A DNA stretch of 64,000 bases from Aureibaculum algae (GTDB lineage: Bacteria; Bacteroidota; Bacteroidia; Flavobacteriales; Flavobacteriaceae): assembly GCF_006065315.1 (NCBI RefSeq), contig NZ_CP040749.1:4424001-4488000 (forward strand), read 5' to 3'. Made by a program: the position numbers and the translations under genes. Shown piece after piece: positions 1-64,000 of this stretch. A model generated the notes under the pieces. That model was not told the DNA's origin and did not search any database. It was given only the letters and a program-made list of their open reading frames with translations. The first letter of the stretch is position 1, and the number at the start of each line of letters is the position of its first letter.

Positions 1-1180
1 AGGTTCTACTTTTCAAATCGTAGGTATTTACCCAATAATAACCAGGTTCTGTACTGTTTTTCGTTGTACCAATATATCTTCCTGCTGTATATTTAGGAGC
101 AATAGCATCTGGGACAGGAGCAACCCCATATGGTTTTCTAGGTAAGGTTTTAAAGAATTTTGGTAATTGGGCATCCACGCGCTTAGCCATATCTCTTGCA
201 ATCATCAATAATTCTGCGGGAGTTTTTGCATAAAACTGTTCATCGGTTCTTAAAAATTTAAAAAAGTCGGCAAAACTTCCTCTAAAGTTTAAATCAGTTA
301 TTATTTTTTCCATTTCAGCCTTTATCCTCGCCACTTCCTTTAATCCAACTCGATGGATATCATCAGCTGTGTATTGTGTACTTGTGGTATAAAAATTAAT
401 TCTATTTTGATAAAACGCTTTTCCATTTGGTAGTTCTGAAATACCAATAGTAGTTCTAGCTTTCGGAAAATATTCTACTTCAAAAAAGTTTTTTATTCTT
501 TTAAACTGAGGTACAACAATCAACTCTATTGCCGCCTTAGCTTTTTCAATAACAGAATCCTTTTGAGAATCAGTTAAGGTAGTTGGTAAATCTTTAAAGG
601 GAGAATAGAAAAAATTATTTACTGGATTATCAGTAATATGGGTATTATAAGTGGACTCATATCCTTTAAAAATAACTTTAGGTTGCGTTATACCTTTCGC
701 TAATGCTAATTGTAATAAATCTAAATGTTGATCTACAAAAACTGGTAAAGCATTTAGTTCATTTAAATACTTCTTTACATCATCGTAGTTGTTCAGGGGA
801 CGGACCATATAGGGCAGACTAACATGAAACCCTGAATCAGAAAGTAACGGGTTAAGATATTGCTCAAAACTGTTATAATCGATCGTTTCTTGAAGTGTAA
901 ATTTTAATAACGTTAAGGATATTTTTTCTGTATCTGATAGATTGTTTTCGTTAATTTCATTCAATAAATCTAATAGCTCTTTGGCATAATTAGCTTCTTT
1001 CTGATAGTATTTCTTGTTAAACAACCCAAGTGGAAATTCCTCTTTATTGTATCCACTATGATCTTGGTATTCATTTATTATTTTATCCAGTTGAGCTGAA
1101 GAATTATTTGTTTGTTCCTTTTTATCACAAGTAGATAAAATTATAAGAGACACTACTAATATTACTAAATGGTTCTTCAT
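1..1180 (-). CDS. DUF885 family lipoprotein (3' end outside window)
   Basis: The reading frame is open from the ATG at 1178-1180 to the window edge (393 codons seen). The N-terminus is a lipoprotein signal with lipobox LSTC, so the protein is probably anchored in a membrane facing the periplasm. The body resembles DUF885 proteins, a family related to zinc-dependent oligopeptidase-like folds. Visible family-like stretches are VSLPYMVRPLNNYDDV and PAELLMIARDMAKRVDAQLP. The usual HExxH-type region would lie beyond the window, so activity cannot be judged. The gene is divergent from the BlaI operon. Two TAnnTTTG-like boxes (TAGATTTG) lie upstream on this strand at 1232-1239 and 1303-1310, without clear -33 partners. 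Confidence 0.8.
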   Translation of the reverse strand, partial: MKNHLVILVVSLIILSTCDKKEQTNNSSAQLDKIINEYQDHSGYNKEEFPLGLFNKKYYQKEANYAKELLDLLNEINENNLSDTEKISLTLLKFTLQETIDYNSFEQYLNPLLSDSGFHVSLPYMVRPLNNYDDVKKYLNELNALPVFVDQHLDLLQLALAKGITQPKVIFKGYESTYNTHITDNPVNNFFYSPFKDLPTTLTDSQKDSVIEKAKAAIELIVVPQFKRIKNFFEVEYFPKARTTIGISELPNGKAFYQNRINFYTTSTQYTADDIHRVGLKEVARIKAEMEKIITDLNFRGSFADFFKFLRTDEQFYAKTPAELLMIARDMAKRVDAQLPKFFKTLPRKPYGVAPVPDAIAPKYTAGRYIGTTKNSTEPGYYWVNTYDLKSRT

Positions 1181-1461
1181 CTTAACTATATTTTTAAATT
1201 TTAATACGATCCCTTCATTATTATGAATAGACAAATCTATTATTAATTTCTTTATGTCGTACCCAAGGAACTTTTTAACTCCTTTTTCTTTCATAATTCA
1301 AGCAAATCTAAATAGTAATCATTCTAAAATTAAGGTGATTTATTTAAATTCTTGCTAAAAAGGAACTTCACACACCTCTTATTTGACTTTGTAAAACAAA
1401 CCACAAAACGCTGTAAATAATGACACTAACACTAGTTTTATATAAATTTACTACAAATTAA

Positions 1462-1497
1462 TTTGCATATTATAATTTTTACTCTACATTTGTAGAG
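1462..1497 (+). promoter_or_regulatory. Promoter with overlapping BlaI-type operator
   Basis: A textbook Bacteroidetes promoter is visible: -33 TTTG at 1462-1465, a 19-bp spacer, and -7 TACATTTG at 1485-1492. The -7 box sits inside a perfect dyad CTCTACA-tt-TGTAGAG at 1482-1497, whose core TACA/TGTA is the classic BlaI/MecI operator core. A further TGTAGAG half-site follows at 1511-1517, just before the start codon at 1520. Autorepression by the encoded BlaI homologue is the natural inference. The remaining gap (1181-1461) shows no gene. Confidence 0.75.
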
Positions 1498-1519
1498 TTA
1501 ATTCTAAACATGTAGAGCA

Positions 1520-1885
1520 ATGGCCTTATCAAAAACTGAAGAACAATTAATGCAATACCTCTGGAAGCTAGAAAAAGCTTTTATGAAAGATTTGTTAACT
1601 ATATACCCAGAACCTAAACCAGCAACCACAACTATTGCTACGTTGTTAAAACGAATGATCGGTAAAGGATTTGTTGCCTATAAATTGTATGGTAATGCAA
1701 GAGAGTATTACCCATTAATTAAAAAGAAAGATTACTTCGCTAAACATGTAAACGGATTGATTAAAACATTTTTTAACGATTCTGCTTCTCAATTTGCTTC
1801 CTTTTTTACAGAAGAAACCAACCTGACCAAAGAGGAGTTGGAAGAGTTGAAAAAACTGATTGACAAACAAATAAAAGAAAAATAA
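1520..1885 (+). CDS. BlaI/MecI/CopY family repressor
   Basis: The protein has 121 residues, the normal length for Penicillinase_R repressors. An N-terminal winged helix (ALSKTEEQLMQYLWKLEKAF, then PEPKPATTTIATLLKRMIGKG) binds DNA, and a helical C-terminal tail dimerises. In this family repression is usually relieved by proteolysis triggered by an adjacent M56 membrane sensor, and such a gene follows after one base (stop 1883-1885, next ATG 1887). The promoter carries a perfect TACA/TGTA dyad, which suggests autoregulation. No beta-lactamase is nearby, so the regulon is likely not antibiotic resistance. A second copy of this gene pair lies at 49229-50971. Confidence 0.9.
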   Translation: MALSKTEEQLMQYLWKLEKAFMKDLLTIYPEPKPATTTIATLLKRMIGKGFVAYKLYGNAREYYPLIKKKDYFAKHVNGLIKTFFNDSASQFASFFTEETNLTKEELEELKKLIDKQIKEK

Positions 1886-1886
1886 T

Positions 1887-3872
1887 ATGTTAGACTACTT
1901 ATTAAAATCGGGAGTTTGTTTGGCAGCATTTTATTTGTTTTACAAACTATTATTAGAAAAAGAACCTATCCATATTTTTAAAAGGATTTATTTATTGGGT
2001 GGATTATTATTGGCATTTTCCATACCATTAATTACTTTTACCACAACAGTACAAGTTGCCCCTGTTGAATTGTCTCCAATTACATATTCGGAAATTACTT
2101 TTGAACCTGCGTTAATAGAAGAAACAGAAGCTGAAGTAAAAAACTTTTGGCCCCTTATTTTATGGACTGTTTATGGATTTGGTGTGGTACTGTTTGGATT
2201 GAAATTTCTTTTCAATCTATTTCAAATTGGTAGTAAAATAAGAAAAAATCCGAACCAAAAAGCAAAGGGATTTACGCACGTATTGTTACAACATGTAATA
2301 ACACCACATACCTTTTTTTCTTATATATTTTTGAATAAACATCAATATGAAGAACGTAAAATTCCGCAAGAGGTGTTTTGGCATGAAGAAACCCATGCCA
2401 AACAAAAGCACAGTTTAGATGTTGTGGTAATAGAATTACTTCAAGTGGTTTTTTGGTTTAACCCCTTACTCTATTTTATTAAAAAAGACATCAAATTAAA
2501 CCATGAATTTTTAGCAGATAGTGCAGTATTGAATAAAGGAGTTTCACTTACTGCTTATCAAGAAATTTTATTAGCATTTTCAATTAACTCCACTGAACCA
2601 GTACTTGCCAATGCCTTGAATTATTCATCCATCAAAAAAAGATTTACCATTATGAAAACAAAAACATCTCAAAAAACAACTTGGATTAAAAGCCTGATTT
2701 TATTACCATTAGTTGCTGTATTGGTTTATAGTTTTAGTGAGAAAAAAATTGTAGAAGTAGAAGCTCAGAATTCATTAATTCAATCAAATCTTGAGGAAGT
2801 AAACAAACTTAAAGTTAATTATTCAACTACCCAAGACACAAAAGTTCCTGATATAGAAATAAACATCAATCATAACAAAGAAATTTTAATAAATGGAAAA
2901 AACTATGCAACCATAAAAACACTAAAAAAACAGATAGAGAAAATTATTAAAGATTATACTCCGGATCAAATTTCCAAACTTAAAACAATCATTGAGGCCG
3001 ATGCAACAATAAAAATGGGCTTTATAATTGATATTGAAATTCAACTACGTGATGCTGGCATTAAAAAACGTGAATTAAAATATTATGATGTTAACACAGA
3101 GATACACAAAAATCAAAGAAAAGCCACACCCGCACAAATTAATGAATACAACGCATTAGCAAAAGAGTACAACAAGCAACCCGAATATAGACGTGTTGTT
3201 AAAATGAAAGACTACAATAGGATGGAGTATATTTTTAATAAAATGACAGTAAAACAAAAACAGTATGCTGAAACATTTCCTAATTTTCCACCGCCACCAC
3301 CGCTATCTAGCAATATATCAGTTGGGTTAACTACACAACGTTCTAAGGACTCATTAAGCATTCCATTATCAAATAAATGGAGAGTGGGTTATGGTGTAAA
3401 TAGTATTATTAAAAGTGAAAGAAAATATTTAACAGGGCGTCAACCTATTAAAAAATCAAAAGATTCATTAAGTATTCCAATGTCAGATAGCTTAGAGTTT
3501 GCGAACAAGACATATGACAGTTATGAATATAAAAATAGAGTTAGAGTTGGTCGTAAAGCTTTCTATGTTAATGATTCATTAACACCAACCTCAACGTCCT
3601 TATCAAGAAAACAAAATTTGAAACAAGACGCCCTGGAAAATTATATTAGCAAGAATAATAAATACGAAAAGACGAGAAACGAAGAGCCTCATTATAAGGA
3701 CAGATCATTATCTGAACAAAAAGAATTGGACAATTCATTTTCTGAATTAAATAATTTGTATAATAGTCTTTCAAGAGAAAATCAACAAAAAACAAAAAGA
3801 CCTATTTACCCTTTAATGCCATATATTAAAATAATGAAAGATGGTAAAAAGTATTATAAAAAAGAAAGTTAA
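1887..3872 (+). CDS. M56 family (BlaR1-like) membrane metallopeptidase, probably truncated
   Basis: The gene encodes 661 residues. The N-terminal third has several membrane segments (about residues 5-20, 35-55, 90-110) and the gluzincin motif HEETH in HEETHAKQKHSLD at about residue 168, followed by a conserved NHEFLADS, which are hallmarks of M56 peptidases. A further membrane segment lies near 265-285. The rest is a low-complexity, probably periplasmic region with a proline run (FPPPPPL). It is expected to sense an envelope signal and inactivate the BlaI repressor encoded just upstream. The TAA at 3870-3872 is followed in the same frame by 160 more codons that look like the usual end of flavobacterial M56 proteins, so this ORF is probably a nonsense-truncated form. 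Confidence 0.85.
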   Translation: MLDYLLKSGVCLAAFYLFYKLLLEKEPIHIFKRIYLLGGLLLAFSIPLITFTTTVQVAPVELSPITYSEITFEPALIEETEAEVKNFWPLILWTVYGFGVVLFGLKFLFNLFQIGSKIRKNPNQKAKGFTHVLLQHVITPHTFFSYIFLNKHQYEERKIPQEVFWHEETHAKQKHSLDVVVIELLQVVFWFNPLLYFIKKDIKLNHEFLADSAVLNKGVSLTAYQEILLAFSINSTEPVLANALNYSSIKKRFTIMKTKTSQKTTWIKSLILLPLVAVLVYSFSEKKIVEVEAQNSLIQSNLEEVNKLKVNYSTTQDTKVPDIEININHNKEILINGKNYATIKTLKKQIEKIIKDYTPDQISKLKTIIEADATIKMGFIIDIEIQLRDAGIKKRELKYYDVNTEIHKNQRKATPAQINEYNALAKEYNKQPEYRRVVKMKDYNRMEYIFNKMTVKQKQYAETFPNFPPPPPLSSNISVGLTTQRSKDSLSIPLSNKWRVGYGVNSIIKSERKYLTGRQPIKKSKDSLSIPMSDSLEFANKTYDSYEYKNRVRVGRKAFYVNDSLTPTSTSLSRKQNLKQDALENYISKNNKYEKTRNEEPHYKDRSLSEQKELDNSFSELNNLYNSLSRENQQKTKRPIYPLMPYIKIMKDGKKYYKKES

Positions 3873-4352
3873 TTAACTAAAGAGGACTGGGCTTTATTAC
3901 CTCCACCTCCTCCACCTCCAGTAATGAGTCAAGATATGATTAATACAGGCTCAAAAGAATTGCAAAAAGCAAATAAGAAATTATTGGAAGAAGCTAAATC
4001 GTATGGTTTAGCGGTAAGAAACCAAAAAGGAACAGCGAAAAACAACAATGAAATCAATGTGAAATATAAAAAGACAATGGAACTCTATAAAGTTTATAGA
4101 GAGTTGGCAATAGCAGAAGGGTTTTTACCAACCCCACCACCGCCACCGCCAGCTCCGGCAAACAAAACAGACCATATCATTGAATGGGCAAAAAGAGGTG
4201 CTCTTTTTTACTATGAAGATAAAAAAATAACATCTGACAAAGCCATTGAAATTACCAAAAAGAACTCAAGTATAAATATTGAAACATTGGGTACGGGCTC
4301 ACGTAAACCAATTGTAAAATTGTCTAAAAAGCCAATTACTGTGGAAAAATAA
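3873..4352 (+). pseudogene. C-terminal part of the M56 gene, separated by in-frame TAA
   Basis: This stretch continues the frame of the preceding M56 gene directly after TAA 3870-3872. It begins LTKEDWALLPPPPPPPV and ends with DHIIEWAKRGALFYYEDKKI and a final KLSKKPITVEK. Proline-rich linkers followed by a DHxIxxAKxGAxFYYExKKI block are, from memory, the standard C-terminus of flavobacterial BlaR1/M56 proteins. An internal ATG at 3924 could start a 142-residue product, but it has no signal peptide or promoter. Read-through or a sequencing error are alternatives to true pseudogenisation. Confidence 0.7.
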
Positions 4353-4383
4353 AACCTTATTAAAAGACACTACTTCTTTATAC

Positions 4384-4426
4384 GAATTAAAAAAGGGTAA
4401 AACTATGTTTTACCCTTTTTTAATTC
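4384..4426. terminator. Bidirectional intrinsic terminator
   Basis: A perfect 19-bp stem (4384-4402 with 4408-4426) has a 5-nt loop CTATG. Its arms carry A-runs on one side and T-runs on the other, so it can act on both strands. It lies between the M56 gene and the convergent PhnA-like gene. Confidence 0.9.
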
Positions 4427-4446
4427 GCTCGTAGTGACGTTTAGCA

Positions 4447-5025
4447 CTATAACTTCTTTACGTATTTTGTGATGATAACAATCTGTTGCCCGTCCACTTT
4501 TCCTTCTATATATTCAGCATTTTCATGATCTAAAGAGACACGTCTCACTGCCGTACCTTGTTTGGCTACCATACTAGAGCCCTTCACTTTTAAATCTTTT
4601 ATCAATACTACAGAATCACCTGCTTCTAAAATAACACCGTTAACATCTCTATGAACAATAGCATTTGCTTTATCTAAATGCTCGCCAGATGCTCTTGCAA
4701 AAGCCATGGCTTCATCATCAAGATACATCATGTCTAACAAGTCTTGCGGCCAACCTTCGGCACGCAATCTTTGTAACATCCTCCAAGAGAGAATTTGTAC
4801 CGGTTGGTGCTCACTCCACATACTATCATTTAAACATCTCCAATGGTTAGAGTCCATTTTTTCTTCATCTTCTATTTGCTCTAAGCACGTACCACAAACC
4901 AATACCGCTTCATCAACGGTTTCGTTTAAGGCTGGAGGTAATTTATAAATACTTAAGTTATCTGTGGCTTTACACATTTCGCAAGTTGAATTGCTTCTTT
5001 CTTCTAAGGCTGTTTGTACGCTCAT
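4447..5025 (-). CDS. PhnA domain protein (YjdM-like)
   Basis: The 192-residue protein has an N-terminal zinc ribbon (CEMC near residue 15 and CGTC near 44). Its C-terminal PhnA domain contains GDSVVLIKDLKVKGSS and ends IEGKVDGQQIVIITKYVKKL, a signature of the family. Despite the historical name, PhnA/YjdM is not part of the C-P lyase and its function is unsettled. The central 60-110 region is an extension relative to the roughly 110-residue E. coli form and is common in Bacteroidetes homologues. It is a single gene, convergent with the M56 gene and separated from it by a strong terminator. Confidence 0.88.
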   Translation of the reverse strand: MSVQTALEERSNSTCEMCKATDNLSIYKLPPALNETVDEAVLVCGTCLEQIEDEEKMDSNHWRCLNDSMWSEHQPVQILSWRMLQRLRAEGWPQDLLDMMYLDDEAMAFARASGEHLDKANAIVHRDVNGVILEAGDSVVLIKDLKVKGSSMVAKQGTAVRRVSLDHENAEYIEGKVDGQQIVIITKYVKKL

Positions 5026-5210
5026 TTTTTATTTTTGGATGTTGCAATATTAGGATTAAATTATTTGGTTTGCAAGTCCGACACCCCTAAAGTGGTGTCT
5101 AGGGTACAATCTTTTTAATTATCTTAAAATCAACATAAATAATTCTAAAATCAACCCCAAAATTAGATTTTTTTTTACAGTCCTCTCCGACCTTGCCACT
5201 TTCGGCTTTC

Positions 5211-5561
5211 TTAAAGTGTATCTCGTAATTTTCTAGGCATGCCAGCCACCACTAAATCATATGAATGATCAATAAGTTCATGCAATAATGATTCGGGTAA
5301 TCTACTATCAAAAATAATGGTATTCCAATGCTTTTTACTCATATGATAACCAGGAATTATAATTCCATCATATTCTTCACGGAGTTCCATGGCTCGTTCA
5401 GGGTCACATTTCAAATTTACTGCGGCAGGTTTACGATTCAAGCCCGTTAAGGCAAACATTTTTCCTAGCACTTTAAAAACCAACGTAAATTCGTCAAAAG
5501 GAAATGCTTCTGTCACCCCTTTTTTACTTAAACAATAATCACGAAAGTCTTCTATGTTCAT
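5211..5561 (-). CDS. MmcQ/YjbR family protein
   Basis: The 116-residue protein is the normal length for the family. It shows the characteristic order of a KKGVTEAFPFDE start, a FKVLGKMFAL strand, VNLKCDPERAMELR, PGYHMSKKHWNT, and a final helix with SYDLV. The fold is a CyaY-like double-wing structure described as DNA-binding, with unknown cellular role. The ATG at 5559-5561 overlaps the TAA of the upstream GNAT gene by one base (TAATG), indicating translational coupling. Confidence 0.92.
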   Translation of the reverse strand: MNIEDFRDYCLSKKGVTEAFPFDEFTLVFKVLGKMFALTGLNRKPAAVNLKCDPERAMELREEYDGIIIPGYHMSKKHWNTIIFDSRLPESLLHELIDHSYDLVVAGMPRKLRDTL

Positions 5562-5959
5562 TACCTAATTTTTTCCATTACTTTTTCCGGATGTTTTAAT
5601 TCTGTAAAGCCAAATTGCTGATATAAACCATGAGCATCAGACGTTTTTAACATCCAAACCGTGCAACTTTGCAATTCCGGGTCATCGAACACACGTTGCA
5701 TCAAAAGTTTTGAATACCCATTACCTCTATAATCAGGTAAGATAAAGACATCCATAACATAGGCAAACACTGTATAATCAGTACAAATTCTAGCAAAACC
5801 AATTTGTTCACCTTCTAAATAGGCCCCAAAGCAAAGACAGTTATCTATTGTTTTTTGAACCTCTTGAAGTGTTCTACCTTTTGCCCAATACGCTTGGGTT
5901 ATAAAATTGTAAATGGTATTGACATCCAACAAACTTTTATCGGTGGAAATTTTAATCAT
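5561..5959 (-). CDS. GNAT family N-acetyltransferase
   Basis: The 132-residue protein is a compact GNAT domain. The acetyl-CoA binding motif A region reads VMDVFILPDYRGNGYSKLLM (about residues 68-88) and contains the R/Q-x-x-G-x-G/A type loop as YRGNGYS. The C-terminal motif B includes LYQQFGF. The substrate is not predictable. It overlaps the DUF4260 gene upstream by 8 bases and the YjbR gene downstream by 1 base, so the three probably form one transcript. Confidence 0.92.
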   Translation of the reverse strand: MIKISTDKSLLDVNTIYNFITQAYWAKGRTLQEVQKTIDNCLCFGAYLEGEQIGFARICTDYTVFAYVMDVFILPDYRGNGYSKLLMQRVFDDPELQSCTVWMLKTSDAHGLYQQFGFTELKHPEKVMEKIR

Positions 5960-6311
5960 TTTTTTTTCCTATTTTACCCAAATGCGTGTTATTAAAACTG
6001 TCTTCATATTTAAGACCATAACCCAATATTCTATCAAAGGACGAATGACCAAAAAATACGAGACCCACCATTTGTAATGTTTCATTTTGAAAGTAAATTC
6101 CCAGAAAATAACTAAGTATCATTATCCCTTTATGATGTAAAATATTATAAGCATAGGCCCCAATTTTGGAATTAACTGCATACGCTACAAAGCTAACATC
6201 TGGAAGAAAAAACAAGACCAAATACCACCACCAATCAAAATCTAAGAACGAAAATAAGTATATAGAAAGGGCAAACATTGCAATTTCTTCTAGCTTTAAA
6301 ACATTCTTCAT
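5952..6311 (-). CDS. DUF4260 family membrane protein
   Basis: The 119-residue protein has three to four hydrophobic segments (about residues 8-28, 30-48, 63-80, 82-95). Family-typical features are LPDVSFVAYAVN, the ILHHKG motif and the end FGHSSFDRILGYGLKY. The His and Asp residues in those motifs are conserved in DUF4260. Function is unknown. It is in the inner membrane by prediction and co-transcribed with the overlapping GNAT gene. Confidence 0.88.
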   Translation of the reverse strand: MKNVLKLEEIAMFALSIYLFSFLDFDWWWYLVLFFLPDVSFVAYAVNSKIGAYAYNILHHKGIMILSYFLGIYFQNETLQMVGLVFFGHSSFDRILGYGLKYEDSFNNTHLGKIGKKND

Positions 6312-6323
6312 CTTTATTAATTT

Positions 6324-7061
6324 TTAATTTAAGACTTCATACAATATAGGCTTACTAGGTGTTGCATTATTCTCAAAAGGAGCAATTTGAAGATTTAAAA
6401 AATACTTTCCGTCTTTTATCTTATTGGACACAAAAATCATCTCTGTAATTGTAGCTGAGAGTCTCTTTTTACCTTTTGTATTCCAAAACGCATTATGAGC
6501 CAACAATTCTCCTCCATCTTTCTCTTTATCAATAGAAGGTAAGTCAATCAATAAATGTTCAATGCCTTTATCTTTTAAAAGCAACACAGCTTCTTCCAAT
6601 AAATATGGCGGATTGGTTTTAGAGTAGTTTTTATTAAGTTTATCAGTCATGTTAGGCATGGTTCGTATAATAATAGCTTCACGCTTTTTGTTACCGAGAA
6701 CGAATTGCATTTGTTTTTTTGATATCACAAAGTCCCCATTTATTTTTTCTGGAGCTACAGTAACTACTTCTGCCAAAAAGAAAAATTGCTTTAAAGTTTT
6801 GTTTATAGATATAAACTCATGTGTAATATGTCCTATACATTCGGTATGTGTACCATGTGCATGTGGCATAAAAAGAATGGAATTAAAATTTGTAGAATGC
6901 TTTTTTCTTACACTTCTAAGTTTTTTTAGCCTAGGGCTTTTTTGGTCCCAAGCAAGAACACCCACATTATCTCGTGTTAATGGCACTGGTATTGAAATAT
7001 CTAATGGTTCCGATAAATTTATTTTTAATTTTTGTGAACCGTATTGAATCGTAGTGAGCAT
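6324..7061 (-). CDS. Cyclase / kynurenine formamidase-like metal hydrolase
   Basis: The 245-residue protein has the cyclase-family (PF04199) metal motif HxxGTHxxxxxH as HAHGTHTECIGHI near residues 68-80. Other family features are IDLPSIDKEKDGGELLAHNAFW and a C-terminal strand-rich part. Members hydrolyse N-formylkynurenine or related amides, but no tryptophan-degradation gene is nearby, so the substrate is open. In HxGTHxDxxxH the Asp is replaced by Glu here. It starts the short minus-strand run 7061 to 5211. Confidence 0.85.
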   Translation of the reverse strand: MLTTIQYGSQKLKINLSEPLDISIPVPLTRDNVGVLAWDQKSPRLKKLRSVRKKHSTNFNSILFMPHAHGTHTECIGHITHEFISINKTLKQFFFLAEVVTVAPEKINGDFVISKKQMQFVLGNKKREAIIIRTMPNMTDKLNKNYSKTNPPYLLEEAVLLLKDKGIEHLLIDLPSIDKEKDGGELLAHNAFWNTKGKKRLSATITEMIFVSNKIKDGKYFLNLQIAPFENNATPSKPILYEVLN

Positions 7062-7177
7062 AAATTACATTGCATTTAATTATGTCAAATATAAGGATTA
7101 AAAAAGGTTCCACACAAAGTCCGAAAAATTTTACGCAAAGAATTTAATACTAAACAGTATAAGAAATAGCTTTAAAA

Positions 7178-8305
7178 CTAATTCACCAAAAATAGATCAC
7201 TAGCAATTCCATCAGCCAAAAATCTACCTTTTTTAGTGGTTTTTAATTTTTGGTCTTTGGTAAGCTCTAACAGCTCTTTTTGAATAAATTTGTCGGCATT
7301 TTCCATGAGTTTTTCTTTAAAATTAACACCGAATTTATTTTCGACTTGTTCTAAATCTACTCCCCAAATGGTGCGTAAACCTATCATCATCGTTTCATTA
7401 AAAACATCGCTCTGTGATAATGTTTCCGTTTCATTTGGAATTATATTTTCGCGTAATGCTTTACAATATTTTATATTGTTTGAGACATTCCAACTTCTTT
7501 GTTTTCCGTTAAAGGAATGAGCCGAAGGTCCAAATCCCAAATACGATTTACCTAACCAATAGGACGTGTTATGTTTTGAAAAAAAATTAGGCTTACCAAA
7601 ATTAGAAACCTCATAATTTATAAATCCACGCTTTTCTGTAGCTGCCACCAAAATATTAAAATGTTCTAACGCCAGTTCTTCTGATACATCAGGGTATTTA
7701 CCGTTTCGGATAAAACTTGCCAATGCAGTTTTAGGCTCAACCGTTAAGGCATAACTGGAGATATGATTGATACCAAAATCAAAAACGGTTTGTAAATTTT
7801 CTTTCCAACGTTCGTTTGACATATTTGGAATTCCGTAAATTAAATCGACCGTAATATTATCAAAATGACGTGTGGCTTCTTCTAAACATTTTTTTGCTTG
7901 TTCTGAATTATGAGAACGATTCATAATTTTCAAATCTTCCTCAAAAAAAGATTGAATTCCTATACTTAACCTGTTGACTGGAGAAACGGCAAGCTCTTTA
8001 ATCTTTTCGTTTGTCAGATCATCTGGATTAGCCTCTAACGTAATTTCTGGATTATCAATAACAGTATAATTTTCATAAACCGTATCTATTAAATATTGTA
8101 ATTCTACAGTACTTAAGAGAGATGGCGTTCCTCCACCAAAATAAATAGTTTCAACCTCTTCATTAAGTTCTTTTTTACGCAATACGAGTTCCTTAGCCAA
8201 AGCTTTAATCATTTCTTCCTTCCGTTGTAATGAAGTTGAAAAATGAAAATCACAATAGTGACAAGCTTGTTTGCAAAATGGTATGTGAATGTAGATGGAA
8301 GACAT
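7178..8305 (-). CDS. hemW: Radical SAM family heme chaperone HemW
   Basis: The 375-residue protein starts with SSIYIHIPFCKQACHYCDF. The CxxxCxxC motif (C11, C15, C18) binds the 4Fe-4S cluster for radical SAM chemistry. GGGTPS near residue 54 is the SAM-binding glycine motif, and the C-terminal HemN_C domain is present. The YIHIPFC start and length fit HemW, which inserts heme into target enzymes, rather than the longer coproporphyrinogen III dehydrogenase HemN. It lies downstream of ruvC on the same strand across a 262-bp gap and is probably transcribed on its own. Confidence 0.93.
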   Translation of the reverse strand: MSSIYIHIPFCKQACHYCDFHFSTSLQRKEEMIKALAKELVLRKKELNEEVETIYFGGGTPSLLSTVELQYLIDTVYENYTVIDNPEITLEANPDDLTNEKIKELAVSPVNRLSIGIQSFFEEDLKIMNRSHNSEQAKKCLEEATRHFDNITVDLIYGIPNMSNERWKENLQTVFDFGINHISSYALTVEPKTALASFIRNGKYPDVSEELALEHFNILVAATEKRGFINYEVSNFGKPNFFSKHNTSYWLGKSYLGFGPSAHSFNGKQRSWNVSNNIKYCKALRENIIPNETETLSQSDVFNETMMIGLRTIWGVDLEQVENKFGVNFKEKLMENADKFIQKELLELTKDQKLKTTKKGRFLADGIASDLFLVN

Positions 8306-8567
8306 ATATTAAGTAATAGTTTTCAGTAACAGTATTTATTAAAAATATTCAGTAGCAGTTAATTGGCTCCAAATTTACTTATGTTAAATTTTCTTTTTAA
8401 CACGAGTTTTCTTTTAAAAATAAGGAAAAAGAAATACCCAAAATATCCAAATAAAAAAGCTAAAATTAGCCAAATTCATTTATTTCTTTTTTTCTTAAAT
8501 ACTAAATTTTTAAATTCATTAACATGGAGTGACACAAAAATAATATTTGAAAAATAAATAATATTCA

Positions 8568-9119
8568 TTAACCAATTTTCTTCGGGTTATTCTTCACAAA
8601 AGCTCCCCATCCCGAATAATTTTTACCAACCTCTATTCTACCTTCGTTATAAAAATGACAAACAGCAGCTGCCAAACCATCGGTAGAATCTAAATTCTTA
8701 GGTAATTCTTTTAGTCCCAATGTACTTTGCAGCATCTTAGCAACTTGCTCTTTACTGGCATTACCACTACCTGTAATTGCCATTTTAATTTTTTTAGGAG
8801 AGTATTCTGTAATAGGAATATCTCGCGAAAGACCTGCTGCCATAGCTACGCCCTGAGCACGCCCCAACTTTAACATACTTTGCACATTTTTACCAAAAAA
8901 TGGAGCCTCAATAGCTATTTCATCTGGATGATAACTGTCAATCAATTCAATAGTACGCTCAAAAATAAGTTTGAGCTTTACATAATGGTTGTCGTATTTT
9001 TTGAGCTGTAGCTCATTCAATTGTAAAAAATGCATCTTTTTATTGACCACTTTAATCAACCCAAAACCCATAATTGTGGTTCCCGGGTCTATACCTAATA
9101 TGATTTTTTCTGTATCCAA
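8568..9119 (-). CDS. ruvC: Holliday junction endonuclease RuvC
   Basis: The 183-residue protein carries the four acidic catalytic positions in their usual contexts: the Asp of GIDPGT near residue 11, the Glu of IEAPFFGKN near 70, and the Asp pair in NLDSTDGLAAAVCH near 145. The conserved SGNASKEQV loop is also present. RuvC resolves Holliday junctions with RuvAB. The extended C-terminus (SGWGAFVKNNPKK) is usual in Bacteroidetes. The 8306-8567 gap between it and hemW is AT-rich and shows no gene. Confidence 0.95.
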   Translation of the reverse strand: MDTEKIILGIDPGTTIMGFGLIKVVNKKMHFLQLNELQLKKYDNHYVKLKLIFERTIELIDSYHPDEIAIEAPFFGKNVQSMLKLGRAQGVAMAAGLSRDIPITEYSPKKIKMAITGSGNASKEQVAKMLQSTLGLKELPKNLDSTDGLAAAVCHFYNEGRIEVGKNYSGWGAFVKNNPKKIG

Positions 9120-9173
9120 ATTTTATATTTCGCTATACCCACAAAACTAATCATTTCTACTTTGTCAGGTTCT

Positions 9174-10094
9174 TTATTCTTTAAGTTCAAATGTAGTGAC
9201 AACAAACCCATGATCTGATGGATAATTGATCTGTTTTCCATTAATGGAAAATGGTTCATTTAAAAAAGCCATATATGATGCTGATTTTATGGCTTTAAGT
9301 TTTGGACTTTTATAAAAAATATAATCTATTCTATGTTCATCTTTTAATGCTTTGGAATTCCAAGTAATTCCAGGATGAGTTATAGGATTTGTATTTACTT
9401 CTCTGTAAGAATCTATCAATTGCAATTCTTCTAATACTTTCGTTGAATACCATGGCACAACTAAATTCTCATGTATTTCTTTAGTATCTTCTCCCCAATC
9501 CAAATGAGATATAGAATTCATGTCTCCACCAAAAATCATTGGGATAGAATCCGTTTGTAAAGCATATTTTTTAATAGTAGGGAGTACTTTTTGAATCATT
9601 TTATATTTAGTTTCTGTTCGCTCCCATTCTAATAATTCTTCTACTGTTTTACCCATTTTTTCAGGCTCATCATTCCACGGTAAATAATGAAACCAATTTG
9701 AAAATAAATTAATTTTTTGCCCCTTAATAAGAATGGCTCGACCTCCCAGATAAAAAGGAAATTTTGTATCAATTCTTTCTTCAAAAGGAAATTTAGAAAA
9801 GATAGATAAGTTAACACTTTTATCATCCAAAGCAGTACCTTCTTGAGCAATCAAATGAAAATTATACCCTAAAGAATTCGCAATCATTTTACCAGAACCA
9901 TAGGTTTCTACCATTAAAATAACATCAGGGTTTATTTCTTTAATAATCTTAACGGCATTTTCAGGACCATTTTCTATATCATTGGCACCATGCAAAATAT
10001 TCCATGCCATTACTTTAAAAACAATGGGGGTTTCTTGAGTATTTGCAACAAAAGAAAATAACATTACGAAACTAATTAAAAGAACGTTTTTCAT
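9174..10094 (-). CDS. Secreted endonuclease/exonuclease/phosphatase (EEP) family hydrolase
   Basis: The start is taken at the ATG 10092-10094, which gives a signal peptide ending in VANTQE; a longer frame to 10238 would run into the upstream gene. About 306 residues. EEP motifs appear in order: MAWNILHG, the Glu in VILMVETYG, GGDMNS, HRIDYIF and SDHGFVV, so the metal-dependent phosphoesterase site looks complete. It is the last gene of the mannose operon, 7 bases after the metallophosphoesterase. In this setting it may remove phosphate from phosphorylated mannosides. From memory, EEP phosphatases occur in Bacteroides yeast-mannan loci. Sphingomyelinase- or nuclease-like activity is the alternative. 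Confidence 0.85.
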   Translation of the reverse strand: MKNVLLISFVMLFSFVANTQETPIVFKVMAWNILHGANDIENGPENAVKIIKEINPDVILMVETYGSGKMIANSLGYNFHLIAQEGTALDDKSVNLSIFSKFPFEERIDTKFPFYLGGRAILIKGQKINLFSNWFHYLPWNDEPEKMGKTVEELLEWERTETKYKMIQKVLPTIKKYALQTDSIPMIFGGDMNSISHLDWGEDTKEIHENLVVPWYSTKVLEELQLIDSYREVNTNPITHPGITWNSKALKDEHRIDYIFYKSPKLKAIKSASYMAFLNEPFSINGKQINYPSDHGFVVTTFELKE

Positions 10095-10101
10095 AGATGG
10101 T

Positions 10102-11037
10102 TTAATAAGGGTGAGGATAATAAGTATTTTCAAGTGTACCATCATCAAACAAATCGATAATAGCATATCCTGGTGGGGTTTCTCTATACCAGTATTTCTG
10201 TGCAGAATGTTCATCTCCTTCTTCCCACCAAGCACCACTTACCGCACCAGTAACAAAATAATTTACATTATTATAAACTGCAGCATCTAGCAAATGAATG
10301 TGACCACTAAAACAATTTATTTTTTTGTCTTTATGCTTATATAAAAGTTTGGTTATTTCTTCATAATCTTTATGGTTGCCATTTTTAAAAACACCACTCG
10401 CACTCAAAATAGGGCAATGAGACATTATTACAATTGAAGAGCCTGCTGGTAATTTCTCTAAATCTTCAGCTAACCAATTGCGTTGTGCTTCACCTAAAGC
10501 AATGGTCTTATCATTCATGCTATCTAATATGATAAAATGCCAACCTTCTTTATCAAAACTATAATAAGTAGCTGGCATCTCTAATTGTTGTACTACATAT
10601 TCTTTACCATACATAGGATCAGTTTTTTCTGGAGCCGCCCACCACATATCATGATTTCCTAAACAACAATACATTTCATATTCAGAAAACTTACTTCTTA
10701 GGTCTTTCCAAATATTCCATTGTTCATGAACTCTATCTCTTGCTATGTTTTTATAATTTGCGGCATAAATAACATCTCCTCCATTAAGAAAAAAATCAAC
10801 ATTATGTTTCTTTATATCGGCTAAACATTTTTCAAAGCGATTTGGAGCGTCGTGTTCTGGTCTTATATGAATATCCGTTATATGGGCAACCCTTAATACG
10901 TTATTCTTTTTACTATCGCCGTCCTTTAGAGTCGTTGCAGAAACTAAAGGTGAAATTGTTAATGCACCAGCAACCAAACCCATTTTTTTCAACGCACTCC
11001 GTCTATTCGAATTAAAATCTGTATCTATTTTACCCAA
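10102..11037 (-). CDS. Exported calcineurin-like metallophosphoesterase (Tat signal)
   Basis: The 311-residue protein has a twin-arginine type leader, NRRSALKKMGLVAGALTISP, near residues 9-28. All calcineurin-like metal motifs are visible: TDIHIRPEH, NGGDVIYAAN, LGNHDMWW, SHCPIL and GHIHLLD. It should be an exported, bimetallic phosphoesterase. It sits between the FucP-like transporter gene and the EEP gene in the mannose operon, which suggests phosphate removal from a mannoside or other glycan. The substrate is not visible from sequence, and phosphodiesterase activity is equally possible. Confidence 0.88.
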   Translation of the reverse strand: MGKIDTDFNSNRRSALKKMGLVAGALTISPLVSATTLKDGDSKKNNVLRVAHITDIHIRPEHDAPNRFEKCLADIKKHNVDFFLNGGDVIYAANYKNIARDRVHEQWNIWKDLRSKFSEYEMYCCLGNHDMWWAAPEKTDPMYGKEYVVQQLEMPATYYSFDKEGWHFIILDSMNDKTIALGEAQRNWLAEDLEKLPAGSSIVIMSHCPILSASGVFKNGNHKDYEEITKLLYKHKDKKINCFSGHIHLLDAAVYNNVNYFVTGAVSGAWWEEGDEHSAQKYWYRETPPGYAIIDLFDDGTLENTYYPHPY

Positions 11038-11078
11038 TTTTTCAGTTTTATTAAGCTATAAATTTAAGAAAAAAAGAA

Positions 11079-12242
11079 TTATAGGTTCTCCATTTTTTTT
11101 GGTGCCATCATTGGGATAAAAAGAATAAACACAAAACATAGAATTAGGACAAGAATACTAGGAACAACACCGAGTTGTGAACTTACAAATCCCATTATTG
11201 GAGGAATTATCGCACCACCAACAATCGCCATAATTAATAATCCAGAAATTTCACTAGACCCTGTTGGCAGATAATTAATGGCTATTGAAAAAATTAAAGG
11301 AAATAAATTACCAGCACCTAAACCAATAATAAAAATGCCAACATAAGCCACCATTTCGGTTGGTGAAAATAGAATTAACAAAACACCTCCTATTGCCAAT
11401 ATCGTCGTACTAATTAGAAAAAATATGGGCTTTAAAAACTGTAGTAAAATAGCACCTAAAAACCTACTGATCATTAAGGCCGTAAAGTATACACTAATTC
11501 CATAAGAGGCAGTTTCGAGCGTTGTTCCGTGCAATTTCATCATAAACCCTTGAATATTAGAGTTTACACCAACATCTGCACCAACTATTAAAAATATAGC
11601 TATAACCAAAGCAAGAATAAACTTATTTTTAAGCAACCCCATACATGATGTAAAAGTTGCAGGAGTTTCTGATTTTATAGTTTCCTCAATTTTTGTTGCA
11701 GACAACCATAAAATGGAAAGTATAGAGACCACTCCATAAACCGCAAATACAAATTTCCAATTTCCATAATGAAGTGCAAAAAAAGTAGCAATAATAGGAC
11801 CTAACAAAGAAGTTATGGCTTTAATAAATTGAGAGAGACTTAAAAAACTTGATAATTTTTCTGTAGGCACTACTTCTTGTAATAATGGATTTGCAGAAAC
11901 TTGCACAATAGTATTACCAATACCCATAAAAACAAAAGCTATTAAAACCATTATAAATGAGTAACTAATAAATGGTAGTAGCAAGCCAAATAAAGTCACC
12001 ATAATACCGATGTTCATCATCTTTTTCTTGCCAATTTTATCTTGAAAAACACCTACAGGAATAGAAAACACAAAAAACCATATAAAAACCATTGAGGGTA
12101 AAAACTGAGCCGTTGCATCTGATAGTTCAAAATCTTTTTGCACATAACCTGTAGAAACACCAACAATGTCAACAAAGCCCATTACTATAAATGTTAAGAA
12201 TACGGGCATCATTTTACTGATACTATTTTTTTTTGAATTCAT
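11079..12242 (-). CDS. FucP-like major facilitator sugar transporter
   Basis: The 387-residue protein has about 12 membrane segments. The first is MMPVFLTFIVMGFVDIVG, and the loop 2-3 motif FQDKIGKKK is the MFS signature region. The order resembles the FucP / glucose-galactose H+ symporter subgroup (VQVSANPLLQEV in segment 4, as in FucP relatives). It probably imports mannose or mannosides across the inner membrane. The next gene upstream, 8 bases away, encodes a ROK kinase that could phosphorylate the incoming sugar. The exact sugar is inferred from context only. Confidence 0.85.
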   Translation of the reverse strand: MNSKKNSISKMMPVFLTFIVMGFVDIVGVSTGYVQKDFELSDATAQFLPSMVFIWFFVFSIPVGVFQDKIGKKKMMNIGIMVTLFGLLLPFISYSFIMVLIAFVFMGIGNTIVQVSANPLLQEVVPTEKLSSFLSLSQFIKAITSLLGPIIATFFALHYGNWKFVFAVYGVVSILSILWLSATKIEETIKSETPATFTSCMGLLKNKFILALVIAIFLIVGADVGVNSNIQGFMMKLHGTTLETASYGISVYFTALMISRFLGAILLQFLKPIFFLISTTILAIGGVLLILFSPTEMVAYVGIFIIGLGAGNLFPLIFSIAINYLPTGSSEISGLLIMAIVGGAIIPPIMGFVSSQLGVVPSILVLILCFVFILFIPMMAPKKMENL

Positions 12243-12250
12243 CTTTTACA

Positions 12251-13180
12251 TTAAAGATTAGGTAAATCATTTTTTACACTATTCCAGAAATTGGAGTCAA
12301 ATAGTTTTGCACTTCCAATAATGGCAGCATCTTCCATTAATTGTGATATTTCAAAACCTGTTTTTAGTCCTGCTTCTTTTATTCTTTTTTCTAAAACAGG
12401 TAAGAAAAATTTAGAAGCATTAGAAATATTTCCACCAAGAACAATTAGCCCAGGTTGAAACTTTTTAATAAAAGGAATCATAAACTCTGCCATATTCGAA
12501 CCAAATTCTGTAAAAACTTGTTTAGAATGTTCATCGTTTGCTTCTGCAATTTCTTTAACACCATTAACTCTTTTTGATGTTATTTTCTGATACCTATCAA
12601 TACACCATCGCGTTGAAAAATAATCATCACCAATACCCTCTTTATAAGGCTTATCCCACAAACAACCATCTACAGGAACCTCATCAGAAACTACTATTGG
12701 CACACCATTCTTTATAAATGCAGAGCCAAAACCTGTACCTAAAGTAACTGCTATAATTTTATTAAAACCTCTTGCCTTACCAATTGCTGAAACACCAACA
12801 CCAAAAGAAGTTGCATCGTTTAAAAAACGCATAGCAGCATCAGTTGCATTAATGTACTTCACTAATTCTTTTGATACTGAAACATTATATAAACTGTCAT
12901 ACTTATCATTATCTCCAGAAAACATGGCAATTCCCTCTTTGTAGTTAAAAGGTCCCGGTATGGCAACGCCAATATTTACATTACCAATACCCCCAGCACT
13001 TTCAATCGTTTTATTAATTGCTTCTGACCATTTTTTAAAGATTTCTTCTTTACTAGCTTTATTATCTAACTTAACACAATGGATAGTATTTGGAATTATT
13101 TTAAGTTCCTTTAAATTAACTGCGGCACTTGAAATGTGGCTTCCACCTACATCAACACCAATGGCAATTGAATCATTCAT
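12251..13180 (-). CDS. ROK family sugar kinase (putative mannokinase)
   Basis: The 309-residue protein has the ATP-binding GVDVGGSHISS at residues 8-18, the central FLNDATSFGVG with the likely catalytic Asp, and the LGTGFGSAFI loop. The usual ROK zinc motif (CxCGxxGCxE) is missing; the region reads VDGCLWDKPYKEGIGDDYF instead, so this is a zinc-less ROK subgroup. With manA in the same operon, phosphorylation of mannose to mannose-6-phosphate is the likely job. Glucokinase or N-acetylmannosamine kinase activity is possible. It ends 8 bases before the transporter gene. Confidence 0.85.
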   Translation of the reverse strand: MNDSIAIGVDVGGSHISSAAVNLKELKIIPNTIHCVKLDNKASKEEIFKKWSEAINKTIESAGGIGNVNIGVAIPGPFNYKEGIAMFSGDNDKYDSLYNVSVSKELVKYINATDAAMRFLNDATSFGVGVSAIGKARGFNKIIAVTLGTGFGSAFIKNGVPIVVSDEVPVDGCLWDKPYKEGIGDDYFSTRWCIDRYQKITSKRVNGVKEIAEANDEHSKQVFTEFGSNMAEFMIPFIKKFQPGLIVLGGNISNASKFFLPVLEKRIKEAGLKTGFEISQLMEDAAIIGSAKLFDSNFWNSVKNDLPNL

Positions 13181-13189
13181 AATAATAAT

Positions 13190-13939
13190 TTAAGATTTGG
13201 TGTTAAATTCTCTTTTGATATCTATATCATAGGTAAAATAATCTGTATGATAGTAGACTATATTATATTCTACTGGCCGTTCTCCAGTATCTAACACTAT
13301 TCTTTCTCTTTGTAATAAGGCAACATCTTTTCCTAAATCTAGCATTGCCGCAATCTTGTAATCCGCTTTGATTGCCCTTAATTTTTCCTTAGATAAGGCT
13401 ACAATCACATCGTGTTTTTCCTCTAGCAATTCATACAATGGTCTCATAAAATTTTCATCTCCTTTAATGCCCACTCTCGGATGAAAATAAGAAACTGAGT
13501 ATAAATATTTTGCGTTTTTTGAACCCCTTATTTTTTCTAATTTCCAAACTTTCTTTTTGGCATCAATTGATAATGCCTTACAAACATCTTCTTCTGGAGT
13601 TATCAATGATATATTAACAAGATAATTTACCACTTCAATGCCCTGGTTTTTCATTTCTTTGGTAAAAGAAATCCAATTATCCAATCGCATTAATATTCTT
13701 TTGGTTGTTACCTTTGAACCCACTCCTTTTTTACGCTCAATTAACCCTTCATTTACCAATCTATTAAGTGCATGTCTTATAGTGTTTCTAGACACTCCCA
13801 ACTTTTTTGCCAAGCTAACTTCTTTAGGTAAAAATGAATCTCCATTTTTATACTCCTCTTTAGTGATAAGCTCTCTTAAATAAACTTCAATCTGTGCATG
13901 AAGTGGAACAGGGCTGTCTAAATCTAATTTAAAATCCAT
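13190..13939 (-). CDS. GntR family regulator with UTRA domain
   Basis: The 249-residue protein has an N-terminal winged helix (PLHAQIEVYLRELITKEEY, then KLGVSRNTIRHALNRLVNEG and the wing IERKKGVGSKV). A C-terminal UTRA effector domain (about residues 85-245) typically binds a sugar or sugar phosphate in this HutC-type subfamily. It lies inside the mannose operon, 4 bases after the interrupted glycosidase gene and 9 before the kinase gene, so it likely controls its own operon. A strong candidate operator is the dyad at 22703-22720 in front of manA. Confidence 0.92.
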   Translation of the reverse strand: MDFKLDLDSPVPLHAQIEVYLRELITKEEYKNGDSFLPKEVSLAKKLGVSRNTIRHALNRLVNEGLIERKKGVGSKVTTKRILMRLDNWISFTKEMKNQGIEVVNYLVNISLITPEEDVCKALSIDAKKKVWKLEKIRGSKNAKYLYSVSYFHPRVGIKGDENFMRPLYELLEEKHDVIVALSKEKLRAIKADYKIAAMLDLGKDVALLQRERIVLDTGERPVEYNIVYYHTDYFTYDIDIKREFNTKS

Positions 13940-13943
13940 CTTG

Positions 13944-15233
13944 TTACTTATTTTTTTTTGCCCAATCTTCGAGCATTAAAATACTTTTATATAGCACACC
14001 TGCAGAGCCTCTAAACGTACCAGAGCCTTCTGGTTTATTATCTACAGTATACCATTCATAAAATCCTTTATTTTTAACTACTCTATCTGTCATCGGCAAC
14101 AACTGTTCATAAGCTTCTTTGACAAAACCATGATTAATCAATTGCTGAATCATACGGGCTCCAAACCAAGTCCAATCTCCTCCATTTTGATAGCTGTATT
14201 CTGGATTCATAATCTTATTTGCAAATAACCCTTCTGGATAAGGAGGATAAAGTGTAAGACCAATGGAGGATGCTCCGGCTTTTTTTACTCTCGTAATCAT
14301 TTCCACTAATGACAATTGTATTTCTTTTTTTGTCAATAAACCGGCTTCAATCGCTATCGCAGTTCCTCCAAAATAAAATATTTCATTCTCGTTAAAATCT
14401 TCAGGAAATGGCGAGCCTTTCAAATAAATATGAGGAATAAATTTTTGTACTTTATCATTCCAAAGGTATTTTCTACAATTACTAGCCAATTTTTCACGTA
14501 TGGGGAACCATTTAGTTTTGGTTTCTGGTAAAATTTCAGTCATATTATCGATAGCAATTATAAGCATAGCATTGTCATAAATATCTATAGCTTGATGCGT
14601 ATTATTATCTAAATCAACTCCCCAACCGTGCTCTGGCTATACATCTCCCCAATCTGCAGTGGTTACTCCCCAAATTAAACCATATTTATCAGAAAATCGA
14701 TGATCTAATAGGAATTGCATTGCCCATTTCATACGTTCTGCTACCGTTTTATCACCTACTTTTTCATTGAGAATAGATGTGTCTCCTGTTTTTTTAACAT
14801 ATTTGTATATCGTTTGAATTAAAGAAGATTCTTGATCCGTTTCAACGGTATTTTTATGACCTGCGTAACGGGGTTCAAGTTCAAAATAACTAAAATCTGT
14901 TGCTTCTTTACTTACCTTCTCTACAGGTGTAAATCCATCTAAAATGTTTCCATCATCACCTTGCATTCGAAAGAAGACAAGCAAATTTTCTTTCAATTCA
15001 GAAGCAGGATATACGTCTGCAGAAAGATCAATGAAGGTGTTATAATCTCTTATCCAAACTTCGCCATATCCATCACCAGCGTTAAAACCCGTTTTCACTA
15101 TTTCAAGAGCTTTATCTTTTACGTATTTAAACTCTTTATTTGTTTCTATTTTATCAACTAACTCATTATTTTCTTTTTGTACAGAACACCCTAGCATTAG
15201 AAACAACAGACCTGAACTTAATATCTTATACAT
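13944..15233 (-). pseudogene. (alpha/alpha)6-barrel glycosidase (GH63/GH37-like), interrupted by an in-frame TAG
   Basis: The reading frame starts at 15233 with a lipoprotein signal (LMLGCSVQ) and stops at TAG 14637-14639 after TADWGDV. The same frame continues with PEHGWGVDLDNN and runs to 13944 without another stop, giving about 429 codons. DWGDVQPEHxWGV is the expected pattern, so the lesion looks like one CAG to TAG change. Motifs WIRDYNTF, DGDGNI-like QGDDGNILDG and NGGDWTWFG suggest an (alpha/alpha)6 barrel glycosidase of the GH63/GH37 type. Its role in the operon would be trimming gluco- or mannosyl ends. An internal ATG at 14565-14567 could start the C-terminal half, but neither half should be active alone. 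Confidence 0.75.
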
Positions 15234-15245
15234 AATAATTAATTT

Positions 15246-17648
15246 TTAATTTTCATTAGACATTGACGGTGGCAATTTTTCAATGCCCCATTCTTGATTT
15301 GGTTTTGATCCCAACGTAAATGTTAGCTTACCACCTTCCATAAGTTTATTACGATACATCCAATTGTTTAGTACCGTTTCCCCATTCCATAAAACTGATT
15401 GAATATAAATATTTTCTGAAGATTGATTTACAGTTTCTATTTCTAATTCTTCTCCGTTGTAATAAGTTGAATCAAGCTTAATGGTAATTTTATCGAATAA
15501 AGGACTTCCAAATTGAAAAGATGGATTTGCAGAAGTATGCCCTTGCACATCAAATAACCCCATAGAAGTCATAACATACCATGCTCCCAACTGCCCTTGA
15601 TCTTCATCTTGCCCCACACCATAACCGCGAAGTGGCTCTGTTCCATAAAACTCATTGCAAATGGTACGTGCCCATTTTTGAGTCAGCCAAGGTTTTCCTG
15701 AATAATTAAACAGCCAAGCATCGTGCAAACAAGGTTGGTTACCATGATTATATAATTTTTCTAATCCCGAAAAACTATTTATATCTTCTGAATTACCCCC
15801 AAACATCGTTTTTTGAGCATCATTGAACATAGTTTCTAAGCGTTCATTGAAAAGAGGTTTTCCTATTAGTTTAATTAAATTCTCTGGGTCATGCGGCACA
15901 TACCAAGTGTATTGATAAGCATTTCCTTCCTGAAAACCATCCCATGGCTTCATAGGATCAAAGTCTTTAATAAAAGAGCCGTCTTCTAATTTCGGTCTCA
16001 TAAATTTTGTTTCTGGGTCAAAGAGGTTTTTATAATACCCCGCTTGTTGCATGAGTTTATTATAGCTAGAAGAATCGTTCATCCCTTTTGCCATCTGTGC
16101 TACGGCATAGGAGCTAAAACTATACTCCAACGTATGAGAAGCACCAAAATTGAATACCCAACCATTTGAGATCGTAGTATCCTTGTAGGGAACGTAATGT
16201 TCTTTCACAAAATAAGCAAGGTCATATTTTCCATTACCCAAATTACGCCCATGATATTCCAATTCATTTTTTAATGCAGCTTCATATCCAGTTTTTAGAT
16301 CAAAATCACGAATACCAACATTATAAGCTGATGCTAATAATAAACCTTGAAAATTAGTCTGTACCCCATTAGTAAAAACACCTGCGGCCGCACCATCATG
16401 TAGCCATCCTCTATCTTTATAAAAATCGACACCTGTTTGCACGTAATCACTAAAATAATCAGGATAAGCTAATGCCCATACTTGACTTAAATTCCAAAAG
16501 CCTCCCCAAATTCCATCGGTATTGTAATGATTATATTTAGGTTTCCCATTTTCGTCTAAAGGTGTCTTTCCTATTTTTCCATCTATTTCTGGAAAATCCC
16601 CATTCACATCATTCGATAATCCTCTACCTAATAAAGCATGATAAAGCCCTGTATAAAATTTAATTCTATCTTCCTTTTTACCTCCTTCTACTACAATATT
16701 ATTTAGCTTTTGATTCCAAATTTCTTTAGACTCTTCATGGACTTCGTCAAAACTTTTTCCTGTGGATTCCGTTTTTAAATTTAATCGAGCATTGGCTATA
16801 GAGGTATAACTTAATCCTGTTTGAATTTCTAATAACTCGTTCTTTTCCATAGAAAAAGTGAGGTATAATCCGTTATTAATCCCATTTGTTTTTAGCTGAC
16901 CTTCTTTTTGAGTTGCATCAATAAAACTTCCATATTTTGTTGGGTTTTTATTGAACTTAGCAACAAAATACATTTTTACTCTTTTCTCTGGATCACAAAA
17001 TTTTACATACTCTGGATACGTTTCAATAAAGCCTTCAACCTGATTCTCATTTACTATTTGAGCAAACGTATTGGTAACATCACCACTTTCTCCTTGCTTG
17101 TGCCCTAAATCAATTACAACATGGGCTTCTTCTGTTTTTGGATATGTAAAGCGTTGATACCCCACCCGTTCTGTTGAAGTTAATTCTGCCTTAACCGCAT
17201 AATCTTCTAAAAACACACTGTAATAACCTGCCTCTGCATGTTCGGTAGTTTTATTGAAACGCGAACGATACCCTACATCTGGATTTTCTAAAGTACCTGG
17301 AACCGTTTTTAATTGCCCAACTGTAGGCATAAAAACTAATCCTCCAATTTGAAATTCATAAAAATGACCAAATCCTTCAATAGAAGTATGCCTATCGTCA
17401 TAGCCTGTTGGTCCCCATCCTCCTGCACTATTAAATCCATTAGTACTTGGAGCTAATTTAGCCAACCCAAAAGGACGTGCGGCTGGGGTGTAAAAAAACC
17501 ACCGACCATGTACCGATCCTATTTGAGGGTCTACATATTGCGTTAATTCTACTAGAGATTTTTCTTTAACTTTTTTAGTCTCATGGTCATTACATGCTAC
17601 TAAATGAATACAAAAGAAAATAAATACTATAATTTTGAAGTGCTTCAT
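15246..17648 (-). CDS. GH92 family exo-alpha-mannosidase lipoprotein, Gln at the general-acid position
   Basis: The start is the ATG at 17646-17648, giving a lipoprotein leader with lipobox HLVAC; a longer frame to 17684 would overlap the upstream gene. About 800 residues with the two GH92 domains: an N-terminal beta-sandwich (YVDPQIGSVHGRWF) and a C-terminal (alpha/alpha)6 barrel with the catalytic-base loop GQDEDQGQLGAWYV. GH92 enzymes are calcium-dependent inverting mannosidases. The motif usually read GNEP is GNQP here (Q638), so the general acid Glu is replaced by Gln. From memory, that change marks GH92 enzymes acting on mannose-phosphate bonds. It follows the other GH92 gene by 7 bases. 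Confidence 0.9.
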   Translation of the reverse strand: MKHFKIIVFIFFCIHLVACNDHETKKVKEKSLVELTQYVDPQIGSVHGRWFFYTPAARPFGLAKLAPSTNGFNSAGGWGPTGYDDRHTSIEGFGHFYEFQIGGLVFMPTVGQLKTVPGTLENPDVGYRSRFNKTTEHAEAGYYSVFLEDYAVKAELTSTERVGYQRFTYPKTEEAHVVIDLGHKQGESGDVTNTFAQIVNENQVEGFIETYPEYVKFCDPEKRVKMYFVAKFNKNPTKYGSFIDATQKEGQLKTNGINNGLYLTFSMEKNELLEIQTGLSYTSIANARLNLKTESTGKSFDEVHEESKEIWNQKLNNIVVEGGKKEDRIKFYTGLYHALLGRGLSNDVNGDFPEIDGKIGKTPLDENGKPKYNHYNTDGIWGGFWNLSQVWALAYPDYFSDYVQTGVDFYKDRGWLHDGAAAGVFTNGVQTNFQGLLLASAYNVGIRDFDLKTGYEAALKNELEYHGRNLGNGKYDLAYFVKEHYVPYKDTTISNGWVFNFGASHTLEYSFSSYAVAQMAKGMNDSSSYNKLMQQAGYYKNLFDPETKFMRPKLEDGSFIKDFDPMKPWDGFQEGNAYQYTWYVPHDPENLIKLIGKPLFNERLETMFNDAQKTMFGGNSEDINSFSGLEKLYNHGNQPCLHDAWLFNYSGKPWLTQKWARTICNEFYGTEPLRGYGVGQDEDQGQLGAWYVMTSMGLFDVQGHTSANPSFQFGSPLFDKITIKLDSTYYNGEELEIETVNQSSENIYIQSVLWNGETVLNNWMYRNKLMEGGKLTFTLGSKPNQEWGIEKLPPSMSNEN

Positions 17649-17655
17649 TTTGTGT

Positions 17656-20600
17656 TTATTTTGGATTAAGAGGCATCTTTTCAACTCCCCATTTTTTATT
17701 TGGAACAGGTCCCATTTGTAATTCTAATTTCCCACCTTTTAGCAATTCACTTGCTGGAAACCAAAAAGTTTTGAGTTCTTTTCCATTTAAAGTGGCACTT
17801 TGAATATATTTATTGTTAAAGGAATTATTTTTAGCTTCAATAATAAAGGACTTTCCCCTATTGTATTGGTTTCCTAAATCTATTTCAATTTTCTTAAACA
17901 GTGGACTTCCAATCTCATAGATGGGCTCTGACCTTGTTCCTCCATCGGTTTGAAACAAGCCTATAGATGACATCATAAACCAAGCACTCATTTGACCTTG
18001 ATCCTCATCACCCAAATACGCATTAGACACTCCATAGCCATAAAAACGAGCCATAATATCGCGATTCCACTTTTGAGTTAGCCATGGTTTTTTAACCCAA
18101 TTAAACAAAAAGGAAAAATGCATGGATTGTTGATTACCTTGAATGACTGGAAAATCCCAGTACAATTCATTGGGTGCATTATAACGCCAATTACTGCTCA
18201 AGGTGAACCCATCATCCAACCGTTTTACAAATGTATCTTCTCCTATTATTTTTGCTAACTCTGGAATATCTTGCGGCACAAAAAAGGTTAATTGCCATGC
18301 ATTACCTTCAGCAAATTGATGGTTTCCACCTGTTTTAATGGGGTCAAAATCTTTATACCAATTACCATCAGAATCTTTCAACCGTGCAAATCCAATTTCT
18401 GGATCAATAGCATTCTTCCACCAATATGCTCTATCAATAAACTCGTTATATTCTTTCGTTTTACCCAAGGACTTTGCGAATTGCGAAACGGTAAAATCAT
18501 CAAAGGAATACTCTAAAGTATTTGAAAAACGCCCCTTATTATAGGGCACATATTTATGTTTTAAATAAGTTTCTAAATCTCTATTTCCAGCATAGCCATT
18601 GCCGACTTGCTCCCCTTTTGTCGTTTGCATTTTATATACCGCATCAAAGGCTTTTTCAGCATCAAAATCTCTAATCCCCATTTGGTAAGCACCCACAATT
18701 AATGGAATTTCATGTTCGGCAACCATAACAGGAATATACTCCATACCCGCCGGCCCTTTTGCCAACCACCCACTGGCATCATACATTGCCAATTGTGATT
18801 TTACCCATTTTGATGACCACTCTGGAGTTACTAAATTCCAAAATTGATTTAAATTCCAAAAGGTATTCCAAAACGCATCACACCCTAAAGCAACATCATT
18901 AGGGTCTTTAAATTTTTTAATATTTTCTTCCGCATCAACCCAGCTTCCATCAACATCACTAAAGGTATTTCTACTAACCAATGCACGATACATATTGGAA
19001 TAAAATCTGGTTTTTTCTAACTCATTATTAGTTGTAATCAGAACTCTTTTGAATAACTTATTCCAAGTTTTTTCTTGATTTTCTCTAACTTTTTCAAAGC
19101 TCCAACCGAAAGGTTCTGTAATTTCTTGATCTAAGTTTAATCCGGCATTTTCTATACTCACATAGGAAATACCGGTTCTAGTTTGTACCACTTGGTGCTC
19201 TGCAGTATCAAACTCTACAAAACCAACAACATCTTCCGGATTTATAACCGTTAGTTCTGTTTTATTTGATATAACAACATCCTCTTTTCCTTTTTTAGCA
19301 CCATCAACCCAAATTCCAAAATTCTTTATGGGCTGATCAAATTCCATCACAAAATGAACGGTATATTCTTGAGCAATATCATCCCATTCCATTTTTTTAT
19401 CACCATCTTCAACCATTTGGCTTCGATAGTATTGTTCACCCCAAATACCTGATGATTTTTGTTTACTATATCCTACTATTTTATGATTGTTTATTTTTTT
19501 AAAATAAGCTTCTTCTATACTATATCCGTATTCTGAAGGTATTTGTAAATCTACCAATATTCTAGAATTGGGAACATCATTCGGATAGGTATATCTCTGA
19601 AAACTAGCTCTTGTTGTAGCGGTTAATTCTGCTTTTATTTTATAATCGCTTAAAAAAACAGAGTAGTACCCCAACGGTGCTTCTTCGGTACTTTTATCAA
19701 CACGAGAGCGATATCCATTATCCGGATCTCCTTGACTACCAACATGAGTCACTAACGGTCCATTGGTTGGAAATGTACCCAATCCGGCCATTGTCCATTC
19801 GTGAATATGACTAAAAACACCTACGCTTTCAAAAGTGGGTTGATAACCTCCTTGCCATCCTTCATTTTGATTGTCAGGACTAATTTTAACCATTCCAAAA
19901 GGCATCCACGGACCTGGAGCAATCATCCATCTAGAATGACCAGTCCCAATTTTAGTATCTACATAATCAACGAGTCTATTCTGTTTTTTAGGACTTCTAT
20001 CAACGATACCTGTCTCAATAATGTTTCCATCTACTTTAATAGAATAATTGCTCTTTACTCGTTTAGCAACCGACTTCATTGGAACTTCATAAATTAATCT
20101 TCCATGTTCAAGTATTTCCGTAAAAATAACTTTACCATCTAACTGCACTTCAATTTTTGGAGTTCCCTGAAGATGTTGTATCTCTAACAACAAAGGTTGA
20201 ATTACTTCTCCTTTTTCATTTAGTTCATAATTGGCAACATTTACACTTCTAACAAAAGCTTTTTCAGGTGTTAATAACATCACACTGGTTGGGCCTTCTA
20301 ATCTTACTTGATCAAAAACCATCCAACTTCCTTCTAATGTTGTAAATTGAATATGATTACCTCCACTCTTGATTAAGTTAGCATCAATAGGAATTACCAA
20401 TTTTTGTTCTTTTGTATTTGTAATTTCTCCTTTTAAAGTCGCTGCATTTCTACCTTTATCTAATCTAATTTTCCAAGATTTACCATTGATCTTAATTTTA
20501 AAATAAGGAGGTGTTTCTGGATTACAATCTAACACGTCTATAATCAACTCGTAATTACCTTTCTTCGGTTTCTCTTTAATTCCAAATAGAATATTAATTT

Positions 20601-20886
20601 CATGTGGACGGATTCCTGCCAAACCTGAAGTACCTCCCCAGTAATCAATTGCCCCTGGAAGCACAAAAGGAAAATCTTCCTTCTCATTAGAATAATTAAC
20701 CACATAAAATCGATCTTCCCACCCAAAATCTTTTTCTAAAAACTTATTGTATTCACCATTAGATAAAGCGAATTCAGCACCACTATTATCTGACTTACCT
20801 ATTTGCCAAATTGTTGACACTTGAGCAGAACAGTTAACATACGCTATTATACTTAAAATTAATAATTTGATTTTTAAACCTTTCAT
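17656..20886 (-). CDS. GH92 family protein with N-terminal extension, Gln at the general-acid position
   Basis: The 1076-residue protein is about 280 residues longer than a standard GH92. A signal peptide ends near NCSAQ. Residues 25-200 form a beta-rich extension resembling a carbohydrate-binding or rhamnogalacturonan-lyase-type sandwich (ending WMVFDQVRLEGP). The GH92 core begins at YVDTKIGTGHSRW near 310. The base loop GDEDQGQMSAWFMM is intact, but the general-acid motif reads QGNQQSMH (Q919), Gln instead of Glu. It lies 11 bases after manA and 7 before the next GH92 in the operon. Likely periplasmic or secreted. Confidence 0.9.
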   Translation of the reverse strand: MKGLKIKLLILSIIAYVNCSAQVSTIWQIGKSDNSGAEFALSNGEYNKFLEKDFGWEDRFYVVNYSNEKEDFPFVLPGAIDYWGGTSGLAGIRPHEINILFGIKEKPKKGNYELIIDVLDCNPETPPYFKIKINGKSWKIRLDKGRNAATLKGEITNTKEQKLVIPIDANLIKSGGNHIQFTTLEGSWMVFDQVRLEGPTSVMLLTPEKAFVRSVNVANYELNEKGEVIQPLLLEIQHLQGTPKIEVQLDGKVIFTEILEHGRLIYEVPMKSVAKRVKSNYSIKVDGNIIETGIVDRSPKKQNRLVDYVDTKIGTGHSRWMIAPGPWMPFGMVKISPDNQNEGWQGGYQPTFESVGVFSHIHEWTMAGLGTFPTNGPLVTHVGSQGDPDNGYRSRVDKSTEEAPLGYYSVFLSDYKIKAELTATTRASFQRYTYPNDVPNSRILVDLQIPSEYGYSIEEAYFKKINNHKIVGYSKQKSSGIWGEQYYRSQMVEDGDKKMEWDDIAQEYTVHFVMEFDQPIKNFGIWVDGAKKGKEDVVISNKTELTVINPEDVVGFVEFDTAEHQVVQTRTGISYVSIENAGLNLDQEITEPFGWSFEKVRENQEKTWNKLFKRVLITTNNELEKTRFYSNMYRALVSRNTFSDVDGSWVDAEENIKKFKDPNDVALGCDAFWNTFWNLNQFWNLVTPEWSSKWVKSQLAMYDASGWLAKGPAGMEYIPVMVAEHEIPLIVGAYQMGIRDFDAEKAFDAVYKMQTTKGEQVGNGYAGNRDLETYLKHKYVPYNKGRFSNTLEYSFDDFTVSQFAKSLGKTKEYNEFIDRAYWWKNAIDPEIGFARLKDSDGNWYKDFDPIKTGGNHQFAEGNAWQLTFFVPQDIPELAKIIGEDTFVKRLDDGFTLSSNWRYNAPNELYWDFPVIQGNQQSMHFSFLFNWVKKPWLTQKWNRDIMARFYGYGVSNAYLGDEDQGQMSAWFMMSSIGLFQTDGGTRSEPIYEIGSPLFKKIEIDLGNQYNRGKSFIIEAKNNSFNNKYIQSATLNGKELKTFWFPASELLKGGKLELQMGPVPNKKWGVEKMPLNPK

Positions 20887-20897
20887 ATTATTCTATT

Positions 20898-22664
20898 TTA
20901 ACAAGCTTCGTCTTTTACAAATGATACTATTACCTTTGCTTTTTCCCCACCTTTATTAACCAACTTATAACTATTCGCAGCAGCAGATACTGCAAATGTT
21001 TCCGCATAATGAAATATTTGACATTCATCAGCTAACTCTAGTTCAATTGAAGTACCCTCAACAAGCATTAATACATGACATTGATTAAGTGTTTCGATGG
21101 TGACTTCATTATCAAATTCATATCTAAAGATGTCATAAAAATGATCAGAATGTGTTGGCAAATGTATTTTCTTCCACTCTTTTCCTGACGAAAACACATA
21201 TGGTTTAGAAATTAAAGTATCTTGAACAACCTTTCCTTTTCTATTAAAATTTAAATTGTCAAATGCCCTATTAATATTTAAGGGTCTCGGATTTCCCTCT
21301 AAATCTAATCGTTGCCAATCATACATTTTAAAAGTGAATATATATGGAGTAGCACTAATTTCTAAAATCATATTATTAATTCCTGAACAGTGAATGGTAC
21401 CGTTTGGTATTAAAAATAAATCGTGCTTTTTTGCCGGTATTCTTTGAACGTACTTTTCTACATCCAAAATTTCCTTTGTTTCACTGCTGTGCTCAAGTGC
21501 TTTTTTAAAGGCTTTTGGCTCAATACCCTCTTGAAATCCTAAATAAACATCAGCATCTTCTTCTGCATCAAGAATATAATAAGTCTCATCTTGTGTGAAA
21601 TTTTCACCAAATTCTTTTTTAATATAATTTGGTGTTGGATGACATTGTACCGAGAGGTTACCTCCATCGAATGTATCAAGAAAATCAAAACGAATTGGAA
21701 ACTCATCTTGAAACCTTTTTGCTGCTTTTCCCAAAACATTCTTTTGCTCATGGAACATTAACATATCAAAAGAAACTTCTAAGAGTTTTCCATCACATTC
21801 GAATAACATACCATTTTCAGGAACAATCATTTCAAAAGACCAAGCGTAATTAGGTACATTTTGATTTAAGTCTTTAAACCTATCTTTTATCCATTGTCCA
21901 CCCCAAACACCAGGTTCAAACCAAGGTCTTACTCGAAAATAAGTTTTAGACATCTTCGTTAGTTGTTGTCGTAATAAAGCACCAGTCATCCAAGTAGGAT
22001 GTTTAGGCCTTTGCTGATCAACTATAAGGTCAATTTTTGGCAATAATCGCTTTTTTTCTTTATTCAACACTACCCAATCTACAAAATAGAAATGCTTATA
22101 CATCTGTTTTGTGTTTTTTGCTGAATTCACTCCCAAATTAGTAATTTCATTTGCCCTCATTCTGAATTGGAGCTCGTTCTTAGGTAAATCAAAATATACT
22201 AAATACCCCTTCAGATTGCATTGACCAGCTCCAGTTCCGTAAATAATTGTAATGTCCGTACTTTCTTCTATTTTAATAGTTGAAAGTTTTGCTTCATCAA
22301 AATAGTCATGCAATTTTAAAGCTGTTCTATATCCGAAAACAGGGTCGTCACCTCCTAAATAAGGGTCTACCATTTGTTCTATTTCATCTTCAGATTTTAA
22401 GTAATCTTGCATGTTACACGTTGCAACACTCAATCCTTTATTTCTCAATATTTGGACAAAAGAGCCAGAAACCTCCTCCCAATCCACACCAACATAGCCA
22501 TCAAGTATAATTATCTCTTCTTTACAAATTTCATCTACTAATGTTTCATACCCTTCACCAATAAACCCATCTTTTATATGTACAGACGGATAAATATCAT
22601 AAACATTTTTATGATGGCTTGGTTTTTCTAAGGGCAGTAAAAATTGACTTGTTTTTCGTTTCAT
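20898..22664 (-). CDS. manA: Class I mannose-6-phosphate isomerase
   Basis: The 588-residue protein contains the type I phosphomannose isomerase metal site: QCHP (Gln and His ligands) followed by the Glu in TQDETYYILDAEED, and a later His in FLIPNGTIHCSG. It is longer than E. coli ManA (about 390), with an extra N-terminal domain seen in a Bacteroidetes subgroup that includes a kinase-like GTGAGQC stretch. It converts mannose-6-phosphate to fructose-6-phosphate in the cytoplasm. It is the first gene of the minus-strand mannose operon, divergent from lacI, and its promoter carries an inverted repeat. Confidence 0.88.
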   Translation of the reverse strand: MKRKTSQFLLPLEKPSHHKNVYDIYPSVHIKDGFIGEGYETLVDEICKEEIIILDGYVGVDWEEVSGSFVQILRNKGLSVATCNMQDYLKSEDEIEQMVDPYLGGDDPVFGYRTALKLHDYFDEAKLSTIKIEESTDITIIYGTGAGQCNLKGYLVYFDLPKNELQFRMRANEITNLGVNSAKNTKQMYKHFYFVDWVVLNKEKKRLLPKIDLIVDQQRPKHPTWMTGALLRQQLTKMSKTYFRVRPWFEPGVWGGQWIKDRFKDLNQNVPNYAWSFEMIVPENGMLFECDGKLLEVSFDMLMFHEQKNVLGKAAKRFQDEFPIRFDFLDTFDGGNLSVQCHPTPNYIKKEFGENFTQDETYYILDAEEDADVYLGFQEGIEPKAFKKALEHSSETKEILDVEKYVQRIPAKKHDLFLIPNGTIHCSGINNMILEISATPYIFTFKMYDWQRLDLEGNPRPLNINRAFDNLNFNRKGKVVQDTLISKPYVFSSGKEWKKIHLPTHSDHFYDIFRYEFDNEVTIETLNQCHVLMLVEGTSIELELADECQIFHYAETFAVSAAANSYKLVNKGGEKAKVIVSFVKDEAC

Positions 22665-22702
22665 TTAATTGTTCTAAAGAGCACTAAAGTAATCATATTC
22701 TC

Positions 22703-22720
22703 CATATGTTCAAACATATG
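22703..22720 (-). promoter_or_regulatory. Promoter and dyad operator of the manA operon
   Basis: A perfect inverted repeat CATATGTT-ca-AACATATG lies 39 bases before manA. On the minus strand the -7 box TATGTTTG (22711-22718) fits TAnnTTTG and lies inside the repeat, so a bound protein would block the promoter. No good -33 box is seen at the usual distance. The arms do not match the LacI-type sites on the other side, so the operon's own GntR regulator is the better candidate. Confidence 0.6.
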
Positions 22721-22743
22721 AACATAATTTTATTAAAATATTT

Positions 22744-22798
22744 TTTGTCAGAACATTAAAAAATCCTACCTTTGATTAAGCTAACTAAACCGGTGTAG
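22744..22798 (+). promoter_or_regulatory. lacI promoter with LacI-type operator
   Basis: -33 TTTG at 22744-22747, a 19-bp spacer, and -7 TACCTTTG at 22767-22774 match the Bacteroidetes promoter exactly. At the expected transcription start lies CTAAACCGGTGTAG (22785-22798). It differs by one base from the perfect dyad at 23838-23851. CCGG-centred palindromes are typical LacI-family operators, so autoregulation is likely. Confidence 0.75.
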
Positions 22799-22812
22799 TT
22801 ATTTTGAAAAAA

Positions 22813-23823
22813 ATGTACTTAAAAGATATTGCAAGCGACTTAAACCTCTCCAAGACTGCCGTTTCTCTTGTGCTTAATAATAGAGGTAACGAAAATAAAA
22901 TAAGTCAAAAAACTCAAAAAAGAATTATTGATTATGCTAAAAAGCATAATTATAAACCGAATCAGCTTGCCCGTGGATTAAGTCGAGGGAAAAGCGAAAC
23001 TATCGGGTTAATTATACCTAATATTTCGGATATTTTTTACGCTAAAATAGCAAGTCATATCGAGAAAAAAGCCAAATTGTATGGATATACGGTAGTTTAC
23101 AGTAGCTCTAATGAAAATCCGGAAATTGAAAGTGAATTAATTAGATCAATGTTAAACCGTCAAGTAGATGGATTGATAATTGCCTCGACACAACAAAATC
23201 AGTCTGATATTCAGATTTTGAAAGACTTAAATTTCCCGTTTGTATTAATTGATAGACACTACCCCAATATTGAAACTAATTTTGTTATTGTTGATAACTT
23301 TGGTGGAACTAAAGATATAACTCAGCATTTAATAAAAAATGGAAGAAGAAAAATTGGATTTATTACAATTAAATCTAATTTAGATGCTATAGAGCAAAGA
23401 TTATTGGGTTACCAAGATGCTATTAAAGCAAATAATTTAGAAATTAAAAGTGAGAATATTAAGCAATTAGATGTTGTTGATTATCAAAAAGAAATGAAAC
23501 AAGCAATTAGTGATTTGGTAAAGCCATCAGTTAATGTAGATGCCATTGTATTTTCTACTCATTATTTAACAGCATCTGGATTGAGAGAACTAAAATTATT
23601 AAAGTTTAAAGTACCTCAGCAGGTTGCTCTTGTCAGTTTTGATGAACTAGGAGCATTCGATTTGGTTGAACCGCCAATTACAACTAGTAAGCAACCAGTG
23701 CTCGATATTGGAAATCTTGCTGTTGAAATTTTGGTAAATGACATTGAAAATAAAAATTTAAAGATTGAAAATAAAAATGTATTGAAAACCAAACTCTTAA
23801 TTCGTAAATCTTGCGGAATATAA
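22813..23823 (+). CDS. LacI family transcriptional regulator
   Basis: The 336-residue protein starts MYLKDIASDLNLSKTAVSLVLN, the LacI helix-turn-helix with hinge helix NQLARGLSRGKSETIG near residues 50-62. The rest is a periplasmic-binding-protein-like effector domain. ATG 22813 is preferred; a TTG at 22804 would add three residues. It controls the divergent plus-strand mannoside operon, as suggested by matching operators at 22785 and 23838. No separate promoter is seen before the next gene, so the operon may be read from the lacI promoter. The effector is not known; mannose or a mannonate-type intermediate would fit. Confidence 0.9.
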   Translation: MYLKDIASDLNLSKTAVSLVLNNRGNENKISQKTQKRIIDYAKKHNYKPNQLARGLSRGKSETIGLIIPNISDIFYAKIASHIEKKAKLYGYTVVYSSSNENPEIESELIRSMLNRQVDGLIIASTQQNQSDIQILKDLNFPFVLIDRHYPNIETNFVIVDNFGGTKDITQHLIKNGRRKIGFITIKSNLDAIEQRLLGYQDAIKANNLEIKSENIKQLDVVDYQKEMKQAISDLVKPSVNVDAIVFSTHYLTASGLRELKLLKFKVPQQVALVSFDELGAFDLVEPPITTSKQPVLDIGNLAVEILVNDIENKNLKIENKNVLKTKLLIRKSCGI

Positions 23824-23837
23824 AATTTATCATTTAA

Positions 23838-23851
23838 CTAAACCGGTTTAG
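23838..23851 (+). promoter_or_regulatory. LacI-type operator before the GH38 gene
   Basis: CTAAACCGGTTTAG is a perfect 14-bp palindrome in the 49-bp gap between lacI and the first GH38 gene, 21 bases before its ATG. The same motif with one mismatch lies at the lacI promoter. No TAnnTTTG box is seen in this gap, so the site may act as a roadblock or on an unseen promoter. Confidence 0.75.
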
Positions 23852-23872
23852 CAAAGCTAAAAATCACATAGT

Positions 23873-26800
23873 ATGAAACAACAGAATAATTATCCAGCGA
23901 TTAAAATAATAATTACTATTACTTTATCTTTCTTTTTATTCACCAATGCTTATGCAGATTTAGGTGAACCTATCCCCAAAAAGCCTTCAAGTAATTCTTT
24001 TCATGAAGGTAACGGAAATGGGCATATACAAGAACTAAATACTAACTACAACTTATATAAAATTATTAAAAATGACATAGAAGGTTATAAAAAAATGCTT
24101 TCAGGATCAGAATTCTATTTATATCCTTCAATACGAGAAGATATAAATGTGTCTATGATTGCCCGTGCCACCACAGGTAAAATGGGATTTGAGTTTCTTA
24201 CAGGAGAAGTACCTAAAAATTATACCTCAGACAATGTAACTTTCTTAATGTTAAGTGATATTGATCTAACATTGAAGGAGTCCTTCGACATTTATCTAAA
24301 TGATAAACACTTATTGACATTCAACTCCAATGAAGATGGCACACTTACAGTTACTGACAATCCTGGAAATGGTAATGCCGAATATGGTTTAATGAAAAGA
24401 GATGGCAATGGTGATGGGGTAGGTATATTCCGCCTAACCGTTCCTACCCCATCAATCAAAAAAGGAAAAAGTGCTAAGGTTAAGATTGTTGGTCATAAAA
24501 AAAACTCAAACTGTTGGCTCATGATTTTTAAAGCAACAGATGTGGTTGAACGAATCAAAAAATCAGTTTTTAATGAAGCTGCCTTTGTTCTTAAGGAAAA
24601 AAACGGAACTCTTTATATTGATGCCCCAACACATTTCTCAGGCAAAAAGGTCCATGTTATTAGCGATGGTAATAAAAGTAAGATAAAGGCTTTCAAAGCA
24701 CAAGGAGAATTATCAAAAGTATCTTTCGCTATAAATCCACCAAAAAACAGCTTCTCTATTATTTATGATGGTAACATCATAGATTTAAAATTTGATAAAG
24801 ATGATGGCACAATCTCAAATACAGATATTGAAGGAAAATATCTCTACCACAACATCGCAAATTACAATAATGGTTGGTTTGCTTCATTGACCAAATTATA
24901 CAAGCCCGAGTTTTTTGAAACTTATAATGACTTTTTTGATAAGAAATATGAAAAAGGGCTGGTTTCCATAATGAATTCAAGTCATCAGGATATTGCTTGG
25001 GTAGATCGACCTGAAGTATGTATTATCTTAAGAGATACTTTATTAATAAAACCAATATTAAAAGATGCCTTTACAAGAGATGATTATGGGTTTGATATAG
25101 AAGATGGACTTATGTTACGTGAATACATTGAAAGACATCCTGAATCAGTTGAACGTCTGACTACATTACTAAATAAAAAACTTATTTCAGTTGGAGCAAC
25201 CTATAACTGCCCCTATGAAGATATGTATGATGCCGAAGACCAAGTGCGTCAATTATACTTGGGTAAAAAATGGGTAAAAAAGACTTTTGGAGGGTATGAC
25301 TCTAAAGTTTATTGGAATGTAGATGTACCAGGAAAATCTTTACAAACACCGCAAATACTTAAAAAAGCGGGTGTAGATTATATGATTATCAGTAGACACG
25401 CTAAGGGTATGTTTCATTGGAAAAGCCCTGATGGAAGTTCCGTATTTACCTATTCACCTGGCCACTATGGAAATGATCTACTTTATCTTTCAAGAGACCT
25501 TAACAATAAAATGAAATACGGGGCAGAACAAATTTTATATTGGGAAAATAATTTTGAAGGTGGTGAAATTCACACCCCCTTACTATCAAGTCAAGATATG
25601 CTTCCAGCCATTGATTACTCAGAATTTATAGAGACTTGGAACACCTTCGATTCATTGAAAGATGATAAAGGGGTAGAAAAAAGTGTTTATCTACCTAAAA
25701 TGGAGCTTATGACAGTTGATGAGTTTATGCCCTTGGCAGAGAAAAATGCAACCAAAATAGACACTATCATGGGAGAACGTCCCAATGTTTGGGTTTATAT
25801 TCATGGTCCGGGTCATCATGATGCTCTTACTGCAAGTAGAGAAGCTTCAAAATTACTACCTGCTGCAGAAAAATTTCTTTCAATAGCTAATATTTTGGAC
25901 CCAAAAAAGATGCAATACCCTTATGAAGAGTTTGATGAAGCCTGGCAATCTAAGATCTATCCTGACCACGGTTGGGGAGGACATGATGGTGATATTACTG
26001 ATAACTTATTTAAAGAAAATTTAGTGAAATCGAGAGTTATGGGTCAAAATCTTTTAGATAAAGGGATAGACTATATTTCAAGTAGAATTAAGAAGAATGA
26101 AAAAATTGGCATCCCGATAGTGCTCTTTAATAGTCTTTCATGGAAAAGAACCGACCCTGTAACAACATCTGTTCAATTCGCTAAGGGAGATATGACAAAT
26201 GTAAGTGTACGTACTTCCAATAAAAAGAAAATTTCTACACAAACTAGTAATAAAGTGTATTATGATGATGGAAGTTTAAAAAGTGCGGATATTACTTTTA
26301 TCGCCGAAAATATCCCTTCTATTGGCTATACAACGTATTATATCACCAATGATAAAAAGACCTCTTCAATAAAGCCTAAAAACACGAGTACTTTTTCCTA
26401 TGAAAACCCTTTTTACAAAATAGATTTTGGAAAAGGAGGTATAAATCAAGTTTATGATAAGGAATTTAATAAAGAACTTTTTGTGACTGATAACTTCAAA
26501 GTGGGAGATGTTTTCACCATGCAATCTGTGGGTAATGGTGCAGGAGAATTTGGCGATATTCAGCAACCGAGTATGGAAAATTTTGACAAAGTGAGTCAGC
26601 ACAATCCGGAATGGAAAATTTTGGAAGATGGCCCTGTTTACACAAAATATAGATTAGAACAACAAATCTTACATTCCATAGTGAGACAAGATGTTACCTT
26701 ATACCATAATTTGAAGCGAATTTATTTTGATACGAGTCTACGAAATTGGTCAGGAGAATTATACCGCGAGTTTAGAACGGCCTTCCCCATTAATATGAAC

Positions 26801-27487
26801 AACGCTGAAATTGCCCATGAAGTTCCTTTTGGAAGTGTTAGAGTGGGCAAGGATGAAATAAAGTCAGCAGGCGAACGCTACACACCATTAGGTAAAGACG
26901 TTCACCCTCGAGCAATTATAGATTGGATTTCATCTACAGATGATGATATCTCAATTACATTGAGTTCTTCAGTTGCAGCAGCTGATTGGATAGATCCAAC
27001 CGAAAATAGTGCTGGAAAAGCCGTTTTACAGAACCTATTGTTGGCCAGTAGAACATCATGCCATTGGGAAGGGAACGAATACTCACAAGCAGGCAATCAT
27101 GATTTTCATAATGTCTTAACATCAAATAAGGCAGGAAGTATTCAAGGTCAAAAAATTGCCAAACAAAAAAATGAGCCTTTGTATGTGGTCGTACATCCAA
27201 ATACTTCCAAAAAATCGTTTTTGCCCGAATCATTGAGCTTCTTCTCTATAGATACCGACAATGTTATGATAACAACCATTAAAAAGGCGGAAGATTCTGA
27301 AGAAACAATTGCTCGTATGTACAATGTAAAGGGCGGTAATGAAAAGGTGAACGTTTCATCTTATTTCGACATCAATTTCTACAAACACACTAATATTATT
27401 GAGGAGAATCCTACACCTATAGCTCCTGAATTAAAAATAGGTAAATATGCCATTGAAACCTTTAGTTTAAATATTAATGACTTTTAA
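23873..27487 (+). CDS. GH38-type alpha-mannosidase, secreted
   Basis: The 1204-residue protein has a signal peptide ending near TNAYA. Residues 30-330 form a beta-rich N-terminal region. The GH38 catalytic domain follows: SSHQDIAWVD with H371 and D373 as expected metal ligands, WNVDVPGKS with D484 as the likely nucleophile, and HGPGHHDAL near 645. The C-terminal half has the beta-sandwich domains of GH38 enzymes. GH38 retaining mannosidases need zinc or another divalent ion. First enzyme gene of the plus operon, 49 bases after lacI and 3 bases before the sugar porter gene. Probably periplasmic. Confidence 0.87.
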   Translation: MKQQNNYPAIKIIITITLSFFLFTNAYADLGEPIPKKPSSNSFHEGNGNGHIQELNTNYNLYKIIKNDIEGYKKMLSGSEFYLYPSIREDINVSMIARATTGKMGFEFLTGEVPKNYTSDNVTFLMLSDIDLTLKESFDIYLNDKHLLTFNSNEDGTLTVTDNPGNGNAEYGLMKRDGNGDGVGIFRLTVPTPSIKKGKSAKVKIVGHKKNSNCWLMIFKATDVVERIKKSVFNEAAFVLKEKNGTLYIDAPTHFSGKKVHVISDGNKSKIKAFKAQGELSKVSFAINPPKNSFSIIYDGNIIDLKFDKDDGTISNTDIEGKYLYHNIANYNNGWFASLTKLYKPEFFETYNDFFDKKYEKGLVSIMNSSHQDIAWVDRPEVCIILRDTLLIKPILKDAFTRDDYGFDIEDGLMLREYIERHPESVERLTTLLNKKLISVGATYNCPYEDMYDAEDQVRQLYLGKKWVKKTFGGYDSKVYWNVDVPGKSLQTPQILKKAGVDYMIISRHAKGMFHWKSPDGSSVFTYSPGHYGNDLLYLSRDLNNKMKYGAEQILYWENNFEGGEIHTPLLSSQDMLPAIDYSEFIETWNTFDSLKDDKGVEKSVYLPKMELMTVDEFMPLAEKNATKIDTIMGERPNVWVYIHGPGHHDALTASREASKLLPAAEKFLSIANILDPKKMQYPYEEFDEAWQSKIYPDHGWGGHDGDITDNLFKENLVKSRVMGQNLLDKGIDYISSRIKKNEKIGIPIVLFNSLSWKRTDPVTTSVQFAKGDMTNVSVRTSNKKKISTQTSNKVYYDDGSLKSADITFIAENIPSIGYTTYYITNDKKTSSIKPKNTSTFSYENPFYKIDFGKGGINQVYDKEFNKELFVTDNFKVGDVFTMQSVGNGAGEFGDIQQPSMENFDKVSQHNPEWKILEDGPVYTKYRLEQQILHSIVRQDVTLYHNLKRIYFDTSLRNWSGELYREFRTAFPINMNNAEIAHEVPFGSVRVGKDEIKSAGERYTPLGKDVHPRAIIDWISSTDDDISITLSSSVAAADWIDPTENSAGKAVLQNLLLASRTSCHWEGNEYSQAGNHDFHNVLTSNKAGSIQGQKIAKQKNEPLYVVVHPNTSKKSFLPESLSFFSIDTDNVMITTIKKAEDSEETIARMYNVKGGNEKVNVSSYFDINFYKHTNIIEENPTPIAPELKIGKYAIETFSLNINDF

Positions 27488-27490
27488 ATT

Positions 27491-28834
27491 ATGAAGAAGA
27501 GAATCTTTTTTTACACATTCGTTGCAGCTCTAGGGGGCTTGTTATTTGGATATGATACCGCAGTAATAAATGGGGCTCTTCCATTTTTTACGGATTATTT
27601 TCAATTAACAAACTCAATGCAAGGATGGGCTGTAAGTTCTGCATTAATAGGTTGTATCGTTGGAGCTTTTTTTATTGGTCGCTTAGGTGATAAATATGGA
27701 AGACGAAGTATGCTAAGGGTTATGGCTTTATTCTTTCTAATTTCGGCAATTGGATCAGGTTTAGCAGATAGTTTAACAATATTTGTTGTCTATAGATTTT
27801 TAGGAGGTATGGCTATTGGTGGTGCATCGGTACTTTCACCAATGTACATTACTGAAATTGCACCACCAAAATATAGAGGAAGGCTTACAATTACATTTCA
27901 ACTTTCAATAGTTTTAGGGATTTTAGTAGCATTTTACGCAGATTATTTATTGTTAGATATAGGTGAAAATAACTGGCGTTGGATGTTTGCTTCCGAAGCG
28001 ATACCAGCATTTTTGTTTTTCGGGTTACTATTTTTTGTTGGTAGAAGCCCACGTTGGTTAATTGCAAAAGGAAAATTGGCAGAGGCAAGAGAAGTTATTA
28101 TAAGTGTAAATAATGTTGCTGATGTAGAAAGTACTTTTACAGAAATAAAAGAATCTATTAATACGGATGAAGTTGAAAGCGGTAAAATATTACTTCAAAA
28201 ACCCTATTTTAAATTGGTAATTATTGGGATTCTTATTGGGATGTTCAACCAATTTACAGGAATTAATATTGTAATGTATTATGCTACAGATATTTTTAGA
28301 ACTGCAGGTTTCTCTACGGAATCAGCTATTGGTCAAACTGTTTTAATTGGGATTACAAACTTAGTATTTACCTTAATTGCAATGCAATTAATAGATAAAA
28401 TAGGACGAAAAATCTTACTACTTATTGGCTCTATTGGAATGGCATTATTTTTAGGAATCTTTTCATTTTTCTTCTTAACTGGAACTATGAATTTTGTCCT
28501 AGTAATTTGTTTAATCGGTTTTGTTGCATTTTTTGCAGCTTCTCAAGGTGCTGTAATTTGGGTGTTATTTTCTGAGATGTTTCCAAATAATATTAGATCA
28601 AGAGGGGTTGCAATAGGTACATTTTCACATTGGTTTTTTAACGGGTTAACATCGTTTTTGTTTCCAATTGTAGCTGGTGCCTTTACAAATGGAATGGGAA
28701 CAGGTTACATTTTTGCATTTTATGCTTTAGCAACATTAACAAGTTATTTCTTTTATAAAAAATATCTTATTGAAACGAAAGGAAAATCATTAGAGCAGAT
28801 AGAAAAAGAATTGTTTAAAAATGAAACTAAATAA
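27491..28834 (+). CDS. Sugar porter family MFS transporter
   Basis: The 447-residue protein has 12 predicted membrane segments and the sugar-porter signatures: ALGGLLFGYDTAVING in the first segment, GRLGDKYGRRS between segments 2 and 3, a GRSPRWL version of PESPRWL, QFTGIN in segment 7, and ETKGKSLEQIE at the end. XylE/GLUT relatives act as proton symporters for hexoses or pentoses in the inner membrane. Located between the GH38 and cupin genes, it likely imports mannose released in the periplasm. A decayed fragment of a related transporter gene lies at 39675-39800. Confidence 0.93.
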   Translation: MKKRIFFYTFVAALGGLLFGYDTAVINGALPFFTDYFQLTNSMQGWAVSSALIGCIVGAFFIGRLGDKYGRRSMLRVMALFFLISAIGSGLADSLTIFVVYRFLGGMAIGGASVLSPMYITEIAPPKYRGRLTITFQLSIVLGILVAFYADYLLLDIGENNWRWMFASEAIPAFLFFGLLFFVGRSPRWLIAKGKLAEAREVIISVNNVADVESTFTEIKESINTDEVESGKILLQKPYFKLVIIGILIGMFNQFTGINIVMYYATDIFRTAGFSTESAIGQTVLIGITNLVFTLIAMQLIDKIGRKILLLIGSIGMALFLGIFSFFFLTGTMNFVLVICLIGFVAFFAASQGAVIWVLFSEMFPNNIRSRGVAIGTFSHWFFNGLTSFLFPIVAGAFTNGMGTGYIFAFYALATLTSYFFYKKYLIETKGKSLEQIEKELFKNETK

Positions 28835-28843
28835 TTTAACATA

Positions 28844-29251
28844 ATGAGTTTAATAGAATCTTATTCAGTAAAAGAAGCTGGTTTTAATCCCTTTTTAATT
28901 AGAGAAGGGTGGCAGATTGCTCAACTCAACTTTTTTGAAGAACAGCATATAAATAATATAAATAAAATGGAAGTTCATCATGATACAGATGAGGTTTTTA
29001 TTTTATTGGAAGGAAAAGCAGTTTTAATTTCAGGTGCAATTAAAGATAATGTTATAAAATTTTCAGCAGATATAGTGAAACCTTATGTTGTGTATAATGT
29101 GCCTAAAAATGTATGGCATAATATAGCCATGGAAGAAGGATGTAAATTACTAATTGTAGAAAAATCTGGTACACATATTAATGATGTTGAGTATATGCCA
29201 TTAAATATTGCACAGATAAATGATTTAAAAATTGAAGCTAAAAAATATTAA
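28844..29251 (+). CDS. Small cupin-like protein
   Basis: The 135-residue protein has a single cupin-type beta barrel. The first cupin motif region reads MEVHHDTDEVFILLEGKAVL (residues 44-63) with two adjacent His residues, the second reads VPKNVWHNI, so a metal site is likely. It may be a sugar isomerase, epimerase or mutarotase-like accessory of the oxidative pathway encoded by the following genes. No specific reaction can be named. It follows the transporter by 9 bases. Confidence 0.7.
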   Translation: MSLIESYSVKEAGFNPFLIREGWQIAQLNFFEEQHINNINKMEVHHDTDEVFILLEGKAVLISGAIKDNVIKFSADIVKPYVVYNVPKNVWHNIAMEEGCKLLIVEKSGTHINDVEYMPLNIAQINDLKIEAKKY

Positions 29252-29261
29252 AAGAGAACTT

Positions 29262-29954
29262 ATGGGATTGTGGAATAACGATAAGGAATTATTTGAAATT
29301 GCCAAAAAAGAATTGTTTACGGCTTTAGTGGGCGATGTACTTGATAAAATGGGATACTTACATCAGTTTCTTTCCCCAAATATAAAACCGTTAAGAAAAG
29401 ACATGGTTATTATTGGACGGGCAATGACAGTACTTGAAGCTGATGTTTTTTCAGAATCAGCTAATCAAACCAATAATCCAATGATGAAAAAACCATTCGG
29501 AATTATGTTTGAAGCTCTAGATAGTTTAAAGGAAAACGAAGTCTACATATGCTCCGGATCATCTCCTAGATATGCCTTATGGGGTGGATTAATGAGCACA
29601 AGAGCCCTAAAGTTAAAATCTTCAGGAGCTGTGGTTGACGGATATTCAAGAGACTCAAATGAAATAGAAAAACTAAATTTTCCAACTTTTTCATTAGGCA
29701 CCTATGCACAAGATCAAGGACCTAGAGGTAAAGTTATTGATTATAGAATACCTATAGAATTTAATGGGGTTCACATAAATCCGGGAGATATTGTATATGG
29801 AGATAGAGATGGTGTGTTGATAATTCCAAAAGATGCAGAAAATGAAGCGTTTGAAGGTGCTATTGAAAAGGCAAGAGGTGAAAAATTAGTACAAAAAGCT
29901 TTAGAGGCGGGAATGAGTACCGTAGAGGCATTTAAAAAATTTGGAATTATGTAA
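29262..29954 (+). CDS. RraA-like family protein (putative class II keto-acid aldolase)
   Basis: The start is taken at ATG 29262, ten bases after the cupin gene; an earlier ATG at 29232 would overlap it. About 230 residues. RraA-family features are ALVGDVLDKMGY, the loop SGAVVDGYSRDSNE with the Arg-Asp region that binds substrate and metal in 4-hydroxy-4-methyl-2-oxoglutarate aldolases, and INPGDIVYGDRDGVLIIP. Between cupin and dehydrogenase genes and upstream of a mannonate dehydratase gene, cleavage of 2-keto-3-deoxygluconate to pyruvate and glyceraldehyde is a reasonable guess. RNase E inhibition (true RraA) is unlikely in this context. Confidence 0.85.
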   Translation: MGLWNNDKELFEIAKKELFTALVGDVLDKMGYLHQFLSPNIKPLRKDMVIIGRAMTVLEADVFSESANQTNNPMMKKPFGIMFEALDSLKENEVYICSGSSPRYALWGGLMSTRALKLKSSGAVVDGYSRDSNEIEKLNFPTFSLGTYAQDQGPRGKVIDYRIPIEFNGVHINPGDIVYGDRDGVLIIPKDAENEAFEGAIEKARGEKLVQKALEAGMSTVEAFKKFGIM

Positions 29955-29974
29955 TTTCTTAAAACACCAATTAT

Positions 29975-30772
29975 ATGGACGGAATAAATTTAAAAGGAAA
30001 AAAAGCATTAGTAACAGGTGGCTCACAAGGTATTGGGGCTCAAATTTGTAGAGAATTAGCTTCACATGGTGCAGATGTTTTTATCAATTATTTTACAAAT
30101 AAAGAAAAAGCTGAAATTTTAGCCTCTGAATTAAGAGAAACTTTTAACGTAAACGTATGTATCGGTGTTGCAAATGTCTCAAAACCCAATGAAGTTGAGG
30201 CAATGTTCCAACTTATGGATAAAAAATTAAATGGCATCGATATTTTAATTAACAATGCTGGTTCAGAAAGCAATAGCCATATTTTAGATTTAGATGTTGA
30301 TGAATGGGATCGTGTAATTAATATCAATTTAAAAGGACCTTTTTTATGTGCACAACAAGCCGGTAGAAGAATGGAAAAATCAGGTGGTGGTGTCATTATA
30401 AATATTTCTTCCATTCATGATACTGTCCCAAGGAAAGGTTTAACGCATTATTGTACTGCCAAAGGAGGCTTAAAAATGTTTACAAAATGTTTGGCGCTGG
30501 AACTTGCTGAAAGTAATATTAGAGTGATTTCTGTAGCTCCAGGAGCCATTGAAACAGAAATGAATCGTAAAGAAATTGCAAATTTTGGTGTAGATAAATT
30601 TCAAGGTTGGATACCTCAAGGAAGAATTGGAAATGTAAAAGATGTATCTCCAACCATTGCGTTTTTATGTTCGGATATGGCAAGTTATATGACTGGAATT
30701 GATATATATATTGATGGAGGTTATATGCAATCAACCATACCTTATGATCCTCGTCCTCCTAGAAAAATTTAA
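29975..30772 (+). CDS. SDR family dehydrogenase (putative sugar dehydrogenase)
   Basis: The 265-residue classical short-chain dehydrogenase has the nucleotide-binding TGGSQGIG at residues 14-21, LINNAGS near 92, catalytic Ser in NISSIHD, and the YxxxK pair in HYCTAKGG. It ends in a glucose-1-dehydrogenase-like tail (TGIDIYIDGGYM, then RPPRKI). With a lactonase gene next to it, oxidation of an aldose such as mannose to its lactone is the favoured reaction. SDR aldohexose dehydrogenases that prefer mannose are known from Thermoplasma. A keto-deoxy-acid dehydrogenase is the alternative. Confidence 0.87.
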   Translation: MDGINLKGKKALVTGGSQGIGAQICRELASHGADVFINYFTNKEKAEILASELRETFNVNVCIGVANVSKPNEVEAMFQLMDKKLNGIDILINNAGSESNSHILDLDVDEWDRVININLKGPFLCAQQAGRRMEKSGGGVIINISSIHDTVPRKGLTHYCTAKGGLKMFTKCLALELAESNIRVISVAPGAIETEMNRKEIANFGVDKFQGWIPQGRIGNVKDVSPTIAFLCSDMASYMTGIDIYIDGGYMQSTIPYDPRPPRKI

Positions 30773-30801
30773 GTTTTGATATAAAATTAGAGAACCATAA
30801 A

Positions 30802-31848
30802 ATGATAATATCGACTTTTTTCATCGGCAGTTATACACAAATGCTAACCCCCGAAATAAACGGTTTTGGAGATGGTATATCCACAATCCAACTCAATAAT
30901 ATTACGGGTGAATTAAGTGTTCTTCATACGATGAAGACGATTAATCCAAGTTATTTAGTAATCAGTGAGGATGGTAAATTTTTATATTGTAATACAGAGG
31001 TTGGTCTAGATAAAATGCCAAAAGTTCAGGCATATCAAATCAATGATGACTTTTCATTAGAATTTTTGAATGAACAACTCATTTCAGGAGGGTATCCTTG
31101 TCATATTGAAAAATTGGATAATAATATTTTCGTAGCCTGTTATGAAACAGGAAACATACTTCAATTTCCTTTAGACTCAATTGGAAAACTTTTAAAATGT
31201 ACCAATAATTATCAACACACAGGGGTAAGTATTAATAAAGAACGTCAGGAAAGTGCTCATGCACATCAGGTCGCTATTCATCCGAATAAAAAAGAAGTTT
31301 ATGTTTGTGATTTAGGTATTGATAGCATTAAAGCCTATCATTTTAACGGGACTAAACTTATAGCTGAACCAAACTATGATACTAAAGTTTCTATGGGAGG
31401 TGGTCCTAGACACATGGTATTTAATAAAAATGGAACTTTAGCATATGTTTTAAATGAATTATCTGGCGAAGTTTCAGTCCTGAAATTTATTGAAAATAAA
31501 TTTCAACAGATTAGTACATATAGTTCTATACCTCCCAATTTTAAAGGTATTCCAAGTGCTTCCGCCATAAGAATTCATCCAAATCAAACTTTTTTATATA
31601 CTGCTAACAGAACCATAGACGCCATAACCGTTTTTAAAATAAACAATGAAAAATTAGAAGTAGTTGAGTATAAATATACCGAAGGAAGTGAATTAAGAGA
31701 ATTTAATATTTCTCCTAATGGAAAATGGTTAATTGCCTGTCATCAAAACTCTCATGCCACAGTTGTATATAAAGTACAAAATGATGGAAAATTAATCGAA
31801 AGAAATAGAACAAAAGCAATAAAAACACCAGTTTGTGTTGTTTTTTGA
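30802..31848 (+). CDS. Lactonase family beta-propeller protein
   Basis: The 348-residue protein belongs to the seven-bladed Pgl/lactonase type (PF10282). Repeated blade motifs are INPSYLVISEDGKFLYC, VAIHPNKKEVYVCDLG, GGGPRHMVFNKNGTLAYVLN, IRIHPNQTFLYTANR and FNISPNGKWLIACHQ. There is no clear signal peptide, so it is probably cytoplasmic. Family members include 6-phosphogluconolactonase. Here, after a sugar dehydrogenase and before mannonate dehydratase, it would hydrolyse mannono-lactone to mannonate. Confidence 0.9.
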   Translation: MIISTFFIGSYTQMLTPEINGFGDGISTIQLNNITGELSVLHTMKTINPSYLVISEDGKFLYCNTEVGLDKMPKVQAYQINDDFSLEFLNEQLISGGYPCHIEKLDNNIFVACYETGNILQFPLDSIGKLLKCTNNYQHTGVSINKERQESAHAHQVAIHPNKKEVYVCDLGIDSIKAYHFNGTKLIAEPNYDTKVSMGGGPRHMVFNKNGTLAYVLNELSGEVSVLKFIENKFQQISTYSSIPPNFKGIPSASAIRIHPNQTFLYTANRTIDAITVFKINNEKLEVVEYKYTEGSELREFNISPNGKWLIACHQNSHATVVYKVQNDGKLIERNRTKAIKTPVCVVF

Positions 31849-31895
31849 AACAGTTGACATGTTGTAATAAAATTAATTAAAACATATTTAAAAAG

Positions 31896-32963
31896 ATGAA
31901 ATTAGGATTCGGTTTATATAAACACATGCTAAATACCCAGCACTATAATTTTGCCAAACAATGTGGAGCCACACATCTCGTAATTCATATGGTAGACTAT
32001 TTTGGCCACAACAAGGATAATGCAGACCAGCCTATTGGAGGTAAGGATGGTTGGGGAAAGGCAGGTAGTCCTAGTGATATTTGGTCATTCGAAGATCTTA
32101 TGTCCATTAAAAAAGAAATCAATGATCACGGGTTACAATTAGAGGCTATTGAGAATTTTGACCCTGCCCAATGGCATGATATCTTATTGGATGGCCCAAA
32201 AAAAGAGCTTCAAATGGAAAACTTGAAGCAACTTATCCGCAATGTGGGTAAAGCAGGAATACCCATTTTTGGTTATAATTTTTCATTGGCAGGGGTTGCG
32301 GCAAGAAACCAAGGGCCTTACGCTCGGGGAAAGGCCGTTTCTGTAGGTATGGATGGTGGAGATGATACACCCATTCCCAATGGTATGGTTTGGAATATGG
32401 TTTATGACGAAAACGCCCCAGAAGGTACTTTGCCAAAAATCAACCATGATGAACTGTGGAATCGCCTACAGTATTTTCTGAATGAGATCCTACCGGTTGC
32501 CGAGGAAGCAGGTGTGAAAATGGCAGCCCACCCAGATGATCCACCAATGCCGTATGTTCGCAACACACCAAGATTGGTTTATCAACCCGATATGTACCAG
32601 AAATTGATAGATATGAAACCTAGTCCATCAAATAATTTGGAGTTCTGTTTAGGTTCCATTGCCGAAATGACCGAGGGCGATGTTTATGAGGCAACGAATA
32701 CGTACAGTAAACAGGGTAAGATTGGTTATATCCATTTTAGAAATATCATAGGCAAAGTGCCCAATTACAAGGAGGTATTTGTGGATGATGGTGATATTGA
32801 CATGTTCAAAATCTTAAAAATCCTTAAGAAAAACAATTTTGATGGCGTGCTGATCCCGGATCACACACCGCAAATGACCTGTGACGCCCCATGGTATGCC
32901 GGAATGGCTTATGCCATGGGATATATGAAAGCCGCCATTTCTCTAGTTAATAATAAAAAATAA
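31896..32963 (+). CDS. D-mannonate dehydratase family protein (UxuA-like)
   Basis: The 355-residue TIM-barrel protein has UxuA motifs in order: FGYNFSLAG, GVKMAAHPDDPPMP, LEFCLGSIAEM, IGYIHFRN, DDGDIDM and LIPDHTPQM. These supply the His, Cys, His and Asp metal ligands of mannonate dehydratase (mannonate to 2-keto-3-deoxygluconate). It is somewhat shorter than E. coli UxuA (394) and lacks its usual start, so it may be a diverged subgroup with another aldonate as substrate. It is cytoplasmic and lies 47 bases after the lactonase gene and 9 before the second GH38 gene. Confidence 0.87.
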   Translation: MKLGFGLYKHMLNTQHYNFAKQCGATHLVIHMVDYFGHNKDNADQPIGGKDGWGKAGSPSDIWSFEDLMSIKKEINDHGLQLEAIENFDPAQWHDILLDGPKKELQMENLKQLIRNVGKAGIPIFGYNFSLAGVAARNQGPYARGKAVSVGMDGGDDTPIPNGMVWNMVYDENAPEGTLPKINHDELWNRLQYFLNEILPVAEEAGVKMAAHPDDPPMPYVRNTPRLVYQPDMYQKLIDMKPSPSNNLEFCLGSIAEMTEGDVYEATNTYSKQGKIGYIHFRNIIGKVPNYKEVFVDDGDIDMFKILKILKKNNFDGVLIPDHTPQMTCDAPWYAGMAYAMGYMKAAISLVNNKK

Positions 32964-32972
32964 ACAACACTT

Positions 32973-35900
32973 ATGCATACTAATTTAGTCAAAATCGCTC
33001 TTTTATGTATTTTTTCGCTTAATCCAAAATTTGCACAAAAAATTGAAATTAATGAGGAAATAGTTACTGTTTATTCAACCTCCCTTGTAAAGCGAAACAA
33101 CGGAAATCCGGTCCAGGTAGGTATTATTGAGATAACCGATGAGACTATTAAATCCATAAACGTGGAACTACAATTTCCAGATAGAATTGAAAAATATCAA
33201 TTTAAAGAACTAGATAAAAATCAGCATATTATTTCTTTTGAGTTTCCTGTTCTAAAAAAGCCTGTTAAGGTTAAGGTAAAAATAGCACAAAACGGATCTA
33301 TAATCATGGAAAACACAATACAATTTCTGCCACCAAAAACATGGAAAATTTACGATGTACAAGTTTCACACCATGATTTAGGCTACGCTGATTATTACCA
33401 ACTTATGCGGCGTGATGTTCGAGAAATGGGTATTGAAAATGCCATGGAATATTCCAGAAAAACAGATGGGTGGCCTAAGAATAGTCAGTTTCATTGGACG
33501 ATTGAAACAAGCGAGCCAATGATTCAATATCTATCCGAACAATCAGAAGAGGTTTTAACAGAGTTGCTAGAACGAGTTAATAAAGGTCAAATTGCAATAG
33601 GCGGTGTACACAATTCTGTTTCTACAGAACATCTTGGATATGAAGCTATGGCACGATTGTTTTACACTCCAAACCGTTATGTTAGCGATTGGTTTACTAC
33701 CAAACCATCCAAAACAGCTCTAATTACCGATGTTGTAGGGTTTACAAGGTCGCTTGCTATGTACAGCAAAGAGGCTGATATTCCATACTTTATGTTTGGA
33801 CGTAATTCTACGGTAAAGTCTTTTGATAAAGCTGAAGATGCTGCAGCATTTTACTGGCAATCTCCCGATAAAGATTCTAAAATGACACATAGTAAAGTTT
33901 GGCATTATTACTCACCTGACCGATTGATAAAATATGATACACGAGAAATTGCAGGACTTACTAGACGTTACGAAGCACACAAAAACTATCCATACTCTTG
34001 CATCCTTGCAGAAGATAGTTATGATTTTGGGATGCCAGATTTTAAAAATGTAGAAGCTATAAAAAGTGGAACGCAGAGTATGCTAATCCCACAGTGGTAT
34101 CTAGTACTTTTGACATGTATTTTGAGGATTTAAGTCGTCAACAAAACAAAGAATCCTTTCAAATTTTTGATCAAGATGTTCCGAATGCTTGGGCAGATGA
34201 AGATTTAACTGATGCCGAATATGCAGCAAAAGCAAAAAGATTAAACGCAAGTTTACCAACTACTGAAAAGTGGGCAACATTTGCTTCTGCTTCTGCTCCA
34301 AAAGCCTTTCCTTGGATAGATATTTACCAATCCTACCACAGCTTATTAATGTGGGGCGAACATACTAACGGAGCACATTCTGAAGGCCCTGTTTTTTCAC
34401 CACCATCATTAGACGACCAAACAGCAGCCAATATAACCTATTATGAACTAGAGCAGGAAATGCATCGTGATTTGGTTAGAGAAAGTAAGTTATTTCAAGA
34501 CAAAGTAATAAAAGCCACTGAAACCCTATTTACTAAGCAAATAACTACAAAAAGTAAAAACACCTTAGTGATTAATAATCCGCTTGTGCGTAAACGTTCC
34601 GATTATGTATATTTTGAGATACCTAAAAATAAAGGCGTTCGAAAAATTATTGATAACACAACAGGTAAAGAGGTTGAATTTCAAATTGATGAAAATAATT
34701 TAGCATTCTTTTATGCTCAAGAAGTTCCGTCTCTAGGTTATAAAACCTTTACACTTCATTTAGATAACTCAAAAGCATCAGCAAATTTTAAAACGGAAAC
34801 TTCCCCTAAAATTGAAAATGATTTTTATATCATAACATTTGATGCTAAATCGGGGGGTATTAAAAGTCTATATGATAAGAAGTTAAAACGTGAACTTATA
34901 GACCAAAATGCCAACTTTAAATTAAATGAATATTACTATGAGCGTTTTGAGAGTACCAATTATCAAGAAGGCTCCAAAAAGTATCAAGGTAAAAGTGCAA
35001 CATTCAAAGTACAACGTGGTGCATTTGCCGACATTATTATTTCCAAAGTTGAAGCTGAAGGTTCTAAAGATATTGTACAAAAAGTAACCATTTATAAAAA
35101 CAGTAATCAAATAGATTTTGAAGTTAGTTTTGATAAGGATTCCTCTGGCAGAACTTTGGATGATTATAGAAACTATTCGCCAAAAGGTAAAGAAGGTTTG
35201 TTTTACTGCTTACCATTCAATGTTCCAAACTTCACAATCAAACACGAGCTTGCAGGTGGAATAATGGAACCTATTGAAGACCAAATGGAAGGGTCATCAA
35301 CCGATTATTATTCCATTCAAAATTTTTCTGACATTTCTAATAACGATTGGGGCATAACACTAGCGGTAAAGGATGTCGATTTAGTGGAGTATGGAAAACC
35401 TCGACCTGCCTATTGGAGTAAAGGTGATGATTATGAAAACATCATGAAAAAAGCTAAACATAGTCACTTCTACCTTTATTTACTTAATAATATGTTTTTT
35501 ACCAATGTGAGACAATCACAACCTGGTCCGAAAAATTTCAAATGGTCTGTAAGAAGTCATACTGGAAATTGGAGAGAAGGTAAAGCGTATAATTTTGGAC
35601 GTGATTTTGCTAATCCGCTAACTTCATTTATATCCGTTGGAAAAAAAGAAGGTGTATTGCCTTCAAAATCCAATTCTTTTATTGAATTAGATTCTGAAAG
35701 TATATTATGTTCAACAATTAAACCGGCTGAATCTAATGGAGAGGGGTACATTATGCGTTTTGTAGAGGTCAGTGGCAAAGAACAAATTGTGACTGTTAAG
35801 GCTCATTTTATAAAACAAATTGAAAAAGCTAATTTAACAAATTTAGTAGAGGTTGATCGTAACTACCCACTTCAATTACTTGGGGATAATAGTTTCAAAT

Positions 35901-37375
35901 TTATAATCCCAGCATTTGGATTACGTACCATTCGTGTCGTCCCTGTTAAAAGTCAACTACCCGAAATCGTTAAGTTCATAGGAAGCTCACTATCAGATAG
36001 CAAAATAAATCTTACTTGGAATCTATCTTCATCAAAAAATAACGACATCTCTTATTATAAAGTCTTCAGAAGTAAAACCCCGAATTTCACAACTTCATTA
36101 AGAACGTTTGTGGACAATACCGATAAGCCTAATTTTATTGACGAACCTGTTCTGAATATTAGAGGTTGGCAAAACAATAAATTAGAACCTGAGACTTCTT
36201 ATTATTACAAAGTTGAGGCAATAGGTAAAAACAATAGAGCTGGTAAAGTATCTTCTGAAATACGGGTACAAACGAAAAAAACAGAAGAAGTTAACGAAAA
36301 ACCTAAAAAAGTGCTCGGTTTGGTTTCTACTTTGATAAGTAAAATAACAAACAATAATTATATAGGACTATACTTTTATACAAACATTGAAAAAGACATT
36401 AATAAGTATAACGTTTACAGAAGCACAGAAAAAGATTTTGTTCCTAATAAGACAAATATACTTGCGGAAATGGATGTAACGAAAACCTTCGAACATGTTA
36501 CGCCTCATGGTTTTGCAAAAGCAACCCGCCAACTAAAAGAATACAACCGCCTTTTATTTGTTGATGAAGATATTCAGCCATTTACAACCTATTACTATAA
36601 AGTAGTCGCAGTAGATGATGCAGGACAAATTGGTGATTTCTCAAGAGAAGTGCACACTACTACAGGAATTGCCAATTTAATACTTGTAGGAGCATCCGGA
36701 TTTAGAGAAAGTAGAGAGGTTTCATTTGAGAACCCAAATAATAATGATTGGGAAATAAGGTATACTAAAGATGGTAGCCTACCAACAACTAATTCCACGC
36801 TTTATACAGGGCCATTTGAAATAAATCAAGATGTAATGATTACAGGTTCATTATTCGAAATAGGAACTGATATAGGAAGAGGAACCGTTCATCGTGGTTT
36901 TCAAAAAGTAAAAAATTTCGAAGTGAGCTATGTTACAAAATATGACGAAAAATGGAAAAGTTCTGGAGATTTTGCACTAATTGACAACTACAGAGGAAAT
37001 CTTACATTGGGTAATAATTGGCAAGGCTTTGAAGTAAATGATATGGACGTTACTATAGATTTAAAAAAAGCAACAGATGTGCAATCTGTAGCAGTATCTT
37101 GTTTGCAAAATTTTGGGACATGGGTATTTTTCCCTAATTATATAGAAGTATTTACCTCTGAAGACGGTGAAAATTTCAAATCGGCAGGACGCATAGAAAC
37201 TATAAAAGAATGGCAGCGTTTAGTATCTAAACAAGCCGATTTAACGGTTTCATTCCCAATAACAAATTGCAGGTATGTTAGAGTTTTTGCTCAGAATATT
37301 GGATATATCCCGGAGTGGCATAACTTTTCTGGAGCCAAAGCATGGTTATTTGTAGATGAAATAATAATAAAATAA
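32973..37375 (+). pseudogene. Multidomain GH38-like mannosidase, frameshifted near 34065
   Basis: Frame one (32973-34133, signal peptide ending near KFAQ) carries the GH38 start: SHHDLGYADYY with H133 and D135, and ITDVVGF with D253 as likely nucleophile. It loses homology at KSGTQ. A second frame continues seamlessly as WNAEYANP from 34067 to 37375. The break falls at an A5 run (34061-34065), and one extra A would join the frames. The C-terminal part has two fibronectin III-like domains, a chitobiase-C-like segment (IRYTKDGSLPTTNS) and a terminal F5/8 type C-like domain, so the full protein of about 1467 residues would bind polysaccharide. Loss of function, ribosomal -1 slippage or a sequencing indel are all possible. 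Confidence 0.8.
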
Positions 37376-37387
37376 AGAATTTATAAA

Positions 37388-39619
37388 ATGAATAATATGA
37401 AAGTTACAACAGTTCTTACAAACAAAGTAAAACATAATTCAAAATCGTTACTCAACAACACATTGATTCTTGGTTTGTTTTTGTTAGCAATAAATCAAAT
37501 ATCTGCACAAAAAGAAATCACTCCCGCCGACCCTGAGTTTTATGCTATGGATAGGGAGCATATTGCTTTCGAAGACGAACATGTCATCTTAATAAATTAT
37601 AGAGGTTCTGTCTCTCCAAGACAATATAGTGTAACCCAATTTACCAATGTACAGTTTTTACCCATTAGTAGCAGTCGTTATGAATTCAATTTAAACTTTT
37701 TTGATAAAAATACACAACGTTTAATCGAAGATGATGTGCCTACTAAGTGGAAATCTTGGATAGACGATAGTGGTAGTTACGACCCACTGGGTTCAAACTT
37801 TCGGCCTAATTCACCATCTATAATGGTAACACAAGATGAAAAGTGGCAACCAAACCAATACCATAGAACGGCTACCTTTCATAAAGAATATAATAAAAAA
37901 TGGGCAAGTTTTGCTGCTGAAAGTTGGACTAACGTTTCCTATGAAGATGATGAAGTTTTTATAAAACTAAAACTTACCAACAGAAACTCCAAAAACATGG
38001 AGATGACAATTATTCCAAATCAGGTAGCTGACCAATTGACTCGGCATTTTAAAGAAGGGAATACAAAGTCAAAAACTATTGATGCCTTTACTATTGGAAG
38101 TGAAATGGCTCATGCCCGTGTTTCTTCTTCCATACAAAAAACAAGTGATCAAGGTTTTGAAATAAGCATTGCTCCTGGAAAAACAGAAACGTACTATTTT
38201 GCTGTTAAATTTTACGAACCAGATAATGGAACTCCTGAAATTTCTCAGTCAAATATTAAAGAACGTATGGAACGTGCTGATAAAAAAACACGTGATATGT
38301 TAGCTTGGGCATACAATAAGCTTCCAAAATTCAAGAGTATGAACAAAGACCTTGAAAAGTATTATTACCGTTGTATTTTATCTGTATTAATGAGTCGTTA
38401 TGAAAACCCTAACTATATATCAGATATATTTTGGGCCGTAGGTACATGGCCTTACACTATTAGTTGGGATACATCATATTCCTCTGATTTAATTGCTATG
38501 CTTGAACCAGAGAGTTTGAAAGCTGCTATTTTAACCGATTTTGAGCAAGTACAATTAAAAAGAACTTATGTAGGTTGGAACGGAGCACATTGGGATATTC
38601 TATACATTCAAGAACCTTTTGCACTTCAAATAATGATTGAAGCTTACATTAGACATACTGGTGACTATTCTATTTTTGATGAAAAAGCTGCTGGTGTTAC
38701 TGTTTGGGAATGGATGCAACGTTGGGTAGACGAGCTGCAAAATAACTATACCAACGAAATAGGCCTAATTGACGTAGGCTACAATACCGAAAAAATTATT
38801 GAAATCCGAACCGATGGCTACAATCATGCGGTGCCAATTACGAATACTTTAACAATCGACTTATTATACACTATGTCAGATTGGGCAAAAAAACGCAATG
38901 AAAAAAAGATTCAGAAAACTTATTTTAATGATGCTGAAAAACTAAAATCATTGGTTAATAAATATATGTGGAATGAGGAACTAGGTTGGTTCGATAATTA
39001 TTATCCTGACGGAACACGAGGCACTATTTGGACGTTTCATTTGTTCGATCTACTGGGGGCTGATTTTCTTCCTTACCACCAATTATATCGTTTGGTAAGC
39101 CACTTACAAGAAGGTGAGTTTTTGGGAAAATATGGCGTTTATTCTATTGCTCGTAGAGATAAAGTGCATTGGGATTTAATTGACTCTGACTGGGGAGGTG
39201 GCGGACAATATGCCGGTATGCCTGGGCGTATTTCACGTAACTTGTACCAAAAAGGTTTTGCTGGTAAAGGTTGGGATGTACTAAAACGTAATATTAGATA
39301 TGTAGACCATTTCCCATATCTGCCACAAAATCCAAGAATAGACATTCCTGAACAAGACCGTTCGTCAATGCCTTTAGAAATTTCGGCTGGTGCTGGAATG
39401 GAAGCTATTGTTTTTGGAACTTTTGGAGTTAAAATAGAACAAGACAAATTAACTATTAAACCATTTAATCACGAAGACATTGGTGAGGCGACACTAACTA
39501 ATATCACATGGAAGGGCAGAACATTCGGGATTCAATTGACCCGTAAAACATTCTCCGTGTATGAAGGAGAAAAGTTGATCACTACCGAATTTTATGGGGA
39601 AGAAGTGGTAATCAAATAA
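37388..39619 (+). CDS. Secreted six-hairpin-type glycosidase-like protein, family unassigned
   Basis: The 743-residue protein has a long-leader signal peptide ending ISAQ near residue 41. The N-terminal half is beta-rich. The C-terminal half looks like an (alpha/alpha)6 barrel: VGTWPYTISWDTSYSSDL, GWNGAHWDILYIQEP, WNEELGWFDNYY, and DSDWGGGGQYAGMPGR, followed by a small beta domain. Acidic residues in SWDTSYSSD and DSDWGG are candidates for catalysis, by analogy with GH37/GH63/GH65-type barrels. I do not recognise a specific family. Its place between GH38 and GH92 genes argues for a mannoside or glucoside substrate. Confidence 0.75.
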   Translation: MNNMKVTTVLTNKVKHNSKSLLNNTLILGLFLLAINQISAQKEITPADPEFYAMDREHIAFEDEHVILINYRGSVSPRQYSVTQFTNVQFLPISSSRYEFNLNFFDKNTQRLIEDDVPTKWKSWIDDSGSYDPLGSNFRPNSPSIMVTQDEKWQPNQYHRTATFHKEYNKKWASFAAESWTNVSYEDDEVFIKLKLTNRNSKNMEMTIIPNQVADQLTRHFKEGNTKSKTIDAFTIGSEMAHARVSSSIQKTSDQGFEISIAPGKTETYYFAVKFYEPDNGTPEISQSNIKERMERADKKTRDMLAWAYNKLPKFKSMNKDLEKYYYRCILSVLMSRYENPNYISDIFWAVGTWPYTISWDTSYSSDLIAMLEPESLKAAILTDFEQVQLKRTYVGWNGAHWDILYIQEPFALQIMIEAYIRHTGDYSIFDEKAAGVTVWEWMQRWVDELQNNYTNEIGLIDVGYNTEKIIEIRTDGYNHAVPITNTLTIDLLYTMSDWAKKRNEKKIQKTYFNDAEKLKSLVNKYMWNEELGWFDNYYPDGTRGTIWTFHLFDLLGADFLPYHQLYRLVSHLQEGEFLGKYGVYSIARRDKVHWDLIDSDWGGGGQYAGMPGRISRNLYQKGFAGKGWDVLKRNIRYVDHFPYLPQNPRIDIPEQDRSSMPLEISAGAGMEAIVFGTFGVKIEQDKLTIKPFNHEDIGEATLTNITWKGRTFGIQLTRKTFSVYEGEKLITTEFYGEEVVIK

Positions 39620-39674
39620 ATTTGATACTATTTTAAAAGATAATTAATTACAATTAAAAAAATAATCGCAAGAT

Positions 39675-39800
39675 AAAAAAACATAACCTTTATTGTTTTA
39701 ATTACTGCCTTTGGAAGCTACCTTTTCGGGTACAATACTACACTTATTTCCTGATGTATTATTTCAGGTGATATTACAGATAAATGTGGCAGAAAAAAAA
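39675..39800 (+). pseudogene. Decayed N-terminal fragment of a sugar porter gene
   Basis: One frame reads ITFIVLITAFGSYLFGYNT, then a stop, then GDITDKCGRKKM. These match the first membrane segment and the GDKYGRR loop of sugar porters such as the intact gene at 27491, with the material between deleted. No complete gene remains. Confidence 0.65.
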
Positions 39801-39819
39801 TGGATGGAATAAAACAATC

Positions 39820-39900
39820 AATTTCATTGAACAATTGAAACAAGCAAGCCAATGATCTATATTTATCCGAATAATCGGAAGAGATTTTAGCTGATCGTTA
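39820..39900 (+). pseudogene. Decayed fragment of a GH38 gene
   Basis: The DNA is strongly similar to about 33490-33575 of the neighbouring GH38 gene (the stretch coding HWTIETSEPMIQYLSEQ). It has stops and small indels, so it reads TIETSKPM then loses frame. It is a remnant of a lost paralogue. Confidence 0.65.
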
Positions 39901-39934
39901 AAAAATAAAATTAGTATTGAAAAAATTAAATAGT

Positions 39935-42604
39935 ATGAAGTATTGTATAAAAAATATTGCCGTTATTTTAAGTGTTGCCTTAATATGTTTTAGTTGCAAA
40001 GAGCAAAGAGTAGAAAGTGAAATAGAAGCAAATAACAATCCTCTTCCTAAAAAAGAATATTTAGGATATGTAGACACAAGAGTTGGCACAGCGGCAAGTA
40101 TTGCTGATATTACAGTTACAGAGGTCGAAGAACCTATGGGCTATGTATCGCCAATCGTAGGTAATCCTTCTGCATTAACACATTGGACACCGCAAACAGC
40201 AAAATGGACAGATAGGGTAATAACCGTTCCAGTACCCTATTGGTATGACCAAAATAAAATTCAAGGATTTCGAGGTACGCGTTACCCAAACGGAGCTGTA
40301 GTTGGTGATTGGGGTCCAATGTCCATTATGCCAATGACAGGTAAAGTTATAACTGATGCTGAGACACGTGCTTCAAAATTTAGTCATGATTCTGAGATTG
40401 CGAAACCACACTATTACTCAGTACAATTGGATGATTACGATATAAAAGCCGAATTTACAGCAGCTTCTAAAACTGCATTCTTTCAGTTTACTTTTCCAGA
40501 ATCTAAGTCTTCATCAATAGTAATAGATGGTGTGTATGTTCCAGGGAACTATAAAGTGATACCTGAGAGAAATGAAATCGAGGGGTATACTGTTATTGCA
40601 GGTCATTTTAAAAATCACTTTGTTGCTAAGTTTGATAAGAAATTTAAAGTATATAATGTAGATATGCTCCCAAATGTGGTTGGCACGAAATTGGTTCCTA
40701 ATGGGTTTAAAGCAGCATATTATAATAACGATAAGTTAGAAGGAGAGCCCGATGTATTAGTAGATTATTCTGAATTGAATTACAATTGGTTAAAAGAACC
40801 TGCTGAAGGTGTTAATGCCGATTTCTTTTCTGCAAAGTATACTTGTACTCTTGTACCAAGGTATACTGGTGAACATATATTTGAATTAACAACAAAAGAT
40901 GGAACTCGAATGTATATTAACGGTAAAATGGTAATAGACCAATGGATGTATAGAGCTACTGGAACTAATAGTTACAAGGCAAACCTTACCAAAGGAAAAA
41001 AAATTGATATACGTATAGAGTATTATGACGGTTCAAGTACAACCGAAATGCAATTTAGATGTGCGGAACCCGTAAAAGCAGACCCAAAACTTGGACCTCA
41101 AATGGCACTTAAAGGAGCTGATGGAAATGCAGTATATGTAACTTTTAATACTAAGGATCAGGAAAAAGTGAAGATGAAGGTTGGTACTTCTCTAATTGAT
41201 ATAGCACAAGCTCGAGCTAATATGGAAGAAGAATTTCCTGATTTCAATTTTAAAAAAGCTGTTACACAGGTTGCTGGTGTCTGGGAAAAAGAGTTAAATA
41301 TGATTCAGGTTGAAGGTACCGAAGATGATAAAGCCATTTTCTATACTGCCTTAACCAAATGTTTTGTAAACCCTCGCAATTTAAACGAAGGTGGTAGATA
41401 TTTTAGTCCGTTTGACTTTCAGGTTCATGAGGGTCAAATGTATACAGATCTTTCCCTATGGGATACCTTCAGGTCTTTACACCCGCTTTGGGTAATTTTA
41501 AAGCCTGATGAAACTACTGACATTATCAATGGCATGTTGAATGCCTACAAATAAGGTGGTTGGTTACCAAAATGGCCAAATCCATGGTATCGCAGTATTA
41601 TGATGGGAACGCATTCAGATGCTGTTATTACTGATGCTTATGTGAAAGGCATAAGAGGTTTTGATACAGATTTAGCATTTGAAGCCATGTTAAAAAATGC
41701 TAATGAAAAAGGAAACCATGGTTTTTCAGGCCGAGTAGGTATTGAGCACTTTAATGAAATTGGATATGTACCTGCCGATGTTTTCGGGTTTTATGGCGAA
41801 CCTGTTGCAAGAACACTTGAGTTTTCTTATGATGATTATTGTATTGCCCAAATGGCTAAAGCTTTGGGAAAAGATGATTATCATGATGAATTTATGCAAC
41901 GCTCAAAACGATACATTAATGTTTTAGACAAAGAAACTTGTTTAGTTCGTGGTAAAAAATTAAATGGTGAGTGGCTTCCTCCTTTTGATAAAAGTATTAG
42001 TGTTTGGGCACAAGGCACAGATCATGACACAGAAGTATATTATAAAAATCACACATTATTAGTGCCTCACGACATTCCAGGTTTAGCCAATTTTATGGGA
42101 GGAGAAGAAAAACTGGTAAACTACCTTGACGATTTTTTCGAAAAGGATATGTATTATGTTGGTGACGAATTCTCCATGCATGCACCTTATATGTATAATA
42201 GTTTAGGTACACCTTGGAAAACTCAAAAAGTTGTTCGAGATATGCTTGCTAAATACTTCTTTAATGATGTTGGAGGTTTACCAGGTAATGATGATTGCGG
42301 TCAAGTTTCATCATGGTATGTTTTTGGAGCGATAGGCTTTTACCCTGCACTACCAGGAACCCCTACATATCAGCTTTGTAGTCCTGTCTTTGACAAGGTT
42401 TCAATAAATGTAGGTAATGGTAAGGTTTTTACAATAATTGCAAATAATAACTCTAAAAAGAATGCTTATATTCAATCGGCAACGTTCAATGGTAAAACCT
42501 ATAATTCTAGTCAATTACATCATGATGATTTAATAGCCGGTGGTAAATTAGTTTTTGAAATGGGACCTAAACCAAATAAAAGTTGGGGCGTAAAAAATAA
42601 TTAG
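39935..42604 (+). pseudogene. GH92 mannosidase with PA14 insert, interrupted by in-frame TAA
   Basis: The start is ATG 39935 (lipoprotein signal, lipobox CFSC); a TTG at 39917 is less likely. The frame stops at TAA 41552-41554 after LNAYK and continues in the same frame with GGWLPKWPNPWYRS to 42604. GH92 proteins read AYKQGGWLPKW here, so a CAA to TAA change is likely. A PA14 domain (FKAAYYNNDKLEG to TTEMQFRCAEP, about residues 260-385) is inserted in the N-terminal sandwich. In the second part the general-acid motif is GDEFSMH with Glu, unlike the two GH92 enzymes of the other operon, and the base loop GNDDCGQVSSWYV is present. A fragment from 41600 would lack the sandwich domain. Confidence 0.82.
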
Positions 42605-42699
42605 AGAATAAATCAATTAGCTCATATGAATACAAAAAGCCTTGTTTATTAATCATTACTTTTGCTCTTTATACGAATTAGGTTTTAAAGTACGAAGCA

Positions 42700-43653
42700 T
42701 TGCAAAAAAAAACTAAACAATTCTTTTTTTTTCTAATTAAGCTCACCATAGTTATTGGTGCTTTTTATTTTATTTATCAAAAAACCTTACATAACGACCA
42801 ACTTAGTATTGAAACTTTTATCAATCAGTTAGAAAAAAGTGTTTTTACCAGTTCTAAATCCATTTTAATACTATTGTCATTTACTATCTGCAACTGGTTT
42901 TTTGAAATCGTTAAGTGGAAAACATTGGTTTCAAGTATAAAAAATATTTCTTTATTTGACTCTTTTAGACAGAGTTTAGGTTCGCTTACAGCATCACTAT
43001 TCACCCCAAATAGAATAGGTGAATATGGAGCCAAAGCTATTTATTTTAAAAAAGGAAATAGAAGAAAAATAATGTTATTAAATCTACTTGGAAATAGTAG
43101 CCAAATGGCAATTACTGTGCTATTAGGCATACTAGGATTAACGTACATTGTGATAAATTTCGATATAGAAATTGACCTGTCTCGTTTTAGAAAAGCGGGA
43201 TATATAATAGCGTTATTATTGGTTGTTTTAATTGGCGGTAGTATTAAAGGGTTAAAAAAAATAAGAGGTTTTTATATTGATAAAATAATTCAATTTATAA
43301 AAGAAATGCCGAAAACCTTGCATGTAAAAACGTTGACCTTCTCTTTTTTAAGATATGTATTCTTTTCGCATCAGTTTTATTTTTTATTAACGATATTTGG
43401 AGTTGACCATAATTACCCAACAGCAATGGCGTTAATAACGAGCATGTATTTGTTGGCCTCTATTATTCCCAGTATGGCATTGTTAGATTGGTTAGTAAAA
43501 GGATCTGTAGCTATATGGTTATTTAGTTTAGTTGGTGTAAATGAATTGATTATTGTAACCATAACTTTGCTAATGTGGATTCTAAACTTCGGATTTCCTG
43601 CCATGATTGGCAGTTATTTTGTACTAAACTTTAATACCAATCAACAAAGATGA
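42700..43653 (+). CDS. YbhN/LPG-synthase-TM-like membrane protein
   Basis: The 317-residue protein has about seven membrane segments. Its best anchor is the FTPNRIGEYGAKAIYFKKGN loop, typical of the lysylphosphatidylglycerol synthase TM region / YbhN (UPF0104) superfamily, which includes putative lipid flippases. No ATG exists near the start; TTG 42700-42702 (MQKKTKQFF) is the best start codon. Its end overlaps the following glycosyltransferase gene by 4 bases, so the pair is probably coupled and may act on a glycolipid. Confidence 0.8.
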   Translation: MQKKTKQFFFFLIKLTIVIGAFYFIYQKTLHNDQLSIETFINQLEKSVFTSSKSILILLSFTICNWFFEIVKWKTLVSSIKNISLFDSFRQSLGSLTASLFTPNRIGEYGAKAIYFKKGNRRKIMLLNLLGNSSQMAITVLLGILGLTYIVINFDIEIDLSRFRKAGYIIALLLVVLIGGSIKGLKKIRGFYIDKIIQFIKEMPKTLHVKTLTFSFLRYVFFSHQFYFLLTIFGVDHNYPTAMALITSMYLLASIIPSMALLDWLVKGSVAIWLFSLVGVNELIIVTITLLMWILNFGFPAMIGSYFVLNFNTNQQR

Positions 43654-44777
43654 TACTCACAGTCATTATCATATTATTTTGTTATGGAGCCTTAATAATT
43701 GCTCTAAGCATTGGGTTTGACAACGTATCTCCTTTTGTCAAAGAAGTTACTAATCCCATTTCTAAATTCTCTATTATTATTCCTTTCCGGAACGAAGAAG
43801 CGAATCTAACTGAATTACTGAACAGTTTGGTTTTACTTAATTACCCTAAAGAACATTTTGAAATTGAAATGGTAAATGATGCTTCTGACGATAACTCTGT
43901 CCCTCTTATAGAGCATTTTATCGCCGCACACTCCAGCTTACCCTTAAGCATTTTAGAAAATAATAGAGCATCTGTTTCTCCTAAAAAAGACGCCATAGAC
44001 GCTGCTATAAAACAAGCAAAATTTGATTGGATACTTACTACAGACGCTGATTGTGTAGTCCCCAAAAATTGGTTAATGACCTACGATGCTTTTATACAAA
44101 CTCATGAATCTAAATTAATTGCAGCTCCAGTTACCTATACGATTGAAAATACCTTTTTAGAACACTTTCAACTGTTTGATTTCTTAAGTTTACAAGCTTC
44201 TACAATTGGAGGGTTCGGATTAAAAAAACCGTTTTTATGCAATGGAGCAAACCTCTGTTACCAGAAATCAGCTTTTATTGAGGTAAATGGATTTAGTGGA
44301 AACGAAGAAATTGCTAGTGGTGATGATGTGTTTTTACTAGAGAAAATGAAAGAGAAATTTCCAAATAACGTGTATTTTCTAAAATCTAATGAAGTTGTTG
44401 TTTTAACGCAACCTCAACCCTCAATAAAATCGTTAATTTCACAACGGGTTCGTTGGGCAGCCAAAACAACCTCAGTTAAAAGTGGGTTTACAAAATTAGT
44501 AGGCCTTATTGTTTTAGTAATGAATTTTCTATGGATTTCATCCATCATATTGTTTTTAGCAGGCTATATGAATTGGCAGAATTTATGCACTATCATTACC
44601 TTTAAACTGGTTGTAGATTTTGTGCTACTCATAAAAGCATTTCATTTCTTTAAGCAATCATTTGATTTTCTAAAATTTATCCTAAACAGTTTCTGCTATC
44701 CCTTTTTTAGTATGTTTGTCATCATTCTTTCCTTCAAAAAAGGGTATCAATGGAAAAACAGGGCGTTTAAAAAATAA
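43650..44777 (+). CDS. Membrane glycosyltransferase family 2
   Basis: The 375-residue protein has an N-terminal membrane segment, then a GT2 domain: SIIIPFRNEEANL, NDASDDNS, TTDADCVVP (the DxD motif) and QRVRWAAKT (the QxxRW motif of processive or cellulose-synthase-like GT2 enzymes). Three further hydrophobic segments follow. It transfers a sugar, probably to a lipid acceptor on the cytoplasmic side. It overlaps the YbhN-like gene and is followed after 3 bases by the Bax inhibitor gene. Confidence 0.88.
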   Translation: MILTVIIILFCYGALIIALSIGFDNVSPFVKEVTNPISKFSIIIPFRNEEANLTELLNSLVLLNYPKEHFEIEMVNDASDDNSVPLIEHFIAAHSSLPLSILENNRASVSPKKDAIDAAIKQAKFDWILTTDADCVVPKNWLMTYDAFIQTHESKLIAAPVTYTIENTFLEHFQLFDFLSLQASTIGGFGLKKPFLCNGANLCYQKSAFIEVNGFSGNEEIASGDDVFLLEKMKEKFPNNVYFLKSNEVVVLTQPQPSIKSLISQRVRWAAKTTSVKSGFTKLVGLIVLVMNFLWISSIILFLAGYMNWQNLCTIITFKLVVDFVLLIKAFHFFKQSFDFLKFILNSFCYPFFSMFVIILSFKKGYQWKNRAFKK

Positions 44778-44780
44778 ACA

Positions 44781-45521
44781 ATGGTAAATTTAAATTACAG
44801 TACATCAAATCCTGTTTTTAGCGGGTATATTTGGAAATACAAACGTAGTTCCGCTTCCAAAATGACCCTGAATGGCGTTATTTTAAAATCACTTTTTTCT
44901 ATTTTTTTAGTGGGATTAACTACCTGGTATGTATGGGATTTGGTCAACAAAGGAATTGATGTTCAGTACTACACGTATGGAGGAATGATAGCTGCAGTTA
45001 TATTCAGTATTCTTACTTCCTATAAAAAGAAATGGTCTCCAATTACCACTCCCCTTTATGCTCTATCCAAAGGTCTTTTTCTTGGTGGCATTTCGGCCTA
45101 TGCCGAAGCCAAATTTGAGGGAATGCCTATGCGAGCCGTTAGCGTTACGTTACTTACATTTCTTATTATGCTACTGCTATATAAAGCTGAAATAGTTGTG
45201 GTTACCAAAAGGTTTAGAAGTGTTATAATTACTGCCATTATAACCATTATGACCATCTACATCATCAATTGGATTTTGAATCTATTTGGTATTAATTTGC
45301 CTTATATTTATGGAACTTCTTGGTTCGCTATTGGGTTTAATATCATTGCAACAATAGTTGCATCATTCTCATTATTACTAGACTTTGATTTTATAGATCG
45401 CAAACTCGGTAAAGCACCCAAATTTTACGAATGGGTTGCCACTTGGGGCTTGCTCGTTACACTTATTTGGTTGTATGTAGAGGTGTTACGTTTAATGAAG
45501 AAGTTGGCAATCAGGTTTTAA
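44781..45521 (+). CDS. Bax inhibitor-1 / YccA family membrane protein
   Basis: The 246-residue protein has seven hydrophobic segments. Family-like features are the N-terminal cytoplasmic part NPVFSGYIWKYKR, LYALSKGLFLGGISAYAEAKFEG, and the acidic segment LLLDFDFIDRKLGKAPKFYEW. It belongs to the YccA branch of the TMBIM superfamily, proposed to be pH-sensitive calcium leak channels. It is the last gene of the three-gene group and its 3' end is partly duplicated downstream. Confidence 0.9.
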   Translation: MVNLNYSTSNPVFSGYIWKYKRSSASKMTLNGVILKSLFSIFLVGLTTWYVWDLVNKGIDVQYYTYGGMIAAVIFSILTSYKKKWSPITTPLYALSKGLFLGGISAYAEAKFEGMPMRAVSVTLLTFLIMLLLYKAEIVVVTKRFRSVIITAIITIMTIYIINWILNLFGINLPYIYGTSWFAIGFNIIATIVASFSLLLDFDFIDRKLGKAPKFYEWVATWGLLVTLIWLYVEVLRLMKKLAIRF

Positions 45522-45978
45522 GATACACGATCTTAGTAACAACCATATAAGTTGGTCTGTTCGAGCGTCCCGAGATATTCGGGAGAGAACTCTGTGTACG
45601 AACCTTCAAATAGGTTTCGACTCCGCTCAACCTGACATGGTAACTTATAAAAATGATAACTAGATTATTTTTACATCAATTGCCATTCTGTACTGAGATC
45701 GCACTAAAATCAGGTATTTACTCGTTACGCTAATTTTGTTGTATGCAGAGGTGTTACGTTTAATGAAGAAGTTGGCAATCAGGTTTTAAGATACACGATC
45801 TTAGTAACAACCAAATAAGTTGGTCAGTTCGAGCGTCCCGAGATATTCGGGAGAGAACTCTGTGTACGAACCTACAAGTAGGTTTCGACTCCGCTCAATC
45901 TGACATGGTAACTTATAAAAATGATAACTAAATTGTCTTTACTTCAATTGCCATTCTGTACTGAGATCGTACTAAAAT
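45453..45978. repeat. Tandem duplication, 258 bp per copy, spanning two convergent gene ends
   Basis: Copy A is 45453-45710 and copy B is 45721-45978, offset 268 bp, with a 10-bp join and few differences. Copy A holds the true 3' end of the Bax-inhibitor-like gene plus a dead copy of the 3' end of the convergent lipoprotein gene. Copy B is the reverse. Inside each copy is an imperfect hairpin with TCCCGA-gatat-TCGGGA, and a GGTTTCGACTCCGCTCAA segment, which from memory is a common intergenic repeat in flavobacteria. It probably acts as a terminator or REP-like element. It fills the 45522-45927 gap, and no gene is seen there. Confidence 0.88.
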
Positions 45979-46410
45979 ACCTTGTTTTTTAGCAGGAAAC
46001 ATAGTTGGCAAGCGATTAATACTTTGTTCTATAATTTTTCTAAAATCAGGAATTTGTTCATCAATTTCTGTCGTAGAAATTATATCGACAAGACTTGTTC
46101 TACCTGTGTTATCTATTAGAATATCAATCCAAGCGACATCATTAACTACTTTTTTAACCTTTATATCTTCTTTGCTTAAAGACTCACCTAATTTTTGAGG
46201 TAGCATTTTGTAGAAGCAATCTTTTTGATTATCACTTTCCGCATAATTCTCACAATCAGAAAACACAGGATACGTATCTACTTTTGTAAAATCAATAATA
46301 GTATTAGCTACTTCTAAGTTACTTTTTGATGTAGATGAACTAGACCAAAAGTACTCGCATGAAGTACATAAAAGTATAAAAAAAAGAAAACTTAGGGTTC
46401 GCCTTAACAT
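45928..46410 (-). CDS. Lipoprotein with TonB-C-like domain
   Basis: The 160-residue protein has a lipobox LCTSC at its N-terminus. The C-terminal part (WIDILIDNTGRTSLVDII to SQYRMAIEV) resembles the TonB C-terminal fold. FSDCENY with two nearby Cys matches the FPDCENA part of the M56 protein encoded at 47764-49215. The two proteins are thus related in their sensor ends. It is the last gene of the minus-strand BlaI/M56 group and may act as a partner in the same signal relay. Confidence 0.75.
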   Translation of the reverse strand: MLRRTLSFLFFILLCTSCEYFWSSSSTSKSNLEVANTIIDFTKVDTYPVFSDCENYAESDNQKDCFYKMLPQKLGESLSKEDIKVKKVVNDVAWIDILIDNTGRTSLVDIISTTEIDEQIPDFRKIIEQSINRLPTMFPAKKQGILVRSQYRMAIEVKTI

Positions 46411-46501
46411 TGCTGATGGTTATAATAAAAGCACTTAAACTTTTTACTTTTAAGTATAAATTTGTTCAATGACGAAAGTACAATTTTTTAGCAAAATAAT
46501 G

Positions 46502-47752
46502 CTATTCCTCTTCTTTTCCTTTCATAAAAAGCTCTTTATTAATCTCTTTTATGCGAGATTTTGCATACAAAGTTGATTTTTCATCTTTCGATGAATAATT
46601 TTCCACATACTCCTTGTAATGCCTTAATGCAATTTTTTTATCCTTATAATAATCATCAGAAAGCATTGCTATTTGAAATAAAAGTTGATAATTTCTCTGA
46701 TTATTGTCGTAACCTTTCTGGAAAGAAGTTATGGCTTTTTTAACTTTCTTCAGTTCTAACTGAACTTTACCTAATTCAAAATAGTCTTTATCATATTCTG
46801 GTCTTTGAAACGCAATAGACATATAAAAAGTCATTTCCGCATTTTTATAATCTTTCATAGCAACATAAACCAAACCAATATTAAACAAGGTATTTGTATC
46901 TTTAAAATCTACTTTCATCACCTTTTTAAAATACAACAAGGCGTTTTCATAATCGTCAACTTTAAAATAACTTAAGCCAAATAATTTATTGACAAATGGG
47001 GTTTTAAAGTTTAAAGCTTCCAATCGCTTTAGATACACTATAGTAGTATCATATTTCTTCTTTAAAAATTGATTTTGGGCTTTTAATTGTAAAAAGTTTA
47101 AATTTTCAGAATCGATTTCCAGTCCTTTATCAATAAATATGTCAGCTGAATCTCTCACCTTAACTTTATTATAATATTTTGCCAGTTGATACATACTTTT
47201 AACATGCGTAGTATCTAATCGAAAGGCTTCTAAATAGGGGCTCAAAGGGTTTTTTTTTATCTTTTCTAAGGCTTCACCTAATTCATAATGGTAATTCGGA
47301 TTTTCAGGATCTTTTACCACCAACCTATTTAACAAATCAATGGCCTTTTCTGTTTTTCTATTGGCACCGTATAGTTTAGCCAAATTGTATTGTAATAATA
47401 AATTATCAGGATTATCTTTTAAAACCTCACTTTGCAATTGCATCGCTTTTTTAGAATTACCAGTATACTGATAACACTTGCCCAATTGCTCTTTGACTTT
47501 ATCGGTTGGTTTTATAGCATAAACTTGATTGTAGTAGTTAATTGCATTAGTGTAGTTACCTGTTTTCTGATAGATATCTGCTAATTTATTAAGCACTTCG
47601 ATAGAAGGATTTTCTTCAGTTTGCAATTGCTCTAATGCTAATTGATAATTCCCTTTTTCTAAAAATTCGTCAGTAACAGCCAAAACCGATGTTTGGGCAT
47701 CGGTTTTGGAAATAAATAAAATAAAAAATAATACAAAAACTTTTCTAAGCAT
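46502..47752 (-). CDS. TPR repeat protein, exported
   Basis: The 416-residue protein has a signal peptide ending SKTDAQ. At least eight tetratricopeptide-like repeats cover most of its length, for example LNKLADIYQKTGNYTNAINY, YNLAKLYGANRKTEKAIDLL and FNIGLVYVAMKDYKNAEMTF. It is probably a periplasmic scaffold. It lies 11 bases downstream of an M56 gene and is likely co-transcribed with the BlaI operon. No enzyme motif is seen. Confidence 0.88.
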   Translation of the reverse strand: MLRKVFVLFFILFISKTDAQTSVLAVTDEFLEKGNYQLALEQLQTEENPSIEVLNKLADIYQKTGNYTNAINYYNQVYAIKPTDKVKEQLGKCYQYTGNSKKAMQLQSEVLKDNPDNLLLQYNLAKLYGANRKTEKAIDLLNRLVVKDPENPNYHYELGEALEKIKKNPLSPYLEAFRLDTTHVKSMYQLAKYYNKVKVRDSADIFIDKGLEIDSENLNFLQLKAQNQFLKKKYDTTIVYLKRLEALNFKTPFVNKLFGLSYFKVDDYENALLYFKKVMKVDFKDTNTLFNIGLVYVAMKDYKNAEMTFYMSIAFQRPEYDKDYFELGKVQLELKKVKKAITSFQKGYDNNQRNYQLLFQIAMLSDDYYKDKKIALRHYKEYVENYSSKDEKSTLYAKSRIKEINKELFMKGKEEE

Positions 47753-47763
47753 TTTAGATTAAT

Positions 47764-49215
47764 TTATTCAACTATTAGCGTAATAGGCAAGGTATATTTC
47801 ACTGCTACTTTTTCACCTTGATATTCACCAGGGATCATTTTAGGCAGACTTTTTACAACACGAATAGCTTCTGCCTCTAAATCTGCATGTGGCCCACGAG
47901 CTCTTACCTCAGTAACATTACCTTCTTTATCAATTTTAAAGATTACATACACTTTCTTTTTACCTGGATCTAGCCCTAGACCTTTGGTCAAATTCGTATT
48001 AAACTTTTGACCTACAAACTTTGAAATATTTTGTTGTAAGCATTCCTTTGTGTCTTCAGCATTTTCACAATCCGGGAAAACGGGAGAATTTTCAATTATT
48101 GCAAAAGGAACACCTTCTTCAACAACTACTTCACCAATTTGCTGTGTTTCAACTACTCCATAAATTTTTGTTTGCTCTCTCTTTTTAAGTAGATACTGAT
48201 AAAATTGTTCTTTTAATTCGTTTTTTTTCTCTGAATCTATATCAGTTAAATTATTCATCTTATTCAATTCCTCAATGATTTTATCTAATCTCTCATCAAT
48301 AAATTTTTGGGTTTCTGGGTCTTGCTCCAACAATTCTTCCAGCTCATTATCATTTTCTAATATTGGCTCACTTTTCTCACAAGAAGTGTACAATAACATT
48401 CCCATTAATACAGGAACTAGCACTACGTACTTAAATTTCAGTATTTGCTTTGATTTGTTTTTGTTTAGCATAAGTATTCGTTTTTTTAGTAATGAATGTT
48501 TAAAAAATGGATTTATAAATGATATGTTTTGCACTCCAAAAGTTTCTGCTAATAAATGGTTAAAATAAGTAGCCTTATTTTCCTTTTTTATCGCTTTTGA
48601 ATCGGCAATAAATTCGTGTAATTCAGATATTCGTGCTTGGTACAAATAACTATATGGATTAAACCAACACACAATTTTTTGTAATTCAAAAAACAATAAA
48701 TCTAAACTGTGCTTTTGTTTTACATGCACCAATTCATGCTCAATAATTTGCGTTTTATTATTGGTTTCTTTTCCTAAAAAAATATAGTTAAAGAAAGAAA
48801 ATGCCTTATTGTTATGTAACCATACCAAGTAATAACTAGGTTTGAATTCCTTATCATGGGTAGTTATTAATCTGACTAACTTATAAAGCCTTAATGCAAA
48901 CAAAATACTGGCAACGGCAATACCCAACCAAAAAATTACTTTCAAAACTAAAAAAAGTGTAATTGGCTGACCCAATTGTTCTTTAATTACCGTAGAAGGA
49001 TTCAACACTACTTCAGGTAATAGTACCACATACTCTTGGGGAATGATTTCTTGTACACGGTCAATTTTCACCAACGGAATAACATAAGCCAACACTGAAG
49101 TTGTTATCAAATAAAAGCGGTTCCATTGAAAAAAAGTCTCTCGTTTTAAAAACAAATCATACACCGCTAAAAATAGCGTTTGAAATAATAGGACTTTAAT
49201 GATGTAGTCTAACAT
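47764..49215 (-). CDS. M56 family metallopeptidase with TonB-C domain
   Basis: The 483-residue protein has membrane segments near residues 5-20, 35-50, 85-105 and 265-280. The peptidase motif HELVH lies in IEHELVHVKQKHSLD near residue 160, followed by ELHEFIADSKA. The C-terminal periplasmic part ends in a TonB C-terminal domain (VYVIFKIDKEGNVTEVRARG to PGEYQGEKVAVKYTLPI). Its first 258 residues are almost identical to the neighbouring M56 gene, while the rest is unrelated. It is expected to relay an envelope signal to the BlaI repressor of the operon. Confidence 0.9.
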   Translation of the reverse strand: MLDYIIKVLLFQTLFLAVYDLFLKRETFFQWNRFYLITTSVLAYVIPLVKIDRVQEIIPQEYVVLLPEVVLNPSTVIKEQLGQPITLFLVLKVIFWLGIAVASILFALRLYKLVRLITTHDKEFKPSYYLVWLHNNKAFSFFNYIFLGKETNNKTQIIEHELVHVKQKHSLDLLFFELQKIVCWFNPYSYLYQARISELHEFIADSKAIKKENKATYFNHLLAETFGVQNISFINPFFKHSLLKKRILMLNKNKSKQILKFKYVVLVPVLMGMLLYTSCEKSEPILENDNELEELLEQDPETQKFIDERLDKIIEELNKMNNLTDIDSEKKNELKEQFYQYLLKKREQTKIYGVVETQQIGEVVVEEGVPFAIIENSPVFPDCENAEDTKECLQQNISKFVGQKFNTNLTKGLGLDPGKKKVYVIFKIDKEGNVTEVRARGPHADLEAEAIRVVKSLPKMIPGEYQGEKVAVKYTLPITLIVE

Positions 49216-49228
49216 AATTATTTAAAAT

Positions 49229-50533
49229 TTAATTCAATCCTTTACTTTTATTAATTAAGTAGTTATCTACTTTCCTTTGTATAACCAATTGCCTATCGTG
49301 TTCATGTCTTTTAACTGAATCTTTTATAATTTTTAAAATTTTAGGTATGTCCTCATTTTTTAAATTATTGTAATTTTTATTAAATATAAAACCGTCTAGC
49401 TCAAATCTAGTCATCGATGGAATATTATTATTAGTGTAAAGTTCTTTTGATCTATTAGTCCTTCTCTTCATATTCAAAAACATATCCAAAATTCTATCTT
49501 TCTGATTATAGTCTTTCTCTGTTACTGGAAAGGTCAGTGAGAAACTTAATTTCTCAATATATTTTAAGTCATCATTAGTTGCGGTACCCTTTATAATTCT
49601 CTCTTTTACTAAATCAACCAATGTGTTTTTTAATTTAATTTGCATTGAAGTTGGAGTTAAATCATTGTCTTGATTATTCTGAAAATCAGAAGTATTACAT
49701 GAAGTGTACATTAACATCCCAGCTAAAATTGGCAGTGTGTACAAGTATTTTAACTTCAATAATTGTTTTGATTTACTTTTGTTTAACATAAGTATTCGTT
49801 TTTTTAGTAATGAATGTTTAAAAAATGGATTGATAAATGATATGTTTTGTACGCCGAAAGTTTCTGCTAATAAATGGTTAAAATAAGTAGCCTTATTTTC
49901 CGTTTTTATCGCTTTTGAATCGGCAATAAATTCGTGTAATTCAGATATTCGTGCTTGGTATAAATAACTATATGGATTAAACCAACACACAATTTTTTGT
50001 AATTCAAAAAACAATAAATCTAAACTGTGCTTTTGTTTTACATGCACCAATTCATGCTCAATAATTTGCGTTTTATTATTGGTTTCTTTTCCTAAAAAAA
50101 TATAGTTAAAGAAAGAAAATGCCTTATTGTTATGTAACCATACCAAGTAATAACTAGGTTTGAATTCCTTATCATGGGTAGTTATTAATCTGAATAACTT
50201 ATAAAGCCTTAATGCAAACAAAATACTGGCAACGGCAATACCAAGCCAAAAAATTACTTTTAACACTAAAAAAAATGTAATTGGCTGACCCAATTGTTCT
50301 TTAATTACTGTAGAAGGATTCAACACCACTTCAGGCAATAGTACCACATACTCTTGGGGAATGATTTCTTGTACACGGTCAATTTTCACCAACGGAATAA
50401 CATAAGCCAACACTGAAGTTGTCATCAAATAAAAGCGGTTCCATTGAAAAAAAGTCTCTCGTTTTAAAAACAAGTCGTACACTACTAGAAATAGCGTTTG
50501 AAATAATAGGACTTTGATGATGTAGTCTAGCAT
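49229..50533 (-). CDS. M56 family metallopeptidase, paralogue with a different C-terminus
   Basis: The 434-residue protein shares nearly every residue up to about 258 with the downstream gene (differences such as V17/A, M37/I, F87/L). It has the same HELVH motif and membrane segments. After the fourth membrane segment it has a different, Asn/Lys-rich tail without a TonB-C domain. It follows the BlaI gene by about 60 bases, a gap that contains a GC-richer GGAAGACGGCAGACCG piece. It probably senses a different input or is a regulatory partner. Confidence 0.88.
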   Translation of the reverse strand: MLDYIIKVLLFQTLFLVVYDLFLKRETFFQWNRFYLMTTSVLAYVIPLVKIDRVQEIIPQEYVVLLPEVVLNPSTVIKEQLGQPITFFLVLKVIFWLGIAVASILFALRLYKLFRLITTHDKEFKPSYYLVWLHNNKAFSFFNYIFLGKETNNKTQIIEHELVHVKQKHSLDLLFFELQKIVCWFNPYSYLYQARISELHEFIADSKAIKTENKATYFNHLLAETFGVQNISFINPFFKHSLLKKRILMLNKSKSKQLLKLKYLYTLPILAGMLMYTSCNTSDFQNNQDNDLTPTSMQIKLKNTLVDLVKERIIKGTATNDDLKYIEKLSFSLTFPVTEKDYNQKDRILDMFLNMKRRTNRSKELYTNNNIPSMTRFELDGFIFNKNYNNLKNEDIPKILKIIKDSVKRHEHDRQLVIQRKVDNYLINKSKGLN

Positions 50534-50593
50534 GATTAAAATATTAGTCGGAAGACGGCAGACCGTGAACCGAAGTTATTTTTCTTACTTTTA

Positions 50594-50971
50594 TTACTTA
50601 GTTTTTTTCTGGTCTTCCAACTTATTAATCTCTTTCAATATTCCCTCCAACTCACCTACACTGACATCATTTTTCTCCACAAAAAAGGATACCATACTTT
50701 TAAATGAACCTCCAAAATAACCATCCATTAATTTGTGTAAACTCTGATTACTATAGGAAGATTTTTTAACTAAAGGAAAATACTTATATCCCTTTCCGAA
50801 AGTTTCATGATCTACAAAGTTTTTATCTTCCAAAATCCTTACTATGGTAGATACCGTATTATAGGCTGGTTTTGGTTCCGGAAACTTTTCAATCATTTCT
50901 TTTACTGTGCACAATTTTAATTGCCACATAATCTGCATAATTTGCTCTTCAGCTTTTGTTAGTTGTTTCAT
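50594..50971 (-). CDS. BlaI/MecI/CopY family repressor (second copy)
   Basis: The start is taken at ATG 50969-50971 (MKQLTKAEEQIMQIMWQL); an upstream ATG at 50995 would add eight poorly fitting residues. 125 residues with the winged helix (PEPKPAYNTVSTIVRILEDK) and the GKGYKYFPLVKKSSY wing and linker typical of flavobacterial BlaI. It leads the group BlaI, M56, M56-TonB, TPR, lipoprotein. Its promoter region carries a 40-bp perfect palindrome, so it likely represses itself and perhaps the divergent DUF456 gene. Confidence 0.92.
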   Translation of the reverse strand: MKQLTKAEEQIMQIMWQLKLCTVKEMIEKFPEPKPAYNTVSTIVRILEDKNFVDHETFGKGYKYFPLVKKSSYSNQSLHKLMDGYFGGSFKSMVSFFVEKNDVSVGELEGILKEINKLEDQKKTK

Positions 50972-50999
50972 TTTTTTACTTTTATAAATTCCCACATGA

Positions 51000-51043
51000 C
51001 AAATATAACTAAAAAATTAGTTTAAACTAATTTTTTAGTTATA
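51000..51043 (-). promoter_or_regulatory. blaI promoter with 40-bp palindromic operator
   Basis: 51004-51043 is a perfect 40-bp palindrome. It is made of two dyads, ACTAA-aaaa-TTAGT (51008-51021) and ACTAA-tttt-TTAGT (51026-51039), 18 bp apart centre to centre. The minus-strand -7 box TATATTTG (51000-51007) abuts and overlaps it; the -33 region 51027-51030 reads TTAG. This fits cooperative binding of two BlaI dimers. The core differs from the TACA/TGTA core at the other blaI gene. Confidence 0.72.
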
Positions 51044-51091
51044 AACTTTAGCACACTTATTGCTATATTGCATATAAATACTAAATTAATA

Positions 51092-51595
51092 ATGGATATA
51101 CTTTTACTTATACTGGGCGGATGCCTAATGCTACTAGGCTTAATTGGCTCATTTTTACCGATATTACCTGGCCCACTTACGGGATGGTTGGGCTTATTGG
51201 TTTTACATTTAACAAATGCCATACCTATGAACTGGACGTTTTTAGGGATCACCCTAGGGGTTGCTTTACTTATTTGGGTGCTTGATTATATAATTCCCGC
51301 AATGGGCACTAAAAAATTTGGTGGAAGTAAATCAGGGGCAATTGGCACCACGATAGGGTTGATAATAGGTTTATTCTCCCCTATTCCTTTAGGATTTATT
51401 ATCGGAGCATTTGTTGGAGCCTTTATTGGAGAAATGGTTTTTGACAGTACAGATACTAAACGTGCCCTTAAAGCTAGTTTCGGATCTTTTTTAGGTTTTC
51501 TATTCTCAACAACAGTAAAATTTATAATAAGTATGGTGTTTCTGGTTTTCTTTATAAGTAAAGTGTATGACAATTGGTCATTACTTATTGGATAA
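51092..51595 (+). CDS. DUF456 family membrane protein
   Basis: The start is taken at ATG 51092 (MDILLLILGG); a TTG at 51068 is less likely. About 167 residues with four to five hydrophobic, glycine-rich segments, including GSFLPILPGPLTGWLGLLV and the amphipathic glycine-zipper-like GTTIGLIIGLFSPIPLGFII. Length and pattern fit DUF456, whose role is unknown. It is divergent from blaI and shares the palindromic control region. Confidence 0.9.
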   Translation: MDILLLILGGCLMLLGLIGSFLPILPGPLTGWLGLLVLHLTNAIPMNWTFLGITLGVALLIWVLDYIIPAMGTKKFGGSKSGAIGTTIGLIIGLFSPIPLGFIIGAFVGAFIGEMVFDSTDTKRALKASFGSFLGFLFSTTVKFIISMVFLVFFISKVYDNWSLLIG

Positions 51596-51627
51596 TCAGA
51601 TTTACTTCACTAGCACTTCATAAACGC

Positions 51628-51660
51628 AAAAAAGACTTCCCTAAATGGAAAGTCTTTTTT
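51628..51660 (+). terminator. Intrinsic terminator after the DUF456 gene
   Basis: An imperfect stem pairs AAAAAAGACTTCC with GGAAAGTCTTTTTT (one bulge) around CTAAAT, ending in a T-run. It lies 33 bases after the DUF456 stop codon. Confidence 0.85.
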
Positions 51661-52102
51661 CATGTAAATTGGATTGAATTATTTTTTATCTCCGTCGAGA
51701 TATTTCTTTTTCTGTTGATTAATTTCTGCAAATGTTTCTTTTTAGGGACTTTTAAAAAGTTTACTTTATGTTTCACTTACACTTATAAAACAATTCGTTA
51801 CTAAAAGTTCCTACCTTAACATTCAACTAATTAACATTTTAAACCACAAACACCTCTATTTAAGCAACTTATATATTTCTATTAATTCTTATAATACTTC
51901 ATTTTAAGTTAACACATCGTCAAAGGGAACTATTAAATTACAAGTAAGATTCAAAGAGTTTTAATCAAAAAATTTCCATTTTATAGGATTGTGCTAATAA
52001 AACACTTCCTTTAACGGATATAAATTAAAACTACACGAATATCGTTTTCCTATTTATTGTTGTCATTTTTAATCTACTTTTATTGCTTCAAAATGACAAT
52101 TC
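51661..52102. other. Intergenic gap, no gene seen
   Basis: About 440 bases of AT-rich DNA separate the DUF456 terminator from the next gene. Only a spurious frame crosses its first part. The last 60 bases contain a weak promoter-like TACTTTTA at 52075-52082. No RNA gene or repeat was recognised. Confidence 0.6.
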
Positions 52103-52720
52103 ATGGATACATTTATTATAAATACGAATGCCACTTATATAAAGAATATTTTAATTTCTGAAGATTTTATAAAAGTAACTGATGAAGATTATAAAACGAA
52201 AGAAGCATTTTTAGAAAAATTCAACAATAGTAAAAAAGGAATTTTAGATACTCGACATCACATTGTCTATAAAAACATAGAAAAGATTGTTTTATATGAA
52301 GATGAATTAGCCTATCAAGTTTACTTTAAAGAGAATGATAAAAAAGAAATGTGTCTATTACATCTTGCTACATTACAACAGTATAATGAAGTTTTAGATG
52401 CTATCTTGTCACAGGTAAACTTAAAGAAAAGTGATGTTAAAATTCGGACCAGAGGTTGGATAAAACCAGCTATATACACCTTAATACCCGCTATATTAAC
52501 ATTTGCAATATACATGTCTGCCAAGCAACTTGAAGCAGGTGAAAATGTTCAAGTTTCTGGGAGCAGAAGAGGCTTAAAAAAAATATTGTTGCAAATTTCA
52601 GAATATTTAGGGTCAACAAATGTACTGCTGTTAGGGAGTGTTGTTACTTGTGGTTTTATTTACTTTGCGTACAGAGCCTATCAAAAAAGCATTATTGAAC
52701 AAGAGGCTTTTATAAAATAA
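52103..52720 (+). CDS. Hypothetical membrane protein
   Basis: I do not recognise a family. The 205-residue protein has a soluble N-terminal part of about 115 residues with alternating strands (HHIVYKNIEKIVLYEDELAY), perhaps a PH-like fold, followed by two membrane segments (near 120-140 and 168-190). The GRR-rich loop between them is probably cytoplasmic. It leads a plus-strand run to 56489 with short gaps. Confidence 0.7.
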   Translation: MDTFIINTNATYIKNILISEDFIKVTDEDYKTKEAFLEKFNNSKKGILDTRHHIVYKNIEKIVLYEDELAYQVYFKENDKKEMCLLHLATLQQYNEVLDAILSQVNLKKSDVKIRTRGWIKPAIYTLIPAILTFAIYMSAKQLEAGENVQVSGSRRGLKKILLQISEYLGSTNVLLLGSVVTCGFIYFAYRAYQKSIIEQEAFIK

Positions 52721-52747
52721 TACTGCAACAATTCAAAGCAAATAAAC

Positions 52748-53029
52748 TTGAAAACAAAAACAAATTTTAATGGAACATTAGCATTTTTTCTAGCGATAGC
52801 AAATACTATTTTATTTTATAATTTCCTCTATGGATATGGCAACGACGAAAGGGTAGCTAGTTCTTTTTTTATTATTATACCCATTCAATTAGGGCTTATA
52901 TCCTATTTTGAAAAATCTAATAAAAAGAAGTTATTTATAATTCTAACAATCATTAGTTTAATTATTTACTTGATTTTGGCTTTTTTAGAAGCATATACAA
53001 TTGGGATGGCAAGAGCATATAAAAATTAA
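52748..53029 (+). CDS. Small hypothetical membrane protein
   Basis: The 93-residue protein has three hydrophobic segments (near residues 8-25, 35-50, 60-80). The only start codon near the upstream gene is TTG 52748 (MKTKTNFNGT). No family recognised. It lies 27 bases after the preceding gene and 2 before the following one, consistent with one transcript. Confidence 0.6.
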   Translation: MKTKTNFNGTLAFFLAIANTILFYNFLYGYGNDERVASSFFIIIPIQLGLISYFEKSNKKKLFIILTIISLIIYLILAFLEAYTIGMARAYKN

Positions 53030-53031
53030 AA

Positions 53032-54033
53032 ATGAGACTTCATAAACTAATATTAGTGTTTATAATTATTAGTATTATTCTAGTGGCACTAAACATAAAT
53101 AAATATAATGACTTTCAGTCTTGGAAGAGTGATCGACATTACTATACCGCTGCGGTTGGATTTGCGGAATACCACCCCATTGATGGTGTGTTCACTTTAA
53201 AAGCAAAAAACGGCGAGAAATTCACTCTTTTCAACAATGAAGATTTTGGTTATTGGGGTAGAGCCTATAACTTAGATTTAGAATACATGCAATTACCAGA
53301 TTCATTATCTGCCCATTGGGTGGCCCTCAGAGAACGTAAAATTTTTAAAGGCACCTTTGAATTGCCTTATCAAAAAATTGATAGTTTGTTTAAAATGAGT
53401 AATCCGAACAGAGGTGTATTTGATATTTATGGCAAAGGTGATGTCTTTGCCTATACATTTATCATTGGCATAGAACCAGATGGGTATATCACTTTATGGA
53501 TAGAAGGCAATTACAAATATCAAAAAGAAATTGCTCGATTTAAAGCGGAAACCACAAATAAATATATAGAAAATGCAACTGAACAAGAATCGATAGATGA
53601 ATTAACGGAACGTTTATTTGACAGGTCTCAAACACGTCAGTTAGACAGTATCTTTAAATACAATATACCTGCGGATACTACAAAATGGAAAAACTATTCA
53701 AAAAAATATTATTACTATCTTCAATTTGAAAATTTTCCGACAAATATATATGCAATGAACATGGACTTTTTTAACGAAGAAAAGGATGAATTCTTAATAA
53801 AAAAGGACACCAAGTATTTCATTGAAAGTGGTGTACCTTTGTATTTAAAAACCAATAAATTTGAAAATGATAAAGACATACGTTTAAAATTTTCAGAAGA
53901 ATTAACACATTACTTTAATAAAAAGAAGTCTGTATTAAAAACTTCAGACACCTTGGTTTTTCTCGTTAAATATGATGAATTACAAAAATCAATGTACTCT
54001 TCATTAACAACAGTAAACGAAATTAATCGTTAA
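53032..54033 (+). CDS. DUF2931-like lipid- or membrane-anchored protein
   Basis: The 333-residue protein has one N-terminal membrane segment (residues 5-22) and a periplasmic body. The stretch LPDSLSAHWVALRERKIFKGTFELP is characteristic of DUF2931 proteins of Bacteroidetes and Proteobacteria, which have no known activity. The C-terminal third (KYFIESGVPLYLKTNKFEND) is not part of that domain as I recall it. It lies 2 bases after the small membrane protein gene. Confidence 0.65.
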   Translation: MRLHKLILVFIIISIILVALNINKYNDFQSWKSDRHYYTAAVGFAEYHPIDGVFTLKAKNGEKFTLFNNEDFGYWGRAYNLDLEYMQLPDSLSAHWVALRERKIFKGTFELPYQKIDSLFKMSNPNRGVFDIYGKGDVFAYTFIIGIEPDGYITLWIEGNYKYQKEIARFKAETTNKYIENATEQESIDELTERLFDRSQTRQLDSIFKYNIPADTTKWKNYSKKYYYYLQFENFPTNIYAMNMDFFNEEKDEFLIKKDTKYFIESGVPLYLKTNKFENDKDIRLKFSEELTHYFNKKKSVLKTSDTLVFLVKYDELQKSMYSSLTTVNEINR

Positions 54034-54064
54034 CTAAAATAAATATGTTTATTTTCAACTATTA

Positions 54065-55762
54065 ATGGGCAAAACAAAACACATATTCACAAGCTTATTT
54101 TTGTTTTTTACAATAACCTCAACTTTTAGTCAGAGTGAAGAAATAAAAGACCTACCTCAACTCTTTAAAGATAGAGAATATCAAGAAGTCATTGATATTT
54201 TAAGCTCTGAAGACGAAAAGCGAGAGCTTAGTTTAGATGAACTTTTCTATTTAACAAAAGCATACGGAAGGATGGGGCAATACTCTAATGGACTTGTGTA
54301 TGCCGAAAGGATGAAAAACATTTGTTTAGCTCAAAAAGATACCACAAATTTAGTGAGAGCCTTGAACTTAAAAGCTGAAAACGTAATTGATTTAGGTAGA
54401 TATGAAATAGGCGTTAAATTTTGTGAAGAGGCGAGTACTGTATTTAGAACACAAGATTCATTAGAATATCAGAAGTTATGTTTTAAATGGGGCATGATGC
54501 TGTATCACACCCAACAGTTTAAAGATGCGTATGATGTTTATAATAAAATTACACACAAACCATATAGAGAACTGTCTCTATTTACCAACAATTATGCATT
54601 GACTTTAATGGGAATTGAAAAATGGGATGAAGCTCTTAAGTATCTAAAAAAATCAATATCCTTAGATAACAGTACGGGTAAAAACACAAGTATCAATCTA
54701 TCTAACATGGCTAATATTTATATAAATTTGAAGCAATGGAAACAAGCTGAAATTCATTTAGATTCCGCCGTGAAATCATTACAAAAGGGCAACAGTTTAA
54801 TCGCAAGAAAGGCTATTTATAACAATTATTTTGAACTATTTAAAAAACAAAATAACATTGAGAAAGCAATGTTTACGTTAGACGAAATAGAAAAAATTAA
54901 CCAAGATATATTCAATCAGAAAGTAAATGAAAAATTACAAGCTCTAGAAAGTGCAAATAGCAGTAAAGTATCATTAACAAAAAAAGTAAAAGTTATAGAT
55001 GATCAGTTACAATTATCGCAACGTCAAATGTTATGGGGTGCCGTTATATCATTATTATTAATTATAGGGTTACTTACTACGCTTTTTATATACAAATACA
55101 GAAATATAATGGCAGCTCATGAAAATGTATTAGTAGAACAAAAACTATTGCGATCGCAAATGACACCACATTTTATTTTCAATTCACTGTCTGTTCTTCA
55201 GGGTATGATTTTAAATAAAGAGGATAGAAAAGCAGTTAGTTACCTTTCTAAATTCTCAAAATTGTTACGATTAATTTTAGAAAATTCTAGAGAAAAATTA
55301 GTCCAACTTGAAGATGAATTAAATGCTGTGCAACACTATGCAGACTTACAAAATATGAGAAGTCAGAATCAATTTACTTACACCTTAACATTTAAAAATA
55401 AATTGCCGTCTCAAAACATACTTATTCCACCTATGTTAATTCAACCCTTTGTTGAAAATGCCATTGAACATGGCTTTAAAAAAGATTTTATAAATGCTAA
55501 AATTGATGTAGACATTTTATTTAAAGATAATAAATTAACATGTATAATAAGTGACAACGGTATTGGAGTAGATTCTGACACTAATAAATCGAACAGCAAA
55601 AAGAAATCGTTAGCAACAAAAATTACCTCAGAGCGTTTAAAAATCATATCAAGAGAATTTAAAATGGAATCTGGTGTTCATGTGCAAGACCGACAACAAT
55701 TTAACGAAAAAGGGACGCTAGTTACCTTAATATTACCTTATAAAATTAATAAAGATGCTTAA
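54065..55762 (+). CDS. LytS-type sensor histidine kinase with TPR sensor region
   Basis: The 565-residue protein has a signal peptide ending TFSQ and about 280 residues of TPR repeats in the periplasm. A membrane segment near residues 323-343 and a short coiled coil follow. The His_kinase domain has the phosphoacceptor in QMTPHFIFNSL, the N-box PFVENAIEHGFK and the G-box SDNGIGVD. It overlaps the response regulator gene by 8 bases. Such pairs control small regulons, and the candidate target is the promoter at 56552-56569. Confidence 0.93.
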   Translation: MGKTKHIFTSLFLFFTITSTFSQSEEIKDLPQLFKDREYQEVIDILSSEDEKRELSLDELFYLTKAYGRMGQYSNGLVYAERMKNICLAQKDTTNLVRALNLKAENVIDLGRYEIGVKFCEEASTVFRTQDSLEYQKLCFKWGMMLYHTQQFKDAYDVYNKITHKPYRELSLFTNNYALTLMGIEKWDEALKYLKKSISLDNSTGKNTSINLSNMANIYINLKQWKQAEIHLDSAVKSLQKGNSLIARKAIYNNYFELFKKQNNIEKAMFTLDEIEKINQDIFNQKVNEKLQALESANSSKVSLTKKVKVIDDQLQLSQRQMLWGAVISLLLIIGLLTTLFIYKYRNIMAAHENVLVEQKLLRSQMTPHFIFNSLSVLQGMILNKEDRKAVSYLSKFSKLLRLILENSREKLVQLEDELNAVQHYADLQNMRSQNQFTYTLTFKNKLPSQNILIPPMLIQPFVENAIEHGFKKDFINAKIDVDILFKDNKLTCIISDNGIGVDSDTNKSNSKKKSLATKITSERLKIISREFKMESGVHVQDRQQFNEKGTLVTLILPYKINKDA

Positions 55763-56489
55763 AGCCCTTATAGTAGAAGACGAATTATATATTAGGAAAG
55801 GTTTAATTTCTATGGTAGAAAGTCTTAATAAAGACATAGAAATTATTGGCGAATGTGAATCGGTTAAAGATGCCGTTACCGTAACTAAAGCTTGCAAACC
55901 TGATCTTATTTTTTTAGATATTAACTTAACAGATGGCAATGCTTTTGACTTCTTAGATCAAACTACGGAACTCTCATTTAAAGTTATTTTCATTACTGCT
56001 TATGAACAATATGCACTACAAGCTATAAAAAATGGAGCAGTTGATTATATTTTAAAACCTGTAGACATTGATGAGCTCGAAGCCGCTATTGATAAAGCAG
56101 TAACGACTGAAGTAGTTACTCAAAAAGAGCAATTAGAGGTTGTTAAAAGTCAATTGATAGACAATACTAAAACCAAATTAGTTTTAAGACTACAAGAAGG
56201 TTATCAAGTTATTGAATTTGATGCATTGGTATATTGCCAATCAGACAAAGGTTATACTACATTTTACCTTTCTGACGGCAAATCATATATCGCCTCTAAA
56301 CCTATAAAAGAATTTGAAGGACAGTTACCTACTTCAAATTTTATCAGAACACATCAATCGTATGTTGTTAATTTAAATTTTATCGATAAATATGACAAAA
56401 CAGGTTATATTTATTTAAAATCAGGAGTCAAAGTACCTGTAGCTTCACGAAGAAAAGAAGAGTTTGTTTCCAAATTACTTGGAGAATAA
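55755..56489 (+). CDS. LytTR family response regulator
   Basis: The 244-residue protein has an N-terminal receiver domain (EDE near residue 9, phospho-acceptor Asp in LIFLDINLTDGN near 54, the Lys in DYILKPVDIDE near 104) and a C-terminal LytTR DNA-binding domain (DALVYCQSDKGYTTFYL, then FIRTHQSYVVNLNFI). It is translationally coupled to the upstream kinase gene. Confidence 0.95.
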   Translation: MLKALIVEDELYIRKGLISMVESLNKDIEIIGECESVKDAVTVTKACKPDLIFLDINLTDGNAFDFLDQTTELSFKVIFITAYEQYALQAIKNGAVDYILKPVDIDELEAAIDKAVTTEVVTQKEQLEVVKSQLIDNTKTKLVLRLQEGYQVIEFDALVYCQSDKGYTTFYLSDGKSYIASKPIKEFEGQLPTSNFIRTHQSYVVNLNFIDKYDKTGYIYLKSGVKVPVASRRKEEFVSKLLGE

Positions 56490-56551
56490 ATAATTATTTT
56501 ATTTGATAAATCAAATTTAAATTCATCTTAAACAAATACTAAAATAATCAT

Positions 56552-56569
56552 TGCAAATATACATTTGCA
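56552..56569 (+). promoter_or_regulatory. Promoter with perfect dyad before the 56627 gene
   Basis: TGCAAAT-atac-ATTTGCA is a perfect inverted repeat. It overlaps a TAnnTTTG -7 box (TACATTTG, 56560-56567). The expected -33 spot lacks a clear TTTG. A regulator binding here would control the following genes. The adjacent LytTR protein is a candidate, but LytTR usually binds direct repeats. Confidence 0.45.
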
Positions 56570-56626
56570 CTTTATTTAAACTTAGTTCGTTATTAGTTTT
56601 GGAATTGAATTTAAAATCAATAACAG

Positions 56627-56983
56627 ATGAAACGTAAGTTACAACCAGAATACAATTCACTTGAAAATATCAAACAGTTTTTAAAGACTAAAACTTCAAT
56701 GGATTGCTCTATACAACAAGATCAATGGGTTGACGATGGTGAAATGATGTTAACGGCAGGTAAACAATGTATAGTTATAAAAAAAAGTGGTACGGCAGGT
56801 GCAAAAGTAGTATTAAAAGAAAATAACATTGTTGATATAAGACCTATTGCACCAAGTACCTATATCAATACACTAACTCAGCGAGGTATTTTAGCGATGC
56901 TTATCCACGCTATTATTTCTGGCTCACAAAATAAAGTAGCAAACGAAGTAGAAAACTATTTATTAGAAATTCAAAACAACTAA
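56627..56983 (+). CDS. Hypothetical protein
   Basis: I do not recognise this 118-residue protein. It looks soluble and cytoplasmic, with mixed alpha/beta content and a motif NIVDIRPIAPSTYINTLTQRG. There is no signal peptide or membrane segment. It is 2 bases before the next gene and follows the two-component system after 137 bases. Confidence 0.65.
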   Translation: MKRKLQPEYNSLENIKQFLKTKTSMDCSIQQDQWVDDGEMMLTAGKQCIVIKKSGTAGAKVVLKENNIVDIRPIAPSTYINTLTQRGILAMLIHAIISGSQNKVANEVENYLLEIQNN

Positions 56984-56985
56984 CC

Positions 56986-57477
56986 ATGAACACTAAAACC
57001 TTCAATTATAAAGAAAAATTTTCAATTTGGATTTTCACACCTGCGGCTGTTTTTATTGCGGTAGCAATATATGCCTTTATTGAAAAAGTAAGTTTTTCGT
57101 ATAGAGGTAATATGGTCTTAGACTATCCTATTAGTTATTATGTACCAGGAATACTTGGAGTACTATTTATTGCTTATGGATTTTATAAATTTATAAAAGC
57201 TTCAAAGTCTAAACAAAATCAAAAACCAATAAGTTTAGGCGAAACTTCAATGAGTTTTCCAAAAGGCTCCTCTGATACCGTACTATTAAATTACAGTACT
57301 ATTAACGAATTATGGGTAAAGGATGATAAAGACGATGGAGAGTCCATTATTTTATATAGCGAGGATAGCAAAAATAGATTTGAATTTTTTGCAGAAAACT
57401 TTGACTCTGATTCGAAATATATTGACTTTAAAACCTATTTAGAAAAAGTATGTACAAATATTACCAATAGAGAATAA
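56986..57477 (+). CDS. Hypothetical membrane protein with PH-like C-terminal part
   Basis: The 163-residue protein has two membrane segments (near 15-32 and 50-68), then a strand-rich part (INELWVKDDKDDGESIILYS) which may be a PH-like domain. Family not recognised. It probably forms a transcript with the preceding gene and ends before a terminator at 57548. Confidence 0.65.
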   Translation: MNTKTFNYKEKFSIWIFTPAAVFIAVAIYAFIEKVSFSYRGNMVLDYPISYYVPGILGVLFIAYGFYKFIKASKSKQNQKPISLGETSMSFPKGSSDTVLLNYSTINELWVKDDKDDGESIILYSEDSKNRFEFFAENFDSDSKYIDFKTYLEKVCTNITNRE

Positions 57478-57547
57478 CAATTATTTCGATTTAGTATAAA
57501 AAGAACTTTACTGTTTAATAAGACATACGAACAAAAACATTAAATGG

Positions 57548-57582
57548 ACCTAATTCCAACACAGGTGAATTAGGTTTTTTTA
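57548..57582 (+). terminator. Intrinsic terminator
   Basis: A perfect 9-bp stem ACCTAATTC / GAATTAGGT with a 10-nt loop is followed by a run of seven T. It closes the 56627-57477 transcript. Confidence 0.85.
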
Positions 57583-57725
57583 TTTCAAAACAACAAAAAA
57601 AAACGAATATCAATCAAACCGCCGCGAATAAACATCGCTCCACTATTAAGCTCCAAAGTTCTTTTATTTTAGCCAAGTGAATACAAATAATCACAATAAA
57701 TAATTAATCAATTTAAATTTTAAAG

Positions 57726-58406
57726 ATGAAAACATTAAAAATCAGTTTACTAGTTGCCATTGCAGCTTTCACCGTTAACACTGCAAGTGCACAAAAACTT
57801 AAAGCTTTTGGTAGTTCTATTGAAAAGAAGGTAGGCCCAGTTACAAAAAAAGTTCCTTATACCGATGTCGTTAGTTATTTAGGCCATGCCGCTGTAGATA
57901 CTGAAGATGAAGTTAGAGATGGTAAAAAATTCTATTACATCTATGTATGGATTCCTGCTGTAGCACCTGAATTGGGACTTAGAATGATCTCTCCAGCTAA
58001 TAAAGTAAAAGTAAAAGATCCTATAAAAGGAGCTACTTATGATGCTAATGCATCTTCTAAAGATTTCTTTGATACTTATATTACTTTAGAGCGTTCTGAT
58101 ATTATTTCTAAAGATAAAGTTGACACTTACAAAACAGCATCTTGGCATAAGTTAGCTAGTAATGATGATACTAGCGAAATATATAAGCAACCTAGTGGAA
58201 ACTCTTATAACTCATTATTAAGATATAAAAGTAAAGTAGGTGACCCTACAGGAGCATTGACAACAGGTTTATATAGAATCGGTTTTACTACTTACAAAAA
58301 AGGTGAAGTAAAAGGTACATTTTTAGCTCAAATTGGTTCTCCAATAAAATTACCAGGCGTTGTTATGGCAAAAACTATTGAAGAGTTAAAAGCTCAAATG
58401 AAATAA
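57726..58406 (+). CDS. LipL32 family surface/secreted protein
   Basis: The 226-residue protein has a cleavable signal ending TASAQ. Compared from memory with Leptospira LipL32, it shares the YVWIPAVAPELGLRMISP stretch (LipL32 YVWIPAVIAEMGVRMISP), SYNSLLRYK (KYNSLTRIK) and GLYRIGFTTYKKGEVKGTF (GLYRISFTTYKPGEVKGSF). This places it firmly in the LipL32 family, mainly known from Leptospira and some marine Gammaproteobacteria. The lipobox is absent and the acidic calcium-binding run is reduced to NDD. Function in LipL32 itself is unsettled. The gene lies 11 bases before a membrane protein gene. Confidence 0.85.
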   Translation: MKTLKISLLVAIAAFTVNTASAQKLKAFGSSIEKKVGPVTKKVPYTDVVSYLGHAAVDTEDEVRDGKKFYYIYVWIPAVAPELGLRMISPANKVKVKDPIKGATYDANASSKDFFDTYITLERSDIISKDKVDTYKTASWHKLASNDDTSEIYKQPSGNSYNSLLRYKSKVGDPTGALTTGLYRIGFTTYKKGEVKGTFLAQIGSPIKLPGVVMAKTIEELKAQMK

Positions 58407-58417
58407 TTTTTAAATTT

Positions 58418-59116
58418 ATGGGAACAACAGGAACAATAATATTGGTAATCGTGCTTTGTGCTTTTTCCTTTGGTTGGTATTTTATGCAACAAAAGAAAAC
58501 GGCCAACGTAACGAAGGATTTTAATGTTATAAATCAAAAAGAGAATACCTCTATATATTTCAAAGAACTTTTAAATGGGAAATTCTCATTTTTAAAGAAT
58601 GAAATGAAAAACGCTCCTATTGATGCTTTTTCTGCAGGCCGAATTCCAAATTCTTTAGGAGACAAAGCAAAAGCACTTGCAACAGACGTTGCAAAATCTG
58701 CAGCTTGGAGGTTAGTTGGTGTAAAAGCCAGGTACACCAGAGAAGATGCAATGTGTTACTTTGTTTTGAGTGGTGATGACCTTCATTTTCTCACTTATTT
58801 TGAGGATAAAATTGATAGTCACACACTCTTTACTAAAGATAAAATTAACGGTGCTACAATTTCTCAAATTGAGTCAGCAAAAACAGAGAAGAAGTTTGGT
58901 GCTGGAGTTCATAATGAATACCAGCTGACTTTTACAATGAAAGATGAACCAATTGTCCTAATCTTAAAAGATTATATAACAGAAGTTGTTGGACAAGGCA
59001 TACCCAATGCGATGAGTACTGAGTACAACAAAGATTTAGTTAAGCAAAACTTAATAGGCTTACACTTTAAACGTATGTTAGGAGAAAAGTACCATCATTT
59101 AAAAATTGGATTATAA
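58418..59116 (+). CDS. Hypothetical protein with N-terminal membrane anchor
   Basis: I do not recognise this 232-residue protein. One membrane segment near residues 5-22 is followed by a soluble domain rich in strands (AMCYFVLSGDDLHFLTYFED). It follows the LipL32-like gene by 11 bases and ends just before a terminator, so the two form a likely two-gene transcript and may act together. Confidence 0.7.
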   Translation: MGTTGTIILVIVLCAFSFGWYFMQQKKTANVTKDFNVINQKENTSIYFKELLNGKFSFLKNEMKNAPIDAFSAGRIPNSLGDKAKALATDVAKSAAWRLVGVKARYTREDAMCYFVLSGDDLHFLTYFEDKIDSHTLFTKDKINGATISQIESAKTEKKFGAGVHNEYQLTFTMKDEPIVLILKDYITEVVGQGIPNAMSTEYNKDLVKQNLIGLHFKRMLGEKYHHLKIGL

Positions 59117-59122
59117 AATTTT

Positions 59123-59157
59123 AGAATACTCTATCCTCATATAGGGTAGAGTATTCT
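59123..59157 (+). terminator. Intrinsic terminator
   Basis: A long stem pairs AGAATACTCTATCC with GGGTAGAGTATTCT with one mismatch pair near the loop, followed by a short AT tract. It lies 7 bases after the preceding stop codon. Confidence 0.85.
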
Positions 59158-59366
59158 TATTATAAGAGATACATTTGAATTTGTTATGGCAAGTTAAAAA
59201 TAATATCATAACCATTTAAGTATCTACATTTAGAATAAAATACATGGGCTAAACTACCACAAAATTGCTTCATTTAATCCAATTAAAGGAAGGTTTAAAC
59301 AAAGATTTTGACCAAATAAATATCACAAACGGTACCCCATTTATAAATTTAAAAAACTTTAATATT

Positions 59367-59702
59367 ATGATATTTTACGGAAGTAGAAGTAAACATTTAA
59401 AAACAGAAAGGGTTACAGGTCCTACTTGTCAGCACTGTAAAAATCAGGCCCCTATCAATATTACTATTTTTGGTAAATACGCACATCTGTATTGGATACC
59501 ATTTTTCCCTATTGGTAAAACTGGAGTATCAGAATGTACACATTGTAAAAAAACGCTTTCACCTAAAGAAATGGATAATTCATTAAAAAGAAAATATGAT
59601 GAAATAGATTCTTTTATCAAAACACCATTTTGGTTTTGGTCTGGTATTATACTTATACTATTTCTTTTTTTACCGACCATTATAATGACTATATTTAGAT
59701 AA
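59367..59702 (+). CDS. Zinc-ribbon membrane protein
   Basis: The start is taken at ATG 59367; a TTG at 59265 would add 34 unlikely residues. The 111-residue protein has two CxxC pairs, CQHC near residue 20 and CTHC near 55, forming a probable zinc ribbon. HLYWIPFFPIGK lies between them, as in a group of small zinc-ribbon proteins. A C-terminal membrane segment (FWSGIILILFLFLPTIIM) anchors it. Function unknown. Confidence 0.78.
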   Translation: MIFYGSRSKHLKTERVTGPTCQHCKNQAPINITIFGKYAHLYWIPFFPIGKTGVSECTHCKKTLSPKEMDNSLKRKYDEIDSFIKTPFWFWSGIILILFLFLPTIIMTIFR

Positions 59703-60057
59703 TAACAACCTAAAATATCATTTCTTACAATCTCTATCTCATCTAACAGAGGTTAGGTTTAGCAATGTTTTAAAACTCTATTTTCTTCTTTCTAAAAGCA
59801 CATTATAAAATCAATTTTAAGATTAATACGCCTACTATATTTATTTCTTTATAGAAATTCATATTGAATTTATTATATATAAAATAGAAGTATTGGAGTA
59901 AGTTATAGCAATGGAAAGAATACTGAATACACAAACAATTTAATCTGTAACGAATATAAATTTCAGCTTAGCAGATATATATTCTTATAATTGATAATTA
60001 ACAATTAAAAGTATTTTAGCTTCATCAATTAAACCAATGAAGATAAAATTATCACTC
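59703..60057. other. Intergenic gap, no gene seen
   Basis: About 355 bases of AT-rich DNA. The only structure noted is a small inverted repeat TAATTG-ataattaa-CAATTA near 59991-60008. No ORF of note, RNA gene or strong promoter was recognised. Confidence 0.55.
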
Positions 60058-61623
60058 ATGAAAAAATACATTTACATATTATCTTTATTGCTATTTAGTA
60101 TTGCTTGTAAACCTCAAAACAAGGAACTACAAGAAGCTCAAATTGAACTTGAAAAAAAAGTGCAATCTATCGAGTCATTACTTGCTTTTATGGATTCTAG
60201 TATCATCCTGACACCAGCAGATCATGAAGTAAATGACACTTTGAAAGTATCTGATTTCCGTGATGCTTTTGGTTTAAAAGACACATTGGTAATTGAAGAA
60301 CATATAAATAACTATTTAGATTCTATAAAATTTGTCGAAAAACTACTCTACCCTACTAACTATCTTGAGTTGGATTATTATGGTTATGATTTCGGAAAAA
60401 AAATAAGCCAATCTGGATACTATACTACTCCTACAAAGGAAGAACCTATTTTTTTATTAAAAAAAGTATTTTTTAAAAATAAAACAACACTTGCTGTAAA
60501 CGACACTATGGTTTATAGCCCTGGCAATTCTAGAAAAGGTAATCAAATTGAATCTTCTAAACCTGCAGCTAAATTAGCAATTGAAGTGCAGTACCAATAT
60601 CCAATTATTAATAAGGTTAGCTTAGGTATAGTCAATAACAAAATATCTTTACCCGAAGGAGATATCATCTTAAAAAAAATAAACAAAAACGAAGTTACGC
60701 TGATTATGCCTAAGATGTTAGAAGAGCGGATAGTTGATATTAATGCTATTTATAAAGATGGAAATGTATTAAAGAAAAAAGGCATGTCTGGTAATACCTT
60801 ACCCTCAAAAAAAGAATTGTTATTTTTTGAAAAAGTATTGGTTATTCAGAAATCCACCCTTAAAAAACTAAAAGATAATGAGTTTAAGAACAAAAAGAAA
60901 CTAGATGCATATATCAAAAAAAACGTACCTAATGAACCTACAAGTACACAACAATTATTTACAGGAACATATTATTTTAACGGAAATGTTTCTTCAATTG
61001 ATTTATTTATTAAAAAAGAACAAAATATTTTTGGAAAACGAAATATTTTAATCGAAAAAAACGCATATAGAAAACTTGAAGAGAATACATATGGTTATTA
61101 TATTTCGACAGATACTGTTTCCGGGAAAGACGGTTTAGTAGGCATTGATGGTAAATGGAAAATACAACCCAACTTTGAAGATTTAAAATTTAAAAATGAC
61201 TACTATTATAGTGGGACTTACGATGATAACCAGAATCAATTGCATCACCTTAACTTAAAGGAGAACAAATTAAAACCCGTATTCTATAGTTTAGATGAAC
61301 TAAAAATACACAAGGGCAACCTGATAATAGCTAACACTAATGAAGGCCATAGAAAACTATTTGGGGTAATAAATGCTAAAACAGGCGAAACTGTTATTCC
61401 TATGAAATATAATTACATACATATTGAATATGGCTTGTTTACAGTCCGAAATTTTGATAATAAATCAGGTCTCTATGACAAAAACGGAAAGCAAATATTA
61501 CCTGAAATTTACAAAAGTATAAACATCTTTAGCAATAAAATTAAAACCAGTAGAAGCATTGAGGGACAATCCAATTCTAAATATGAAGTTTTTAATTTTA
61601 AAGGTGTTCAATTAAAAGAATAG
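60058..61623 (+). CDS. WG-repeat-like lipoprotein
   Basis: The start is taken at ATG 60058, which gives a lipoprotein signal with lipobox FSIAC; an in-frame ATG at 60037 lies upstream. About 521 residues. The C-terminal third has WG-type repeats: GLVGIDGKWKIQPNFEDL, FGVINAKTGETVIPMKYNYI and SGLYDKNGKQILPEIYKSI. The N-terminal part is charged and partly helical. WG proteins are common in Bacteroidetes, with unknown roles. It is followed 16 bases later by a related gene. Confidence 0.78.
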   Translation: MKKYIYILSLLLFSIACKPQNKELQEAQIELEKKVQSIESLLAFMDSSIILTPADHEVNDTLKVSDFRDAFGLKDTLVIEEHINNYLDSIKFVEKLLYPTNYLELDYYGYDFGKKISQSGYYTTPTKEEPIFLLKKVFFKNKTTLAVNDTMVYSPGNSRKGNQIESSKPAAKLAIEVQYQYPIINKVSLGIVNNKISLPEGDIILKKINKNEVTLIMPKMLEERIVDINAIYKDGNVLKKKGMSGNTLPSKKELLFFEKVLVIQKSTLKKLKDNEFKNKKKLDAYIKKNVPNEPTSTQQLFTGTYYFNGNVSSIDLFIKKEQNIFGKRNILIEKNAYRKLEENTYGYYISTDTVSGKDGLVGIDGKWKIQPNFEDLKFKNDYYYSGTYDDNQNQLHHLNLKENKLKPVFYSLDELKIHKGNLIIANTNEGHRKLFGVINAKTGETVIPMKYNYIHIEYGLFTVRNFDNKSGLYDKNGKQILPEIYKSINIFSNKIKTSRSIEGQSNSKYEVFNFKGVQLKE

Positions 61624-61639
61624 GTAAATGTATAGTCAT

Positions 61640-63259
61640 ATGAATAAATTTCTTTTTATAGTAATTGTTTTATTAACATCGATAAGCATTAATGCACAAG
61701 ATGTCATAAAAATACCAACTATAGATTTGATTGCATATGATAATGATGCCTATTACTATTTGTTTCAAAAAGATGATAATGGTAATTTTATTGAAATTTA
61801 TTTAGATAAAAGCACGAATAAAAACAAGGTGATTTCACTTGAAATACAAAAAGACGATAGCGTAAAAACACTCCATGAAATTCAAGAAAAATATGATAAT
61901 ATTGTTCACACAACAGCATTAGCACCCTATACGCTTTTAGATTTTAAAAAATTATTATCAGAAAACAATTGGATGCTGCATAATTCAGAAACTGATGAAA
62001 AAAATACCACTTTATTAAAACCTATTACCGAAGACATAACCAGCATAAATGAGCTTACGTATACAACTCAGTTAAGTATTGGTCTAGGAGGCTCAATTGA
62101 AAGTCAACACGATGATAAAACAGAAAAATGGAGCATAAAAGATAGAGAATTTCTTACGACACTTATTTTAAGTTTAGGTAATCACAAATATATCAACCTT
62201 TATTTTCAAGGAAATTCTATACTTGGAATTTTACTTCCATTAAAAAATAAAAACTTACTGGTGTTTGATGATTACAAACCAATGACAAACAGCAACATCT
62301 CTATAGATGACGATCGTTATAACTTCAGAAACAAAGAATTATTATCCTATTTTAATCCAGAGGACTTTTACAAATTAGAGAAGGATTCACACCAATATAG
62401 ATTGGTTAACAACTATGGAACTGATAGACTTAAAAAGGCATTTGACTCCATCTTAATTAGCCCACAATATATCATTGGTAAAACTTCATCTAGTACTTCA
62501 ATTTATAATTTCGCTTTAAAGTCGATAGAAATTCCTTCGTTGCAACAGGTGTATTTTTATCATTCCGGCATAGAAATATTAGATGCTGAAGGAGCTTATT
62601 ACTTTGATAGTGAAGGTAATAAAATACTAACATTGCCCCCTGTATCCTATTTTGTTTGCGGCACGGTATCCTCAAGCGAGTATCGTATTCAAAAAAACAA
62701 AGAACTTAAAACACCATTCAGCATTAGCACTTCAAGAGGTTCTTTTGGAGGAATATTGTATGGAGAAACATTACAATTGCGAAATTTACCTAAAAATAGT
62801 AAGGTCAGTTTTTTAGATAATTCTAATCACTTCTCGTGGGATGGTAACAGCAGCTACGTTGGTGAAATAAATATACAACCGAAACTACTAAAAGTAACTC
62901 AAAACGGTAAAACAGGTATTTTTACTTATGATTCAGAAAAAGCAGTTGCTTTTAAAGCACCTCGCGAATATTTTATAACAAAATCTGGTGATTCTATTCT
63001 AAAACCCTTACCAATTGGTTTGGACAAAAAAGGCTATGTAAAAGTTACCGAAGTACTCCCATTGGTTTATGACAACATTGAAATGAATACTAAAGATGGA
63101 TTAATCTATTTATACAAGGAAGGTAAAGTTGGAATTTACCCAAATCATAAAACCACACAATTTGATTCTATTGAGCAAATTACTCGCTCTTTTTATAAGA
63201 TATCTAGAGATGGCAAACAAGGTTGGTTAGACATAAAGACTTTTAATGAGTATTATTAA
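61640..63259 (+). CDS. Secreted WG-repeat-like protein
   Basis: The start is taken at ATG 61640 (signal peptide ending SINAQ); an ATG at 61628 is also in frame. About 539 residues. The C-terminal end has degenerate WG-like units (KVGIYPNHKTTQFDSIEQI, KQGWLDIKTFNEYY). The rest is strand-rich and not recognised. It shares its general design with the preceding lipoprotein and may form a unit with it and the following gene. Confidence 0.7.
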   Translation: MNKFLFIVIVLLTSISINAQDVIKIPTIDLIAYDNDAYYYLFQKDDNGNFIEIYLDKSTNKNKVISLEIQKDDSVKTLHEIQEKYDNIVHTTALAPYTLLDFKKLLSENNWMLHNSETDEKNTTLLKPITEDITSINELTYTTQLSIGLGGSIESQHDDKTEKWSIKDREFLTTLILSLGNHKYINLYFQGNSILGILLPLKNKNLLVFDDYKPMTNSNISIDDDRYNFRNKELLSYFNPEDFYKLEKDSHQYRLVNNYGTDRLKKAFDSILISPQYIIGKTSSSTSIYNFALKSIEIPSLQQVYFYHSGIEILDAEGAYYFDSEGNKILTLPPVSYFVCGTVSSSEYRIQKNKELKTPFSISTSRGSFGGILYGETLQLRNLPKNSKVSFLDNSNHFSWDGNSSYVGEINIQPKLLKVTQNGKTGIFTYDSEKAVAFKAPREYFITKSGDSILKPLPIGLDKKGYVKVTEVLPLVYDNIEMNTKDGLIYLYKEGKVGIYPNHKTTQFDSIEQITRSFYKISRDGKQGWLDIKTFNEYY

Positions 63260-63262
63260 ATT

Positions 63263-64000
63263 ATGGGTAACAGAGCGTATTTAAGCATTCAAACAGAAAA
63301 AGACTCAAATGAATTATTATTTGAAGCAAACAATTCATTACCTTTTTTTTGGATTGGATTACTGGATGATGAGATATTAGATAATGTAAAACCTGTCTGG
63401 TTGGAAATTGAAGAACTTTTAAATTCCGAAGATGATGATAAAATTGAAGATTATTTTCGTAATAATCCCAATACAGGATCTTTTAGAGTTGAGAAAAAAT
63501 CATTTCTTCAAAACATACACAAAACACAATTGTTTCTAGAAAGTTATGCACCAGAGAGCATCCCTATATTTAACGATTTTCGTTCCTTTATTCATTCCAA
63601 ATTTACAAAGCCCAATCAATATTTATTATTGGATATCTTAGAAATTGCTGGGTTTACTAGCATTAGCGAATTAATATCCAATCTATATGACGAAATTAAA
63701 ATTATTAAAACACAAAACCTTCAGGGAATAACACATTTAGTACGCCATGATTTAATAGCAGGCGGTACAGGATTTTCAACTGAATTTGAGGAACTCTCTT
63801 CGTTTTATGCAAAAGAAATGAAAGATCGGATGAAAAATACACCCAACTATCCAAACGTAAAAATTATTACCAAAAAATCATTAACTCCACATATCGCTGT
63901 CTTAATTTTAGCTCCATTATTCACCTACATTACTTATAGAGGTTATATAAAAGAAGGTTTTTCTTCTACTGTAATTATTCTCGGATTAAGTAATATAATG
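63263..64000 (+). CDS. Hypothetical protein (3' end outside window)
   Basis: An open frame from ATG 63263 to the window edge (246 codons). It starts GNRAYLSIQTEKDSNELLFE, a soluble acidic N-terminal domain. Late residues KSLTPHIAVLILAPLFTYIT form a membrane segment, and a second begins at the edge. The first gene of this block (52103) has the same plan of soluble domain plus two membrane segments. No family is assigned. Confidence 0.7.
   Translation, partial: MGNRAYLSIQTEKDSNELLFEANNSLPFFWIGLLDDEILDNVKPVWLEIEELLNSEDDDKIEDYFRNNPNTGSFRVEKKSFLQNIHKTQLFLESYAPESIPIFNDFRSFIHSKFTKPNQYLLLDILEIAGFTSISELISNLYDEIKIIKTQNLQGITHLVRHDLIAGGTGFSTEFEELSSFYAKEMKDRMKNTPNYPNVKIITKKSLTPHIAVLILAPLFTYITYRGYIKEGFSSTVIILGLSNIM

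Follow-up and report, generated by a model that had tools for sequence, protein, structure and literature searches.

Organization and predicted control of the locus

The window, that is, the whole stretch of 64,000 nucleotides of Aureibaculum algae DNA that was analyzed, carries on its + strand a close-packed run of genes that encode, in order, a GH38 protein, a sugar porter, a cupin, an RraA-like protein, an SDR, a propeller lactonase, a UxuA-like protein and a second GH38 protein, with 3-47 bases between neighbors. A preliminary description had placed the genes from the porter to the UxuA-like protein in one operon in this order, which is borne out by the profile matches and the narrow gaps.

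The first GH38 alpha-mannosidase-like gene (23873..27487, +; Glyco_hydro_38N, 80.1 bits) encodes a protein whose N-terminus, read by eye, is hydrophobic and signal-peptide-like. It is followed by the genes for an MFS sugar porter (27491..28834, +; Sugar_tr, 388.6 bits; TIGR00879, 378.9 bits, cut-off 237.8) and for a small cupin-like protein (28844..29251, +), whose motif was recognized by eye and for which no family scored above its cut-off (best Cupin_2, 14.8 vs 27.2 bits). The RraA-like gene (29262..29954, +; PF03737, 119.6 bits) has its frame listed from a TTG at 29232, but the ATG at 29262 is the likelier start because the homologues begin there. Then come the SDR (29975..30772, +), the seven-bladed propeller lactonase (30802..31848, +; PF10282, 301.9 bits, cut-off 21.7) and the divergent UxuA-like gene (31896..32963, +; PF03786, 190.5 bits, gathering score 23.7 bits). 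The second GH38 gene is separated by a frameshift into a first piece (32973..34133, +; 55.9 bits) and a later piece in another frame (34094..37375, +); in the relative locus L005 it is a single open frame of 1467 aa. The final gene of the run is glycosidase-like (37388..39619, +; PF22422, 27.1 bits, cut-off 27), and 297 bases past its end starts a GH92 mannosidase gene (39917..42604, +) broken by an in-frame TAA at 41552-41554 into the parts 39917-41554 and 41600-42604. Two further GH92 genes lie on the opposite strand at 15246-20886. Mannosidase genes thus flank the cassette, as had been proposed, but its immediate neighbors are both GH38 and the GH92 genes lie further out.

Ahead of the run is the gene of a LacI-family regulator (22804..23823, +, the first start codon of the frame being TTG 22804; LacI, 38.6 bits; Peripla_BP_1, 94.2 bits). 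Two copies of a LacI-type palindromic operator accompany it: the second, at 23838..23851 ahead of the first GH38 gene, is the perfect palindrome CTAAACCGGTTTAG, and the first, at 22785..22798 just before lacI, differs from it by one mismatch. These are the only sites in the 5.17 Mb genome at one mismatch or fewer, and the same site also stands ahead of LacI or GH38 in four relative loci (L005, L021, L026 and L044). The regulator would control the operon for mannose derived from alpha-mannosides.

Family assignment of the encoded enzymes

The UxuA-like protein is a candidate D-mannonate dehydratase, and this predicted activity is regarded as highly probable. It scores below the NCBIfam cut-offs for mannonate dehydratase (TIGR00695 uxuA, 125.5 < 199.55; PRK03906, 153.7 < 191) and, judged by its sequence, is a divergent subfamily outside the uxuA equivalog. 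Seven residues (H212, D214, C251, H280, R282, D322 and H323) are invariant in 8 aligned UxuA sequences, 3 canonical ones among them, and in 38 aligned sequences including that of the window; the motifs of the UxuA metal and catalytic site are HPDDPP, C, HxR and DH. Canonical UxuA proteins are 24-30% identical to the UxuA-like protein, and its identification as an ordinary uronate UxuA was rejected because it is distinct from the two canonical copies that the host genome carries elsewhere.

The SDR is a candidate mannose (aldohexose) 1-dehydrogenase. It scores above the cut-off of the glucose 1-dehydrogenase model PRK07231 (223.0 bits, cut-off 215), but so do the UxaC-type SDR and one other SDR, and its closest relatives of solved structure include FabG no less than glucose dehydrogenase. 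The propeller lactonase, in which no signal peptide was seen, falls below the equivalog cut-off for 6-phosphogluconolactonase (PRK11028, 156.9 < 370). Together, the SDR and the lactonase probably convert mannose to mannonate; at a guess, the cupin-like protein handles an anomer or a lactone.

The RraA-like protein is a candidate aldolase for 2-keto-3-deoxygluconate (KDG), a 2-keto-3-deoxy-hexonate, and its recurrent neighbors and its fold tip the prediction modestly in favor of this role, which is the weakest step of the pathway. Among close RraA genes, 19 of 22 sit near UxuA-like or enolase-superfamily genes. The motif of class II pyruvate aldolases in the RraA superfamily is presumably G-x20-R-D-x2-E/D, which G109, R130, D131 and E134 of the window protein match by eye; the RD pair is invariant in 18/18 aligned RraA sequences, of which six have Q, K or G at the final position of the motif. 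The structure model (pLDDT 91.3) has as its leading PDB matches RraA-type entries and 3noj, with some otherwise titled (e.g., 5ir2). Both the HMG/CHA aldolase 3NOJ and FlDet belong, like the window protein, to the RraA superfamily, and 3noj shares its fold (Foldseek TM 0.75/0.73) at 24% sequence identity; the window protein scores below the NCBIfam cut-offs for HMG/CHA aldolase (61.1 < 179; 55.2 < 304.5).

FlDet, an RraA-like protein of Flavobacterium, is presented in the accessible part of its report as a 2-keto-3-deoxy-glucarate dehydratase/decarboxylase (PMC8563752). A role of this type is ranked second, behind KDG aldolase: the RraA proteins encoded next to PF14592 lyase genes, a guessed FlDet context, are only 32% (L128) and 29% (L132) identical to that of the window, and the substrate of FlDet is a diacid, unlike KDG.

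Related loci in Bacteroidota and beyond

For the comparison of loci the best 80 of 288 were kept, of which 59 well-covered loci entered the main counts and 21 shorter than 15 kb were left out. Two of the other searches are taken, from their equal totals, to cover one sample of 299 genomes. Gene content was assessed by BLAST, with proteins from the window and from relatives as references (E <= 1e-8, with identity thresholds, GH38 from 20%); the trees were quick builds with weak inner support. The UxuA-like gene occurs with GH38, GH92 or GH76 genes in 45/59 of the well-covered loci drawn from the best 80 of 288, and because the loci share ancestry the Fisher values overstate this association. 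These 45 mannosidase-type loci always contain RraA and the porter and usually the SDR, the cupin and the lactonase; a solute-binding-like protein, a crotonase and a CoA-transferase, which the proposed pathway leaves unused, are also present in 24-25 of them. The 14 loci of more typical UxuA relatives that served as controls show no such mannosidases.

A further 6/59 loci have UxaC without mannosidases, mostly as a UxaC–SDR–Nramp block; the exception, L031, combines a divergent UxuA-like gene with a canonical UxuA and an SDR of the UxuB type. What the UxaC loci share with the operon is the UxuA-like gene, with RraA in 4/6; their SDR is a different one (SDR_A in 0/6), and lactonase, cupin and porter are absent. 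An association of the set with uronate genes, which had been considered fatal to the mannose reading, concerns the dehydratase and in part RraA, never the rest of the cassette. The mannosidase and UxaC contexts have D-mannonate as their predicted meeting point. The remaining 8/59 loci (7 from Verrucomicrobiota, and L053) show neither context; across all of the best 80 of 288, mannosidases occur in 51, UxaC only in 7 and neither in 22.

The gene set recurs in other genera with its order changed, and a chance neighborhood was ruled out, as content is kept where order shifts and the operator pair is unique in the host genome. The cassette is widespread in Bacteroidota.

A candidate oxidative route for mannose and its alternatives

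The best reading of these sequences ties a route from mannose through mannono-lactone and mannonate to KDG to the alpha-mannosidase families. The exported GH38 (and GH92) enzymes would release mannose outside the inner membrane and the porter would import it unphosphorylated; the SDR would oxidize its C1 to give mannono-lactone, which the propeller protein would open, and the UxuA-like protein would dehydrate D-mannonate to KDG. RraA, as a metal-dependent pyruvate-type aldolase, would then cut KDG to pyruvate and glyceraldehyde, the cupin assisting at some step. With every enzyme activity predicted, it is fairly likely that the operon serves the LacI-controlled oxidative use of mannose from alpha-mannosides with cleavage of KDG by RraA. 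The pathway had been proposed in this form before; comparison supports it as far as KDG, whereas the aldolase step is not established, given L038 and L042 (below).

Neither a sugar kinase nor a glyceraldehyde-using enzyme was recognized in the operon. The earlier statement that no kinase takes part holds for the operon only, as KDG kinase and KDPG aldolase (KdgK and KdgA) are encoded in 6/45 mannosidase-type loci, and in the host genome a PMI catalytic domain (PF20511) occurs along with three ROK genes, one of which lies within the window, at 12251-13180. The view that the genome lacks PMI, based on PF01238, which gave no match, was dropped on finding this domain.

The alternative that keeps most weight, although it is unlikely, is a semi-phosphorylative route in which mannose reaches KDG as proposed, KDG kinase and KDPG aldolase then act, and RraA does something else, e.g., tautomerizes, decarboxylates or repairs a 2-keto intermediate. 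It gains from the 6/45 loci with KdgK and KdgA, two of which (L038 and L042) retain RraA though these genes come directly after the UxuA-like gene, and from three KDPG-aldolase-family genes in the host genome. L163 likewise has SDR_A, lactonase, UxuA-like, GH76 and GH92 genes and no RraA within 20 kb; its genome, G248, encodes a single close RraA, at L157, and no dehydratase gene lies around that one. The aldolase role is in tension with these kinase-bearing loci and with this one mannosidase-type locus without RraA. In L044, the SDR_A–UxuA-like operon has no RraA of its own, and one lies about 5 kb further, beside an enolase-superfamily gene. A semi-phosphorylative route is also predicted for mannan haloarchaea (PMC10963439, accessible part), and FlDet, as its report describes it in the part available, is not an aldolase (PMC8563752). 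Against this alternative, no KdgK was found in the stretch read for 39/45 loci, where it may lie elsewhere in the genome, and RraA recurs with several upstream routes, each expected to end in a 2-keto-3-deoxy-hexonate.

It is improbable that the cassette serves another sugar acid or aldose, such as a side-chain sugar, or mannosylglycerate with mannose passing through a ROK kinase and PMI. There is a weak match of the first GH38 protein to the model of mannosylglycerate hydrolase (PRK09819, 90.4 bits, cut-off 1138), the 37388 gene product matches PF22422 at the cut-off, and the ROK gene and the PMI domain exist; but mannosylglycerate too would yield mannose, the UxaC blocks point to mannonate, and the common factor across loci is genes of the GH38, GH92 and GH76 type, families that act on mannosides. 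Equally doubtful is an SDR working after the dehydratase on KDG or a product: SDR families are poorly separated by sequence and the UxaC-type SDR gives KduD- and gluconate 5-dehydrogenase-like scores, but SDR_A tracks the lactonase context, the UxaC blocks having another SDR in its place, and the lactonase needs a lactone maker.

The oxidative route has archaeal analogues. The KDG aldolase of Thermoplasma belongs to a different family from the RraA-like protein. With AldT, ManD and this aldolase, enzymes of Thermoplasma acidophilum lead without a kinase from mannose through mannonolactone, mannonate and KDG to pyruvate and glyceraldehyde, as proposed here; the available portion of that article concerns archaeal enzymes in a cell-free cascade, has the lactone open spontaneously, whereas the operon has a lactonase gene, and describes no mannosidase operon (PMC6901390). 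For Natronoglomus, mannan-degrading haloarchaea, the excerpted source predicts a mannose pathway with manD beside mannanases; the mannonate dehydratase genes within a mannanase cluster and the RraA named in a figure legend recall the operon, whereas the beta-mannan enzymes (GH5, GH26 and GH2), the semi-phosphorylative end and the archaeal hosts differ (PMC10963439). The hexuronate pathway UxaC-UxuB-UxuA-KdgK-KdgA shares D-mannonate, KDG and the PF03786 family with the operon but begins at a uronate, and its canonical UxuA is the one of 24-30% identity. Among the matches listed in open-licence PMC articles, none describes this bacterial locus or an RraA KDG aldolase; the preliminary suggestion that no such bacterial locus is known was too strong as a claim of rarity, in view of how common the cassette is in Bacteroidota and of the archaeal routes known or proposed.

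More tentatively, with the balance slightly against it, the RraA-like proteins of this clade may be aldolases of a new class that act on 2-keto-3-deoxy-hexonates. They would provide the shared final step of a modular kit for sugar oxidation in Bacteroidota, made up of a sugar-specific glycosidase, an aldose dehydrogenase, a lactonase, an aldonate dehydratase and RraA. Front ends for mannose (GH38/GH92, UxuA-like) and for glucuronate (UxaC, UxuA-like) would be interchangeable, as probably would one for galactose (GH2, an SMP-30-like lactonase and an enolase-superfamily dehydratase, in L160 and L161). In mannosidase-type loci of Chitinophagaceae and Sphingobacteriaceae the same slot would be filled by a further RraA clade, distant from this one (46-50% identical). 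If the proposed mannose route is right, many Bacteroidota with mannosidase loci would oxidize mannose by a route that annotation based on kinase and PMI overlooks, and the two alternative upstream modules would be a worked case of pinning D-mannonate as a node. The "RraA family" genes in the sugar loci of Bacteroidota would acquire a directly assayable function, and the operon may end in an enzyme type new for KDG cleavage.

The operon and its putative operator

The genome of A. algae is a single contig of 5,168,958 bases, of which the window covers 4424001-4488000. The recognised run of genes extends from 22804 to 39619 on the + strand and encodes, in order, a LacI regulator, a GH38 protein, an MFS sugar porter, a cupin-like protein, RraA, an SDR, a PF10282 lactonase, a UxuA-like protein, a second GH38 in two pieces and a 743-aa glycosidase-like protein (37388-39619). 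The set from porter to UxuA-like, as announced in the preliminary description, was confirmed on one strand, with GH38 genes next to it on both sides. Gaps in the whole run are 3 to 49 bases, except that the two GH38 pieces overlap by 40 bases; such short gaps make a single transcription unit likely. The RraA frame starts at a TTG (29232), but the homologues begin at the position of an ATG at 29262. A frameshift at 34094-34133 splits the second GH38 gene, which is a single frame in locus L005 of the close relative Aureibaculum luteum (UxuA-like protein 99% identical to that of the window), and an in-frame TAA at 41552-41554 splits a GH92 gene; these breaks are either real decay or assembly error. 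A divergent neighbouring set on the minus strand (11079-20886) comprises two GH92 genes, a GntR/UTRA regulator, a ROK-family gene and an MFS carrier, and may represent a phosphorylative way of using mannosides alongside the oxidative route.

A putative operator, the perfect palindrome CTAAACCGGTTTAG, occupies 23838-23851 in the gap that separates lacI from the first GH38 gene; a second copy with one mismatch lies directly before lacI (22785-22798). The whole genome has no further site when at most one mismatch is allowed; when two are allowed, the window holds two against 0.24 expected, and 3 of 100 shuffles gave as many. By regular expression, the operator core also precedes LacI or GH38 in four of 80 fetched loci (L005, L021, L026 and L044; best 80 of 288), many of which begin inside the operon. 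Because the pair is unique in the genome, the LacI regulator is probably private to this operon, which would tie the oxidising enzymes to the mannosidases.

Read by eye, the GH38 proteins and the 743-aa protein have hydrophobic N-termini resembling export signals, and none was seen on the SDR, lactonase, UxuA-like protein or RraA. This fits a scheme in which mannose would be released outside the cell by exported glycosidases, taken up via the porter without phosphorylation and oxidised inside. Earlier papers describe an oxidative mannose route carried out in vitro by Thermoplasma enzymes (PMC6901390), suggest it for H. lacusprofundi (PMC3102087) and predict it for mannan haloarchaea (PMC10963439); non-phosphorylative deoxysugar routes were proposed for marine SAR202 (PMC10444878). 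A description of the present Bacteroidota cassette was not among the matches listed from the open-licence PMC literature.

Mannosidase and UxaC contexts of the UxuA-like gene

In the species-level genome collection the UxuA-like gene has matches at 288 places. The 80 best were retrieved, and the main counts refer to the 59 loci of at least 15 kb among them. GH38, GH92 or GH76 genes are present in 45 of the 59 (GH38 in 42), six have UxaC only, and eight have neither (seven from Verrucomicrobiota plus L053). The proposal that mannonate is an intermediate beside mannosidases gains support from this distribution, and from the absence by BLAST of GH38, GH92 and GH76 from 14 control UxuA loci, three of them shorter than 20 kb (12 of other relatives from the family, eight canonical and four distant, plus two own canonical copies). 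The same gene set recurs in relatives: all 45 mannosidase-type loci hold RraA and the porter, 40 the window-type SDR (SDR_A), 40 the cupin and 34 the lactonase.

Beside uronate genes the set was recovered only in part. SDR_A, cupin, lactonase and porter are absent from all six UxaC-only loci, which hold a different SDR (SDR_B, five), an Nramp-family transporter (five) and RraA (three); the odd one, L031, has a canonical UxuA with a UxuB-type SDR in place of the block. When short loci are included, the full UxaC-SDR_B-Nramp-UxuA-like block is found in six (L040, L041, L049, L056, L062 and L063), four of them with RraA; L049 and L056 have an RraA gene elsewhere on their contigs, at a distance of about 29 kb and 56 kb, respectively. 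The Nramp transporter, between SDR and UxuA-like in these blocks, perhaps supplies metal to the enzymes or carries a sugar acid.

Starting from a uronate, mannonate is formed with no lactone on the way, matching the missing lactonase of UxaC-type loci. Starting from mannose, an aldose dehydrogenase is required and a lactone arises; most mannosidase-type loci hold both dehydrogenase and lactonase. D-mannonate as the node of both contexts is thus well supported by comparison of gene content.

Other neighbours vary. A solute-binding-like protein, a crotonase and a CoA-transferase III lie between SDR and UxuA-like in 25, 24 and 24 of the 45 loci (e.g., L007, L010-L013, L020, L021, L024, L027-L029, L033-L035, L038, L042, L046, L047, L050, L052, L054, L055 and L059), about half, although CoA takes part in none of the steps proposed here; no export signal was seen on the solute-binding-like protein of L046. 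In the Verrucomicrobiota loci L072, L077 and L081, UxuA-like is accompanied, immediately upstream or nearby, by an SDR sharing 46-49% identity with the UxaC-type one, and M81-like frames were seen by eye in L120 and L053.

The proposed dehydrogenase and lactonase steps

The SDR scores just above the cut-off of the glucose 1-dehydrogenase subfamily model, and its matches to structures of FabG and of glucose dehydrogenase are about equally good; sequence does not reveal its substrate. The lactonase is clearly assigned to PF10282, a family from which the substrate is likewise not readable. Among the 44 loci with SDR_A and RraA (best 80 of 288), 35 have the lactonase without an M24-fold gene, six the M24-fold gene without the lactonase (L059, L061, L066, L069, L076 and L079), three neither and none both, counts that ignore kinship. 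Since M24 occurs only where the lactonase is missing, the M24-fold protein possibly takes the place of the lactonase.

The proposed RraA step

Across 299 genomes of the family (E <= 1e-50), RraA (61-100% identical) is present in 15 of 15 genomes with a 76-100% identical UxuA-like protein versus two of the 284 others. At this threshold it is absent from three genomes with a 55-57% identical UxuA-like protein, in which an SMP-30-like gene (PF08450 in L100, called by similarity in the others) and a DUF4432-type gene follow UxuA-like. The 22 close RraA places have UxuA-like within 10 kb in 12 cases and an enolase-superfamily gene within 10 kb in seven (L150, L152, L155, L156, L159, L160 and L161; some called by family match, the others from 71-100% identity to them), and three are near neither (L153, L154 and L157), L154 being a GH38-SDR-cupin-porter-RraA locus without UxuA-like. 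In a quick tree with weak inner support, the window's RraA falls among mannosidase, UxaC and enolase rows, and a distant clade occurs in mannosidase-type loci of Chitinophagaceae and Sphingobacteriaceae. That upstream modules are swapped around RraA argues that RraA acts after the dehydratase.

One such module, GH2, SMP-30-like gene (30% and 28%), SDR, enolase-superfamily gene and RraA, is found at L160:3682-10350 and L161:3282-10349. Its GH2 gene has beta-galactosidase domains, and its enolase-superfamily gene is 80-81% identical to one of L118, which scores best, below cut-off, as gluconate/galactonate dehydratase; the cassette may be the counterpart, for galactose, of the mannose kit. RraA, SDR, an enolase-superfamily gene and a RidA-domain protein also stand together in L044 (16150-19658), L152 and L155, perhaps, as a guess, for anhydrogalactose as another sugar acid set; the L044 enolase-superfamily gene scores best, below cut-off, as muconate cycloisomerase-like. 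In L120 a distant RraA (34%) lies near a frame that looks RidA-like by eye.

The predicted RraA model (pLDDT 91.3) matches RraA-fold entries including the HMG/CHA aldolase 3noj. RraA could instead be a dehydratase/decarboxylase like FlDet, an RraA-like enzyme of Flavobacterium that acts on 2-keto-3-deoxy-glucarate (PMC8563752); however, KDG lacks the second carboxylate of that substrate, and RraA genes adjoining PF14592 lyase genes, the assumed FlDet context, are 29-32% identical to the window's RraA. For the candidate KDG aldolase, the proposed absence of a kinase does not hold generally: KdgK and KdgA are encoded in six of the 45 mannosidase-type loci (best 80 of 288), directly after UxuA-like in L038 and L042, and because these loci also bear RraA, it is not simply a substitute. 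The mannosidase-type set of L163 has no RraA within 20 kb, the sole close RraA of that genome (L157) having no dehydratase gene near, and the operon in L044 has none of its own. The RraA step is both the weakest and the most interesting part of the proposed pathway.

On the sequence evidence, the operon is real, widely conserved and probably regulated, and it would function in the manner of a non-phosphorylative mannose pathway, with a putative function class for each enzyme.
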